Shown here piece after piece: positions 1-64,000 of a DNA stretch of 64,000 bases (position 1 is the stretch's first letter; the number at the start of each line of letters is the position of its first letter). Source of the DNA: Vicia villosa (lineage: Eukaryota; Streptophyta; Magnoliopsida; Fabales; Fabaceae). The position numbers were made by a program, and so were the translations under genes. Below the pieces are notes generated by a model, which ran no database searches, was not told the DNA's origin, and saw only the letters and a list, made by a program, of their open reading frames with translations. The stretch covers positions 8,161,213-8,225,212 of the forward strand of contig NC_081182.1 of the NCBI RefSeq assembly GCF_029867415.1, in the 5' to 3' direction.

Positions 1-201
1 TAAGTGCATGAGCAGCTCCGGAATCGTCAAAATAGTATAGTTACATGTAAAGAAGTCGACAAACGGATACATGGTTCAAAAGCTACGTACAAAACGAGAA
101 TATGCACCAAAATTGAATAAGTACTATACTATTGAATAAAACAATCGGTACAAATTGAATAAAGCAAATTAGTCGGAATATGTATACTATTACCTTTATC
201 A

Positions 202-3200
202 CTAACGTCTCTTTCTTTTCTTGTTAGGATTGTGTTCTACGCGTCTCTTAACAACGCGGACGGTTGGATTGATCCAAATACCCTCGTTATGATCATTTCT
301 AGTACAAGATTCATTCTCATTTTGATCGTTTCTTGTACAAGATTCAATGCCAACACCAATATCACCTTGATCTTCAATGTTTTCATCAACTATTTTGTTA
401 GATAAAAGCACTATAGACCATTTCGTACTTGTCGGATCATTGACATAGAACACTTGTTTAGCTTGAGAGGCTAGAATGAAAGGCTCATCTTTGTACCCTA
501 CCCTATTGAGATCCACTTGCAAAAATCCTGACTTATCCATTCGTATGCCACTATTATTTTCAACCCACTTGCAACCAAATACAGGAATCTGAAACTTCGC
601 GTAATCAAACACCAAAATGCGCTCGATAACACCAAAATATGACAAATTTGAAAATTTCGGATTTAAGTCATTCGCACTTGATATGTGCATTGCTTCAGCT
701 ACCAAGGTAACACCACTATTTTGCAAAGTACTTTTATCATCCTGTTCTTTGGTATAAAATGTGTATCCATTAATTGCGTATGCGCCATAAGAAAACACAA
801 TTACACTTGGACCATAGGCTAAACATCTCAACCTTTCTGTTACTGAAGCAGGATCTGAACGATACTTTGAATAAATATGATCCCTAAACCACGGTATGAA
901 ACTTTGATTGTGCTCTCGTACTATCCAGTTCTCATTTCTATTTGGATTTAAATCTCGGAGAACAACCTTGTGCATTTCAACATAAGGCTCAACCTCAATC
1001 TCATTGTGCAGAACATACAAGTGTGCTTGATCCCGTTCGACCATTGATACTGTCACAACTTTATTTCCAATTAGCCTTTTTCCTTCTTTTTTTTCGACAA
1101 TATGAGATTTGGGGAGTCCAATTGATTGAACATTTGACAGATATTCAGTACAAAACTCAACCGCTTCTTCAACAACGTATCGTTCGGCAATACAACCCTC
1201 CGGTCGACTTCTGTTTTTCACGTACCCTTTTAATATTTTCATATAACGTTCAGCAGGGTACATCCATCTCATATAAGCTAGTCCGCACAATTGTGTCTCT
1301 TTCACAAGATGAACGACTAGATGAACCATTATGTCAAAAAACGAGGGAGGAAAATACATTTCAAGATCACATAAAGTAACAACTATCTCTTTTTGCAATG
1401 TTGGTAAGATCGCGGGATCGACCACCTTACTGCAAATTGACCTGAAGAAGAAACACAGCTTAGTTATTGCGCTTCTTACTTTTTCTGGCAGAATAGAACG
1501 TATACCTATTGGTAAAAAATGTTCCATTATAACATGGCAATCATGCGTCTTCAAACTCTTTAACTTGAGGTCTTTCATGGACACAAGTCTTCTAATATCT
1601 GAAGAGTAGCCTTCTGGAACTTTAACTTCACTGAGGAACTTACACAATGTTTTCTTCTCCTTTCTAGATAGAGTGTAAACAGCAGGTGGCAGATATGTTC
1701 GTCTTCCTTTCGTCACGGGTCCCAATTCAGTTCTCATTCCCATGTTTACCATGTCCTTCCTTATGTTAAGGCCATCCTTAGACTTTCCTTGTATATTGAG
1801 TAACGTACCTATGACGCTGTCAAATACATTTTTTTCAATATGCATAACATCCAGGAAATGTCTTACGTACAACGACTTCCAATATGGAAGTTCAAAAAAA
1901 ATTGACTTCTTCTTCCACCCACCCTTGACAAGTGAATGTGCAAAAGGCTTGCCAAACTGAGTGCTCATATCTTTCACCTTTTCAAAAATTTGATCACCTG
2001 ACAAAAAAGGCGGGGTTGTACGATGTTCGGCCTTTCCATTGAATGCTTTTCTCCACCCATGGTAGTGATGATTAGAATTTAAGAATCTACGATGGCCGAG
2101 AAAGACATTCTTCTGACAAAGCTCCAATCGTGTCGTATCGGTTTCATCTTCACAAACAGGACACGCCTTTTGACCTTTATTGCTGTACCCGGATAGATTT
2201 CCGTATGCTGGAAAATCATTAATTGTTCCAAACAACATCGCCCTCAAGTTGAAACTTTCCTTCCTATACCCATTGTAAACCTCCACACCGTTCTCCCACA
2301 AAAACTTTAAATCTTCGATTAAGGGTGCCAAGTATACGTCTATGTCATTCCCTGGTTGTTTAGGCCCAGAAATTAGCATAGATAACATCATGTACTTACG
2401 CTTCATACATAGCCACGGAGGTAGGTTATAAATCATAAGAATCACAGGCCATGTGCTATGCGAGATACTTTGAATACCATGCGGATTCATTCCATCAGTA
2501 GACAATGACAACCGAAGGTTTCTTGCTTCTTTTCCAAATTCAGGATAATCAGTATCAACTTTCATCCATTGTGGTGAGTCTGCCGGATGTCGCAACTTTC
2601 CATCAATAATTCTTTCATCTGCATGCCAAGTCAAGTGTCTTGAATCGGTCTCACTACGATACATGCGTCTAAATCTCAGAATTATAGGAAAATACCATAA
2701 GACTTTAGCAGGAGACAACTTTTTCTTATATCGAGGGGCACCACATTTAGGACACTCATTCAACGCTGCATACTCGTTTCAAAACAAAACGCAATCGTTT
2801 GGACATGCATGTATCTTATCATAGCTCATGCCAATAGAGGACAACATCTTTTTGGCTTCATACATTCGATTGGGAAGAACATTATCCTTTGGTAGCATAT
2901 CTTTCCTAAGGGCTAATAACTCTGTGAAACTTTTATCCGACCATCCATTGTCCGCCTTTAAGTTGTACAACTTTAACACCGCAGACAATCTTGTGAATTT
3001 TGAACAACCATCATACAACGGTTTCTCTGCATCGCTTACCAACCTCTCAAACATTTTGGGACAATCCTCAAGATCTTCTTCAAGCGCTTCTGCAATCTCT
3101 TCGACTCGATCGCAATCGTATGTGTCTGTGCAATCGTCGTTTGAAGCATACTTCCTATTACACCTCGACTCAGCATTCCCGTTACTTTTCTCACCATGCA

Positions 3201-3414
3201 TTGTCCAACATGTATAACTTCTATCAATTCCAAACCGTAGTAAATGGGATGCCAACTTATTCCCGTCAACCTTACCCCCATAACAGCAACCCAAGCAAGG
3301 ACACGACATTCGAAGCGGGTCTTCGGAGTGCGCAACCGCAAACTCAACGAATTCCCATACCCCTTTCTCGTACTCTTTCGACAATCGGTTTGAATTCATC
3401 CATGTCTTATCCAT
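202..3414 (-). pseudogene. CACTA tnp2-type transposase, copy 1, one in-frame stop
   Basis: Encodes the catalytic transposase expected to cut and paste the CACTA element in the nucleus. The frame runs from ATG at 3412-3414 to TAG at 202-204 (1071 codons) with one internal TGA at 2779-2781. Copy 2 has CGA (Arg) there, so this looks like a C-to-T change at a CpG. Order of parts: an N-terminal transposase-associated domain with the Cys motif CPCLGC, then the tnp2 domain (start NECPKCGAPRY, core PVCEDETDT and FLDVMHIEKN), then a DUF4218-like region (MVHLVVHLVKE, MRWMYPAERYM), then a DUF4216-like region (FDYAKFQIPVFGCKWV). It ends in a basic KKRKRR tail, probably a nuclear localisation signal. Apart from the stop it looks complete. 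Domain names come from family knowledge, not a search. Confidence 0.88.
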
Positions 3415-4860
3415 GTCTTAATTAAGCTAAACAAATGCTTCTTGGTTTCTCTATCAGGTACTAAGGAATTCTGTCAAGATAGTAAATAGCTATCATCATA
3501 ATAGAATACCTAATTAGAATACCTAATCAGAATACCCGATTTCTTAAAGAAGACATTACCTTATTTCAAGGTAATATAAGTCCACAAACCAAAAAACTGG
3601 TTAAGAGACACTAAATTGATATTAAATAGAACCATAAACAATAAACTATAAGCAGAAAATAACAAACTATAAGCAAGAAGAAAGGGATAGTCACCTGAGT
3701 TAGACTTGATGTGGGAGATGGGTAGGTTTGAATCGGCGTTGTACAAGTAGAAACCAGAGACTTCAAAGTAACTGTAAAATTAAACACACACACACGATGC
3801 AGTTAAATACAAATATCATAAAAGTGAAGGAACTATATGCAAACTGTAGCACAAACTACAATGATTTTAGAAGTAGAAACCAGAGACTTCAAAGTAACTG
3901 TAAAAGTAACTGAACCACAATTAACAGAATAATAATAAACCCACAAAAAAACTCTTTGTTGTTTCAACATAAAAATAACACTTAGATTAAGAATAATATC
4001 GTCATACAAAAGCCTTATTATATAAAATTATGTATGGTTTCATTAAACAACCAAAATATTGAATCAAACAGAAGCCAGAAGCCAGAAGCCAAAAATAACA
4101 CTTAAGTAGAAATTATCAAACCGGATACGCTCTCTATATACACATAAGTAGAAATTATCAAACCAGCTTGCAATTACCCATAACCAAATTCAAAAAATTC
4201 TAACTTCACTCATGTACCACAACCAAATAACCATCCATAAACCCATGAAATTGCCTTACTATAATTTCACCATTACTATAATAACCTTTAACCTTCATCA
4301 CCATTGACATAAACTACACAAATGCATCACAAAACTAGAACTCACATCATCACTAAATAACAAAAACAAAAGAAAAGAGGAAGAGAAATTTTCCAGAATT
4401 CAGAGTTGGATTCAAAATCAAACGAACACATCATCAGAAAATACCTATTACTCATCACTATTTTTTAAACCCCTAATATAGATTTCTATAAAAACAGAAG
4501 CCAGAAGCAATCTAGTTTTCTGAATAAAATACCTATAAACACTAATCTTTCAAATATCAAAAACAGAACTATAAATCGTGTACCTTCGTCTTCTCTTCGT
4601 ATTCGTTTTCTGGGCAGGGTTTCTTCTTCGTTCTAGCTTCGAATTCGTTTTCTGGGCAGGGTTTGTTCTTCGTTCTAGCTTCGTCTTCTCTTCAAATTCA
4701 TTTTCTGGGCGGTTTTGAGGAGTTTTTATGGAGTTTCTATGGAGTTCTGGGAAGCGATGGTTCTTCGTAATGAAGTTCTGGGCAGCGATGGCAGTGAAAG
4801 AAATTAGGGATTATGAAACAGCTATTATTTTGATTTTAAAAATTTTAATTAACGAAACAG
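3415..4860 (-). other. CACTA copy 1 upstream/leader region
   Basis: No gene seen. This lies upstream of the minus-strand transposase. It matches copy 2 (57154-57545) up to about 3817, then the two copies become unrelated. A 33-bp stretch (GTAGAAACCAGAGACTTC...) occurs twice, near 3748 and 3871. Between about 4587 and 4720 a unit of roughly 40 bp containing CGTTTTCTGGGCAGGGTTT is repeated about three times. The promoter of the transposase gene is expected here but no convincing TATA box was fixed. Confidence 0.5.
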
Positions 4861-4861
4861 C

Positions 4862-4935
4862 TATGAAAGCGCTTTTAGAAAGCGCTCTGGTAGCCCTGCC
4901 TTTACCAGCGCTTTTTAGGGTAAAAGCGCTTTCGT

Positions 4936-4968
<33 letters not shown>

Positions 4969-5165
4969 TTTAAGAGCGCTTCTGAAAGCGCTTTCATAAG
5001 CCACCTATAAGAGCGCTTTTTGAAAGCGCTTTCGTACCCCCCTATAAGAGCGCTTTTTGAAAGCGCTTTCGTACCCCCCTTATAAGAGCGCTTTTAGAAA
5101 GCGCTTTCGTACCCCCCCCCCCTTTAAGAGCGCTTTTTTTGCGTGTTTTTATTTATTTTGTTTTT
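4862..5165. repeat. CACTA copy 1 subterminal GCGCTTT palindrome array
   Basis: About six units of the form TATAAGAGCGCTTTT...AAAGCGCTTTCGTACCCC run up to the right terminus. Each holds a self-complementary AAAGCGCTTT core. In CACTA elements such subterminal repeats bind the second element-encoded protein and are needed for excision. The same motif sits at both ends of copy 2. A run of 32 C residues (4937-4968) expands the CCCC spacer and may be partly a sequencing or assembly effect. Confidence 0.8.
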
Positions 5166-5225
5166 AGCGAAACCTATACCAGCGCTTTAGTAGGGGTGCT
5201 GCTAAAAGACAAATTTGGCATAGTG

Positions 5226-6345
5226 AACGGATCCCCTTATTCAGCTTATTTTGATAAAATTCAAAACGTAAATGAATGAATATGTCGCATAAATTGACTT
5301 CCTAGACAAGGGACATATGGCCGAATGAAGAATCAAAACATCTACATCAAAATACTCGAGCACCTGCCATGGAGCTACAACTACAAGTCCATTAAAATTT
5401 TGTTCTTGACATTACAGGTTTCAAGCTGTCAATAAGTAAGTCATCTGTTTGTTCAATTGGTTCTACTTTTAAGTGATTATCCAATGTTATTTTTAAATAT
5501 AGAGGACTCAGGATTGACTCATACACGCGCACACACACAACACTAAGTCGGGCATTGAGATAAAAAAATTATGCTAACATCATAAGACAGTATAGTATCA
5601 TCTACAATGTTATTTTATAAATAAAATAAGTATACCCTTTAGTACCGAAAGAAATCAATAATAGTAAAATAGAATAATAGGTATCACATTGAAACCTGTT
5701 GTATTTGGCAGTGGCACACCTCCCCTCAATTGTTTTCAGGCCATCAGCAGGCAATAACATCATAAGACATGGTAGATGTTAAATTCTAGTTAGAGGGAGA
5801 ATACCACTCCCAAAGCCATTATTATAATGATTGTTACTAGTATGCGGTTATTCGTTTCATTCTCTCTATTCGATTTCAACCCAGTAACACCAGTTATACA
5901 AAAATGTATATTTTTTTTGTAGCTGTGGTTATACAATAATTAACCAACTTATATTATTTTTACCATCTCACTATCCAATTTCTACAACAAATATTCAATA
6001 AATAAAATTAAAAAAAAGTATAAACGCATGTATATACCAATGAACAAAACCACTCAATTGTTAAACCCTTACTAGTTCTACTGCATGAATCTCCACATCA
6101 AAAACTACATAAATAAAAACCAACTCAGATCCATAATATCAATGAAATTTCAACATAAACTCATTCAATCAATTCACTTTAACATGCGTTTATACTAACT
6201 CAATCAATCCATAATTTTATTTTTGTCATTCAAACAAGTCAATTGACAAAAATAAAATTATTGTTAGCCTTGAGACACAACAAATACAAGCACTGATGCT
6301 GAATATAAAGCGTACCACCCCAGGTATCTCAAGAACTTCTAGTTT
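5226..6345. other. No gene recognised
   Basis: AT-rich DNA with short coding-free frames. The phrase CATCATAAGACA occurs twice (about 5580 and 5759). No TIR, LTR or exon was identified here. The missing 3' exons of the neighbouring JmjC fragment were looked for and not found. Confidence 0.4.
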
Positions 6346-6849
6346 AGGAACATACCTAGTCGGCTTGTCAAGTTCCAAATCAAACTCTCCAGTTTCCTAC
6401 AGCATCAAAAATCCACAAAACCCCAAATGAATTAAACTCCAAAAGCCAAAACCTCGGCCCTGTTGGGACAAAGAATTTAAAATTCAGTGCTTACAACATA
6501 GTAACAAACACTTATCATATAATCAATTTTTATACCAAAAAGTCAAATAGTCTTCACATAGAGATTCTCATAGTGATCCTTATGAAAAGAAGTATCCGAA
6601 TAACGGTTACCAATCCAAAGATTAACAGCTTTAGGCTCCGAACCAAACGCTTCGGTAGCCCAACCAATATGATCATCACAGTCTTTAGCAAGAGAAGAAT
6701 ACAGAACGAAAACAATCATTCTGCTGCTGCGCGTACGCAACACATTTCGACGGGTCAGAGGAATTGATGAGGCGAAGTGCGTCTGGGAACGAGACACTTT
6801 TGTTCTGCTGTAACTGTGGCAGAGACCAAGCTGTACCTTTTCCAAATCT
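6346..6849 (-). pseudogene. JMJD7-like JmjC hydroxylase gene fragment
   Basis: JMJD7-type proteins are Fe(II)/2-oxoglutarate-dependent oxygenases. Seen on the minus strand: an exon-like stretch at about 6544-6849 reads CVAYAQQQNDCFRS, then, after a frameshift near 6705, YSSLAKDCDDHIGWATEAFG, AVNLWIGNRYSDTSFHKDHY and ENLY followed by a splice-donor-like GTGAAG. HKD contains the His and Asp of the iron-binding HxD motif. A second exon at about 6346-6396, after a CTGTAG acceptor, reads ETGEFDLELDKPTRYVP. These match my recollection of the plant JMJD7-like family in order. The N-terminal part, the second iron-binding His and the C-terminus are missing, so this is a broken fragment, perhaps a relic of gene capture or duplication. 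Confidence 0.7.
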
Positions 6850-6867
6850 CATGGCTACAAAATTCAA

Positions 6868-8030
6868 AAGAAACGAAGCCTGACACCTCTTGAAATTTCT
6901 GAGCTCATGAAGTTATGTTAAAACAAGTTAGTGATAACCTAGTAGTGATAACTAGTTTAATATACTTGGTACTTGTTTTGTAATTTTTGAGTTAGTTGAT
7001 TTTGGATACAAGTTAGATACTTTCTGCTAGGGCAAGACAAAAAGTCTGACCCGTCCACGACTTGTAAAACCCGAACCAAAAACACCTTACTGGATTGGCA
7101 CAAATCGGGTGTCATGTTACAAGGGTGATTCATTTGGATTCAAATGGTTTTTCATGAGCGACATCAAATATGATTTCGAGACCCAGTGAAATCCATAACT
7201 AAGTGTAGCCTAAATAATAATGCCTTAGTGTTTTGCTTTGGGAATTGCTTAAGGACCCTAAGGATTGTTTCTCCACTCTAGTGAAAATCTATAACTATCC
7301 CTAAAATTAAAAAATGCATTTGTGGGTGCACCCCAATCACATTTATTTTTGAGTCGGGCCTAAGGCTGTCAAAAAAGATACAGAAATACATCTTCGTGTA
7401 ACTTACACAGATGCATCTCCATACTCTAATTTAATCAAAAAGATGCTAGAGTCTTTTCTCCTTCCTCACTTCTAGAAATACTCTCCGAAAACACAAACTC
7501 GCAAAACTCTAAAAACCTCTCAACTCTCAAACTCTCTCAATTCACAGTCTCTCAAATTCATTCGACTCACTTCAAAGTTTATACCATCAATATTCAATCC
7601 ATCAAAGAGCCCACTCAAGATCAAACTAAACTCATGTTTGGTAAGTTTTTGATTTTTCTATACTTTTGATTTATTTATATAAACATTTGTAGAAGTTGAG
7701 CATTAGATTAAGTAATAGGTAGTTTAGTTATGTTATTTAAATGAGCAATGTGTGTGATAAGTAGTTTAAATGATCAATGCATTTTTTTTTCCGATGTTGG
7801 AATGGATTGCATTTCCGCCATTTTATTCATCTGAGTTGCAGAACATTATGAAAATGCATCTCCAAATTTTTTCAACATTTTGATTTCTAGAATTCGGTGA
7901 TACATTTCCGAATTTTTCTAATTGCATTGTTAGGCTTAATTTCATTCTGTTTCGTCTATATAATGCTTGTGTGGTTTAATTATAAGCATTATGATTGATA
8001 ACCAAGATAGATTGAGGATAATAGAGTTGT
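6868..8030. other. No gene recognised
   Basis: Low-complexity AT-rich DNA without long reading frames. A CT-rich stretch around 7445-7640 resembles a leader sequence (CTCTCAACTCTCAAACTCTC), but no coding region follows. Confidence 0.35.
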
Positions 8031-8039
8031 GTAATATAC

Positions 8040-10925
8040 ATCGGTTAAGTGGGAAAGATCTCAATCATCGCACGCATCGGTCGGTTCCAGTTAATTTGAT
8101 GAAAAAGCGCTAACTTCTAGGGTTTATGCGTCTCCGCCTTCTTCTTTTTTATTATTTAATTTAAATTTTCGCACTAATTAAATAAGCATTTTTTTAAATA
8201 GTCAATTTTCACTTTTATGCATTTTTTAGTCAAAAAATCACCAAAAATCATAAAATATTCAAAAAATTCAAAAAAAGAAGTTTTTAATCCTAATTTTCGT
8301 TTTTCTTTTAATTTTTTTTAAATATTAATTTTTAATTGTAATTCATTATTTTATGCATTTTATAGCTAAAAAAATCAAAAATTAAATAGTACTTTTTGCT
8401 TAGCTTTTGGCCCAAGTCAATTGGCATTAAAATTTATTTGATTTGATTCTCCCTAATTTTAGATAAAATCAAAATAAATAATTTTGTTATGTCAATAGTA
8501 TTAATGTTAATTTATTTTTTCCTTTTTTATTTTAACCTAACTTTACACTATAAATTGAGTCACTTTGTACACTTTTAAAAAACTAACAATTACCAATTTT
8601 TCAATTCACTCTCTCACAACTAAACCCTTTTTTAACACCTTCAACCTCATTCTCCATTCCTAATTTCTACACTATACTGACATTTTTTACATACTTTTCT
8701 TCAATCTCTTTTCTTTCAAGAGTCTCTTCAATATCTTTTGTTTTTTTTTTTCTTGGTTCATGGCCAATGATTTCCTATGAGGCCTCCTCTTTTATTTTAT
8801 AGAAAAAACCTTTTCTAAATCTTTTTATCAAAACTAAAAACAAACATTTTCTTTTCAAAAACCTTTTGGCCAATGATGATACCTGAGGCCTGTTTTTTAA
8901 AATCATTGTTTTGGCCATTGTTGCTACATTTTAGTTTAAATTTATGTTTTTACAATCATAATCTTTTTTTTAACCCTTCTTTTAGCCATGATGTAACTTT
9001 CTGAACCTTTCTTTATTTCTTAAGGAAATTGTAGATTATATGAGGTCAAACCCTTTTATAATATTTTTTTATTTTATTATTATAACTATTATCATTACTA
9101 ACCTTTTTTTTATTATAATAATAATTATTATTAATATGTTAATTGCTTCTATTATTATTATTATATTATTGTTATTATTACCATTATATTATTATTATTT
9201 TTATTATATTATTATTATTACTATTATTATTATTATTCTTATTCTTATTATTATCCTATTTTTGCAGGTACTTCCTTTGACTAAAGAGAAGCGGTGCGGG
9301 AATATGGGTTTACCATTGTTAGGGCATAAAGCTTTTGCCTCTTCGAAAACCCCATTGGCATCCCATGGACCTCCAACCACACCATATCAGATCAAATCTT
9401 GGTTTTTCTTTAATTCATTTTTCCAATTATTGGTTTATTGTTTTATTATTTAAATTTTCACTAAAATCTTAATCTTTTTTTCTCAAACCATAAAATTCAT
9501 GTTATTTTCATAAATCACTCTAAAAATATTTTTTATTAAATTAATTTTGTTTTTTATTATTTAAATTAATAATTTAGAGTAATATTAATTTTTAGGTTTA
9601 AATAATTAATTTTTTAAATTTAGGTTAATTCAACAATAACATTTTTAGACTTAGGTTAATTTAATCAAATTAGGATTTTTAGGATAATTTATTTTTAGGT
9701 TTTCTAACCCTGATTTTATTTTTTTGGCTAACTATGTTTCATTATAACTATTAATTATTAGTTTCTCTAACCATTTTAATTTTTGATCTGTTACCTTATA
9801 ATTGATGAGGTTTTTTTTATTGCGTGATTCTTTTCTCATCTCTTATTCTAGTGTATGTCGCATGCCTTTAATTTGTTCGGTTATTTATTTTTTTGCCATT
9901 TAAATTCTAGAAAATGTGTATAGGCTTGCAAGGTTTTTTGTAATAGTTTAGCTTTATTTCCTGCCCTTATTTTCTGTACATTATAACTGCTTATTTTCAT
10001 TAACTGCGTGGTTAGTAATTTAGGGAGTGACAACAGTTAATAAATTTAGTTTGCATAATACAAGATAAATATCTGAATATAATCACGTGATTGTTGCACC
10101 AACACACCTTTAGGGTAATTCCTCTTATGTTGCCTTCGATCAAAAATAGTCAAGTCCCTCGGATACGAGGATGCCTTAGCAAATGTTGCCCTCAGTTCAT
10201 TATCATCATCAAAGATCATAAGTCCCTTCGATGTTGCCTACAAATGTATATGATCTTGTCTCGCGAGGTTGCCTACGATAAGATGATGACGGTCCCTTTC
10301 GAATGCTAAGGTATCCTCATTTGTTGCCTAAAATGACTATTATATCTTTCCTTGAGACTTCCTACCCTCTTTATGATATGGATAGCCTTATGGCGAACGA
10401 TAATTCTCGATGACCCTTTTCAAATCCAATGAAAATACTACCTACCCTTCTTATGGTATGGATAGCCCTTTCAAACAAAAATCTTAAAGAACAGAAAAAC
10501 ACTAAACTTAGGGTAGGTGATTTTAATTCCTTGCTCACAACAACTTTCAAATTACTTTTCACACCTTTTTTTTCAAATCAATTAAAAAAGGCTACGCTTA
10601 TTTATAAGCTAAAGTCCTTATTCAAATCCTTTTCCTATTCACACACTACACTTCAAACATTTTGAAAACAAAAAGTGAGCTAAGAAATTAAGAGCCCATG
10701 GATAACCATGGATACAAAGGGTGCTTACACCTTCCCTTTGTATAACCTACCCCCCGAACTCAAAGTCTTTTTAAAAAGGTCTTTTTCTGTTCTTTTAGCC
10801 TTTCCAATTGGATAAAATAAAAGTCGGTGGCGACTCTTGCTATCAGTAACATTTCAAAAAGTCAGTTCTCCCATCGTATTACAATGGGGTTAAAACTAAA
10901 CCTTCATTTATTTGTATGTTGTTTT
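8040..10925 (+). repeat. Ogre/Tat-like (Ty3-gypsy) LTR sequence
   Basis: Long AT-rich block followed by a characteristic 3' part: repeated short phrases around GTTGCCTACGA and TGCCTTCGATC (10120-10330), then GGGTGCTTACACCTTCCCTT at about 10719, then AAGTCGGTGGCGACTCTTGC at about 10821. Similar phrases close the very long LTRs of Ogre/Tat elements as I recall them. The inverted counterpart at 17330-17530 shares the GGCGACTCTTG motif on the minus strand. No gag or pol follows, so this is a truncated element or LTR remnant. Exact LTR ends were not determined, and the left boundary is arbitrary. Confidence 0.45.
9060..9257 (+). repeat. (ATT)n-rich low-complexity stretch
   Basis: Almost pure TTA/ATT triplets for about 200 bp inside the LTR-like block. 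The 137-codon frame across it is only isoleucine/leucine/tyrosine runs and is not a gene. Confidence 0.85.
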
Positions 10926-11311
10926 TGAGGAAATTCATTTCTTAGTATGTTGATTGTATATGGTGTGCCCTAAAAGGCAGTTTACTGTAGTAAACCAATA
11001 AATAATTTACACATTTATGAAAAGTAACAGCTTGTAATAGCTTGTAACAATCTGCTTATTATCCATTCACTCTGAACTATATATTGCCACATCTTGTAAG
11101 TGTAACAACACCAGAAAATTTTCCATAATTTTCAATACATGTACATAACCATTGTACATAACAACATACATAACAGTACCAGATTTTTTGTAATTGTAAT
11201 ACATAACATGTAACTTGTAATAACTTGTACATTGTACACAACCATACCAGAAATTTTTCCATTGTAATAATAACATACATAACACTACTAGAATTTTGAT
11301 CATAACTTGAC

Positions 11312-11871
11312 TAGGGATGGCAATGGGCAGGGTTTGGGCAGGGTACTATAGTACCCATCCCCATACCCGCAGTTTAAAAAAATCCCCGTACCCGGGCCCA
11401 AACCCGCGTGGGTATCAATATTCATGTCCGTACCCGTACCCTGTGGGTACCTCGATGCCCATACCCGTACCCGTTTACCCGCATTTATAGTAAAATTAAA
11501 TCGTTTAATTGCAAAATTTCATATAATTTAAGTCTTTTTAACAATATTAAAAAAAATATGTATGTTATTGTTGAGTTAAGAAACAAATAAACACTTTTAT
11601 TAAAATGTATAATGATTTAATAGCGTTATATTTTTAAAAAAATTTAGAATCATTCATTTTTATATAATAATATAAATGACATTATAGAAATATGTAGTAT
11701 GGGTATGGGGCGGGTTGGGTAGTAAGGTACCCGTGCCCGCACCCATACCCGCATATCTTAATGGGTAATTACCCGTGCCCGTGCCCATACCCATTTTTAT
11801 GGGTATTTACCCTACCCGATATGGGGTTTTTTGTGGGTACCCACTGGGGATGGGCCAAATTGCCATCCCTA
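11312..11871. mobile_element. hAT-type MITE, 560 bp, with 8-bp TSD
   Basis: Terminal inverted repeats TAGGGATGGCAAT and ATTGCCATCCCTA are flanked by a perfect 8-bp direct repeat AACTTGAC (11304-11311 and 11872-11879). The 8-bp TSD and the TAGGGATGGCAA end are typical of hAT elements. Inside, both ends are rich in GGGTACCC/CCCGTACCC-like phrases that can fold back on each other. No transposase is present, so it must have been moved by a relative elsewhere. Confidence 0.88.
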
Positions 11872-11989
11872 AACTTGACCATAATAGCACCGTAACTAAT
11901 AGAACCATAATTTTGGGCATCTCAAAAAACATAATAGCCTAATTACAAAAGAGTTTGGTCATTACAAAAGAGATAACACTATAGAATAA

Positions 11990-14800
11990 CTATTCTTGGG
12001 TTGATGGCGGTGGTTGTGATCCTCCTTCAATAACCGTTTGTCCAGCCTTTTTTTTTTCTGCCTTTTTATTACCATCTTTGGGAATCGCTCTCTCTGCTGC
12101 TCTTTTCCTTTTACATGTTCGCTTGTTATGGCCAAAGTTACCGCATTTCTTGCACTTGACAGTTTGAATACTTCTAGGTAGTGTACTTCTGTTGCTCGGT
12201 TCATCATTTGCCTTGTTGCGATTCTTCTTTGGACGACCGATAGACCTCCACATGACTGGTGGGTTGATTGGGTTAGAAACAGTAGTAGACCATAGTTGTG
12301 GGCCATTGGTTGGCATAACGATATGGCCATAAGTAGCCAACATAGTAGACTTTCTGATTACAAAAAAACCATGCATTAGTAACTTAACATGTTATGTCAA
12401 AATAAAATACTATAAGAAGACGTTACCGATAGTACGATGAAACAAAATCTTCGGGATCCTTCTTGGTATACCATATGCTAGAGATAGCATGGAAACACGA
12501 TATTCTGGTTAAATCCCACCTCCTACAACCACACTTCTTATGCAACAAGTTAACAAAATACCTCTCACCTCCTTCTTAAGTCCCTTTTGGTTTTTCCAAG
12601 ATATTTTGAACGTTAGGACTTGTTACACCTTTGAACCTACCTAATCTCTCCTTTTGGATTGAAATTCGACCAATTATGTAATGTTTGATTCCCTCAAGCA
12701 GTGAAATTATTGGTTTGTCTCTATATTCCAATATTGCTCGATTAAAAGCTTCACACATGTTGTTGACTTGCAAATTGCACTCCGTGTTTGTTTTGAAATG
12801 CGATCTACTCCAACATGCAGCAGGTACATCTATCATGTCCTTCCAAGTGTTTGGGTTGAGCTCTTTCATCAAATTAATTGCTCTTTCCCATCCAGGTATT
12901 GTTGTGGCCCTAGCTTCTCTCCATAAAGCTTCCTTCATGACTATCCCAGGATTTGTTTCCTCCAATTGCCATACAAGTGTTTGATCCATAACCTGTGTTC
13001 AACATGTTGGCTTGTTTCTAGAATAGCCGGCACCAAACCTTGTGTACAAGTGTTTAACACATATTGTAATTTTAAGACATATGTAAGTTATTCGTAATTT
13101 TAAGACATAATGTAACAATATTAACTAACCTTCTGTTGATCAGATATCAAGTCGTAATCCATGTGTTGGATGGACTACAAGTCTTCAAGTAACAACTTAA
13201 GGAACCATTGCCAAGAGTCTTTTGTTTCCGCTTCCACGACGGCATAAGCGATTGGATAAATCTTGTTATTTCCATCCTTATCAACAACACCTATTAACTG
13301 ACCTCTAAATTCCCCTTTTAGGAAACAAGCATCCAACCCAATTAAAGACCTACAAGTGGTTGCAAACGTTGCCTTACAACATTCTAAGCATATATATATA
13401 TATATTCGTTCAAAAACAGGTCCAGATTCTGAATCAGCACACTTAATTTTGATAGTAGAGTTTGGATTTGACTTTAACAACTCCTCAGCATAACTCATAA
13501 GATGGTTGAACTGTTCATGACCTGCACCTTGAATCAATTCTATAGCTTTTCTCTTGGCTCTATAAGCTTGATGGCTTGACAACTTCACCCCCATCTCCTA
13601 ACACCTTCTACAATCAACCCTTTAGTTTTCATGTCAGGAGTGTGCCTCAATGTATCCACAAATTTGTGAGCTAACCATTATGTTGTCGCTTGTCTATTCT
13701 TAGGTGTCTTGTAACAAGTATGTTCATTGGTGAAACTAACTAATTATCAAAATTGGTTGGCAGACCTCATTCTAAACCTAATATGAAATGGATAACCTTC
13801 AATGAGTTTGACAACCACTATCTTCTTGTCATTTTCTTGATTTCAATATTCTTATTCTTCTCTATAGCAAACTCCTCTATGACATCTTTGATTTTCACTT
13901 TATCCTTAAACATCATCCTTACTTCTAGTTTTGTAGTTTCTTTAAAAGTTGGAAAATTTTCCATATAAACTTCGTCATCACTATCCGATGGAGTATGAAG
14001 CACATCCAAATCACAACTCTCATTATCAGAAAAATCATGCATCGTTGAAGGTTTTTTTGTTGTAACCGTGGGGAGAATTATTTTCCAATTAACAATAACA
14101 GCAGGACCTAAATCCAACTCACCTAAGTCAGCTTCATCATCTTCCTCATCATCCTCATTTCTCATGCTATAATCTGGATCTGTTTCACTGTCTTCATTAG
14201 TAACCTCAACATTTTCTTCTACATTAACCTCCACATTTTCTTCTTCACTAACTTCCTCATTAGTAACATCAATATTTTCCTCCATATTTTCTCCTTCGCC
14301 ATTAAGCTCCACATTTTCCTTAACATTTACCTCCACACTTTCCTTAACATTTTGTTATACGTTTGCTCCCTCACCATTAACCTCCACACTTTCTCCTCAA
14401 AAATAACATCATCAATAGAAATTTCTTCAACTTTGTGTTCAACATAGATGTCGATGAGTTTAAATCCTCTAGCAGCTTCCACTAACCTTAACACATCGTT
14501 GTCACTATTTAGAGGCCGAAGTCCACGTGAGAAGGAATAGTTGGGTTCCAATACCACAAGCACTTTAGGTTACAATACCCCTCAGCTTTGACCAATTCTT
14601 CAATTTGCATATAGGATAGAAAATCCACATCCAGTCCCAATCCACTTCAGTAACAAACTCACCAACATATAACTTGATTGGATTATCTACGAAATGGCCC
14701 CGATGATGTAACCTAAGTCTGACAAGTTGGGTTTCGGGTGGCCTGCAATAGAATATGAAAGATTCAGAAATTTCAGAATAAACAATGACCACATTATAGT
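11990..14800 (-). pseudogene. MULE (MuDR-like) transposase pseudogene
   Basis: Pieces follow the order of plant MULE transposases that carry a PB1-like N-terminus. (1) About 14792-14420: RLRLHHRGHFVDNPIKLYVG, then GLRPLNSDNDVLRLVEAARG, with at least two frameshifts. (2) 14336-13818: very acidic, with imperfect NVEVNVEENVEV repeats, ending in a MuDR-type VRMMFKDKVKIKDVIEEFAI segment. (3) 13594-13175: MULE core with LDACFLKGEFRGQLIGVV and TKDSWQWFLK. (4) 12989-12576: VNNMCEAFNRAILEYRDKPI. (5) About 12560-12425: SWIM zinc finger CGCRRWDL...SCFHAI. (6) 12376-11990: GRPKK and a zinc knuckle CKKCGNFGHNKRTC. Several stops and frameshifts separate the pieces, so it is not functional as read. Some breaks may be introns. 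Confidence 0.8.
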
Positions 14801-14817
14801 TTCACAACAATTTAGGG

Positions 14818-14945
14818 ACCACAACAATTTCAGAAAGAAATTAGGGACCACATTACAGTTTCGCAAAAATTATGACCACAACAATTTCAGAAAGAAATTA
14901 GGGACCACATTACAGTTTCGCAGAAATTAGGAACCACAACAGTTT
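14818..14945. repeat. 57-bp tandem repeat, about two copies
   Basis: A unit beginning ACCACAACAATTTCAGAAAG starts at 14818 and again at 14875 (period 57). It is partly repeated on both sides (about 14780 and 14935). It lies just upstream of the MULE coding remnant, probably in its leader. Confidence 0.8.
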
Positions 14946-15560
14946 CAGTAAGAAATTTCAGAGACCACAAGCAAATTGCAGAAACACAATAAATTGGACA
15001 TACAAACTTGGGAGCACAAGAGCCACAACAAATTGCACAGAAAACGATCGCATAGAAAAAATGACTAATTTACTTACCTCGAAATGTAGCTTGCGTTTGC
15101 CATACCAATTGACTCAGAAACTGAATCGATGAAAGTTGGGTTTATCGTGTGCTTGTGTTCATCGTGGGTGATAGGTTTTATTCGTTAGGGTTCATATTGG
15201 GTACTGAGTTCTTCGTGGGTGATGGAATGCTTTTGTTCCTCTTGTTTTGACAATAATGTTGGTAAAACATATGGTAACTATTTAATTGATAAAATATTTA
15301 ATTCAATTCTATTTAAATTAAATAGTAAATATAGTCATATATAATGTTTAATGGATTAAAATGATGTGGAATAAATCTTACATTCCAGCTCAACAAAAAA
15401 TGTGCCATGTCACCTAAAATAGGCACCAGATTTGGAGGGGGATCAAAATTCACATGAAAACTTAAAAAAGGGACAAAAATAGTGGTTTTTAAAGTAGGGG
15501 GGCCAAAATAAAAAAAAATATACTAAATAAGGGGACCAAAGTTGCAATTAAGTCATATTT

Positions 15561-17329
15561 TTTACACATGACTAAAAATGATATAAGTCAAACTAAAAAT
15601 GATTATATATATTTTTCTAAAATAACTACACTTTTTCCTAAATTAATTTATAATATTTTAAATTTATAGGCTAAAATTACTATAAAACTAAATCATTTTT
15701 ATCTATAATTTACAAAAATAAAATAAAATTAAACATGTTAAAATAATTAAACTCATATTTTTATAATTTTTAAAAAAAATTCTAATGTCAGAATTACCCA
15801 TATAATAAAATAATACTATTTTAAAAAGAAAATGGTAATGTTTATATATAATATTTAGTTAAAATTTATTTCTATTAATTTATTTTTGTAATTTATATTT
15901 TATTATACTTCAATTTTTTACATTTTAAATTATATATCATCAATTTCCTTACCTATAGCTGCTTGTCAGATTTTTATCTATGTCTTCTTGTATGCTACTA
16001 ATATACAATATCAACATAATACAACAATGTAAAGCTGAATGTGGCCATGTGAATGAAGGTGTGACACAATTTAACTAGATTCAACCTTAATTAACAATAC
16101 TTTAAAGAAAAATGTGAAATAACTAGGTAGAAGAAAATCAATCACGTACTGTCTGCCATTGCAAAAGCATGGCAAACACATAATGTTGTTTATATCACAA
16201 GTGGCAATAGTTAATTTTGTACTTTTTGTGTTTGAAATTATATCAAGATGCACCTGATTTAAGTAAAAGTCGTTAAACATGTGCAATGATGAGATTTAGA
16301 GATATTGATTAAATTCGACAGAAATGATATTACCGTTTGAGAGTGACAATTGTGGCTTATCAAAATCTTCATGCTTGGTATGCTTTTGAAATAACTTTAG
16401 GTTTTCACGTCTAGGGTCTCTTTTTAGTTACCATTCCCTTCTAAAGTCATCATGATCTCTTGCATTACGTTCAAGACAATGACTACCAACAGCATAAAGG
16501 CTATTTTAAGACGTGTAGAGTTTATTTATTTTTTAATTTTAGTTAAAATTAAGTGTATTAAAAAACTTCTAATTGAAAAGTAATATGGACATATAAAAAT
16601 TTATGGAATAAAATCTAGATAACGGGAGTAGGATTCGATCTAAATCTGAATATATTTAACATGAGTCAAGGAGGATATAGAGTTTTATCTTAACGATTGA
16701 GTTTGGCAAACATGTGTAATTTATGTGTATGTTGTTATTGATAATTGGAGCGGACACAGTTTTTTTAATCACTTTGCCTTTATAGACTTTGTGTCTTGGG
16801 GATGTAAATTGTTATAAATATTATAGTTTTGTGTATACATCATATTATTGATCTTGACTCGCTTACTTAGAATCTCGTGAGATGCATGGAAGATTTTAAA
16901 TAGGGGTTCAAGAAGTAAAAACATGTTCTCGCCACGTTTGAAGATTTTCTCATATGCGAGTCACCCACCACAATCTTTAATTGAGCAGACCCGTACTGAT
17001 TAAGATCAAGAAAATAGTCTCAAGCAAGACTCTGCACGACTCACTAGATCATAAAAGGTTATATATTTATCTCAAGGACTAGGTTAAAGGACCACACACG
17101 TATCATCTTGCTGGACACATCAGAGGTAGGGTCTATATTGTTGTTAGGAGTTATATATGAAGCCCAACAAACTTATTAGAGAAAGAAGAAAATCATTTTT
17201 TCTTGAGAGAAAAAATGTTAAGGTGGTGAATTTAGTACTATATATTCATCACTACTTTAGTACCATTATGCTTAGAAAACCCTAGCTATTAAAAGTGTAT
17301 TATTCATGATGTTAGTGTAGTGGCGGGAA
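15561..17329. other. AT-rich, no gene recognised
   Basis: Very AT-rich to about 16,000, then mixed sequence. A 71-codon minus-strand frame at 16071-16286 has no family resemblance that I can see and is probably chance. The block 16760-17320 contains a possible polypurine/LTR-like sequence but no paired terminus was found. Confidence 0.35.
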
Positions 17330-18358
17330 AAATTGAGATTAAACTATTGATTAACTTAGCTCAAAAATAATTACAAGAGTCGCCGTCGATCTTTATTGTA
17401 TCCAAAGGAATGAGAAAAGAACGAATAAAACCCACAAAAGTTTTAAAACAAAACTAATAAAAAGAGAGATCAAGGTATGGGGGTTGGTTATGCAAGGGGA
17501 AGGCGTTAACACCCCTCACATCAATGGTACTCCATAGGAACCTCTTGAAAATCTATGTTAGCTTAAAACCAAGTTGTTTGCAAAAAGATGGTAGAGATGA
17601 GAAAATAAATTGTTTTTATGATTTTTGTTTAACAAGACTTCAAGAGTCGTATGCCTATGTACCAACCAAGTGCAATGAAGGATCAAAACCTCGTAGTTCA
17701 TGGTAACAATAACAAAAGGATTTGTTTTGATTGTTTTTAATGAAAAGACATGTCGTCGTATTCGAGTGGAAAACTCAACTTACTACCCACAATTATGAGG
17801 AAGGAGGATTTGCATCATCTTGATGGAGAATTTTGTTGGATTTAATCAACAAGGAAATTCTCAACATACAAGTGGAAAATGTTAATCACTTCTTAACATT
17901 CTTTGAGAAAATGTTTTTTAAAAGAAAAGTGCACAAAAAATTTGAATGAGTTTGATGTTTTTTTTTTGAATTTTTTAAATGAGTTTTGATATACTTAAGT
18001 TGTCTTAGCATTTTTTAAGAAAATGTTTGAAAATCAGGTGACAAACTCAAGGTTTATTTTGAAAGTGGTTCAAGTTTGAAAACAAGAAGGTTTTGAAAGT
18101 TTAAGAAATGAGGAGGAGATGAAGAAACTATCCTAAAGCATAAAGTAAAAGATAGGCAAAGAAAGATCTAGCCACCCAAGAACCAAGCACTTGACGATAA
18201 ATTAAAATGAGCCTCTTTCCCTTGGATTGAACCATATATAGAGCATCAGATATAGCAAGACCATAAGCAGATGAAAATCCAAAGCATCAGATAAATTCAA
18301 GGCATCAAGTTAAGTCACATGCATCATATGAACTAGAATCCCCCAAATAAGTTCCAAT
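17330..18358 (-). repeat. Ogre/Tat-like LTR remnant, minus strand
   Basis: Read on the minus strand, 17410-17365 gives GATCGACGGCGACTCTTG, and 17520-17480 gives GTGAGGGGTGTTAACGCCTT and CCCTTGCATAACC. These correspond to the closing phrases of the plus-strand block at 10719-10850. A CACTA element interrupts the block at 18359. Boundaries are not exact. Confidence 0.4.
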
Positions 18359-21068
18359 CACTACAAAAAAAATGTGTAAATTATGGCAGCTAATTTAAGA
18401 TAATTGTGGCGGCCGCTATGTAAATTATGGCGGTTTTAATATAAACGTCGTGACAACCGCCATCTTAACCTTAGTTTAAAATGGTGATTTTTTATTGAAA
18501 ATAGTGGCGGTTTGAAACACCACAATTTTCACGATTAAACAAATTTCATTATATAGTGTGTCATTTGAAACCGCCATAATACACAAAACTCTACGTAAAT
18601 TTTAACTTCCATAATTTGCTATCGGTATTATATTTTTTGTATATACTTTAAATATGCAAAATTAAATTTAAACTTCTTGTCATTATTTACTACCGACATT
18701 AAAGTAAATTTAAACTTTCTAATCGAGGTTTACTTTCGAATGTATACTTATAAAAAAAGTTAAAAGACATATATTAAAAATGCATTCACTAAATATATAG
18801 GTCATTGCAATTTTTCAACTTCTTCAAAATTAATAATTGGTCTAACTTGTTTGATATACATATCACAAGCTTGTTTAATAATACTAAATCATAAAAATGA
18901 TCAACAATTGTGTCATTATCTTAAGCTATTATCAAAATAAACAAGTTTTATAACATAAAACTTTCAATAATAAATCATGTGTCATTTGAAGGAATTTGGT
19001 GATTTGCATCATGTGTATTACTTGCATTTGATGATCTTCTTATGGCATAAGATGATGAAGGCTCATTTTCCGCATCTGAAGCCTGCAAAAAAGATAGAAA
19101 ACTCATTATATTAATTACAACTAATCTTTATAGAAAGGACCAAAAAAAAGGCTGCAGAACCGATGAGAATGAACATGTCAAACTGAGCCAGTAAAACCAA
19201 TAAACACCTATAGTTATAAACCTTTATATTTGAGGATTTTTATTAGTAAGCAGTTTCTATTGGTTTCAATATTTCATAGCACATAATACAATTCATTTAT
19301 GTGGATTTGAATATAATTCCACTAGTTCCACTCTACATTAACTGAACCCTTGAGCAAAAACCCATATAATTCCACAATAAATATTGGTCTCATTAGGTTC
19401 AATCATGTTAACCTCAAATATTTTACTAATTCATGTTTAAATTTATCAAATCATGGTTAAATTTCTTCTATGTGACTACTACCAATAACCAAAGAGATAC
19501 AAATAAGATAGAATTATATTTTAGTAAGATATTTTTCATTTTAATTTTGTAGACTGAAGTATACAAACCATGTATTTCCAACATAGTGCATAACTTATAT
19601 AAGGCTATATCATGGAGATTTAAAAAAATCTTTCAGGAGATCATAGCTGGTTGTACAAGCACTTTCATAAACTAAATCATTTCAAGTTATCACCTTCACA
19701 AATTATATACTCACATTTAATTAAAAAGAAATCAATACTAATAGTTTACTGAAGCCATCATGTATGTAGTAGAGTCTTCTTCATTAACAAAATGAAGAAC
19801 AAAGTGATGCTAAGGGCTATGAAAAAAGTGAGTTGAACAAAACCAAATCATAACATAAATTTAGAAGAAACCAACCTAAGCATTACTTTTTTTCTATACT
19901 GAATCGTACTAAATTTATAGTTCTGAAAATAGGTTCTTAATTTTTAACCAAACTGAACATTTAATAAGTAATTTTAACCAAACTATAATACATGGTGAAC
20001 TGACAAATCTCAAAGAATCAAAAACAATACAAATTAGCCGCGGTAGAAAGAACCATAATCACAAACAAATAACTGAAGGAAAGAAAATCATATAAATCGA
20101 GAGTATACGAGGAAAAAAAATAAAGCGAAACAATCTTAGAATTAATCGATTGAAGCAAGAAGTCAATGTATACAACATTTAATATTAAAAAGATGAATTT
20201 ACCTTGAAATTCGCCGATTACGAAACTGTAGATTGCGGATTGTGGAACTGCCGACAACAAAACTGCTACGAAACTGGGCGAAAAGAGGGTTTTCAAAAAA
20301 TTAGAGTTTTTACCAAAAGAGGGAATTCAAGTTTGATGTAGAACCATATCATTAATAACATGATAAATCACTAATACAGTTATCCAACATCTAAACTATA
20401 CCACAATTTTATAGATTGAAATTAAAAAAATACATAATTTTGAAGAGTAAAGAGACGGCGAGAAGAGGGATGATGGAGAGAACTAACCAAGGAGGTAAGA
20501 GATACAGAAAGAGATGGCGAGATGGGCGTGCCGGTATTGGCTTTCTAGAGAAGGGGGGTGACGGAAGAAAGACTTTTTTTTAGGGAGAACAAGGGTTACA
20601 TTTCATTTTTGGGGAAAAGGAGAAGAGAGAGTGAACTATTCAGTTCTCTTTTGTTTTTTAATTCATATTGAATAATTTTTTTTATTATTTTTAATTTAAA
20701 TTTATTTTAATGTGAGAACTGAAGCGGTAAAAAAAAAGTGGGGAAAGTTTATAAATAATAAGTAATAAGTAAATAATGGTTGTCAAAACCTCCACTTTAT
20801 TATTAATATTATGTCAAGAAAGTTTATAAATAATAAGCTTATAAAAAAAAGAGTTGGGAAATTTTAAAATTTATTTTAATGTGATAACTGAAGCGCTATA
20901 TTGGTGCGAACGCTTATAAATAATAAGTAAATAATGGCTGTCAAAATCGCCACTTTATTACTAATATTATGTCAGTCAAATAAACTGCTGTAATATACCG
21001 TTAATTGTGGCTGTTTTGACTAGCCTCTGTAATACAACCGACACAATTTACGTGATTTTTTTGTAGTG
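18359..21068. mobile_element. Non-autonomous CACTA element, 2.7 kb
   Basis: Starts CACTACAAAAAAAATG and ends CGTGATTTTTTTGTAGTG, flanked by a 3-bp duplication AAT (18356-18358 and 21069-21071). Subterminal regions carry GGCGGTTT/AAACCGCCA-type inverted motifs (about 18405-18570), and a related pattern is less regular at 20730-21030. No transposase domain was found; the small frame at 20018-20296 (minus) is not recognisable. It probably depends on an autonomous CACTA source. Its internal repeats differ from the GCGCTTT family of copies 1 and 2, so it belongs to another CACTA family. Confidence 0.83.
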
Positions 21069-21071
21069 AAT

Positions 21072-21303
21072 TATCTCAATGTGTATCAGATGAACCAAGA
21101 TGTCTCATATGAACTATAGTGTATCAGATGAAGCTTAAAGTATCAAATGAACTTGTATCAGATGAAGCTCCAAGCATAGGATAGAAGCCGTAGATCTAAC
21201 TCCAAAAGTTCAGAATTTGCAAGCATGGGATAATAACATCAAGCCCATACAAAGTTATTAAGAGTTTTTTTTAGGGATTTATAATAATTAGGGATTTATA
21301 CAT
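21072..21303. repeat. Flank between CACTA and SIRE-like elements
   Basis: Continuation of the sequence interrupted by the CACTA element, with recurring ATCAGATGAA phrases as at 18240-18340. Just before the SIRE-like block a short AGGGATTTATA phrase occurs twice (21279 and 21292). No gene. Confidence 0.4.
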
Positions 21304-22096
21304 CAAGATCTTGTCAAGACTAGGGCCATCTTAGATTGAGTCTATGTTGTTTCTTTCTTTTCTTTGCATCTGTTTTGTTTCTATGCATCTGATCTTTTCA
21401 TCCTGTACTTCTGTACCCAATGGTTGAACCTTAATGACATCATCTTCTTCCTCCATGTGTTATGTTTTATGCATCTGAATCTTTTTAAATATTCTTTTTG
21501 ATGTTATGACAAAAAGGGGGAGAAGATAAATGATAAATGATTTGATTAAATCTATCAGTTGCTGGGTAACGAGGCTCCCACACATTCACTAACAAGAACT
21601 GCAAGTTCTATATGGTTTAAGTGTTTTGCAGGTACAGAGAAGTGAAGTGAATCTTCAGAAGCAAACACTAGAAGCAAAACCATAAGAAGCGTTATTCTGT
21701 AAAAGGAATAAGCTCTTGGAAACTGAAGCAAGCTGAGTGCTGTCAAGCTTCAGAGATCAGAAGCAAGAAAGAAGAATGAATCAGAAGCACTGATAATAGA
21801 ATTTGAATATCATTGTCTATCCTGCTCTGACAAAATTCTATTTGCTCTGATACATATAATGTTATGGCTCTGATACATTATTTGCTCTGATACATTATTT
21901 CAGCCTATATGGCTCTGATACATATAATGTGTTCAAACATACATTTTATGTTCTAACTCGTTCATGCTGACTTTTGTCGTTTAGTTTTTGTTCTGTAACA
22001 TTTCAGGATGTAGAGATGCTCTGATGATGCTCTGGTACATTCAACAATGTTCTGATACAAATCTAGCATGAAGTGATGTTGGTAGACATTCAAAGT

Positions 22097-22370
22097 TCTG
22101 AAGCTATCCGAGGGAAGCAGAAATCAGAAGATGTGAATGCTCTAAAAGATCCAGAAAACTCAAGTTCTGAAGCTGTCCTGAATGGAAGCAGAAGTCAGAA
22201 GCTGTGAATGTTCTGAAGATCAAAGAAATTCAAGTTCTGAAGCTGTCCACGATGGAAGCAGGAATCAGAAGCTGTGAGTGTTCTAAGGATCTAAAGAAAT
22301 TCAAGTTCTGAAGCTGTCCAATGGAAGCAGAAGTCAGAAGCTATGAATTCTCTGAAGGCAGAAGCTTATA
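22097..22370 (+). repeat. About 70-bp tandem repeat in the SIRE 3' internal region
   Basis: Four imperfect units begin AAGTTCTGAAGCT (about 22098, 22163, 22232, 22304), each with GGAAGCAGAAGTCAGAAGC-like cores. The identical block recurs at about 30101-30374. Frames across it are repeat-derived and not annotated as genes. Confidence 0.8.
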
Positions 22371-22595
22371 TGATCGTCTCTACCGAAATAATCAGGGAAG
22401 TCTTTTATCAAAGTTCTTCGAGTATTTATTTCAGGGGGAGATTATTTATCTCAGGGGGAGATTGTTAATCTCAGGGGGAGACATATTCATATGCTTATGC
22501 TATAGCTGTGTAATTTGTCTTTTGCCGTCTACTCTTTCTGATCGCAAATTCATATCATTTATATATGTTTTTGTCATCATCAAAAAGGGGGAGAT

Positions 22596-23802
22596 TGTTA
22601 GAACAAGATTGGTTCTTATCAATTATCTTAGTTTTGATGATAACAATAATATGAATTTTGCTTAAGATAATATGGTACTCTAATCCAATGCAATTTCCCT
22701 TTCAGGAAATATATAAAGAGTACGCATAATTCAGCGCTCAGAAGTTGTGTCTCAAATGGTTCAGCATGCAACATCAGAACATGGTCTGGCAAGACATCAG
22801 AAGATGGTCGAAGCAGAATCAGAACATGGGTCTATGGAAGCATCAGAAGAACATGAGATCAGAAGCACTGAAGATCAGAAGATGGTATCACGCAACAGAA
22901 GCACTTCAAGATCAGAAGATCAGAAGATGCTATGCACCAAGCTGTTTTGACTCTGATGATATTCAAACGTCGTATTCACAAACATCAGATCAGAAGGAAG
23001 TACAGGTGGCAGACTACGCTGACTGACAAAAGGAACGTTAAAGCTACTAAAGGCAACGTCAGTAGACACAGCGTGAACAAGGCTCGAGGTAGTTGACAAA
23101 AGCGTATAACATTAAATGCAATGCTGTACGGAACACGCAAAGCATTAAATGCACTCAACGGTCATCTTCTCAACGCCTATAAATATGAAGTTCTGATGTG
23201 AATCAAGGTTAACGATTCTGCACCAAAACAACTTATATCAAACTTGCTGAAACGCTGTTCAAATCTAAACTCAGAATCTTCATCTTCATCAAAGCTCACT
23301 ACATTGCTGTTGTAATATTTTAGTGAGATTAAGCTTAAACGATAAGAGAAATATCACAGTTGTGATTATAGCTTTTAAGAAGCATTTGTAAACTCTTGAA
23401 TAGATTACATTAAGTTGTAAGGAACTAGAGTGATCGTGTGATCAGTATACTCTAGGAAGTCTTAGCAGTTGGCTGAGCAGTTTGTAACTAGAGTGATCAG
23501 GTTGATCAGTAGACTCTAGAAAAGTCTTAGAAGTTGTCTAAGCAGTGTTCCTGGAGTGATCAAGTTGTGATCTGTATACTCTGGAAGACTTAGTCGTGGA
23601 CTAAGTGGAAAACCATTGTAATCCGTGCGATTAGTGGATTAAATCCTCAGGTTGAGGTAAATCATCTCTGCGGGGGTGGACTGGAGTAGCTTCGTTAACA
23701 GCGAACCAGGATAAAAATAATTGTGCAATTTATTTTTATCGTCCAAGATTTAAAGTCACACTTATTCAATCCCCCCCTTTCTAAGTGTTTTTCTATCCTT
23801 CA
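22596..23802 (+). repeat. SIRE-like LTR, first copy (5' LTR of the gag-bearing unit)
   Basis: 1207 bp, from TGTTAGAACAAGATTGG to CTATCCTTCA, with TG...CA ends. A polypurine tract AAAAAGGGGGAGAT precedes it and a primer-binding site follows it. Promoter-like CCTATAAATATGAAG lies at about 23177. Frames inside (22745-23026) reflect CAGAAG-rich sequence, not a gene. Confidence 0.92.
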
Positions 23803-23804
23803 AT

Positions 23805-23816
23805 TGGCATCAGAGC
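23805..23816 (+). other. Primer-binding site, initiator Met tRNA type
   Basis: TGGCATCAGAGC, two bases after the LTR. It differs at one position from the complement of the plant initiator Met tRNA 3' end (TGGTATCAGAGC), the usual primer of Ty1-copia elements. Confidence 0.85.
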
Positions 23817-23889
23817 GCCGGTTCTAAGGTGCAAGCACTTAACCGTGTTTAGAAAAGATTCAGGAAGAGAAAAACGCTTCATTTAAAAG

Positions 23890-25803
23890 ATGGCTGGTGA
23901 AACTCCGACAAATCCACCTGCATCTACATCTGGCTCTGCTGAGCAATACAACGGTAACAATGGTTATACAAGACCGCCGGTATTTGAGGGTGAAAACTTT
24001 GAATACTGGAAAGATAAACTGGAAAGTTACTTTCTTGGTCTAGATGGTGATCTATGGGATCTTCTGATGGATGGTTACAAACATCCGGTAAATGCCAGAG
24101 GCGTAAAGCTGACAAGGCAAGAAATGAATGATGATCAAAAGAAGCATTTCAGGAATCATCATAAATGCAGAACTGTTTTGCTGAATGCTATTTCTCATGT
24201 TGAGTATGAGAAAATATCAAACAGGGAAACAGCCTATGATATATATGAGTCCTTGAAAATGACTCATGAAGGAAATGCTCAAGTCAAGGAGACAAAAGCT
24301 CTTGCCTTAATCCAGAAGTATGAAGCCTTCAAGATGGAGGATGATGAAGACATTGAAAAGATGTTTTCGAGATTTCAAACTCTGACTGCTGGATTGAGAG
24401 TTCTTGACAAAGGATACACCAAGGCTGATCATGTAAAGAAGATCATCAGAAGCTTACCCAGAAGATGGGGTCCGATGGTGACTGCATTCAAGATTGCGAA
24501 GAATCTGAATGAAGTTTCTCTGGAAGAGCTGATCAGTGCCTTGAGAAGTCATGAAATAGAGCTGGACGCAAATGAGCCTCAAAAGAAAGGTAAGTCTATT
24601 GCATTAAAATCAAATATCAAGAAATGCACTAACGCTTTTCAGGCTAGAGAAGAAGATCCTGAAGAATCAGAATCTGAAGAAGAAGATGAACTGTCCATGA
24701 TTTCCAGAAGGGTAAATCAACTCTGGAAGAGCAAGCAAAGGAAGTTCAGAGGCTTCAGAAGTTCAAAGAGATTTGAACATGGAGAATCTTCTGATGACAG
24801 AAGATCTGACAAGAAGAAGGTCATGTGCTATGAATGCAATGAACCAGGACACTTCAGGAATGAATGTCCAAATCTTCAGAAGGAGAATCCCAAGAAGAAG
24901 TTTCATAAGAAGAAAGGTCTTATGGCAACCTGGGATGAGTCAGAAGATGATTCAGAAGATGAGCAGGCTAACTGTGCGCTGATGGCGACAGAAGATGACG
25001 GATCAGAATCTACATCAGAATCAGATTCTGAAGAGGTATTTTCTGAACTTACTAGAGATGAGTTAGCTTTCGGATTAACTGAACTTCTGGAATCCAAGTC
25101 TCAGATTTGTATTAAATACAAAAAGCTGAAAAAGCTATTTGAATTTGAAACAAAGAGGCTTGAATTGGAAAATTCTGAATTGAAAGATAAACTTTTAAAA
25201 TTATCCAATGATGTTGGATCTCCTTCTAATTCAGAAAAATCCACTCCTAATCTAAACCATATTCTGAAAGAATATGATTTAAGTTTCAGGAAGTTCTTAT
25301 CTAGAAGTATTGGCAGAAGTCAGCTAGCTTCTATGATATATGCCGTATCTGGAAACAAAAGAGTTGGCATTGGTTATGAGGGTGAAACCCCATACAAACT
25401 TGAACCTGTCGATGAAATGAAACTCACATACAAGCCATTGTATGATCAGTTCAAGTATGGCCACTCTCATGATATTAGGCACACTTCACATGCACAAAGT
25501 TTTCACATAACACACACCAAGAAGCATGTGACACAACCTAGGAAATATCATGAAACTCATATTAAAAATTATCATGCTGTTCCTCCTATTGCTTATAATG
25601 TTAAACCCAAGTTCAATCAGAACTTGAGAAAATCTAACAAGAAAGGACCCAAGAAGATGTGGGTACCAAAGAAAAAGATCATTTCTTTTGCAGATTCTCT
25701 TGATAACAAAGAAGACAACATTCAACATGACATGACACCTGGACTCAAGTTGCTCTCAACACTTGAAGGGAAGAAAGAGTGTCTTCCAAGTTCTGGTTCT
25801 TAA
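23890..25803 (+). CDS. gag: Gag protein of SIRE/Maximus-like copia element
   Basis: Structural capsid protein that packages element RNA into cytoplasmic particles. 637 codons, uninterrupted. ATG at 23890 follows the PBS by about 75 bp. Residues 31-40 read VFEGENFEYW, the start of the copia gag core, continuing to about residue 220. A CCHC zinc knuckle, CYECNEPGHFRNEC (Cys 313, Cys 316, His 321, Cys 326), would bind RNA. It is followed by an acidic Ser/Glu-rich stretch and a Leu/Lys/Glu coiled-coil-like stretch (about 405-440). Near the C-terminus GPKKMWVPKKK resembles the region just before protease in SIRE-type polyproteins. The frame then ends at TAA (25801-25803) and pol is absent. Confidence 0.9.
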   Translation: MAGETPTNPPASTSGSAEQYNGNNGYTRPPVFEGENFEYWKDKLESYFLGLDGDLWDLLMDGYKHPVNARGVKLTRQEMNDDQKKHFRNHHKCRTVLLNAISHVEYEKISNRETAYDIYESLKMTHEGNAQVKETKALALIQKYEAFKMEDDEDIEKMFSRFQTLTAGLRVLDKGYTKADHVKKIIRSLPRRWGPMVTAFKIAKNLNEVSLEELISALRSHEIELDANEPQKKGKSIALKSNIKKCTNAFQAREEDPEESESEEEDELSMISRRVNQLWKSKQRKFRGFRSSKRFEHGESSDDRRSDKKKVMCYECNEPGHFRNECPNLQKENPKKKFHKKKGLMATWDESEDDSEDEQANCALMATEDDGSESTSESDSEEVFSELTRDELAFGLTELLESKSQICIKYKKLKKLFEFETKRLELENSELKDKLLKLSNDVGSPSNSEKSTPNLNHILKEYDLSFRKFLSRSIGRSQLASMIYAVSGNKRVGIGYEGETPYKLEPVDEMKLTYKPLYDQFKYGHSHDIRHTSHAQSFHITHTKKHVTQPRKYHETHIKNYHAVPPIAYNVKPKFNQNLRKSNKKGPKKMWVPKKKIISFADSLDNKEDNIQHDMTPGLKLLSTLEGKKECLPSSGS

Positions 25804-25892
25804 ATCTGTTGAAGAAACTATGTTTGTAGGAATTCAGAAAAGAAGCTTATTAGTCTTGGAACCATCTATGATGTTTGCCTCTAAGGCTTTGA

Positions 25893-26174
25893 TGTTTCTT
25901 TCTTGAGTATTCTGAATGCTCTATATGCTACAGAATATACAACATTGAAACATTGAGTGTGGACAAATCTATAAACATCTGTTTTGATGATAAACTTGTT
26001 TCTGATGAAACAAAGAGCTTAAGAATTTCTGCAGATACAGTTTTGTCTTATCAGAAGCTGCAGAACAAAGAAGTGAACCTCCAGAAGCTGTGTACATCAG
26101 AAGTAATGGATCAGAAGATCACTCAGACTTATATCAGCACACTTCAGAAGGAGTATTTCCAGAAGAGAAATTAG
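25893..26174 (+). pseudogene. Integrase C-terminal remnant of deleted pol
   Basis: One open stretch reads FFLEYSECSICYRIYN then SVDKSINICFDD. It corresponds to the end of the integrase region in SIRE-type copia proteins (pattern FLGYS..S.AYR.YN...ESINV.FDD). An upstream TGA closes the frame directly before it. This marks the right edge of a large deletion that removed protease, the integrase catalytic core and probably a frame shift point. Reverse transcriptase and RNase H, normally downstream, are also missing; ORF2 lies there instead. The tail to 26174 is CAGAAG-rich. Confidence 0.72.
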
Positions 26175-26437
26175 ATCAATTCTGAAGCAGTAATCAGAAT
26201 TTGAAGGCATAAAGTCTATTCTGAAATTTACAGCTGTCATCTATTATCTGATGGTGAACACGTGTCTGTACGGTTTGTACAAAGCGAGCAGTTGAAAAGA
26301 CGCCGACCTAGGTAACTGTATTAAATCATTTCATTTACCACGTTCTCTCTCCTCACGTCACTCATCATTTAATAAAATTGATTTCCTTTGATTCTGGAAC
26401 TGTTCAATTTATATTTCTTTTTTTTTTTTAAATCCGT

Positions 26438-26596
26438 CTCTATATATGCTTTTCAAATCATATCATACATCTTTTTCGCTCCTTTGTCTCTCTCTCTCCT
26501 TGCATTCTCTCGTTTGAAAAGTTCTTAGCCGTTTTCTAAAACCCTAATCGAAAACCCAGTTCGCTTCTCTTGCTCGTTTTTGGTCATTCTGCATCC
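26438..26596 (+). promoter_or_regulatory. Probable internal promoter and leader of ORF2
   Basis: A TATA-like TATATATG at 26441-26448 is followed by a CT-rich stretch (about 26468-26518, with TCTCTCTCTC) and an AAACCCTAA motif at 26539, ending 150 bp later at the ORF2 ATG in good plant context (ATCCATGGCT). This layout is typical of a plant nuclear gene promoter and 5' leader. That it drives ORF2 is an inference. Confidence 0.5.
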
Positions 26597-29338
26597 ATGG
26601 CTGCCTTCTCATCCCAAAATGCTGAGTCATCTGTTCCTCATCATCTCCCAGAAGAAGCTTTGCAACTTACTCCTGTTGTTGCATGCTCTATTCCCAAGGA
26701 CAAATTAGAAGTTCTATGTGAACTTATTGTTGACTTTGACAACCTTGAAGAACATGGATTTCTTCTTAAAGAAGACATCATCTTTCAAGGATGGACCTCG
26801 TTGTTTGCTGAGTTCGTTGGCCCAGTTTATCCAGATCTTGTCAAGGAGTTCTGGGCACATGCTGTGGTTGCTCCAAAATCAATACTTTCCTTCGTCCATG
26901 GAAAGTTTGTTGTTATTACTGAAAACATCCTAAGAGTGATGTTTGATTTGAAGAACGCGGAAGGAGCTTTTGAAATCGATAAAAGGGAAGATTGGAAAGA
27001 TGTTCTATCCACTCTCTATTCAAATATCAAGAAAACAAAACACGTCAAGGAGTTGAAAGATATCTACAAAATCTGGACAAAGATCATTCTTGGGTGCTTC
27101 TACCATAGGAAAGCGACACATGCCGCTGACTTCATAAACAATGAGCAAAAATATATTCTTTATTGCATTGCCACTCAGAAGAAGGTTGATGTGGTTTACA
27201 TTATCTTCAACCATATGTGGAAAGCAGTAAAGGATTCCAGAAACGCTTTCAGAAAAGAAAATGGTGGAACAATCATTCCTTTTGGCAGAATTATTACAAA
27301 CCTTCTGGTGCATTCCAAGATTGTTGAGAGTCTGGAATCTGAAGGTATTGTGAAAGACCTTGCTGTCACATCTGGGGCTTGTCTGAACGCATTCACTTTA
27401 AAGAGGATGAACGTGATTAAGGCTATCATTAAGACTCCTCAACCTCTTGCTGGAACAACAATCAGAAAAGAGCCAGTTCTAGCTGAATTCAAAACCTTCT
27501 TCAATAATGAGGTACCACAAGTCAGAACGAAGTATCTGAAATCACAAAAAGAGGATAAGAGTCTTAAAGATCAAGACAAAGGTGCTCCTATTAAAGTGAA
27601 TCGTAAGAAGGAGGAAAGGACCAAAAGGAAGTTTGATCATCCTGCTGCTACCACCAAGAAAGAAGTGGTCCCAGAAGAAGTGATTGCAAAGGCTGTTAAG
27701 GCTGTCTCTGCTGATTTTGAGAAGAAAAAGAAGGAAGCTGAGAAAAAGAAGAAGAAGTCAATTAACAATGCTGAAGTTGTTGAAGTTGTTGAGAAGAAGA
27801 AAATCAGAAAAAGGAAGATGATTATTCAAAGCTCAGATGAAGAAAATGTTGCTCAAGAAGCTGAGAATCAACCAGAAGTTCTGGCTTATGTCAGAAGGAA
27901 AGAAATCGCTAGCGGCAAAGCAAAGGTTATTGAAGAGCCGAAGAGTAAGAAGCAGAAAAAGGCTGAGGATGTGGCCAAAGCTTTTCTGAGAGGTTCCAAA
28001 GGTATATGCATCTCTGAACCTGTTTCTGTTCCTGCTGTTAGTTCAGAAGCTGCACCAATAGAGGCTGTCCCTCCACCTGAACCTGAAAAAGCCACATCAG
28101 AATCACCTGTCCTTGTCCATGTTCTCACACCTCCATCTTCTCCTATAACCATTCCTTCCTCTACACCTACCATAGATCCTGTTCTGGATATACCACCTCT
28201 CCAAACTCTCTTTCCATCTCAACCTTCTCCCAATGCCACCTTTGAACATACTCCCCCCATCTCTCAAAACAATCTTTGTGATTCTCCTCTTCCAACCTCT
28301 GCATCACATGAGCAGCTGCTCCGTGATTGCAACTACACTCCCAAGCCTCGTTCTGAAGCTGATGTGGTAGTGTTAGATTCTGATACTGAAGCAGAATCTT
28401 CTTATAGGTTGGATAGAGAACCTCAACCATACTTCACTTCCAACCCTGCCTTTTCAAAAACCCAAGTAAAATTCCGCCCTGTATACTCTATTGGTGTAGT
28501 TTTTGAAAACATAAAGAGGAATCTCAGAAGCATCTTTGATACTCTCAGCATTGCTGAAAGTTCTGGATTGAATGATGTTGCTATGCGGAACTTCTGGAGG
28601 ATCCTTCGCAGAGAATCAGATGCTCTGTTTTTAGAACTTCAGGAAGCCTGTGTAACTGCTGCCCCACGGCCTCGTGGAATTCTGAGGAATTATGAAGACT
28701 TCTGGTTTGCTCGCCTCAGAGGAAGACATCTATTGGAAGAGAAGCCCTTTGTGGATGAAATGGAACAGTTGAGACTGGCTGCTGCAATGGAAGCAAACCC
28801 ATGCAGGGACATGGTTATCTTTATTCCTAAGCACCCTGTTCTGCTTGGAGACTTCAAGACTCTCTTTGACTATCTGCGGGAAAACCCTTCTAAGAAAGAC
28901 CCAAGCTTGGTCATTCCAGAAGTTGTTGACCCACCAGAAGTTGAAGGTCCTTCTGCTCCAAGGAATCTAGTTGCCATTCTTAAGGCACTTGAGAATGGAG
29001 ACTCGGAAATTCCTGCTGCAGAATATGGAGATGCTTCTATGCAAGAAGCAGATGCTGAAGATCATGTTGCTGAATCAGACCCTGTTGAGGAAATCCCAGC
29101 AAATGATACTTCTATGGAAGCTGCAGATCAACATGCCATTCCTGTGGTTGAAAGCGGTGAAGCTTCTTCTGATGAATCTTCTCGTCTGGCAAGGACTCTG
29201 GAAGAAATTCAGAGGAGACAGGATGAGCAAAGCTCACTCAATGAGAAGTATGATGCTTTCATTGAGAGGCAAGAAGGACACAACAACGATGTTAAAAAGA
29301 TGCTGGCCAAGATCTTGTCAAGACTAGGGCCATCTTAG
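26597..29338 (+). CDS. ORF2: plant-transposon-domain protein replacing pol
   Basis: 913 codons, uninterrupted. I chose ATG 26597 because the 27 bases upstream in frame start at a TTG, and ATCCATGGCT is a good plant start context. Residues about 60-280 resemble the 'putative plant transposon protein' domain (GWTSLFAEFVGPVYPDLVKE, FWAHAVV, FVHGKFVVIT, later TIIPFGRIITNLLV). Then a Lys/Glu-rich stretch (about 315-400) with several basic clusters that could be nuclear signals, a Pro/Ser-rich middle, a second folded-looking part (about 640-760), acidic repeats, and a Glu/Gln-rich possible coiled coil at the end (about 865-913). No reverse transcriptase, protease or membrane segment is visible. Function unknown. 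Position after integrase recalls the envelope-like ORF of SIRE elements, but I see no signal peptide or fusion-type segment. Confidence 0.75.
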   Translation: MAAFSSQNAESSVPHHLPEEALQLTPVVACSIPKDKLEVLCELIVDFDNLEEHGFLLKEDIIFQGWTSLFAEFVGPVYPDLVKEFWAHAVVAPKSILSFVHGKFVVITENILRVMFDLKNAEGAFEIDKREDWKDVLSTLYSNIKKTKHVKELKDIYKIWTKIILGCFYHRKATHAADFINNEQKYILYCIATQKKVDVVYIIFNHMWKAVKDSRNAFRKENGGTIIPFGRIITNLLVHSKIVESLESEGIVKDLAVTSGACLNAFTLKRMNVIKAIIKTPQPLAGTTIRKEPVLAEFKTFFNNEVPQVRTKYLKSQKEDKSLKDQDKGAPIKVNRKKEERTKRKFDHPAATTKKEVVPEEVIAKAVKAVSADFEKKKKEAEKKKKKSINNAEVVEVVEKKKIRKRKMIIQSSDEENVAQEAENQPEVLAYVRRKEIASGKAKVIEEPKSKKQKKAEDVAKAFLRGSKGICISEPVSVPAVSSEAAPIEAVPPPEPEKATSESPVLVHVLTPPSSPITIPSSTPTIDPVLDIPPLQTLFPSQPSPNATFEHTPPISQNNLCDSPLPTSASHEQLLRDCNYTPKPRSEADVVVLDSDTEAESSYRLDREPQPYFTSNPAFSKTQVKFRPVYSIGVVFENIKRNLRSIFDTLSIAESSGLNDVAMRNFWRILRRESDALFLELQEACVTAAPRPRGILRNYEDFWFARLRGRHLLEEKPFVDEMEQLRLAAAMEANPCRDMVIFIPKHPVLLGDFKTLFDYLRENPSKKDPSLVIPEVVDPPEVEGPSAPRNLVAILKALENGDSEIPAAEYGDASMQEADAEDHVAESDPVEEIPANDTSMEAADQHAIPVVESGEASSDESSRLARTLEEIQRRQDEQSSLNEKYDAFIERQEGHNNDVKKMLAKILSRLGPS

Positions 29339-30599
29339 ATTGAGTCTATGTTGTTTCTTTCTTTTCTTTGCATCTGTTTTGTTTCTATGCATCTGATCTT
29401 TTCATCCTGTACTTCTGTACCCAATGGTTGAACCTTAATGACATCATCTTCTTCCTCCATGTGTTATGTTTTATGCATCTGAATCTTTTTAAATATTCTT
29501 TTTGATGTTATGACAAAAAGGGGGAGAAGATAAATGATAAATGATTTGATTAAATCTATCAGTTGCTGGGTAACGAGGCTCCCACACATTCACTAACAAG
29601 AACTGCAAGTTCTATATGGTTTAAGTGTTTTGCAGGTACAGAGAAGTGAAGTGAATCTTCAGAAGCAAACACTAGAAGCAAAACCATAAGAAGCGTTATT
29701 CTGTAAAAGGAATAAGCTCTTGGAAACTGAAGCAAGCTGAGTGCTGTCAAGCTTCAGAGATCAGAAGCAAGAAAGAAGAATGAATCAGAAGCACTGATAA
29801 TAGAATTTGAATATCATTGTCTATCCTGCTCTGACAAAATTCTATTTGCTCTGATACATATAATGTTATGGCTCTGATACATTATTTGCTCTGATACATT
29901 ATTTCAGCCTATATGGCTCTGATACATATAATGTGTTCAAACATACATTTTATGTTCTAACTCGTTCATGCTGACTTTTGTCGTTTAGTTTTTGTTCTGT
30001 AACATTTCAGGATGTAGAGATGCTCTGATGATGCTCTGGTACATTCAACAATGTTCTGATACAAATCTAGCATGAAGTGATGTTGGTAGACATTCAAAGT
30101 TCTGAAGCTATCCGAGGGAAGCAGAAATCAGAAGATGTGAATGCTCTAAAAGATCCAGAAAACTCAAGTTCTGAAGCTGTCCTGAATGGAAGCAGAAGTC
30201 AGAAGCTGTGAATGTTCTGAAGATCAAAGAAATTCAAGTTCTGAAGCTGTCCACGATGGAAGCAGGAATCAGAAGCTGTGAGTGTTCTAAGGATCTAAAG
30301 AAATTCAAGTTCTGAAGCTGTCCAATGGAAGCAGAAGTCAGAAGCTATGAATTCTCTGAAGGCAGAAGCTTATATGATCGTCTCTACCGAAATAATCAGG
30401 GAAGTCTTTTATCAAAGTTCTTCGAGTATTTATTTCAGGGGGAGATTATTTATCTCAGGGGGAGATTGTTAATCTCAGGGGGAGACATATTCATATGCTT
30501 ATGCTATAGCTGTGTAATTTGTCTTTTGCCGTCTACTCTTTCTGATCGCAAATTCATATCATTTATATATGTTTTTGTCATCATCAAAAAGGGGGAGAT
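29339..30599 (+). other. SIRE-like 3' internal region with polypurine tracts
   Basis: Non-coding tail after ORF2. AAAAAGGGGGAGAAG (about 29515) resembles a polypurine tract. Three further CAGGGGGAGA repeats occur at about 30437-30485, and the terminal tract AAAAAGGGGGAGAT abuts the LTR at 30599. Identical sequence lies at 21335-22595. The 70-bp repeat block lies in between. Confidence 0.75.
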
Positions 30600-31806
30600 T
30601 GTTAGAACAAGATTGGTTCTTATCAATTATCTTAGTTTTGATGATAACAATAATATGAATTTTGCTTAAGATAATATGGTACTCTAATCCAATGCAATTT
30701 CCCTTTCAGGAAATATATAAAGAGTACGCATAATTCAGCGCTCAGAAGTTGTGTCTCAAATGGTTCAGCATGCAACATCAGAACATGGTCTGGCAAGACA
30801 TCAGAAGATGGTCGAAGCAGAATCAGAACATGGGTCTATGGAAGCATCAGAAGAACATGAGATCAGAAGCACTGAAGATCAGAAGATGGTATCACGCAAC
30901 AGAAGCACTTCAAGATCAGAAGATCAGAAGATGCTATGCACCAAGCTGTTTTGACTCTGATGATATTCAAACGTCGTATTCACAAACATCAGATCAGAAG
31001 GAAGTACAGGTGGCAGACTACGCTGACTGACAAAAGGAACGTTAAAGCTACTAAAGGCAACGTCAGTAGACACAGCGTGAACAAGGCTCGAGGTAGTTGA
31101 CAAAAGCGTATAACATTAAATGCAATGCTGTACGGAACACGCAAAGCATTAAATGCACTCAACGGTCATCTTCTCAACGCCTATAAATATGAAGTTCTGA
31201 TGTGAAGCAAGGTTAACGATTCTGCACCAAAACAACTTATATCAAACTTGCTGAAACGCTGTTCAAATCTAAACTCAGAATCTTCATCTTCATCAAAGCT
31301 CACTACATTGCTGTTGTAATATTTTAGTGAGATTAAGCTTAAACGATAAGAGAAATATCACAGTTGTGATTATAGCTTTTAAGAAGCATTTGTAAACTCT
31401 TGAATAGATTACATTAAGTTGTAAGGAACTAGAGTGATCGTGTGATCAGTATACTCTAGGAAGTCTTAGCAGTTGGCTGAGCAGTTTGTAACTAGAGTGA
31501 TCAGGTTGATCAGTAGACTCTAGAAAAGTCTTAGAAGTTGTCTAAGCAGTGTTCCTGGAGTGATCAAGTTGTGATCTGTATACTCTGGAAGACTTAGTCG
31601 TGGACTAAGTGGAAAACCATTGTAATCCGTGCGATTAGTGGATTAAATCCTCAGGTTGAGGTAAATCATCTCTGCGGGGGTGGACTGGAGTAGCTTCGTT
31701 AACAGCGAACCAGGATAAAAATAATTGTGCAATTTATTTTTATCGTCCAAGATTTAAAGTCACACTTATTCAATCCCCCCCTTTCTAAGTGTTTTTCTAT
31801 CCTTCA
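30600..31806 (+). repeat. SIRE-like LTR, second copy (3' LTR)
   Basis: 1207 bp, same length as the LTR at 22596-23802, with one difference seen by eye (G at 31207, T in the other). TG...CA ends, polypurine tract just before. Flanking DNA resumes at 31807 with TAAAGTGCATAAG. Confidence 0.92.
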
Positions 31807-33189
31807 TAAAGTGCATAAGATAAATGTTAGCCAAACTATGTAGAAGTAGCACCTATATGAGGCCGGTCAACAGCAATTTATGTACCATACATTTTAGAGA
31901 AATGACACAATGTCATCCTCCTAAAACATGTAACACAAGTCAAAACCAAAACAAAGGGATCAAGCACAACGCAAGGAGATTGGTTCATCACTTCAATTAG
32001 TTTCTTTTTGACATCTTGAGACAAACTTATTATCAATCTAAAGTACCTCAAGTGATCAAATGATCATTGGAAGGTAGATTTGAAATGATGAAAGTTCATC
32101 AAGCATCAATATAAACTTAAATGAACAAGATGAATCCATGATCATCCATTTGATCAAAAGCAAAAGAAAGAAAGAAAGAAATAAAGAGAGAAGTAACTGA
32201 ATTGAACCACAATATTGATTCAAGCTATTATCAAGATCAATTACCTCTCTTGGTGCATAAATATGATAAACCTATCATCAACCCAAAGTACCAAAAATGA
32301 TTTAAATAATCATTTAATGATAGGTTTGAATTGATGAAGATTCATGCAAACAAAGTATCACCCAAAGTCCATTGATATTGATGAAACTTTTGATCAAATA
32401 AGTCATGATCCAAGTCAACATAAGTCAAACAATATTTAAATGACAAAAAGAAACAAAATAAAAGTATTAACTGATTTTTAAATGGAAAATAAAGAAAAAA
32501 TACAAATGAAATATCTAAACATCAAATAAAAACTCAGAAAAATCATGGAAGGTCAGAAATAACTCAAAGTACCTTTAAAAAGTTTTAGAGAATTCTTAAA
32601 TGCATGAAAATATTTTTAACCAATTAAAATGCATGAAACATGAGAAAATTATAAGAAAATATCAAAACAAAAAATAAAATTGTGAAAAAATTACACAATG
32701 TGTAAAATAATTTTGTGGATTTTTTGGATGAAAATATGATTTAAAATGGATTTTTGAAAAGAATCAACAAATAAAAAAACAGAAAAAAAAGCTCTCAGAT
32801 CAAGTTGACTGGACAGAGTACGCGCATCCAAGGGATCTAATTAAAAGGATCACGATAGACTTTCATTTAAAACACACTCCAAATCCAATTTGAACGAAAT
32901 TAAAACAATTGTCACGCTCTCGTTGGTTGAGACTCCAAAACACACATGTCACCACCAACACCTCTCCGGACATCTTCTCTGGTGAGCTTGTCACCGGAGT
33001 TTGGCAAATGGTTTGGTGAAGGCACCAAACCAACAATATTGTGACTGTTTCATCAAGGCGAACCCAAATCCATACTCGATTTCCATTTATTGGAAATGAG
33101 CATGGAGAATTTTGAGAAAAACTCAATGAAAACCAAAACACGAAAAGTAAAATTAAATGTCATATACGATTAACCAAAACAAGATAATG
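31807..33189. repeat. LTR-like repeat sequence, possibly the interrupted Ogre LTR
   Basis: No gene. Recurring phrases such as AAAGTACC and GATCAAATGATCATT (about 32040-32300) and GACTGGACAGAGTACGCGCA (about 32808) look like the upstream half of an Ogre/Tat LTR read on the minus strand. That would make it the continuation of 17330-18358 and 21072-21303. This link is an inference. Confidence 0.3.
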
Positions 33190-34020
33190 TATTCTTAAAC
33201 GGGACCTTGATGAAGAAGTCTACATGGAAGAACAACTTGATTTATGGTTGATCATCCAGATTTTGTATGCAAACTCTACAAAGCCTTTTATGCCCTAAAA
33301 CAAGCTCCTTAGTAGTGGATTGAACAACTTTAAGATGATCTTATTCATATAGTATTCAAATATAACAAATGCTACTTCTCCTTATTTATCCTATCTGAAA
33401 ATAAGAAAGTTGTCCACCTTTTACTCTATGTTAATGATATCATCACCATATGTACCTTAGCACACTGACTAATATGCTTGAATGCAAAACTATTTCTACT
33501 TATATGTAATCTATTTGTAGACTTAGTAAGACAAGATCCGACTTATTACTTGATCCTTTTATGTGCATATTAGTTATTGGAGACTTATAATATGCCAATT
33601 TAACTTGACTTGAGGTCTCTTATGAAATGAATGTGGTGTGTCAATTTATGTCTAATCGTACTAAAGACCATTAGGTTGTAGTCAAAAGGATACTTAGGTA
33701 TCTAAAATGAACCATTGGTCATGGCTTACTCTTTCATCCTACCTCTATCACTACACACATTCCTTTGAAGTCCTTTTGTGATGATAACTAGGAAGGTGAT
33801 CCCGATGACATAAGAAGCATATCATGAACTCCATATTATTTTGACCATAACTTGGTCTCATAGTGGTCAAGAAAACAATTGGTTGTAGCTCAGCCTAGTA
33901 TTGAGACTGAATATCGAAGCCTTACACACATGTATCAGTTGAATTTCTTGGGATTCAAAATATCCTTCATGAATTGGGTGTTCCAGTGAAGCCTCTTCTT
34001 GTGCTTTGTTAGTTGTGACA
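33190..34020 (+). pseudogene. Ty1-copia reverse transcriptase/RNase H remnant
   Basis: Shifting frames give the landmarks of copia pol in order: LDEEVYMEEQ (about 33210), an LKQAP-like region (33296-33310), HLLLYVNDIITI (33416-33452, where the catalytic YVDD is now YVND), then RNase H phrases equivalent to CQFM..RTKDH, GTIGHGL, HNLVSWS.KKQLVVA (about 33850-33890) and TEYRSL (about 33908), ending LLHELGVPVKPLL (about 33965-34000). Many stops and frameshifts. An old dead fragment without LTRs nearby. Confidence 0.78.
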
Positions 34021-34059
34021 ATCACCCAGTTGGGTTATTGACTCACAACCCTATCTTAC

Positions 34060-34347
34060 ATATCGACCAAACACATAAAGATTGACTTATTTTTCATGGG
34101 AGAGAAATTTATTTCCAAACAATCAAAACTACGTAAAGTGATACCACAATGGTTCGAAAAGAGCCACAACACTTGACCAACCGATGTGAGGTAAAGGGTT
34201 GTTTTATGTATGATGCTTTTCACCACAGTCGTGCGACAATGATTATATGTCAAGAAGCGCACTAACTATCACAGTGGTTACATCAAACAACCTTTGTGAT
34301 ATGCTTTAAAGAAAATCATTTAACAATGGCTGATCTACACAACCGTT

Positions 34348-34384
<37 letters not shown>

Positions 34385-35760
34385 AATTTATTATAAATTA
34401 TGTGGAATGCTTATGTTGTCAATGTTCACTAAACATATAATCTTTCAGTCTCATCTTGAACATTATAATATGACAAATTAAGTTATATTAGAAGAACAAG
34501 TTACACGTTCATTGCTAGACAATAATTCCTCAGCTCCCTGTCCCTATTTTGCTCTTTAATTGTTATAATTGGTTTTATTGCCCCTAGTTCTTCAATCTCT
34601 TTCCTTCATCTCTAGTTCATTTGGCAACATATTATTTACTTTGTAAATTAAATTAGAGGTGAAGTAAGGGGAGGTTGAAAAATTAGAAGCGTGAAACCAA
34701 GTTCTTACTATTAAAGAGCAAAATGCATATAACGGGTTAAAGTACTCTTGTCTAGAATTGAACGTGTAACTTATTTACAAAAATAATTTTATCTATCATA
34801 TTATAATTTTCTAATGCAATCCGAAAAGTTATATATTCGATAAGGTGTTGGAAAAACACTCAAACCACATAAGATATAATAAACTCATCTTAAACAAATA
34901 TTAACAACAACAAACATTAAACAACATACAACTTTTATATGTAACAACAACAACATAAACTCATAAAATGTGTCAGAAAAGTACATGTCACATAATGAAA
35001 TTCAAAATGAACGGAAAGAAGGATGACTGAAGTGAGAGCAACAAACACGTGTTTATCCATAAGCTTACGACGCTCACACAAGTTTGTTAAGCTCACTTTA
35101 GCTTCATCCTCGTTAATTTTTTTCATTCATCCATCCACACCTACAAGTCAAAACATTATGAGACAAACTATTAAAACTAAAACAATAATAGTTAAAATAT
35201 TTTGAAACATAAACAAAATCGCTGCATAAGTTTGGAAAAGACGAACCTATAAGGTAGCCCTAGGTTTGAAGAAGATTAAATCGCTGCATAAGTTTGGGGT
35301 TTAAATATGAGTGAGAAGAGTGGCATAGACGTTAGGGTTTTGTTTTGAGAGAGAAGATGAAATAAATGTTAGGGTTTTCTTTTGAGAGAACCGATTGTAA
35401 TGTACTGAGCGAGAGATATTTTCACTTATATATGAATAAGTATCACCTTTCACCACGGTTGGTAAGACAAACCGTGATGAAATGATTGAACTTTACACCA
35501 CGGTTGACTAAAAGAACCATGGTGGTATACAAAGTCAAGCCCATTTTATAACGATAAATGAAAAATTGTTGGAGCTGTGACTCGAATCCTGTCACTCTTA
35601 ATACATTTCACTACGGTTTTTAACTATGACCGTAGTAAAATGTCTTTTAGTAAATAAATAAATAAAAGCGTCCAAAAATGATTTATCACCACAACTAACA
35701 TGAAAACCGTTGTAATATTGTATCACGAATGGTCTATTTTGTAGCTGCAAACTTTCTATG
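34060..35760. repeat. Palindromic ACCACGGTT repeat zone, possible decayed TIR element
   Basis: Short hairpin-forming units pairing CACCACGGTT with AACCGTGGTG-like sequences cluster near both ends: 34140-34350 and 35450-35740 (for example CACCACGGTTGGTAAGACAA and CACGGTTGACTAAAAGAACC). A degenerate TTTTGTAGCTG at about 35741 resembles the TTTTGTAGTG end of a CACTA element. I could not find its partner or a TSD. Probably a decayed non-autonomous element; family uncertain. Small frames inside are not genes. Confidence 0.35.
34350..34382. repeat. (TA)n microsatellite
   Basis: About 16 uninterrupted TA units. Confidence 0.95.
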
Positions 35761-36444
35761 ATCCATATTTATTTGAGGAATAGATCAATGGACAAATGTA
35801 CCCACTAAAACTATATCTTTCTCAAAAACTGTATTCTTCACAAGGTGCATGTTTCACAAACTCAAAGTGACTAACCATACATAGTGGATGGGTGGGTGGG
35901 GTATAAGAGATCATTTGCCTATCCCATTAGGTACCTTAGCATATTAGTGCATAAGCAACCACCTGGACCTTAGCTTGTAAATTGAATAACTAACTCATAG
36001 AGCTGGTTATTCTACTAGCAGTTGTCGGTAGTAACAACATGCTATAAGAGATCTTTCATGCTTTGGAAGTAATGAAAAAAATCATTCTCTCTATTCTAAT
36101 AAACTTTATTTAAAGAGGCATTTTAATCTTGTTTTAATAAAAATCAAGTGAGCACACATTTATAACATGTAGATAGAATGAGATTTCATGCTCTAAGCCC
36201 AAATTCAAGTGAGCACACATTTCTACCATTGCAATCTTTCCCATAAAAAAACTTGACACTACATATTATCCAGCAAGAAAGCATTTTGAATTAACTAAAA
36301 GCAAACCATTCGTACACACACAAAGCTTCCTGACATAAAGTAGTAGTAATGTATAACAGCTGCTATCATTTTCATCATCCTTTCTTCTTTTTTTTTCTTG
36401 TCCCTAGAAAATGCTTAGCCATCTTCAACTTAAAGTTTTCTTCA
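35761..36444. other. 3' flank of the WAT1 gene
   Basis: No coding sequence. Contains the expected 3' untranslated and terminator region of the minus-strand gene. A T-rich tract at about 36386-36400 (plus strand) reads as A-rich on the gene strand, but the polyadenylation site cannot be fixed. Confidence 0.4.
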
Positions 36445-38742
36445 TCAAACATTTTCCGTTGATGAAGGAAGAAGAGGTTGAATTAGTGATGATTTTCCAT
36501 GATGGCCTGAGGCCCTGATAATGCCGCTATGCTCGGCCGGAGTCGAAGTCGTTGCTGCTAGCTCTCTTGCAAATTTCTTTTCTTCATTTTTACCCCACAA
36601 AACTAGGTACAACCCCACAATGATCAATGCTGCTCCAATGATCCTATAAAATCGCAAATTTGCTTTTGTAACAAAAGGTATATATAAAGAAAGAAAAAAG
36701 TTTCTGCTTTAAACTTTCTTTTGACCCTATGGTACATGGAATCTTTTAGAAAAATTTTCATTCTAATTTCACATGTAAAAAGTTGAATTATAGATAAGTT
36801 TTAAAATTATATATATTAGTGGCTAGCCTTTCTTAGTTGAGTCAGTTCTCACCTAAAGGTACCAACCAAACTGTGCCTTACCTCTTTTGTTCACTTGTTG
36901 TTTTAATAGAGTTCATTTGTCCTTTTCAAAATAGTGATAATTCATCCGTTTCGGACTCAGTATTATTAGTATTTATGTGTCTATGCATGTATTATTAATG
37001 TATGTTTCAAAACACTCTGATAGATGTCTGAGACACGCTGATGTCTGACACTCGTATGACTTATGACGAATAAGTTACAGAAAGATAAGGTAGATAAGAC
37101 GAACCCGCCTAAGTAGAATTCTTCTCCTAAAGCAAGAGAAGCCATGATAGCAACAATAAGAGTTTGAACAGGTTGATATACTGCAACAAAAACAGGTCCT
37201 CCTTTGTCAATGCACCATATCTGTACAGCGAACGCAATTCCTGATGCTACCACTCCCTGCAATATTAAAATCATTAACAACAACAATAATGCATTATTAC
37301 CAACAGCACAACCTACCATTATATATACAACATTATATCTCAAAAGCATGCACATAGTACAGCTTTATCGAAAGTTTACGTGATAAATCACTATAGATTT
37401 ATTGAAGATTGTGATACTAACCCCGTAAAGAATGGTAAAAACTTCAGCACCAGAGGTGAAAATCCAAGCCTGAGAGTTTCTCTCAAAGATCAAAGCAATA
37501 ATGAGGAATTGGATAAGTCCAAAGAAACATGTATAGGAAGTGACAGAGAGACGAGCTGGATACTTCTTAAGGACAGGTGCTTGTAACACCAGCCAACCAG
37601 ACCAAGACAAACAATGTCCTATAAGGTACAAACATCCAAGGGTCCAGTTTTTTCCTTTTGCATCACCTAATGACTCAAACAAACTCTCTTGTATGGTAGT
37701 ATTGTTGTTGTTTAGAGATGGTGGAACTGGACTGTATATTGTTGGACCTTTGTAAAGTGTAATCACTGATGCTCCTGCCACACAGAATATTGTTCCTGCA
37801 ACTTTTCCTATTCCATCCTTTCTGTTCAACCTCACTTGCTCTATTCTGAAAATTGTATGTTTTTAATATAATGTTTTTTTTTCTTAATTTTTTGATGTAA
37901 CTGTAAACAAGTAATTAAGGGCTTAATTAATTAATTAATCAATTACCTGAGTACAACTGCCATGAGAAATGTAATGGCTGGAACTGAGTTTTGTATAGCT
38001 GATGCAAAAGTTGGAGATGTATTGTCCAAACCAAGCAAGTAGAAACCTTGATTGGCTGTAAAACTGTGTAATAAAAAATTTAATCTTTTAATTAAAATTT
38101 TCATAGATTAATTATATACTGAATTAATAATCTCATACCTTTGTTTTTCAACTTATTTATTTTACTATTACAAAACAAAATTGTACTAACAATAAAATTT
38201 TTAAAATTGCGGTCTGAAACCCGCAAGTTTAACCCTAGTATAAAAGATTTTGATGTCTCTGCAACGACATTAAGACCGTAATTCTCATAGTATCTAAGCA
38301 GTAGAGTCAAAATGTTGTAATGGCATCTTTCGTCAATATAAAAGTTTGCGGTATAAATATGGTGCATACCCGATGAGGGCAAGAAGAAAGAAGTGCAGAA
38401 GAAAGTTGAAATTAATAGCTGGCCTTTCCTTCCTGGACAAGAAAATAAACAATGTAACAATTGATTATGTCATGTATTGAAGTTATTAACCTATTATAAA
38501 CTTATGTTAAGGTAATATTATTACTTTTCCAAGAAGTATGCAAATGGAACAAGGAGAAGAAAAGCAAGAAGATTCCGGTAAACTGGAAAAACCAGTTTGC
38601 TAATTCCCATGTTAAGGGCAGCTCTAGAGACCACATGGAAACCAGCGTAACCAACTTGCAGCACCAGCATGGCCCCATGCAGCTGAAACCGTTCTGGTAT
38701 GGAACACCACATTCTCGTAGAAGAACCACCTGAATCAGCCAT
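36445..38742 (-). CDS. WAT1: WAT1-type vacuolar auxin transporter (EamA/MtN21 family), six exons
   Basis: WAT1 (Walls Are Thin 1) is a tonoplast protein that exports auxin from the vacuole and supports secondary wall formation. Exons on the minus strand: 38742-38525, 38432-38370, 38063-37947, 37845-37422, 37256-37105, 36643-36445; all introns are GT...AG and phases fit. Total 1173 bp, 390 residues, close to Arabidopsis WAT1. Landmarks: MADSGGSSTRMWCSIPERFQ, GYAGFHVVSRAALNMGISKL, FTANQGFYLLG, ASVITLYKGPTIYSP, ARLSVTSYTCFFGLIQ, then GGVVASGIAFAVQIWC, QPVQTLIVAIMASLALGEEF, and the C-terminus LLPSSTENV. Two EamA halves with about ten membrane segments are expected. Intact by eye; the only clear host gene here. 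Confidence 0.92.
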
Positions 38743-38827
38743 ATTAGACTATATTACTATTATAGTTTATAATCTTAGTGTTGTTATGAAGAAGTGTGGT
38801 GGTGAAGAGGTGAGGGAAGAGTGAGGG

Positions 38828-38837
38828 TATAAATATA
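38828..38837 (-). promoter_or_regulatory. TATA box of the WAT1 gene
   Basis: TATATTTATA on the minus strand, about 86-95 bp upstream of the ATG, the right place for a plant core promoter with a leader of roughly 55-60 bases. Confidence 0.65.
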
Positions 38838-39000
38838 GTGAAGAGGGTCCTACAATGAGGAAATAAAGACGTTTTGTCAACTGTTGGTAGCATTGAAATG
38901 TTTGTGGTTTGTCTCCCACATTCTTTGATACTAATTCAACACCCTTGTGGGATGACAAGACAACCCCCACCGCACTTAAAGTTGGAGTTAAATTAATTGA

Positions 39001-39599
39001 GAAAAAGAGAGTCATGATTCATCAACACGCCATTAATGATGATAGTACTCGAGGTAGAGGGCCAAGCCGCCATTGATAGATAGCGCACACGAGTGAAGTG
39101 GTGATAGATAATACTACCCCCATGCGTTATCATACATACTCACCAATGAATAAAGACTTAACCCCACCTGGCCCATAAGTTTGTTTTTAATATAAAAAAG
39201 TTTTGATGAGTTGGGTTCATAGGCTCATATACTTGTGAAGTTGTTAGACCTCTCATGCGCGATCTACAATTTTATTTTCTAAAAATACATTGACTGAATC
39301 AAGAAATCCGAATATATTTTGTATTTGTCGTGTAGAGATTTCGAGGGGAATTACTCATTTGGAGCTTTCTTATGGGAAAGTTTTCTATGTGGAGACGGAG
39401 ATATAAAGTAAAAATGGTTAGAAGATATAATTCATGATTTTATAAAATAGTTCGTGTTTGACAAGGTTGTGTAATTGTAGAGTCAAGTCGAAGTGTTTAA
39501 CATCATATAATTGTTAAGGCGAAGTGTAATTATGTATATTTTGGGTTTGGGTCTTGGTTACCTATAAATAGGCATGATGTTGTAATTCAACATAGTTAA
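39001..39599 (+). repeat. Probable copia LTR fragment
   Basis: No gene. From about 39245 the sequence has an LTR look: a TATA-like CCTATAAATAGG at about 39560 and TTGTAATTCAACATAGTTAAC just after, as in many plant copia LTRs. It stops where a minus-strand gag fragment begins, so it is truncated or interrupted. Confidence 0.35.
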
Positions 39600-39925
39600 C
39601 AATTCTCACCTCCTTCATAGTACTTGACAAGAATATCCCATGCCTTCTTCGTTGATTCATCATGAGAGATCTTGTCAAATATCGATGAATCTACCGCCGA
39701 TTGAATGTAATATGCAGCCTTGCAATCTTTCTTCTTCACCTCCTTGTGCGCAATTTTTTACACGTCAATTGCATTCTTGAGCAACGTCGTTTTCAACCAC
39801 TTCTAGTTCTAGGTTTCATGAAAATCGAACAAGGACTTCATCTGCTTGCTCAATTAGTTCAAATTTTTTACCTCAAGAATTGGAAGAAAATTCGGAATAC
39901 GATTAGTATCATTCATCTTTGCAGC
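39600..39925 (-). pseudogene. Ty1-copia gag fragment
   Basis: On the minus strand, broken frames read MNDTNRIPNF near 39920 and then KKDCKAAYYIQSAVDSSIFD and KKAWDILVKYYEG (about 39715-39610), the pattern of copia gag (KD.KAL..IQ..V....F..I....TSKEAWDIL...Y.G). Several stops. No PBS or pol nearby. Confidence 0.65.
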
Positions 39926-40090
39926 AATTGATTAACAACCCACGATTCCATAAACACGATCACTAACATGTGATTCTTGAAAACACGGTGAAGAATATGT
40001 CTATTTATATACAACTAACTTATATACTAAGTAAGAATGAAACCCTAATTAATTTGTGCTTGGACTTAGATTATATCACAACAATAAGAC

Positions 40091-40092
<2 letters not shown>

Positions 40093-40155
<63 letters not shown>
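40093..40155. repeat. (TA)n microsatellite
   Basis: About 31 uninterrupted TA units, likely length-polymorphic. Confidence 0.97.
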
Positions 40156-40158
<3 letters not shown>

Positions 40159-40159
40159 A

Positions 40160-40880
40160 GACTCCAATCACCCGTTCAGACTCCCCGCGTGTCGAACACA
40201 AAAGACAACCTCTGCATTTCTCAATGACGTCCTCGGAGAATTTGTGAAACGTACTCGTTTCAAACGACGGTCGCCAACAACATATCTTCCTCCTCGTCTC
40301 ATCGGCTGATCATAAGTCATTACCACCGTGCTCAAAAGCAACAACCTGGGGGTTCCTGTTCTGGATTGGCCCAATGGTTGAGCATGGCCCAATCCACTTC
40401 TTAGTCTAGGACGACCCAAAAGATTTGGCCCAATTGATGGGGACAACGAAAGGTGTTTTCCCCTTCTTCCCCTCAGAAGGGCAAGTGTGGTCGGTTGACC
40501 CAAAGACCAACTTTACCACCGTTACCCTGAACGACATCTCTGCCCGCACCAACGGCTAATTTTCACTCTTCTTGGACAGCCTTCCAGGATGACGAGCACG
40601 AGCTTCCCGCCCCTGTTTTTACGCATAATTCCTGAGAGTAACCTATTTTTGGGCCTGAATTCTAGATGCCCAGCCCTAAATAGGGACCAATGACAATGCG
40701 TTGGGGGCATTATAAATACCATCTCATTTGAGAGGGTCAGGTATTCCAAATATTATCCTAAAAACACTCTCACGTATCTCTGCGCTCTTACTGACTTTAA
40801 CATTGGAGTGCCTTGCAAGTACACCCTCTCCTCTTTAATTCCAGTATTGTAGACAAAGTCTCCGACCCAATTCAGATTTT
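40160..40880 (+). repeat. Probable solo or truncated Ty3-gypsy LTR
   Basis: GC-richer block with an LTR-like promoter (TTATAAATACC at 40710) about 70 bp before ACACTCTCACGTATCTCTGC, then GGAGTGCCTTGCAAGTACAC (about 40805), a phrase common at the 3' part of legume gypsy LTRs as I recall. No PBS, gag or second LTR seen. Exact ends not fixed. Confidence 0.45.
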
Positions 40881-42062
40881 GATCAACTGATAAGATCAAA
40901 AGTGAAAAGATGTGAAATTGTGAAATGAAAAGAAAATATGGTGTATTAAATACTCATAAAAATATCACCTTAATAGTGTGAAAAAAATTATTATAAAAGT
41001 ACAAGGAGTTAATGTATGCCTAATGTTGAAAAGTAAAAGTGTAAAAAAAATATAAAGATAAGAGATATTTTAATTTTAGCAAAACATGTTATTTATATAT
41101 AAAGTAAGAGAAATCTTTTTAAGTTCAAACTTTGAGTCTTTGAATCGGTCACAAAATTTCTTTATATATTATCCTTACAAGAAATTATATATATTTTAAA
41201 ATGTAATTTAATAATATATTTTTATTAAATAAAAAGTAAGAGGTTAAATGTCACATCGTTTATTAAAATATAAAATATTTTATTTATAAAAGATATCATC
41301 AATATATCTAAATATATTTTAAAGTTTTGAGCACATTACTCTCTAATAGTTTATTATAAACAAAATTTATAAATTTACCTTTATGGAATAAAATACACGA
41401 ACCATTTTTAAGAATAGTAAACTAGTTTTGTGCTAGCTTCTTTTCATAGTATATTCATATTGACATTAAAAAAATTGATAAAGCCCTACCCTATATATTT
41501 GGTTGCAGAAATTCGGTAGTGACTAGTAAAGGAAGTGTTCCACTTCTAAAGTAAGCAAGTTAAATGAAGGGTTCCAGTTCTAAAGTAAGCATAATATGCG
41601 GACTTATTGCTTTTAACAGACATCATGATTCATGATCCTGCCACCATTTTTATAAAACTGAATTTGATCTTTTTCATTACCTTTTTTACTAATTTGAATT
41701 GTAGTATATGATAAAAGCTGGGTCGAGCAGATTAAGGCAGTGGGTCTGACCCGGCCTGCATGAACCGGTCGGATATCAACCAGACCAAGCCAGTTGGGGT
41801 GTTAATTAAGTTTCCACCAATATATACATAGCTGACAGCTAAACTTAAGATTTTGTTTGCACGAGAGAATCTTCATAGCACCTCCTCCTCCTGCTATCAT
41901 TGCTTTGACCAGAGCCTACTCTTTTCTGGATTGTGATTTTTTTGTTTATCGAAATATAATTTCATTTAGAAAGGCATGAGGATACTTTTGAAATCTATTT
42001 TGTCCGGTCCGACCGGTTAAATTGAATCCATACCTATTAGAAGTTAGGTTGTGGATAGATTA
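40881..42062. other. No gene recognised
   Basis: AT-rich spacer. A phrase GTTCCA(C/G)TTCTAAAGTAAGCA occurs twice (about 41537 and 41570). CCGGTC/GACCGG-rich phrases appear near 41740-42020 and again after the following TIR element (43060-43085). Confidence 0.35.
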
Positions 42063-43044
42063 GACTATTTACAATGGTTTCCAAATTCAACACCCTACAT
42101 TTTCATTTTTTATACTCCACATCATCTTCTCTCTCTTCCACCTAATAATTGAACACACATTCAACATTTACTCACTGCAATAGTTTTGTTTAATAAAATT
42201 CAACACCATACCCCACTACTTTTATTTCATATTCTTATTTTCTTTTATATTTTTGTTTTATGATTATATATTAAAATTAATTATATATTAATATTAGGGT
42301 TATTACCATTTTACCCCCTGCCATATAGGTCATTTCTGGTTTACCCCCTGTAATTTTTTTTTTTTGAAAAACAACCTTGCCATTTCAAAATACTAACTTT
42401 TTAGCCCCTAAAGTCAAAATTCGCAGGAAAATCTGCAGGTTTCCTGCGGATTTTCTTTCGGATTTTCCTGCGGATTTTGACTTTAAGGGCTAAAAAGTTA
42501 GTATTTTGAATGGCAAGGTTGTTTTTCAAAAAAAAAAATTTACAGGGGTAAAGCAGAAATGACCTATATGACAGGGGGTAAAATGGTATTAACCCTTAAT
42601 ATTATTATCAATTGAAATTATGAAAAATGATGAATTTTAATATTATTAATTATATATTAATATTATTATCAATTGAAATTATGAAAAATTATGAAAAATT
42701 ATGGAAAAAGGTGGAATTTTTTGGTGTGTCCAAATCAAATGAACCAAGTCTCTATTTATAGACAAAAAAATGATGAATTTGGGTGAAAATAAAAATAAAT
42801 AAAAAATTTATTTACTATAAAATAAATGACATTAAATAATTATCATGAAATAAAAATATAAACACTCACAACAACCAATAATAATTTGCCAAAAATATTA
42901 TGTGGCCCCCACTAATTTCTCATTCAACATGTTGAATGTTTTCAACACTAAATAATCCACATCACTTTTAACATATGATTCAACACACCATTGTACCAAT
43001 TCAACTATTGAAAAAAAAATTCAACACCTCCATTGTAAATAGAC
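42063..43044. mobile_element. Non-autonomous TIR element with TTA TSD, Tourist/PIF-like
   Basis: Inverted ends GACTATTTACAATGG and CCATTGTAAATAGAC with flanking TTA (42060-42062 and 43045-43047). Both subterminal regions are rich in TTCAACACC/GGTGTTGAA. A 3-bp TTA TSD suggests the PIF/Harbinger (Tourist) group, though the terminal sequence is not one I can name. No transposase. A 299-bp Mutator-type MITE is inserted inside. Confidence 0.75.
42297..42595. mobile_element. Mutator-type foldback MITE, 299 bp
   Basis: Nearly complete palindrome: GGGTTATTACCATTTTACCC at one end and GGGGTAAAATGGTATTAACCC at the other, with arms of over 130 bp meeting around TTTCCTGCGGATTTTC. Flanked by a perfect 9-bp duplication TTAATATTA (42288-42296 and 42596-42604), the signature TSD length of Mutator-like elements. 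Confidence 0.88.
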
Positions 43045-43047
43045 TTA

Positions 43048-44765
43048 TGTGATTAAATTGATATTAAATCGGCTAGACCGGTTAAAATATATAAAAATGA
43101 GCTGATCTGTGAATCATTATTGAATGTACATATATTAATTAATTTTATTTTTTATAAATTAATATAAACCAACATTGAACTTATAATGAAATATTTGTCA
43201 AAAAAAAAACTTATAATGAAACATTGCAGGAAATGGGGATGAAGAAAATTTTGAAGATAAAAAGAAAATCGTCCAGTTTGGTTATGCTAGAAATCTAGGG
43301 TGTTCGATTGAAACACTTTAGAACTACTTTGATTCTACCTCAAATGCGAGAGATTGAGGGTTGATGTGAGGCGTTTTGAACAGGGTGCGAGGTATTATGG
43401 AGAAATATTACGTGTTTCACCTTAAAAGCTATGTGATATATAAGATTTTCTATCATTTTTTACGATGGGATGAATTTCTAGAGTGGAAACTTGCACAGAA
43501 AGAGATTTTTACGTTTTCAGAGTTTAAGAATTGGAAGATCTTTAGAGTTACATGTACTTGCTACAAAATACAAATTGTGGCACCCTTGTGCTTGTATGGG
43601 TGGCTAGAGACTTTATAATTTGCAGTGGTTTAGGGAAAAGATTACGGTAATGAGATGCCCTATTTTTAGGTGTTTTATGTGGGATGAGAAGCTTTGTATT
43701 TTGAGGGTATTTTGTGGTGAATTCAGAATGTCCCAATTATGAGTAGTAGTAATTGTTCCTATCCTTGAATTGGAAAGTTGTTGACTCCTATTTCTTAGGG
43801 AGACATTACCATGACTTCTTGCACATGCGATTATAGGCTATGTACACGTCACCCTCCACGTTTCTAACCAGGGTGAGACACCTACTGAGTGGGGGTTACG
43901 TGTGGGTGGTACATTCTAAGATTGACACCTGATGAGGCCTGGCCTTGTATCGCCAACTGTGGGGCTTTACAAATATACCGATACAATATCTAAGAAGTTG
44001 GGAAACGCTTTCAAAGACCTTGTGATTAAGTGATTCATGTTTTGAGAGGAGGACATGTTTAGTCATTAATTGGGTAGAAAATGAGCGATGTTGTTTTAAA
44101 CTTTGAGAGTTATATTTTGTGACTCATTTGAAATTTTTTATTGAATACTCTTGACTAGTAATGGATAGAAGAAATGCTCTCCTCCATACTTTATCGGTTT
44201 GGTAGAACGAGATAAATAATTTATGTATGTTCTGGTTCTTTAAATTATTCTTGCTATTATGGTTTTGTTTGCACTAGTTCCTAGTTTATTAGTGCTTAAC
44301 ATTGTTTAGCTTTTACATGTCATTGTTCTTTCTATCGCATATCAAATTCTTTGTAAGGTTGATCTTTCAACTTCATAATAAGAGGCCTCACTATAAGATA
44401 AAGGAGTTAAGTTTACGAATGAGCACCATGAGTTCTAGAAGTGGCGTTATGAAAAAGATCTAGGTAATGCAAAGGAATTAAGTTTACGAGTGAACGTCCT
44501 TTAAATACTCAAACGATCTAGGTAATGAGCTCAAAGAAAGTAAAGCCTTGTCACCTTTATCAATTTTCACCTCTATATTTTGAAAATCCTTTCAACTATT
44601 CCATAATAGATTTGTTCTCTACTATAAGAAATGAGTAGAGTTATTATTTTAGATATAAGCTATGAGCCAAGGACTTGGTCATATACAATGATTCAAGCTT
44701 TATCCACTTATATGCTATAGTCTTCTCCTTTTTGACTTTCCTTATAACTTTATCTCTGAGAAACA
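43048..44765. other. No gene recognised
   Basis: Mixed sequence with no long frame of recognisable type. A phrase AAGTTTACGA(A/G)TGA recurs near 44409 and 44481. Possibly old retroelement sequence upstream of the gag remnant that follows. Confidence 0.35.
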
Positions 44766-44769
44766 AGAA

Positions 44770-45370
44770 AAATTCACTTTTAGAGACAAAAAATTTGGGT
44801 TATGGAAAGTGTAGACGAAAGAAATTTTAATTTCACAAAAGTGTGTGGAAAAATTGATAATGAAATTTGATGTTAGCAAGCCTAACATAATTAGAGATGA
44901 CTGAGGTGATGGATAAGGATAGAAGTTACATTATCTTGTGCCTTAGAGATAATGTAATAAGGAAATTCACAAAGGAGAAGACTGATGCAGAGATGTGGGT
45001 ATAGTTTGAATCATATATGATCAAATTTTTAGCTCAAAACTTATATTTGAAATAACAACTTTACTCATTTTTTTATGGTAGAGAACAAATATATTATGGA
45101 ACAATTGAAAGAATTCCCAAAATTATTTATGACTCATTATATAGAGGTGAAAATTGATAATGATGATAAGGCGCTACGCAACTATTTTTAGCTCATTATG
45201 TAAATCATGTGAGTATTTAAAGGATGTTCTTATTTATGATAAAGAAGAAAATATTACCTCGATGAGGTCCAATTGTTTTAAAAACCATGAAGTTTACAAA
45301 TATGAAAGAACTAGAGGTTGACCATAATGGTGAAGGCATGAATGTTTCAAGGAAGAGGATTGAAGGTAGA
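44770..45370 (+). pseudogene. Ty1-copia gag remnant
   Basis: Broken frames give KFGLWKV (about 44792), then IILCLRDNV-like and AEMWV (about 44937-45003), ending SYEYLKDVLIYDKEENIT-like sequence (about 45207-45260), the order seen in Tnt1-type copia gag. Multiple stops. No zinc knuckle or pol follows. Confidence 0.65.
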
Positions 45371-46793
45371 AGGAATTAAAAAGATAATACAACTATTCAC
45401 GTGTTCTAAAATGCTTCATTTTTCATAAAATTAGTTAGTATGTTCATGGGTGTGGATCGACCCATAAACTCGTCGACCCAAACCCAACCAACGAATTAAT
45501 TACCCAAACTTGTTCATTTACGGGTATACCTAACTCAACTCGTGATAACCCGTGTAAATTTGGATTAGGTATTGGATTTGAATTTCTTAACCTGTTATGT
45601 GAAATTAATGATTTTTTATTTTTTTAAATGAAAAATAAAATTTGATTAAGGTTATGATTGCGATGCCGCAAGTGCATGGCTATGCAAAGTAATATATGAT
45701 ATCGAACCACAGCGAGATGTGTATAAGTATTTAATTTTATCCTAATGGTGTTCAGCTAAAGCAATCACAATTTTGGTTGGTTTAGTGCAAACTGAAATAA
45801 GATTAACATAAAATAAAAACAAGACATGGAGTTTTCATCATCTATCTAGACTCACCACATTGATTATCTGAATTTGAAAATGAGAATATTTAAGCAATTT
45901 ATAGAAAAGTAGAAAAATATGTACGACACCCACTTTTGTTCTGTGCATATTTAGACTTGTTTCTAGCACGACTAAGCGGTTTTCTCAATCAAGAGCGATT
46001 CACCTTGTCATGGCAAGTGTCACGCTACTCTATTGTTGAACAATCCACAGTCTGATCTCGATTCATATATAACCTTTCAAACTACGATCGTATCTGGGTT
46101 GCCTTTGCTTTCCCAACCGACACAAATATATTTAAGATTTTGGATCCTAAAATAAAAATACTAATAATTCTCATAGCTCATGTTCAGATAGATCAACTTA
46201 GGGATCATTGTGACATAAAATCTCATAACCCCTTGTCCTTAGAAAACTACTCACTCATGGTGAGATTAAAAAGTAAACAAGGTTATGGAGGTGCTTTTCG
46301 ACAAACATGTTGGAGACATTTCGACCTGAATGTGTCAACAAGGATGGCATCGAAGTCCATGTGTTCACAGTAGCACTTGGGATTTAGTAGTTTTAGAACA
46401 ACACACAAATAGTTCGACAAGGACGGTTGAGATCTTCAGCAAAGACAAGTAATTATTTTTGTTCTTATCTGTATTGGGAGATACACGCTGAAATGACGTG
46501 TCAGTTCCTTATGAGTAGAACGTTACAAGCAGGTAGGTTTGAATTTTGTATAAATAGTAGTTCGAATGTTAGGATTCAGTGTGTTGAATTTACTACAAAA
46601 ATTCACTATACTCTAAGTACCCAAGCGAAGAAAGAAACGAGTCGTTTGAGTGCAATGTTTGTATTTGAACACCAATTTAATTCAATGCAAAGTCTTTTAT
46701 TTTAAATTAATTTTTCTACATTTCAAGTTCATTTCAGTTTAATCTATTTTTAACTGTCAAGATTTGAACCACTGTCGAAATTCTTTACGTTTC
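45371..46793 (+). repeat. Left part of an interrupted LTR-like sequence
   Basis: From about 46140 the block looks like an LTR with a TATA-like GTATAAATAG (46548-46557) and downstream TTCACTATACTCTAAGTACC. It is broken at GTTTC (46789-46793) by the Athila-like element and probably resumes at 60186. The region 45430-45560 has ACCC-rich phrases resembling those of the hAT MITE. Small frames at 46140-46705 are not recognisable. Confidence 0.4.
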
Positions 46794-48141
46794 TGATAAG
46801 TGACAAAATGTACTTATTTTGTGTATGTAAATAGTGGCACTTATCGATACTTTTGTTAATACCGTTTGAATAATTCCCCGTTTTGTGTATAAATACGTAT
46901 ACTTTGTGAATAGTTGTATTTTCATATACTTTTATACCATTTGATGGTTTTTCCTTTGTTTTTATAGGTATTCATGCTTATTGGAGCCTTGAGGAATAAA
47001 GTGTCAAAGGCACGACTTCGATTTCGCAATTTTGGTGAAAGCCCGCTTAGCCACCGTCAAGCGGACTCTTCCAAAGACTCAAAATAAGGATGACCAAAAT
47101 CATCAATTTGGTCTCCATTCATTTATTATTGGATAGAGCATTGAATAATCTTTCCAACGCTTCGAACCGGGCGCAATTCGAAGTTACGGTTCTCGAGTTA
47201 TGGAGAAAACAAAATCTGATGTTTAGCAGACTCCGCTAAGCGGACTCTGTTCCGCTAAGCGGACCTGCGGATTTTCAGACTCGTTAAAAGGGGCCAAAAT
47301 CATATTTTTAGGTCATGGGTTGGGTATTTTTGAGTCCCAACACCATCAACTTCATTCTTAGAGTAGAATTGGCTTAGAAAACAACTTCGGAGGTTGCATA
47401 AGGATGATCGGGGGTGGATTGAGCGGCGAACGGAGCTGACAAACTGGGAGATCTTCGGTTCATTTCTCTTCTTCTTTGTGTATTTTTCTTTGGTTGGGTT
47501 TGTTTGTATATTTACTTGAATCTTATGTATATTTACCGATTATAATGTTATGTTTAACTTGCTTTACAAATCTGTGTTGATATTATCCTGGATTTTTGCT
47601 CTATGCGGGGGATTTGGGGTGCTTTAGAGATAAACTTCTTGAATCCTTATCTAGGATGATAATTTGTTGGTTCTGAACTCTAGAGATAGATTTAGAGCTA
47701 GCATTCACTGTTTGTATCTGTTCTTAATGCTTTCGTGTTTGAGCGGCGCGCGAGAGATCGCCGACGCGAGAATACGGATGTTCTCGCGACTTCGCGTTAG
47801 AGATAACCTTAGTTGTGAGATGATCTCGTTTGTGCTCCAGAGATGGACGCTTATGTGAGAGATACGTGATAACATAGATGAGTATCGTAGGTTGAGTATA
47901 ACAGGTTGGTAAGTGTATGTTTGTGAAGAGTGAATATATTTACATTCCTGATAAGTTATTTCTCTTCTAAGAATGTGTTTATTCTTTTCTTGTCTATATC
48001 TTTGTTTACTTTTTGCTCATTCAAACCCAAGCTCGAAACCGTAGAAACTGTTGAATGGCATCTCTCCATCTCTGAGGACGATAATTCCCGGATCAATATT
48101 TCCAAATCTTTTTTGTTGCTTGCCCTATACTGCATTCAACA
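46794..48141 (+). repeat. Athila-like 5' LTR
   Basis: TG...CA ends (TGATAAGTGACAAAATG to CTGCATTCAACA). Promoter-like TGTATAAATACG at about 46886. Contains a pair of TCCGCTAAGCGGA palindromes at about 47225-47265. Holds the unoccupied version of the CACTA target site (GGATAGAGCATTGAATAA, about 47131-47148). Confidence 0.93.
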
Positions 48142-48144
48142 AAA

Positions 48145-48162
48145 TGGCGCCGTTGTCGGGGA
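48145..48162 (+). other. Primer-binding site, tRNA-Asp type
   Basis: TGGCGCCGTTGTCGGGGA, three bases after the 5' LTR. It differs at one position from the complement of the plant tRNA-Asp 3' end (TGGCGCCGTTGCCGGGGA). Confidence 0.85.
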
Positions 48163-50319
48163 TGGTTGTGATTGCATCGCAATAGTTTTCGTGGTTTTGA
48201 GCTTTGTATATAACATATATATTGTATATTTTCACTTGTATATATACTTACTTGTACATGTTTACTTGTTTATGTTCACCATATAAGTTTACTTGTATAT
48301 GTTACATATAAGTATACTTTTATTGATGAATGTTGGTGAAACATGTTGATCTCGGATGAGCTCTTTAATAACAAATATTCACTTTTCAACTTGTGAATCC
48401 AACATTCACCAATTTTCTCTTTTTGTATGATAATAATTGTATTTGTTCCATACTTGTGCATATGTGTTTTTTTGTGTATATAGTAGTATACTTTTGTTTT
48501 TATGTTCATTTAATCATTGTATAAATTTGTACTCGTAACATTTGTTGAGTGTTTTGGTTAGGACACTTTCTTTAGGCTTGTGCGGTGAGATGTCACCATG
48601 GCATGACAGGAGGAAGCTACTTTCCAAACACCAAAACAATAAAGGCGTCGAGCTAACGACGTAAAACAAGCGCTTGTTGGGAGGCACCCCAACGGTTGTA
48701 AATTTTTGTATATATTTCAATATTTTAGGTATTTAGGTGAAGTGGAGAGAGCTGGAACACCAGATTCTGTTATGATTTTTTTGGTTTTTTCTGTGTCCGC
48801 TAAGCGGAGCAGAGCTCGCTAAGCGAGCATAGCAGAATTTTGTTTTTCTGCTCTGTACCAGTGTGGTTCCCATTCCACTTGGTTCACTCATTTTTCCCAC
48901 TTTCACCAATGCTATTTAGTAATAGATACTAGTTTTCTTTTTCTAATTCTTTTATTGGTTGTTTGTACTCAAATTTTGTTCGGTAATTCGAAGATTTTTT
49001 AGGTGATTCTCCAAAGATTGAGTGTTTCAACTTGCGAATGTATGGTAGGATATTGTTTTTGAAGTTGTATCATTCAAGGTACTCATTTATCGCTTTCTAT
49101 AGCATAACATGTTTAAGAAACTTTTCATTTGTACAATTACCATACCATTCATTCTTTTGCATTACTTGCTTATTGATTGAATCACTTTAGTTCCCAAACC
49201 ATATATGTGAGGAAGCTTTCCATTGTTTATATATGCTGGAGGCCACAATCTTTGTTTTAACTGGATTTTATTATGCTTAATCTTTTGTTTATGTTGATTT
49301 TATGAAAGCATGAAAAGGATCAAGGCATTTTGTTTCATTTTGAGCACAACTACCAAAACCAAATAGTCAATTCACCATGTGAGTGTGTGATCATTTATTA
49401 AACCTTTTGAGCCTTTTTGTCAATGTCCATGTTATTTTTGCTAAATGCTTACCTTTGAGTGTTTAGTTGTCATTTTTGCATGGATAATTGATTCTTAGTT
49501 TTCTTGAATCCTCAACCATGATTTTTGGTATGAATTTTTACCTTGCCTTAGAAAGTATGGAGTATTCACATGATGATGTGGTTGAATTCAAGTTGGGGAG
49601 AGAAATGGTTGCTACTTATTTGGTTGTTGCTATGAGGTTGAAAAGAAAGGAAAAAGAAAAAAAATGTGAAAAAGGAAGAAAAAAAATATATAAATGAAAA
49701 ATTTTGAAAAACAAAAAGAAAAGAGAAGCTAATAATTGTGCTAATAAGTATTGTGATTGGTTTGAAAAACTTGTGGTTAAGGAAGAAGTTTAATCGAGAT
49801 TTTGTTGTTTGAATCTTTGGTGGATTGATCACTCCCTTAGGTTTAGGCAAGTTTTTGTTTCGATTAGCCTTCGGACTTATCCCTTGTTTGTTAACCAAGC
49901 CACATTACAACCTTGAAAAGCCCTTGTGATTTTTGCTTTTGTAATTTCAATGTGATTTTTGGATGAATGCATAATTTAATCTTTTGTTTGAAAGATTGTT
50001 GGATGAGTGTTAAAAGTCCTTCACCTTTGTGTGTTCTTCATCCATTGATGAAATTTTGCTAGGTGTGATTCATGAGATAGCATGTATTGTTTTAGAATGT
50101 TTTGCATGATTTTTGTACTTAGGATTCGTTTCATTTACATGTTGTCGTTGTAGGATAGTGGTAAGTATTTACTTTGTTTATACGTTTTTGTATTGAGCCA
50201 TACATTTGTTTTTGGTTTTCAAAACTTGTTGATTCACAATTCTTTGGTTTATTACTTATGATTCTTTGATTTATTTGACATTGTTTGAGGACAAACAAAG
50301 TTTCAGGTTGGGGAGAGTT
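48163..50319 (+). other. Athila-like internal region without genes
   Basis: No frame of gag, protease or pol type. Contains CGCTTGTTGGGAGGCACCCC (about 48671) and another CCGCTAAGCGGA/CGCTAAGCGAGC pair (about 48798-48828). It ends with the polypurine tract TTGGGGAGAG (about 50308-50317) immediately before the 3' LTR. The small frames at 49488-49898 are not recognisable. Confidence 0.7.
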
Positions 50320-50679
50320 TGATAAGTGCCAAAATGTACTTATTTTGTGTATGTAAATAGTGGCACTTATCGATACTTTTGTTAATACCGTTTGAATAAT
50401 TCCCCGTTTTGTGTATAAATACGTATACTTTGTGAATAGTTGTATTTTCATATACTTTTATACCATTTGATAGTTTTTTCTTTGTTTTTATAGGTATTCA
50501 TGCTTATTGGAGCCTTGAGGAATAAAGTGTCAAAGGCACGGCTTCGATTTCGCAATTTTGGTGAAAGCCCACTTAGCCACCGTCAAGCGGACTTCCAAAG
50601 ACTCAAAATAAGGATGACCAAAATCATCAATTTGGTCTCCATTCATTTATTATTGGATAGAGCCACTACAACACGCGTG

Positions 50680-51095
50680 GGCTTTAAAAGCGCTTTTTTT
50701 GGCCTTTAACAGCGCTTTAAAGCGCTGCCAAAGCCAGCGCTGGCGTAGGCTACGAAAGCGCTTTTAAAAGCGCTCTGGTAGACCCCCCTATAAGAGCGCT
50801 TTTTCCAGAAAAAGCGCTCTGGTAGACCCCCTATAAGAGCGCTTTTTACAGAAAGCGCTCTGGTAGACCACCCTATAAGAGCGCTTTTTCTGGAAAAAGC
50901 GCTCTGGTAGACCCCCTATAAGAGCGCTTTTTCTGGAAAAAGCGCTCTGGTAGCCCCCCTACTAGAGCGCTTATCCAAAAGCGTTTGGTAGGTTGCGTTT
51001 TTTTTTCTTTTTTTTGATCTTTGGCAGCGCTTTTTGTAACAAAGCGCTTTCGTATGTGGACCTTTAAGAGCGCTTTTTAAAAGCGCTGTCGTTGC
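50680..51095. repeat. CACTA copy 2 left subterminal GCGCTTTT array
   Basis: About ten AGCGC(T)TTTT/AAAAGCGCT motifs, most in inverted pairs such as TATAAGAGCGCTTTTTC...AAAAAGCGCTCTGGTAGACC at roughly 55-60 bp spacing. Probable binding sites of the element's regulatory protein. Confidence 0.85.
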
Positions 51096-51447
51096 TAAAT
51101 GAGATATTTTAAAGTGCAGCCTATAATTTCAGCCTCCCAGATCGACCTGTAATATTTTCGACCTGTAATATATTTTCAACCTGTAATATATTTTCAACCT
51201 GTAATATTTTCGACCAGTAATATATTTTCGACGATATATTTTCAACCATAGGTAGGACTATATATATACTAATATAATACCATTATAATATCCAAAATTA
51301 TATATATGCATCATTATGTCAATCAAACTAAATCTCTAACATCAACAATATTATACTTCAAATATTAATTGGCAAGAATATGAACAAAGTTAGTAACCAT
51401 ATATTCTGGAGTACTATAATATTCTCTTCAAATCGACACAAATCCTA

Positions 51448-53900
51448 CTACATGAATAGCTGATAAATATAAAATTGACACAATTCCTCTTTGATTTCTT
51501 CCAACTTAAGTTTCGGGTAAGAAGCAGCACGGAATTCGTCAAAGTACTACATAATAAAAATATAATATGAATGATTTAGTTAAATGTAATAAATTATAAG
51601 AAGTTATCTAATTAAGTTATAAATCCATACCGTGATTGGAATCTCTAATTGATTCATTTGAAGGATTTCTTTCATAAACCTCAAAACAAAGTATCCGCAG
51701 TCTGAACTGTTCCGCTGTATCGGACACTACATAGAAAAACAAATAAGAAATTATAGTTGTCTTGTTTTATCAAGTAGCATAAATATTATAAGCAAAATTG
51801 TGAAAAATAATGTACCTGCACTTTGATCCAAGTAATGTTGTTTGATTTAGCCCGGGATACCTGTGCGTCTCGTTGACTTCGGAACACTTGTATTGATCTA
51901 ACAAAAATATAAAAGCATATATTTAGATCAATCTCACAAATAATTAAATATATAAATATACAAGAATATTTAGAACGATCCCACTTACAAATCAATAATT
52001 TCCTTCATAGCCGGATAATTGCTCCACTCACCATCTACCGAATTCAGAAAATATACAACTTCTCTTATCGGGTTGATAGCAAGCAACAACCAGTGTGCTC
52101 TATAAATTAAAACAATAGGTTATATAAAAATTTTGCTACGCAAAAGAAAAAAAGATTAAATGAACCAAGAATGAGAAACTAACCCTACTGGTCGGGTATT
52201 ATACGCCTAAAGAATCAGACTTTCTGTATTGCCGGATGACATGAATCTATCGACTAAGCGCTGTCTAACTGACTCCGGTTCCGAATCAATTTTCATTCCG
52301 CTGCAATGGGCGGAAGACACGAAATGGAATCTGTTTGACAATGCAGTCCCGCGCAACACTCTGTCATGCAACAACCTTAAATAAAAACATTATAAACATA
52401 TTAGCGGATGAGTGAAAAACATAATAAACATAATGTGTAAATAAATTGTTCGACTAATTAAATAATATATCGGATGAGTGAATATTACCGGATGTACGAG
52501 TGCATATTAGCGACGCCTAGTTGTTCTTGCGTAAAAATCTCTTCCAAGTCATCTATTGCAATATGTGAAATGAATTCAACACCAAAGATACCTTCCTCCA
52601 TATTGATTTGACGGAGAGCACCTTCCTTCAAATCGGACATATCAACAAGTGTTCCGAGCGTCGTCCGATATCGAGGAAAAAAAGCACCACCTTTTTTTGC
52701 CGCTTGCTTCGGAGGACCCTTAGGCAGTACGCTACGAACGACCTGTGTCACTTGTTGTGACTCCCAAGCAGATGCCTAAAAAACAAATAACGATCGATAA
52801 AGTATAAAATCATGGAGTTTTACATTCAAATTATATATTAACACCTTAAATGTACCTCTTTTAGTGATGCAACAGACTCCTCCTCCTGTAAAATCCCTTT
52901 GCCCTTAATTGCGGGTTTTGTAGGAGCAGTCTAAAATTAAAATGTAAAAAATAATTAACGTAACGGTGCAAAATTGACATTCGAAAACTAAATGATTCAT
53001 AATGGTTTTGAATATACCTCATCACCAATGATAATGAGCTCCGAGGGCCATGCAACAAATGACCCTATTGCATCTCGCATCAATGTTGTCTCTGAGACCA
53101 TGTCAGGTACTGGTAGCACAGCATCATGATCTAATACAACATCAACTGATACTTTCAGGTGTCCATCCGGGAGCGGTCTATGGTGAAGTAAATCTCCCAC
53201 AGTGTTGTGCACTTTTCCCTTGCCAACTAGGCGATAAGACGGTGACGATAAGTATAGTTGGCAAGAAGAAATGCCCTAAACCAATAGTAAATATAAAGTC
53301 ATTATCGTTAATAAAATAGAACAATTTGTAAGGAAAAGAAATTTATAATTACCTCGGGAAGTTTTCTTTGACAGTTGAAACTAGCTTTATCACTAGTTTC
53401 TTTCACCGATGCAGTATTGCACTTTTCTCTCATATACATATCTTTATCTCTTTGCAATTCAGAGACTTGTGCTTGCAATTCCTGCAATTTTTGCAACACT
53501 TCTTCATTTGAAGGATTTCTTCTCCTAGGATGCTTGTAAAAAGAGGTTGGAGTCACACCATGACTCTTACCCCTCACCCGACCGGGATACTCAGGAGCAT
53601 CTAGTGCTCTACTAAGTATGCTCCTATCATCCTGGTCCTCACCGGTGGACACCGATTGCGACAATGTCTCCTGTAATTCATTTACATTTCAATAATTATT
53701 AATGGAGATAAAAAATCATTTATATATTAAAAAACATTTGGTTTAATTAAAGACACAGTATTATACTTACACATTCAGCATAAACTCTCTGAACATCGGG
53801 ATCGACAGCTCGATTCTTGCCCACACGAGCTTCCTTCCACAACACATGTTCAGGAAGTGAAGTTTCCTCACTTTTAGACTCCTCTAACTATGCATTGATC
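51448..53900 (-). pseudogene. CACTA second gene: Ptta/En/Spm-type protein with ULP1-like protease end
   Basis: Probable exons on the minus strand, in order: 53893-53770 (PEHVLWKEARVGKNRAVDPD), 53664-53355 (LDAPEYPGRVRGKSHGVTPT, then a coiled coil LQKLQELQAQVSELQRDKD), about 53280-53020 (SSPSYRLVGKGKVHNTVGDL), 52935-52860, 52778-52490, about 52375-52190, 52100-52008, 51897-51820, 51733-51635 and 51545-51448. The last exons show a C48/ULP1-like peptidase: His in HWLLLAINP, Asp in LNSVDGEWSN, Cys in NSSDCGYFVLRF. Family members join DNA-binding and SUMO-protease-like parts. Damage: TAG at 52207-52209 just before AYNTRP, and a TAG before LEESKSEE near 53892. Exon edges are approximate; the start is lost at the rearranged junction. 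Confidence 0.75.
53309..53664 (-). other. Coiled-coil exon of the CACTA second gene
   Basis: The open stretch includes LSRALDAPEYPGRVRGKSHG and then LQKLQELQAQVSELQRDKDM, a heptad-like coiled coil expected to mediate dimerisation. It is listed apart because it is the best-preserved piece of the gene. A GT donor follows the conserved part at about 53354. Confidence 0.6.
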
Positions 53901-53908
53901 CAACGTTA

Positions 53909-53961
53909 AGATGAGCCTTTCATTCTAGCCTCTCAAGCTAAACAAGTGTTCTATGTCAATG
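53909..53961. repeat. 53-bp inverted duplication inside CACTA copy 2
   Basis: This segment is the reverse complement of 54176-54228, about 215 bp away within the transposase gene. It sits exactly where copy 2 departs from copy 1 and gives the transposase frame a new C-terminus (ending IEHLFSLRG instead of the basic tail). Probably filler DNA copied in during break repair. Confidence 0.9.
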
Positions 53962-56900
53962 GTAGGATTGTGTTCTACGCGTCTCTTAACAACGCGGACG
54001 GTTGGATTAATCCAAATACCCTCATTATGATCATTTCTAGTACAAGATTCATTCTCATTTTGATCGTTTCTTGTACAAGATTCAATGCCAACACCAATAT
54101 CACCTTGATCTTCAATGTTTTCATCAACTATTTTGTTAGATAAAAGCACTATAGACCATTTCGTACCTGTCGGATCATTGACATAGAACACTTGTTTAGC
54201 TTGAGAGGCTAGAATGAAAGGCTCATCTTTGTACCCTACCCTATTGAGATCCACTTGTAAAAATCCCGACTTATCCATTCGTATGCCACTATTATTTTCA
54301 ACCCCCTTGCAACCAAATACAGGAATCTGAAACTTCGCGTAATCAAACACCAAAATGCGCTCGATAACACCAAAATATGACAAATTTGCAAATTTCGGAT
54401 TTAAGTCATTCGCACTTGATATGTGCATTGCTTCAGCTACCAAGGTAACACCACTATTTTGCATAGTACTTTTATCATCCTGTTCTTTGATATAAAATGT
54501 GTATCCATTAATTGCGTATGCGCTATAAGAAAGCACAATTACACTTGGACCATAGGCTAAACATCTCAACCTTTCTGTTACTGAAGCAGGATCTGAACGA
54601 TACTTTGAATAAATATGATCCCTAAACCACGACATGAAACTTCGATTGTGCTCTCGTACTATCCAGCTCTCATTTCTATTTGGATTTAAATCTCGGAGAA
54701 CAACCTTGTGCATTTCAACATACGGCTCAACCTCAATCTCATTGTGCAGAACATACAAGTGCGCTTGATCCCGTTCGACCATTGATACTGTCACAACTTT
54801 ATTTCCAATTAGCCTTTTTCCTTCTTTTTTTTCGACAATATGAGATTTGGGGAGTCCAATTGATTGAACATTTGACAGATATTCAGTACAAAACTCAACC
54901 GCTTCTTCAACAACGTATCGTTCGGCAATACAACCCTCCGGTCGACTTCTGTTTTTCACGTACCCTTTTAATATTTTCATATAACGTTCAGCAGGGTACA
55001 TCCATCTCATATAAGCTGGTCTGCACAATTGTGTCTCTTTCACAAGATGAACGACTAGATGAACCATTATGTCAAAAAACGAGGGAGGAAAATACATTTC
55101 AAGATCACATAAAGTAACAACTATCTCTTTTTGCAATGTTGGTAAGATCGCGGGATCGACCACCTTACTGCAAATTGACCTGAAGAAGAAACACAGCTTA
55201 GTTATTGCGCTTCTTACTTTTTCTGGCAGAATATAACGTATACCTATTGGTAAAAAATGTTCCATTATAACATGGCAATCATGCGTCTTCAAACTCTTTA
55301 ACTTGAGGTCTTTCATGGACACAAGTCTTCTAATATCTGAAGAGTAGCCTTCTGGAACTTTAACTTCACTGAGGAACTTACACAATGTTTTCTTCTCCTT
55401 TCTAGATAGAGTGTAAACAGCAGGTGGCAGATATGTTCGTCTACCTTTCGTCACGGGTCCCAATTCAGTTCTCATTCCCATGTTTACCATGTCCTTCCTT
55501 ATGTTAAGGCCATCCTTAGACTTTCCTTGTATATTGAGTAACGTACCTATGACGCTGTCAAATACATTTTTTTCAATATGCATAACATCCAAGAAATGTC
55601 TTACATACAACGACTTCCAATATGGAAGTTCAAAAAAAATTGACTTCTTCTTCCACCCACCCTTGACAAGTGAATGTGCAAAAGGCTTGCCAAACTGAGT
55701 GCTCACATCTTTCACCTTTTCAAAAATTTGATCACCTGACAAAAAAGGCGGGGTTGTACGATGTTCGGCCTTTCCATTGAATGCTTTTCTCCACCCACGA
55801 TAGTGATGATTAGAATTTAAGAATCTACGATGGCCGAGAAAGACATTCTTCTGACAAAGATCAAATCGTGTCGTATCGGTTTCATCTTCACAAACAGGAC
55901 ACGCCTTTTGACCTTTATTGCTGTAACCGGATAGATTTCCGTATGCTGGAAAATCATTAATTGTTCCAAACAACATCGCCCTCAAGTTGAAACTTTCCTT
56001 CCTATACCCATCGTAAACCTCCACACCGTTCTCCCACAAAAACTTTAAATCTTCGATTAAGGGTGCCAAGTATACGTCTATGTCATTCCCTGGTTGTTTA
56101 GGCCCAGAAATTAGCATAGATAACATCATGTACTTACGCTTCATACATAGCCACGGAGGTAGGTTATAAATCATAAGAATCACAGGCCATGTGCTATGCG
56201 AGATACTTTGAATACCATGCGGGTTCATTCCATCAGTAGACAATGACAACCGAAGGTTTCTTGCTTCTTTTCCAAATTCAGGATAATCAGTATCAACTTT
56301 CATCCATTGTGGTGAGTCTGCCGGATGTCGCAACTTTCCATCAATAATTCTTTCATCTGCATGCCAAGTCAAGTGTCTTGAATCGGTCTCACTACGATAC
56401 ATGCGTCTAAATCTCGGAATTATAGGAAAATACCATAAGACTTTAGCAGGAGATAACTTTTTCTTATATCGAGGGGCACCACATTTAGGACACTCATTCA
56501 ACGTTGCATACTCGTTTCGAAACAAAACGCAATCGTTTGGACATGCATGTATCTTATCATAGCTCATGCCAATAGAGGACAACATCTTTTTGGCTTCATA
56601 CGTTCGATTGGGAAGAACATTATCCTTTGGTAGCATATCTTTCATAAGGGCTAATAACTCTGTGAAACTTTTATCCGACCATCCATTGTCCGCCTTTAAG
56701 TTGTACAACTTTAACACCACAGACAATCTTGTGAATTTTTAACAACCATCATACAACGTTTTCTCTGCATCGCTTACCAACCTCTCAAACATTTTGGGAC
56801 AATCCTCAAGATCTTCTTCAAGCGCTTCTGCAATCTCTTCGACTCGATCGCACTCGTATGTGTCTGGGCAATCGTCGTTTGAAGCATACTTCCTATTACA

Positions 56901-57153
56901 ACTCGACTCAGCATTCCCGTTACTTTTCTCACCATGCATTGTCCAACATGTATAACTTCTATCAATTCCAAACCGTAGTAAATGGGATGCCAACTTATTC
57001 CCGTCAACCTTACCCCCCATAACAGCAACCCAAGCAAGGACACGGCATTCGAAGCGGGTCTTCGGAGTGCGCAACCGCAAACTCAACGAATTCCCATACC
57101 CCTTTCTCGTACTCTTTCGACAATCGGTTTGAATTCATCCATGTCTTATCCAT
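53925..57153 (-). pseudogene. CACTA tnp2-type transposase, copy 2, damaged
   Basis: Same domain order as copy 1: transposase-associated domain, tnp2 core, DUF4218-like and DUF4216-like regions. ATG equivalent at 57151-57153. Lesions: an extra C in a C run (57013-57018, six against five in copy 1) shifts the frame; TAA at 56739-56741 replaces a Ser codon (TCA in copy 1). The remaining 933-codon open stretch (56726-53925) covers tnp2 and DUF domains uninterrupted, including Arg at the place where copy 1 has a stop. Its end is altered by the inverted duplication, losing the basic KKRKRR tail. Confidence 0.87.
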
Positions 57154-58815
57154 GTCTTAATTAAGCTAAACAAATGCTTCTTGGTTTCTCTATCAGGTAC
57201 TAAGGAATTCTGTCAAGATAATAAATAGCTATCATCATAATAGAATACCTAATCAGAATACCCGATTTCTTAAAGAAGACATTACCTTATTTCAAGGTAA
57301 TATAAGTCCACAAACCAAAAAACTGGTTGAGAGACACTAAATTGATATTAAATAGAACCATAAACAATAAACTATAAGCAGAAAATAACAAACTATAAGC
57401 AAGAAGAAAGGGATAGTAACCTGAGTTAGACTTGATGTGGGGGATGGGTAGGTTTGAATCGGCGTTGTACAAGTAGAAACCAGAGACTTCAAAGTAACTG
57501 TAAAATTAAACACACACACACACGATGCAGTTAAATACAAATATCCACTGTACCAAACAAAACTCATGTAACTAATGCATGCTAACATAAACTACAAGAT
57601 ATTTAACCTTGACATATAAGGTTCATCCTTTCCAAGTTTAACCTTGACATATAAGGTTTAAGGAATTATCACTAGAAACAAGATATACATCTATACCTCT
57701 ATCATTTTTATTCGCATTGTCTTCCTATCTTTCCTCATAATAATACATTTTGAGGAACATGTAATTTATTTTTATGTACCCCACCTTGCCATAATTATAA
57801 GACATAATTTCTTTTCTAATTCGTGACTTGTCGGAATTCTCAAATTCGTAACACTTATGTAAATTCTTAGTTTGGCCTCTCTCTTATGACTCTATAACTA
57901 TAGCTTCATACTAATTATGATTGACAATTAAACAACACTCCTTTCATCTAAAATCTTCATTAAATATTATATCTTCAACAGTTGACATTACTAGCTTTTC
58001 ATTTAGATACTACGTTAAAATAATGCTTTAAGAACACTCCTTTAAGAGTGTTCTTTTTTACATTACCATCTTCTCATTCTAGATTAATAGATTTACTATT
58101 TGAATCTTTAGATGATGGACTAATGATGGTTTAAGCTTCTATTCAAATTTAATTTTAGAAAACTACTATTTTGCGAAGACAAGAGTTAATATTACACAAC
58201 ATATCAGTGTCAGCCTTAGAAGTTAGAACAAAATTATCCATACAATTAGTAGAAGTTATGAAATGAAGAAAAATATCCATACAATTATACAACATATCAG
58301 TGTCAGCCTTAGAATTTAGAACAAAAAACTAATTGGAAGACTAAATTCAAATATATAATTATAACACTGCAATTCATATGGAAGACCAACCCAGAAACAT
58401 TGATTACAGTTATACAATTTAGAATCGATGAAAGAAACTCATAGGTAGTGTGTATCGGAAAGAAAAGAGTGAGCAACATGTTTCTATTTACAAACCAGAA
58501 ATGTTTCTATTTACAAAGACTGGGCAACATAGTGGGAAGACTTTACCTGAACAGAAGCAGCAAGAAGATGTTGATTTTGACCAAGAAAACCCTAAAATCC
58601 CACAGAACGGCGTAGCAGCGGCGGCGGCGGCAGCGGCGGCTAGTTGGTTTGGGAGTGAGACGATGACAGAGGGACGGAGGAGTGGCTGAGACCACGGTGG
58701 AGGGAGTGAGAGCGAGGAAGCAGAGAGTACGTGAGCGAGGAAGAAGAAGACGATGTACGGATATGTTTTGTGTTTCTGAATAAAATAGCGTGTTTTAGTT
58801 TTATGAAAATTTTAA
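57154..58815 (-). other. CACTA copy 2 upstream/leader region
   Basis: Matches copy 1 to 57545, with a 12-bp deletion near 57250, then is unrelated to it. No gene supported. A GCG-rich triplet run (about 58610-58640) gives an alanine run in the small frame at 58450-58689, which I do not regard as a gene. The phrase CATATCAGTGTCAGCCTTAG occurs twice (58199 and 58288). Confidence 0.5.
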
Positions 58816-59160
58816 AAAGGGCTACCAGAGCGCTTTTCAGAAGCGCTTTCATATGCCCCTTTATACCAGCGCTTTATTACTAAAAGCGCTTTCGTACCCA
58901 CCCCCTATAAGAGCGCTTTCAAAAGCGCTTTCATACCCACCCCCTATAAGAGCGCTTTTAGAAAGCGCTTTCATACCCACCCCCTATAAGGGCGCTTTTA
59001 GAAAGCGCTTTCATACCCACCCCCTATAAGAGCGCTTTTAGAAAGCGCTTTCATTACCCCCCCTATAAGAGCGCTTTTCTAGCGTGATTTTTAATTTTGT
59101 TTTTAGCCAAACCTACCAAAGCGCTTTTGGGCAAAAGCGCTTTCATAGGTGTGCTATTAA
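58816..59160. repeat. CACTA copy 2 right subterminal GCGCTTT array
   Basis: About six near-identical units with the pattern CACCCCCTATAAGAGCGCTT and TTAGAAAGCGCTTTCATACC, period about 51 bp (starts near 58904, 58955, 59006). More regular than the left array. Confidence 0.88.
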
Positions 59161-60190
59161 AAGCCAAATTTGGCGTAGTGAGCATTGAATAAGCTTTTCA
59201 ACGCTTTGAACCGGGCGCAATTCGGAGTTACGGTTCTCGAGTTATGGAGAAAACAAAATCTGATTTTTAGCAGACTCCGCTAAGCGGACTCTGTTCCGCT
59301 AAGCGGACCTGTGGATTTTCAGACTCGTTAAAAGGGGCCAAAATCATATTTTTAGGTCATGGGTTGGGTATTTTTGAGTCCCAACACCATCAACTTCATT
59401 CTTAGAGTAGAATTGGCTTAGAAAACAACTTCGGAGGTTGCATAAGGATGATCGGGGGTGGATTGAGCGTCGAACGGAGCTGACAAACCGGGAGATCTTC
59501 GGTTCATTTCTCTTCTTCTTTGTGTATTTTTCTTTGGTTGGGTTTGTTTGTATATTTACTTGAATCTTATGTATATTTACCGATTATAATGTTATGTTTA
59601 ACTTGCTTTACAAATCTGTGTTGATATTATCCTGGATTTTTGCTCTATGCTGGGGATTTGGGGTGCTTTAGAGATAAACTTCTTGAATCCATATCTAGGA
59701 TGATAATTTGTTGGTTCTGAACTCTAGAGATAGATTTAGAGCTAGCATTCACTGTTTGTATCTGTTCTTAATGCTTTCGTGTTTAAGCGGCGCACGAGAG
59801 ATCGCCGACGCGAGAATACGGATGTTCTCGCGACTTCGCGTCAGAGATAACCTTAGTTGTGAGATGATCTCGTTTGTGCTCCAGAGATGGACGCTTATGT
59901 GAGAGATACGTGATAACATAGATGAGTATCGTAGGTTGAGTATAACGGGTTGGTAAGTGTATGTTTATGAAGAGTGAATATATTTACATTCCTGATAAGT
60001 TATTTCTCTTCTAAGAATGTGTTTATTCTTTTCTTGTCTATATCTTTGTTTACTTTTTGCTCATTCAAACCCAAGCTCGAAATCGTAGAAACTTTTGAAT
60101 GGCATCTCTCCATCTCTGAGGACGATAATTCCCGGATCAATATTTCCAAATCTTTTTTGTTGCTTGCCCTATACTGCATTCAACAGTTTC

Positions 60191-60889
60191 CAGCACCTTT
60201 ACTCTTTACTTATCTTACTTTAGTTTCAAGATTTCACTTTTGTTGAAGTCCTTTACCTTTTAATGCAAACTTGTACAAACGTAGAAGAACTTATGCTCTA
60301 TGTCCTAGGACTCACTAGTCGATCATGCAAGTAATCTTTTTTAAAAGTGACTAGCGGTTGTTTACCAAATTTTACAGTAAACATGATGCCGCATATCTCT
60401 TGAAAGAGCGAGTTGGAGGAAGGTAGAGACGATTACTTGCACAAAAGAAAAGTAAGGCAGTTGACCATCCAACGCACCCTACCTAGCCACATGAGCAGAC
60501 CCGCTCCCAATCAACCAAAGAAATGAAAAATCTAAAGTATGAACATGAACTCATTTCGATGTCAAGCTAATAATCCTTGTTATTCCATGATTAAGCGTCA
60601 AGCTTTCTCCGTAAAAAATATATTTTACTATGCATTTTCCAAATTATTCAAACCACATAATATCATATTAAGACTAAGCCTAAAGACGTCTATTTTCCAT
60701 AACTTAGACCCTGCAACTATTCGAACATCTCTAAAATCAATTTAAGCAAAAATTTAGGCCGCCTCACCCACTTAAAAACGGGTATGGTTTCAGTAACTTT
60801 ACAGAACCTTAACTTTGGTGACTTTATTCACTTTTTAGAACCAATAAATAATTAATGCATATTATTCTAATATTTGAAAAAGAAATTAG
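60191..60889. repeat. Right part of the interrupted LTR-like sequence
   Basis: Follows the second GTTTC. The start (CAGCACCTTTACTCTTTACT) is the expected continuation of 46794-minus flank. No gene; the 68-codon frame at 60539-60745 has no recognisable features. Confidence 0.35.
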
Positions 60890-61570
60890 ATAATGGTTAT
60901 GAAAGTCACTCACAATTGTTGTGAAAAAACGATACCGTAAACAAAGTATAAACAGTTTCTTCTTGACGGCAAGAAACTCACAAAGGTTAGAAAAGATGGT
61001 AAAATAAGAAAAACACGATATTTGGTTATAAATGTTATTCTTTACTTTTTCTTTAAAACAAGATTACAAGTTACAAGAATAACAAATAACCCTATCACCC
61101 TAAATTAGGATTTACAGTATACAATAATGAGAGACTAGTATGTTATTTATAATAAAATCTAACATACTAAACTAATGGGCTTTTTTCACAAATACTCATT
61201 ACAAGCCAACTTAGAGTACAAGTTAACATAAACAATTGGACATAATAAATAGGCTCAATTCAAAATACTAACAACCCTAACATTTCAACATCCACATACT
61301 ATAACATACTTCGACTACAACTATGTAGGTCTTCGACACAATCTCTGTTGAACCAGAAACTACCCTTCGACACACTAGAATTCGATCCAATTCTCACAAC
61401 AGTAAAGTTACTGAAGCCCCCTCAAGTAAAAACTCTACCAAATAGTTGAAACTAACTCACACAAATCAAAGAGATGATTGACCTTTTATACATCTCTTAA
61501 TTTGTACAGAGAGGCGGCAACACTACATGTGCATTGTAGTGCATTTGACAAATATCACAACACTAACGCT
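60890..61570 (-). repeat. Probable copia LTR sequence, minus strand
   Basis: Read on the minus strand: TGTTGTGATATTTGTCAAAT at about 61563 with a TATA-like TGTATAAAAGG (about 61482), then TGTTGAAATGTTAGGGTTGT starting at 61291 with a second TATA-like TTATAAATAAC (about 61153) and a C/T-poor tail to 60890. Either one long LTR or two adjoining LTR ends. No PBS or coding sequence was found. Confidence 0.4.
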
Positions 61571-62160
61571 CGATCGTGCTCCATATTTGTGCAATCCAAT
61601 TCTACATGTTTGGTTTGGTAGGCCAATTAATGCTTGCCACGGTTCGTTCGCATTTGCCTTCTTCTAAATATATGTGCTGAGTGCCATAATGCAAACAATT
61701 GAGTAAATAACAGAGACGCTCTATAAAGTTTGAGCTAGACTGATTACTTGGATTGAGTGCAACATATAACCCGAAACAGAACTAATCACAAAAACTATGT
61801 AACATTCAAACAAAAAACTAGATAAAAAGCCAATAAACAAAACCTACTAATTATGAACCAACTACATATATCCTGCCCGATACAAAAGCAAAATGGCAAC
61901 CACTAACTTCTATTGAATTTTTCATTACACACATTCCATGACAAATAAATCACATGATTAGACAAACCACTACTCATGAATATAACTATATACTGTATAA
62001 CGAATAACATTTTTTTTTCTATTTTCATTCTTTAACATTTGAAACGTTTACCGTATTTCACTTTTTATTTTTCAGTCAAAGATGAAGATGTGTCTCTAAC
62101 TATAATACTTCATATTTTTATTTGAATGAATTGAGAGATTTGCTATATATCGTGATCTTT
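61571..62160. other. No gene recognised
   Basis: AT-rich spacer leading into the tandem array. No frames or repeats of note. Confidence 0.35.
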
Positions 62161-62164
62161 TCTA

Positions 62165-63900
62165 ATTTAGGAGAATAATTTCTTCAATTTGAAATATTTT
62201 AGATTAATAATATATTTTTTTCCCGTATGCTATTTTTGAATAAAAAATATTTGGGTCATAAATACAATTTTTTGTAAATAATAGATTTTTTCCGTATATA
62301 AATATTACTTTTGTTTAGGTATCATTTATAAAAATATTTAGATAAATATTAAATTTTCGTATATAAAAATATTTAGATCAATAATAGATTTTTTTTCCCG
62401 TATACCATTTTTTTATCAAAAATATTTGATAATAAATATCATTTATCGTATATAAAATTATTGGCTAAATTACACTTTTGGTCCCCCTATTTTGCCCAAC
62501 TCACGATATCAGGCCCCCTGTTTTTTTTTAACAGTTTTAGTCCCCCGTGCCCATTTGTCAACCAAAAAGCGCTGAGTTGTACATTTTTTTTATTACGTGG
62601 CATTAAAATAGTTTCCATGTCATAGAAAATAACTTAAAACAAATTAAAATTAAATAAAAACCCTTAACTCTAATTAAAAACAATATAATATATTGAAAAA
62701 GTAATGTTAGGTTAAAAAACAAAATCACTTTTCTAAAAATCACTTTTCTGAAACGAGAAAGAGGAACGAGAACAGAGAAACGAGGAGGAGGAAGTTCCTC
62801 TCTTCTGCAGCGGTCGAACGAGGTAGACGAGGTAGACGTTTATATCAATAATAGATATTTTCTCATATACATACTTCATTTTTGTTTAGGTATCATTTAC
62901 AAAAATATTTGGATCAATAGTAAATTTCGTATATAAAGATATTTAGATCAATAGTAGATTATTTCCTGTATACAATTTTTGAATAAAAATATTTGGATCA
63001 TAAATACCATTTTTCGTAAATAATAGATTTTTTCCATATATAAATATTATTTTTGTTTAGGTATCATTTACAAAAATATTTGGATCAATATAAAATTTTC
63101 GTATATAAAAATATTTAGATCAATAATAGATTTTTTGGCCTATGTCATTTTTGAATAAAAAATATTTGGATCATAAATAACATTTTTCGTATATAAAATT
63201 ATTTAGATCAATAATAGTTTTTTTTTCGTATACAGATTTCATTTTTGTATAGGTATCATTTACAAAAATATTTAGATCAATAGTAGGTTTTTTCCCGTAT
63301 ACAATTTTTGAATACAAAATATTTGGATCATAAATAACATTTTTCGTAAATAATAGATTTTTTTCCTTATATAAATATTATTTTTATTTAGGTATCATTT
63401 ACAAAAATATTTAAATCAATATTAAATTTTTGTATATAAAAATATTTAGATCAAAAATAGATTTTTCCCGTATACAATTTATGGATCAAAAATATTTGAT
63501 CATAAATATCATTTATCGTAAATAAAAATATTTAGATCAATATTAGATTTTTTTTCTCCGTATACAGACTTCATTTTTGTTTAGGTATCATTTACAAAAA
63601 TATTTGGATCAATAGTAAATTTTGTATATAAAAATATTTAGATCAATAGTAGTTTTTTTCTCATATACCATTTTTGAATAAAAATATTTGGATCATAAAT
63701 ACCATTTTTTTGTAAATAATAGACTTTTTCCGTATCCAAATATTATTTTTATTTAGGTATCATTTACAAAAATATTTGGATCAACATTAAATTTTCGTAT
63801 ATAAAAATATTTAGATCAATAATAGATTTTTTGAATAAATTTTTCCCGTATACCATTTTTGACTAAAAAATATTTCGATCATAAATACCATTTTAGATCA
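62165..63900. repeat. AT-rich tandem array with two alternating subunits
   Basis: Recurring phrases TTTAGGTATCATTTACAAAA, AAATATTTGGATCA, TTTCGTATATAAAA and GATCAATAATAGATTTTT. The marker TTTAGGTATCATTTA falls at about 62311, 62886, 63056, 63246, 63386, 63577 and 63750, giving spacings of 170, 190, 140, 191 and 173 bp after an insert. This suggests two alternating subunits and a higher-order unit of about 330-360 bp. Satellite-like but short. Confidence 0.75.
62463..62845. mobile_element. Insertion in the tandem array, MULE-end-like
   Basis: Interrupts the array with GGCTAAATTACACTTTTGGT followed by CCCCC-rich phrases typical of plant MULE terminal repeats. It ends in a GA-rich stretch (GAGGAGGAGGAAGTTCC) and GTCGAACGAGGTAGACGAGG, after which the array resumes. 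No second TIR or TSD could be fixed, so it may be a truncated end. Confidence 0.45.
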
Positions 63901-64000
63901 ATATTATTTTTTTTTTGTGAAAGAAAGAAGTGAGAAAATGACGAAAGAGAAAAAAAATAGAGAATGTAGAGAGATTTGATAAGTTTGATAAAATATGAGG
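63901..64000. other. Window end, no feature
   Basis: GA-rich sequence (GAAAGAAAGAAGTGAGAAAA) after the tandem array. Too short to classify. Confidence 0.3.

Follow-up and report, generated by a model that had tools for sequence, protein, structure and literature searches.

A pol-less Sirevirus family in Vicia villosa with a SIRE 3' accessory gene and a conserved promoter-like block

Introduction

VANC genes reside in VANDAL elements, which are Mutator-like DNA transposons. In VANC21 of VANDAL21 (PDB 9lnj), a conserved domain lies next to variable regions, and the non-coding DNA of the element carries dense short motifs on a single strand (PMC5735166). Among retrotransposons, a closely comparable partnership is that of RLG_Cereba and RLG_Quinta of wheat, in which a pol-containing element cross-mobilises a pol-less one (Quinta) that has gag and, in addition, a domain whose function is unknown. 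The partners share their primer binding site and LTR ends, and recombination is noted; the portions of the account drawn on here mention neither an own promoter for the Quinta domain nor loss of an accessory gene by the partner (PMC11302176). TR-GAGs, LTR elements with gag as their single ORF and no pol, occur in many plants (PMC8704663). Extra genes are also common in the SIRE lineage: eORF-3'F is found in 74% of SIRE elements and is divided among 19 groups that share little or no similarity with one another (PMC6317226). The role of the SIRE "env-like" gene has been called unproven and controversial, and descriptions of these genes name transmembrane and coiled-coil domains (PMC3414828). How they are expressed was left open in an account that suggested a promoter inside the element for Sirevirus ENV but had no clear candidate for it (PMC2829016). 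In the literature consulted, one extra ORF, the antisense gene23 of Grande, is credited with a promoter of its own (PMC7264820).

Here, we describe an LTR retrotransposon of the Sirevirus (SIRE) lineage within a 64,000-nt stretch of Vicia villosa DNA (the window). Like Quinta and the TR-GAGs, it has gag and lacks pol. Unlike Cereba and Quinta, which are named as RLG (Ty3/gypsy) elements (PMC11302176), the vetch pair is copia, and unlike TR-GAGs (PMC8704663), the vetch element has a second, selected ORF and a promoter-like block. In relatives, this ORF occupies the position after pol that is typical of SIRE eORF-3'F and env-like genes (PMC6317226, PMC2829016, PMC3414828), with which it also has the internal-promoter hypothesis in common (PMC2829016); unlike those genes, it lacks a transmembrane segment, belongs to a family without pol, and follows a conserved promoter-like block. 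The sunflower Athila aORF likewise places PF20167 in an extra ORF of an LTR retrotransposon, although Athila is Ty3/gypsy and only partial similarity is stated for its ORF (PMC11728184). With VANC21, the vetch element shares the predicted fold of the accessory domain, same-strand short motifs in non-coding DNA, and a conserved domain beside variable regions (PMC5735166). Unlike VANC21, the vetch protein has no DUF1985, and no sequence similarity between the two was detected. A literature search of titles and the starts of abstracts, with subscription papers mostly outside its reach and VANC-like retrotransposon proteins outside its subject, returned no published account of such a pair.

The window element is a non-autonomous Sirevirus

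The element is bounded by LTRs at 22596-23802 and 30600-31806 that are identical at 1206 of 1207 positions (one difference); all features lie on the forward strand. The 5' LTR starts with TGTTAGAAC and ends with CTTCA, and is followed at 23805-23816 by the primer binding site TGGCATCAGAGC, which we take to be of the tRNA-Met type. The gag ORF (23890-25803) encodes 637 amino acids with PF14223 plus a zinc knuckle. Downstream lie a spacer (25804-26225), the promoter-like block (26226-26596), the accessory ORF (26597-29338), and a linker (29339-30599) with repeats about 69 nt apart and five polypurine tract (PPT) octamers (29519, 30437, 30457, 30477, and 30590). Besides the multiple PPT copies, three further Sirevirus marks are present: the octamer AGGGGGAG of the terminal PPT, which with a following AT spans 30590-30599, starts at a distance of exactly 10 nt from the 3' LTR at 30600; an AT/TG attachment site occupies 30598-30601; and an inverted repeat surrounds the terminal PPT (30575-30589 versus 30636-30650; 14 of 15 positions complementary by eye). 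PMC2829016 describes these marks, including the 10-nt rule.

No copia-type integrase or RT/RNase H was found in the window copy, whereas RVT_2 is present in relatives. The element is a non-autonomous derivative of a Sirevirus (SIRE); it has an LTR pair, gag, multiple copies, and no pol, as semi-autonomous (TR-GAG-like) elements do.

The window copy belongs to a young family of pol-less elements that has been amplified. Used as a DNA query, the accessory ORF matched at 95-100% identity in 40 of 40 scored places, and the gag-ORF junction matched at full length (1401 nt) and 90-100% identity in 40 of 40; only the best candidates were scored, so both counts are lower bounds and biased toward similar copies. 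All 30 loci cut from the junction matches align from gag to ORF; L036 does so in two parts with an internal gap between them, and the alignment of L038 stops 135 nt short. One of them, L009, proved to be the window locus and was removed, which leaves the window copy plus 29 others. Within this set of 30, 28 copies have an open gag and 23 are open over the first 567 ORF codons; all 913 codons are present in five of seven other copies followed to the ORF end. The sister subfamily P0005 is stop-free in 49 of 50 stretches that begin with residue 1 and in 43 of 45 separate C-terminal stretches, and eight of eight sampled P0005 copies are pol-less with the same junction.

pol was deleted and a SIRE 3' accessory gene kept

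An earlier note on this DNA held that the ORF had replaced pol and that it was a host-like transcription unit riding in the element. The absence on which this was based is real: no integrase, RT, or RNase H lies between the gag end (25803) and the accessory ORF. However, positions 25650-25839 align at 73% identity with positions 1968-2157 of the pol-containing relative L061, covering the gag end (diverged) and a decayed protease start, the latter recognised by eye; pol was therefore removed by deletion, with this relic left behind. Divergence of 25661-25838 from the partner is 0.34-0.41, compared with a gag dS of 0.125 for the window (0.044-0.125 in six rows: the window, L011, L020, L030, L033, and L038); the comparison is rough, since the relic is either non-coding or coding sequence that has diverged.

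A diverged pol-containing family carries the same ORF, with 47-50% identity in its first 300 codons, in the order pol, promoter-like block, ORF. RT/RNase H frames lie upstream of the ORF in four of five regions inspected, RVT_2 was confirmed in both of the regions tested, and the end of pol is visible by eye in 13 of 14 aligned loci. The ORF is downstream of pol in L039, L046, L050, and L058, and likewise in L079; in L059, linker and LTR were found downstream of such an ORF. Because pol-containing relatives carry ORF and block after pol, that is, in the envelope-like position, these alignments identify the ORF as a SIRE 3' accessory ("env-like") gene (eORF-3'F) kept after deletion of pol. This is the arrangement that the earlier note had itself named as speaking against its reading. 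Neither replacement of pol nor capture of a host-like unit is borne out.

The accessory ORF is intact, and selection on it is supported

The ORF runs from the ATG at 26597 to the stop at 29338 and has 913 codons (922 if counted from a TTG). The protein features listed in the earlier note were found as well: its plant-transposon-type domain is PF20167 (Transposase_32; aa 66-241, E 1.7e-18 in a profile search), Lys-rich stretches occur (for example, aa 376-387), and, where the note placed a C-terminal coiled coil, a long helix is predicted with modest confidence at aa 859-909.

The note had also suggested that the frame might be under selection, and codon comparisons support this. Among frame-intact rows only (seven broken ORF rows and two broken gag rows were dropped), dN/dS is 0.177 for gag (95% 0.13-0.24; 28 rows) and 0.418 for the first 567 ORF codons (0.29-0.61; 23 rows). 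Within the ORF, the PF20167 domain has a dN/dS of 0.164 (0.05-0.40), and the Lys/Pro-rich part, at 0.562 (0.36-0.90), is weakly constrained. Between the window family and the four of 20 diverged pol-containing loci without stops in the first 300 codons, dS over those N-terminal codons exceeds 2 and dN/dS is 0.16-0.20. The first 567 codons are open and in frame in 22 of 29 copies, compared with 5.0 of 29 expected from substitutions alone.

These values bear on the possibility that the ORF is a hitchhiking passenger of an ordinary parasitic TR-GAG derivative, a type of element widespread in plants (PMC8704663). An overall ORF dN/dS of 0.42 is not strict, and 11 of 12 sampled pol-containing copies do without the ORF, both of which a passenger would allow. 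It would not predict a domain dN/dS of 0.16, 22 intact copies where about five are expected, or the almost uniformly stop-free residue-1 stretches of the sister subfamily (49 of 50), and we consider it improbable. Selection on the accessory ORF is the better supported interpretation.

A conserved promoter-like block precedes the ORF

The block at 26226-26596 contains CACGTG (26259), ACGTCA (26355), TATATA (26441), a CT-rich stretch at about 26470-26510, and the telobox AAACCCTAA (26539). The TATA box, CT-rich leader, and AAACCCTAA had been pointed out in the earlier note; all are present, and they recur upstream of the ORF in diverged relatives. Aligned with the DNA upstream of the ORF in the diverged family, the block is 70-80% identical over 120-270 nt at 17 of 20 loci, and it is conserved although synonymous sites of the ORF are saturated between the two families. 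Conservation peaks at GAACACGTG, GCAGTTG, CCTAGGTAACTG, ACGTCA, and AAAACCCTAA and falls off between these sites.

Motifs were counted in a fixed search interval (L060 has TTTAAATAC just beyond it), and the counts are not independent because the copies are related. On this basis, a TATA-like motif is present in 30 of 30 window-type and seven of eight P0005-type copies, in 16 of 18 copies with both pol and ORF (the anchored ones of 20; two had no anchor), and in none of seven ORF-less pol-containing copies. The corresponding counts for the telobox are 30/30, 8/8, 16/18, and 1/7, so that the pooled pol-less copies have the TATA-like motif in 37 of 38 cases and the telobox in 38 of 38. The G-box core (intact in 13/30, 6/8, 13/18, and 0/7) and ACGTCA (30/30, 4/8, 11/18, and 4/7) are less constant, as their lower counts across groups show. 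In local comparisons, the block matched the LTR no better than the best of 300 shuffles did, which gives no sign that the LTR was its source.

Judged by its motifs and their conservation, the block probably acts as an internal promoter of the accessory ORF. Stop-codon suppression in SIRE1 and splicing in Bagy2 have been reported (PMC2829016, PMC7264820), and the ORF could similarly be expressed from spliced or readthrough genomic RNA, with the block serving RNA processing or packaging. That arrangement seems unlikely given the TATA box, CT leader, and telobox at matching positions and the near-constant presence of the TATA-like motif and telobox in pol-less copies as opposed to ORF-less pol-containing ones.

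A pol-containing partner family shares LTR and gag sequence

The RT-RNase H region of L058 gave at least 130 matches as a query, and 129 of the 130 listed have no stops in the matched stretch. L060 and L061 are the two ends of one pol-containing copy that resembles the window element in gag (93.5%), 5' leader (97.6%), linker (89-95%), and LTR (94% over 741 nt). In L061, a protease-like frame overlaps the gag end in a different phase, and between pol and linker this copy has a short remnant in which 38 residues resemble the ORF C terminus at 39% identity. Twelve pol-containing copies were sampled: L060 first, six chosen after it, and then five more, with L079 and L080 selected for unusual pol frame lengths. 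The PF20167 ORF is absent downstream of RT in 11 of them (L060, L062-L067, L076-L078, and L080); L079 alone has it, at 61% identity. With the post-pol region of L060 as query, both ends lay at most 1269 nt apart in 39 of 40 places, a figure biased by the fact that the query itself lacks the ORF.

These similarities indicate that an autonomous partner with similar LTR and gag exists for the pol-less family, and the two families very probably form a non-autonomous pair. The lack of the accessory gene from most sampled close pol-containing relatives hints at a division of labour, which is not absolute because L079, one of 12, has the ORF. Strict complementarity of the families was considered and rejected, as L079 has both pol and ORF.

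The gags of the pol-less family are mosaics in which window-like tracts alternate with partner-like ones. In 23 of 29 copies there are fewer runs than in shuffles (p<0.01). Among pairs of nearby sites, 0.172 are incompatible, versus 0.469 overall; none of 1000 permutations gave so low a value. Rm is 34. One pol-containing gag represents the partner, so part of the exchange may lie among pol-less lineages. Repeated template switching between co-packaged RNAs would be the simplest reading of the mosaic, with gene conversion as the alternative, and from the mosaic we infer that the partner mobilises the pol-less family.

The accessory domain has a predicted VANC21-like fold

The full-length AlphaFold model of the 913-aa protein was set aside as too poor (pLDDT 36), and the structure search was therefore limited to the PF20167 domain model. 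VANC21 was the single outstanding fold match, and a VANC21-like fold is accordingly the predicted one for this domain; the scores of the match count against a VANC-like reading (Foldseek E 0.037; TM-score 0.44/0.35; 7.6 A in Foldseek's own superposition). No sequence match to DUF1985 was detected in the ORF protein, so the protein is not filed as a VANC. A profile compared with one Vicia DUF1985 stretch gave no match, a weak test with a single sequence on one side, and sequence profile A2 found no VANC among its four matches to PDB chains up to E 10. The domain model had no match in a viral structure library at E 0.001, and relatives of the ORF were not found in viral contigs. More generally, helical folds can give middling Z scores, and a common fold does not equal a common function.

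The ORF has the same position as the SIRE 3' ORF, for which transmembrane and coiled-coil domains are named (PMC3414828), and an envelope-like protein for cell-to-cell transfer has been proposed for SIRE1. Here, hydropathy reveals no transmembrane segment (maximum 19-residue mean 1.49), and the predicted fold matches that of a DNA-binding protein; an envelope-like role is hardly credible.

Same-strand TCAGAAG arrays suggest a candidate target

TCAGAAG occurs in forward orientation four times in the spacer, seven times in the linker, and eight times in the 3' LTR, and never in reverse over these 2890 nt, a strand count that is not independent because the repeats are partly tandem. The promoter-like block has none, and the remaining 53.5 kb of the window have five. 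ATCAGAAG occurs 14 times compared with about 0.5 in dinucleotide shuffles. The partner linker plus part of its LTR contains 14 forward and no reverse copies of TCAGAAG, and the 1.5 kb downstream of the ORF contains 8-12 forward and no reverse copies in each of seven other pol-less elements. gag is also enriched (seven versus 1.13 in shuffles), with five forward and two reverse. We hypothesize that the arrays are a candidate target of the accessory protein, although the enrichment in gag speaks against this.

Together with the predicted fold, the arrays lead to the overall explanation that we favour, to which we give an even chance: a semi-autonomous element that contributes a VANC-like anti-silencing factor to the pair. 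Under this model, protease, integrase, and RT would come in trans from pol-containing elements, and co-packaging of pol-less and pol-containing RNAs with template switching would keep the common flanks alike. The accessory protein would be made from its own mRNA via the internal promoter. In both families, it would attach to the TCAGAAG arrays that lie on one strand of the LTR, linker, and spacer and would counter DNA methylation there, so that both families are derepressed. The pol-less element would thus contribute derepression and Gag, and the ORF might be kept by only one family because its protein relieves the silencing of both. The VANC-like action is the least certain part and falls slightly short of an even chance. 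The full two-component version, in which pol-containing copies provide the enzymes and pol-less copies a VANC-fold anti-silencing protein that is expressed from its own conserved pol II promoter and acts in trans on the TCAGAAG arrays of both families, is put forward tentatively.

The protein could instead be another kind of accessory factor, for example one for nuclear import, integration targeting, or RNA packaging, rather than one for anti-silencing. Lys-rich stretches and a C-terminal helix would suit such roles, the predicted structure gives a fold only, and pol-less Quinta also carries gag and an unknown domain (PMC11302176). VANC21 as the single outstanding fold match and the VANC-like restriction of the arrays to one strand make this somewhat doubtful. 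If the anti-silencing model is right, sequence-specific anti-silencing as in DNA transposons would also exist in LTR retrotransposons, and a function would be assigned to one or more groups of SIRE env-like genes; complementary losses in interbreeding families would exemplify a division of labour among retrotransposons in a plant genome. The conserved block and the fold link make the role and expression of an env-like gene directly testable.

A tandem remnant adjoins the window copy

Positions 21304-22595, on the upstream side of the 5' LTR, duplicate the ORF tail (31 nt), the linker, and the PPT and are identical to 29308-30599 at 1292 of 1292 positions; part of an adjoining copy thus lies upstream of the 5' LTR, probably as the remnant of a tandem copy that shared this LTR. 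The two outer boundaries show no target-site duplication. Two family members lie 7984 nt apart on C3, the contig of the window, which together with the identical 1292-nt tail points to LTR-sharing tandems. LTR identity alone is a poor clock for the window copy because the identical repeat extends beyond the LTR. The total difference over LTR and duplicated tail is 1 in 2499 nt, and the copy is young by any reading.

A duplicated segment upstream of the 5′ LTR

The 5′ LTR of the pol-less Sirevirus element (22596-23802) is immediately preceded by a segment (21304-22595) that repeats the end of the ORF, the linker and the PPT without a mismatch over 1292 nt. No target-site duplication was found at the outer boundaries of the arrangement that includes this segment, which is probably the remnant of a tandem in which two copies shared an LTR. 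Elsewhere in the same genome (G000), pairs of family members lie at C3:28881662 and 28889646, C1403:94333 and 102766, C1172:39887 and 48192, and C4:4758749 and 4766859, each with a spacing within the range of about 8.0-8.4 kb; by this spacing, it is as if LTR-sharing tandems were recurrent in pol-less and pol-containing families alike.

Composition of the accessory ORF and its position in related copies

The N-terminal domains of two further accessory proteins, P0037 and P0043, share only about 34% identity with that of the window's accessory protein, whereas their C-termini appear by eye to be nearly identical to that of P0005, the accessory protein of a sister pol-less subfamily; this contrast points to modular exchange inside the accessory ORF. 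At L043/L059, the accessory ORF has no upstream pol or promoter block; unrelated AT-rich DNA abuts approximately 14 nt 5′ of the ATG, and linker and LTR follow downstream. DUF1985, a domain of the VANC anti-silencing proteins, has three matches in G000 (C1:52813876, C970:347668 and C415:520639).

In the pol-containing copy L062, the expected place of the accessory gene is taken by a mini-ORF of 131 aa (624-1019) that contains the stretch KKRK. The spans matched by the post-pol region of L060, one end of a pol-containing partner, suggest that this mini-ORF is common to other copies; L063, L064, L065 and L067 carry another segment, of approximately 370-545 nt, at that place. At the partner's other end (L061), the pol-like frame overlaps the end of gag in a different phase (1946-2401), which suggests frameshifting or another bypass.

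A sequence common to the LTR and the internal block

AACATTAAATGCAA(T) occurs in the window LTR (offset 513-527), approximately 70 nt 5′ of its TATA, and in the promoter-like blocks upstream of the ORF at the diverged-family loci L039 and L046, also upstream of TATA. The match does not exceed the best of 300 shuffles, but it is suggestive of an element common to LTR and internal block.

Other genes and elements in the window

By eye, two 98% identical copies (222-3817 and 53960-57545) resemble a CACTA-type transposase gene, with large minus-strand open frames at 202-3414 and 53925-56726. Beside the pol-less Sirevirus element, the stretch 33150-34200 has the appearance of a decayed copia reverse transcriptase, and minus-strand ORFs at 36981-37835 resemble pieces of an EamA/WAT1-type transporter gene, both likewise by eye.
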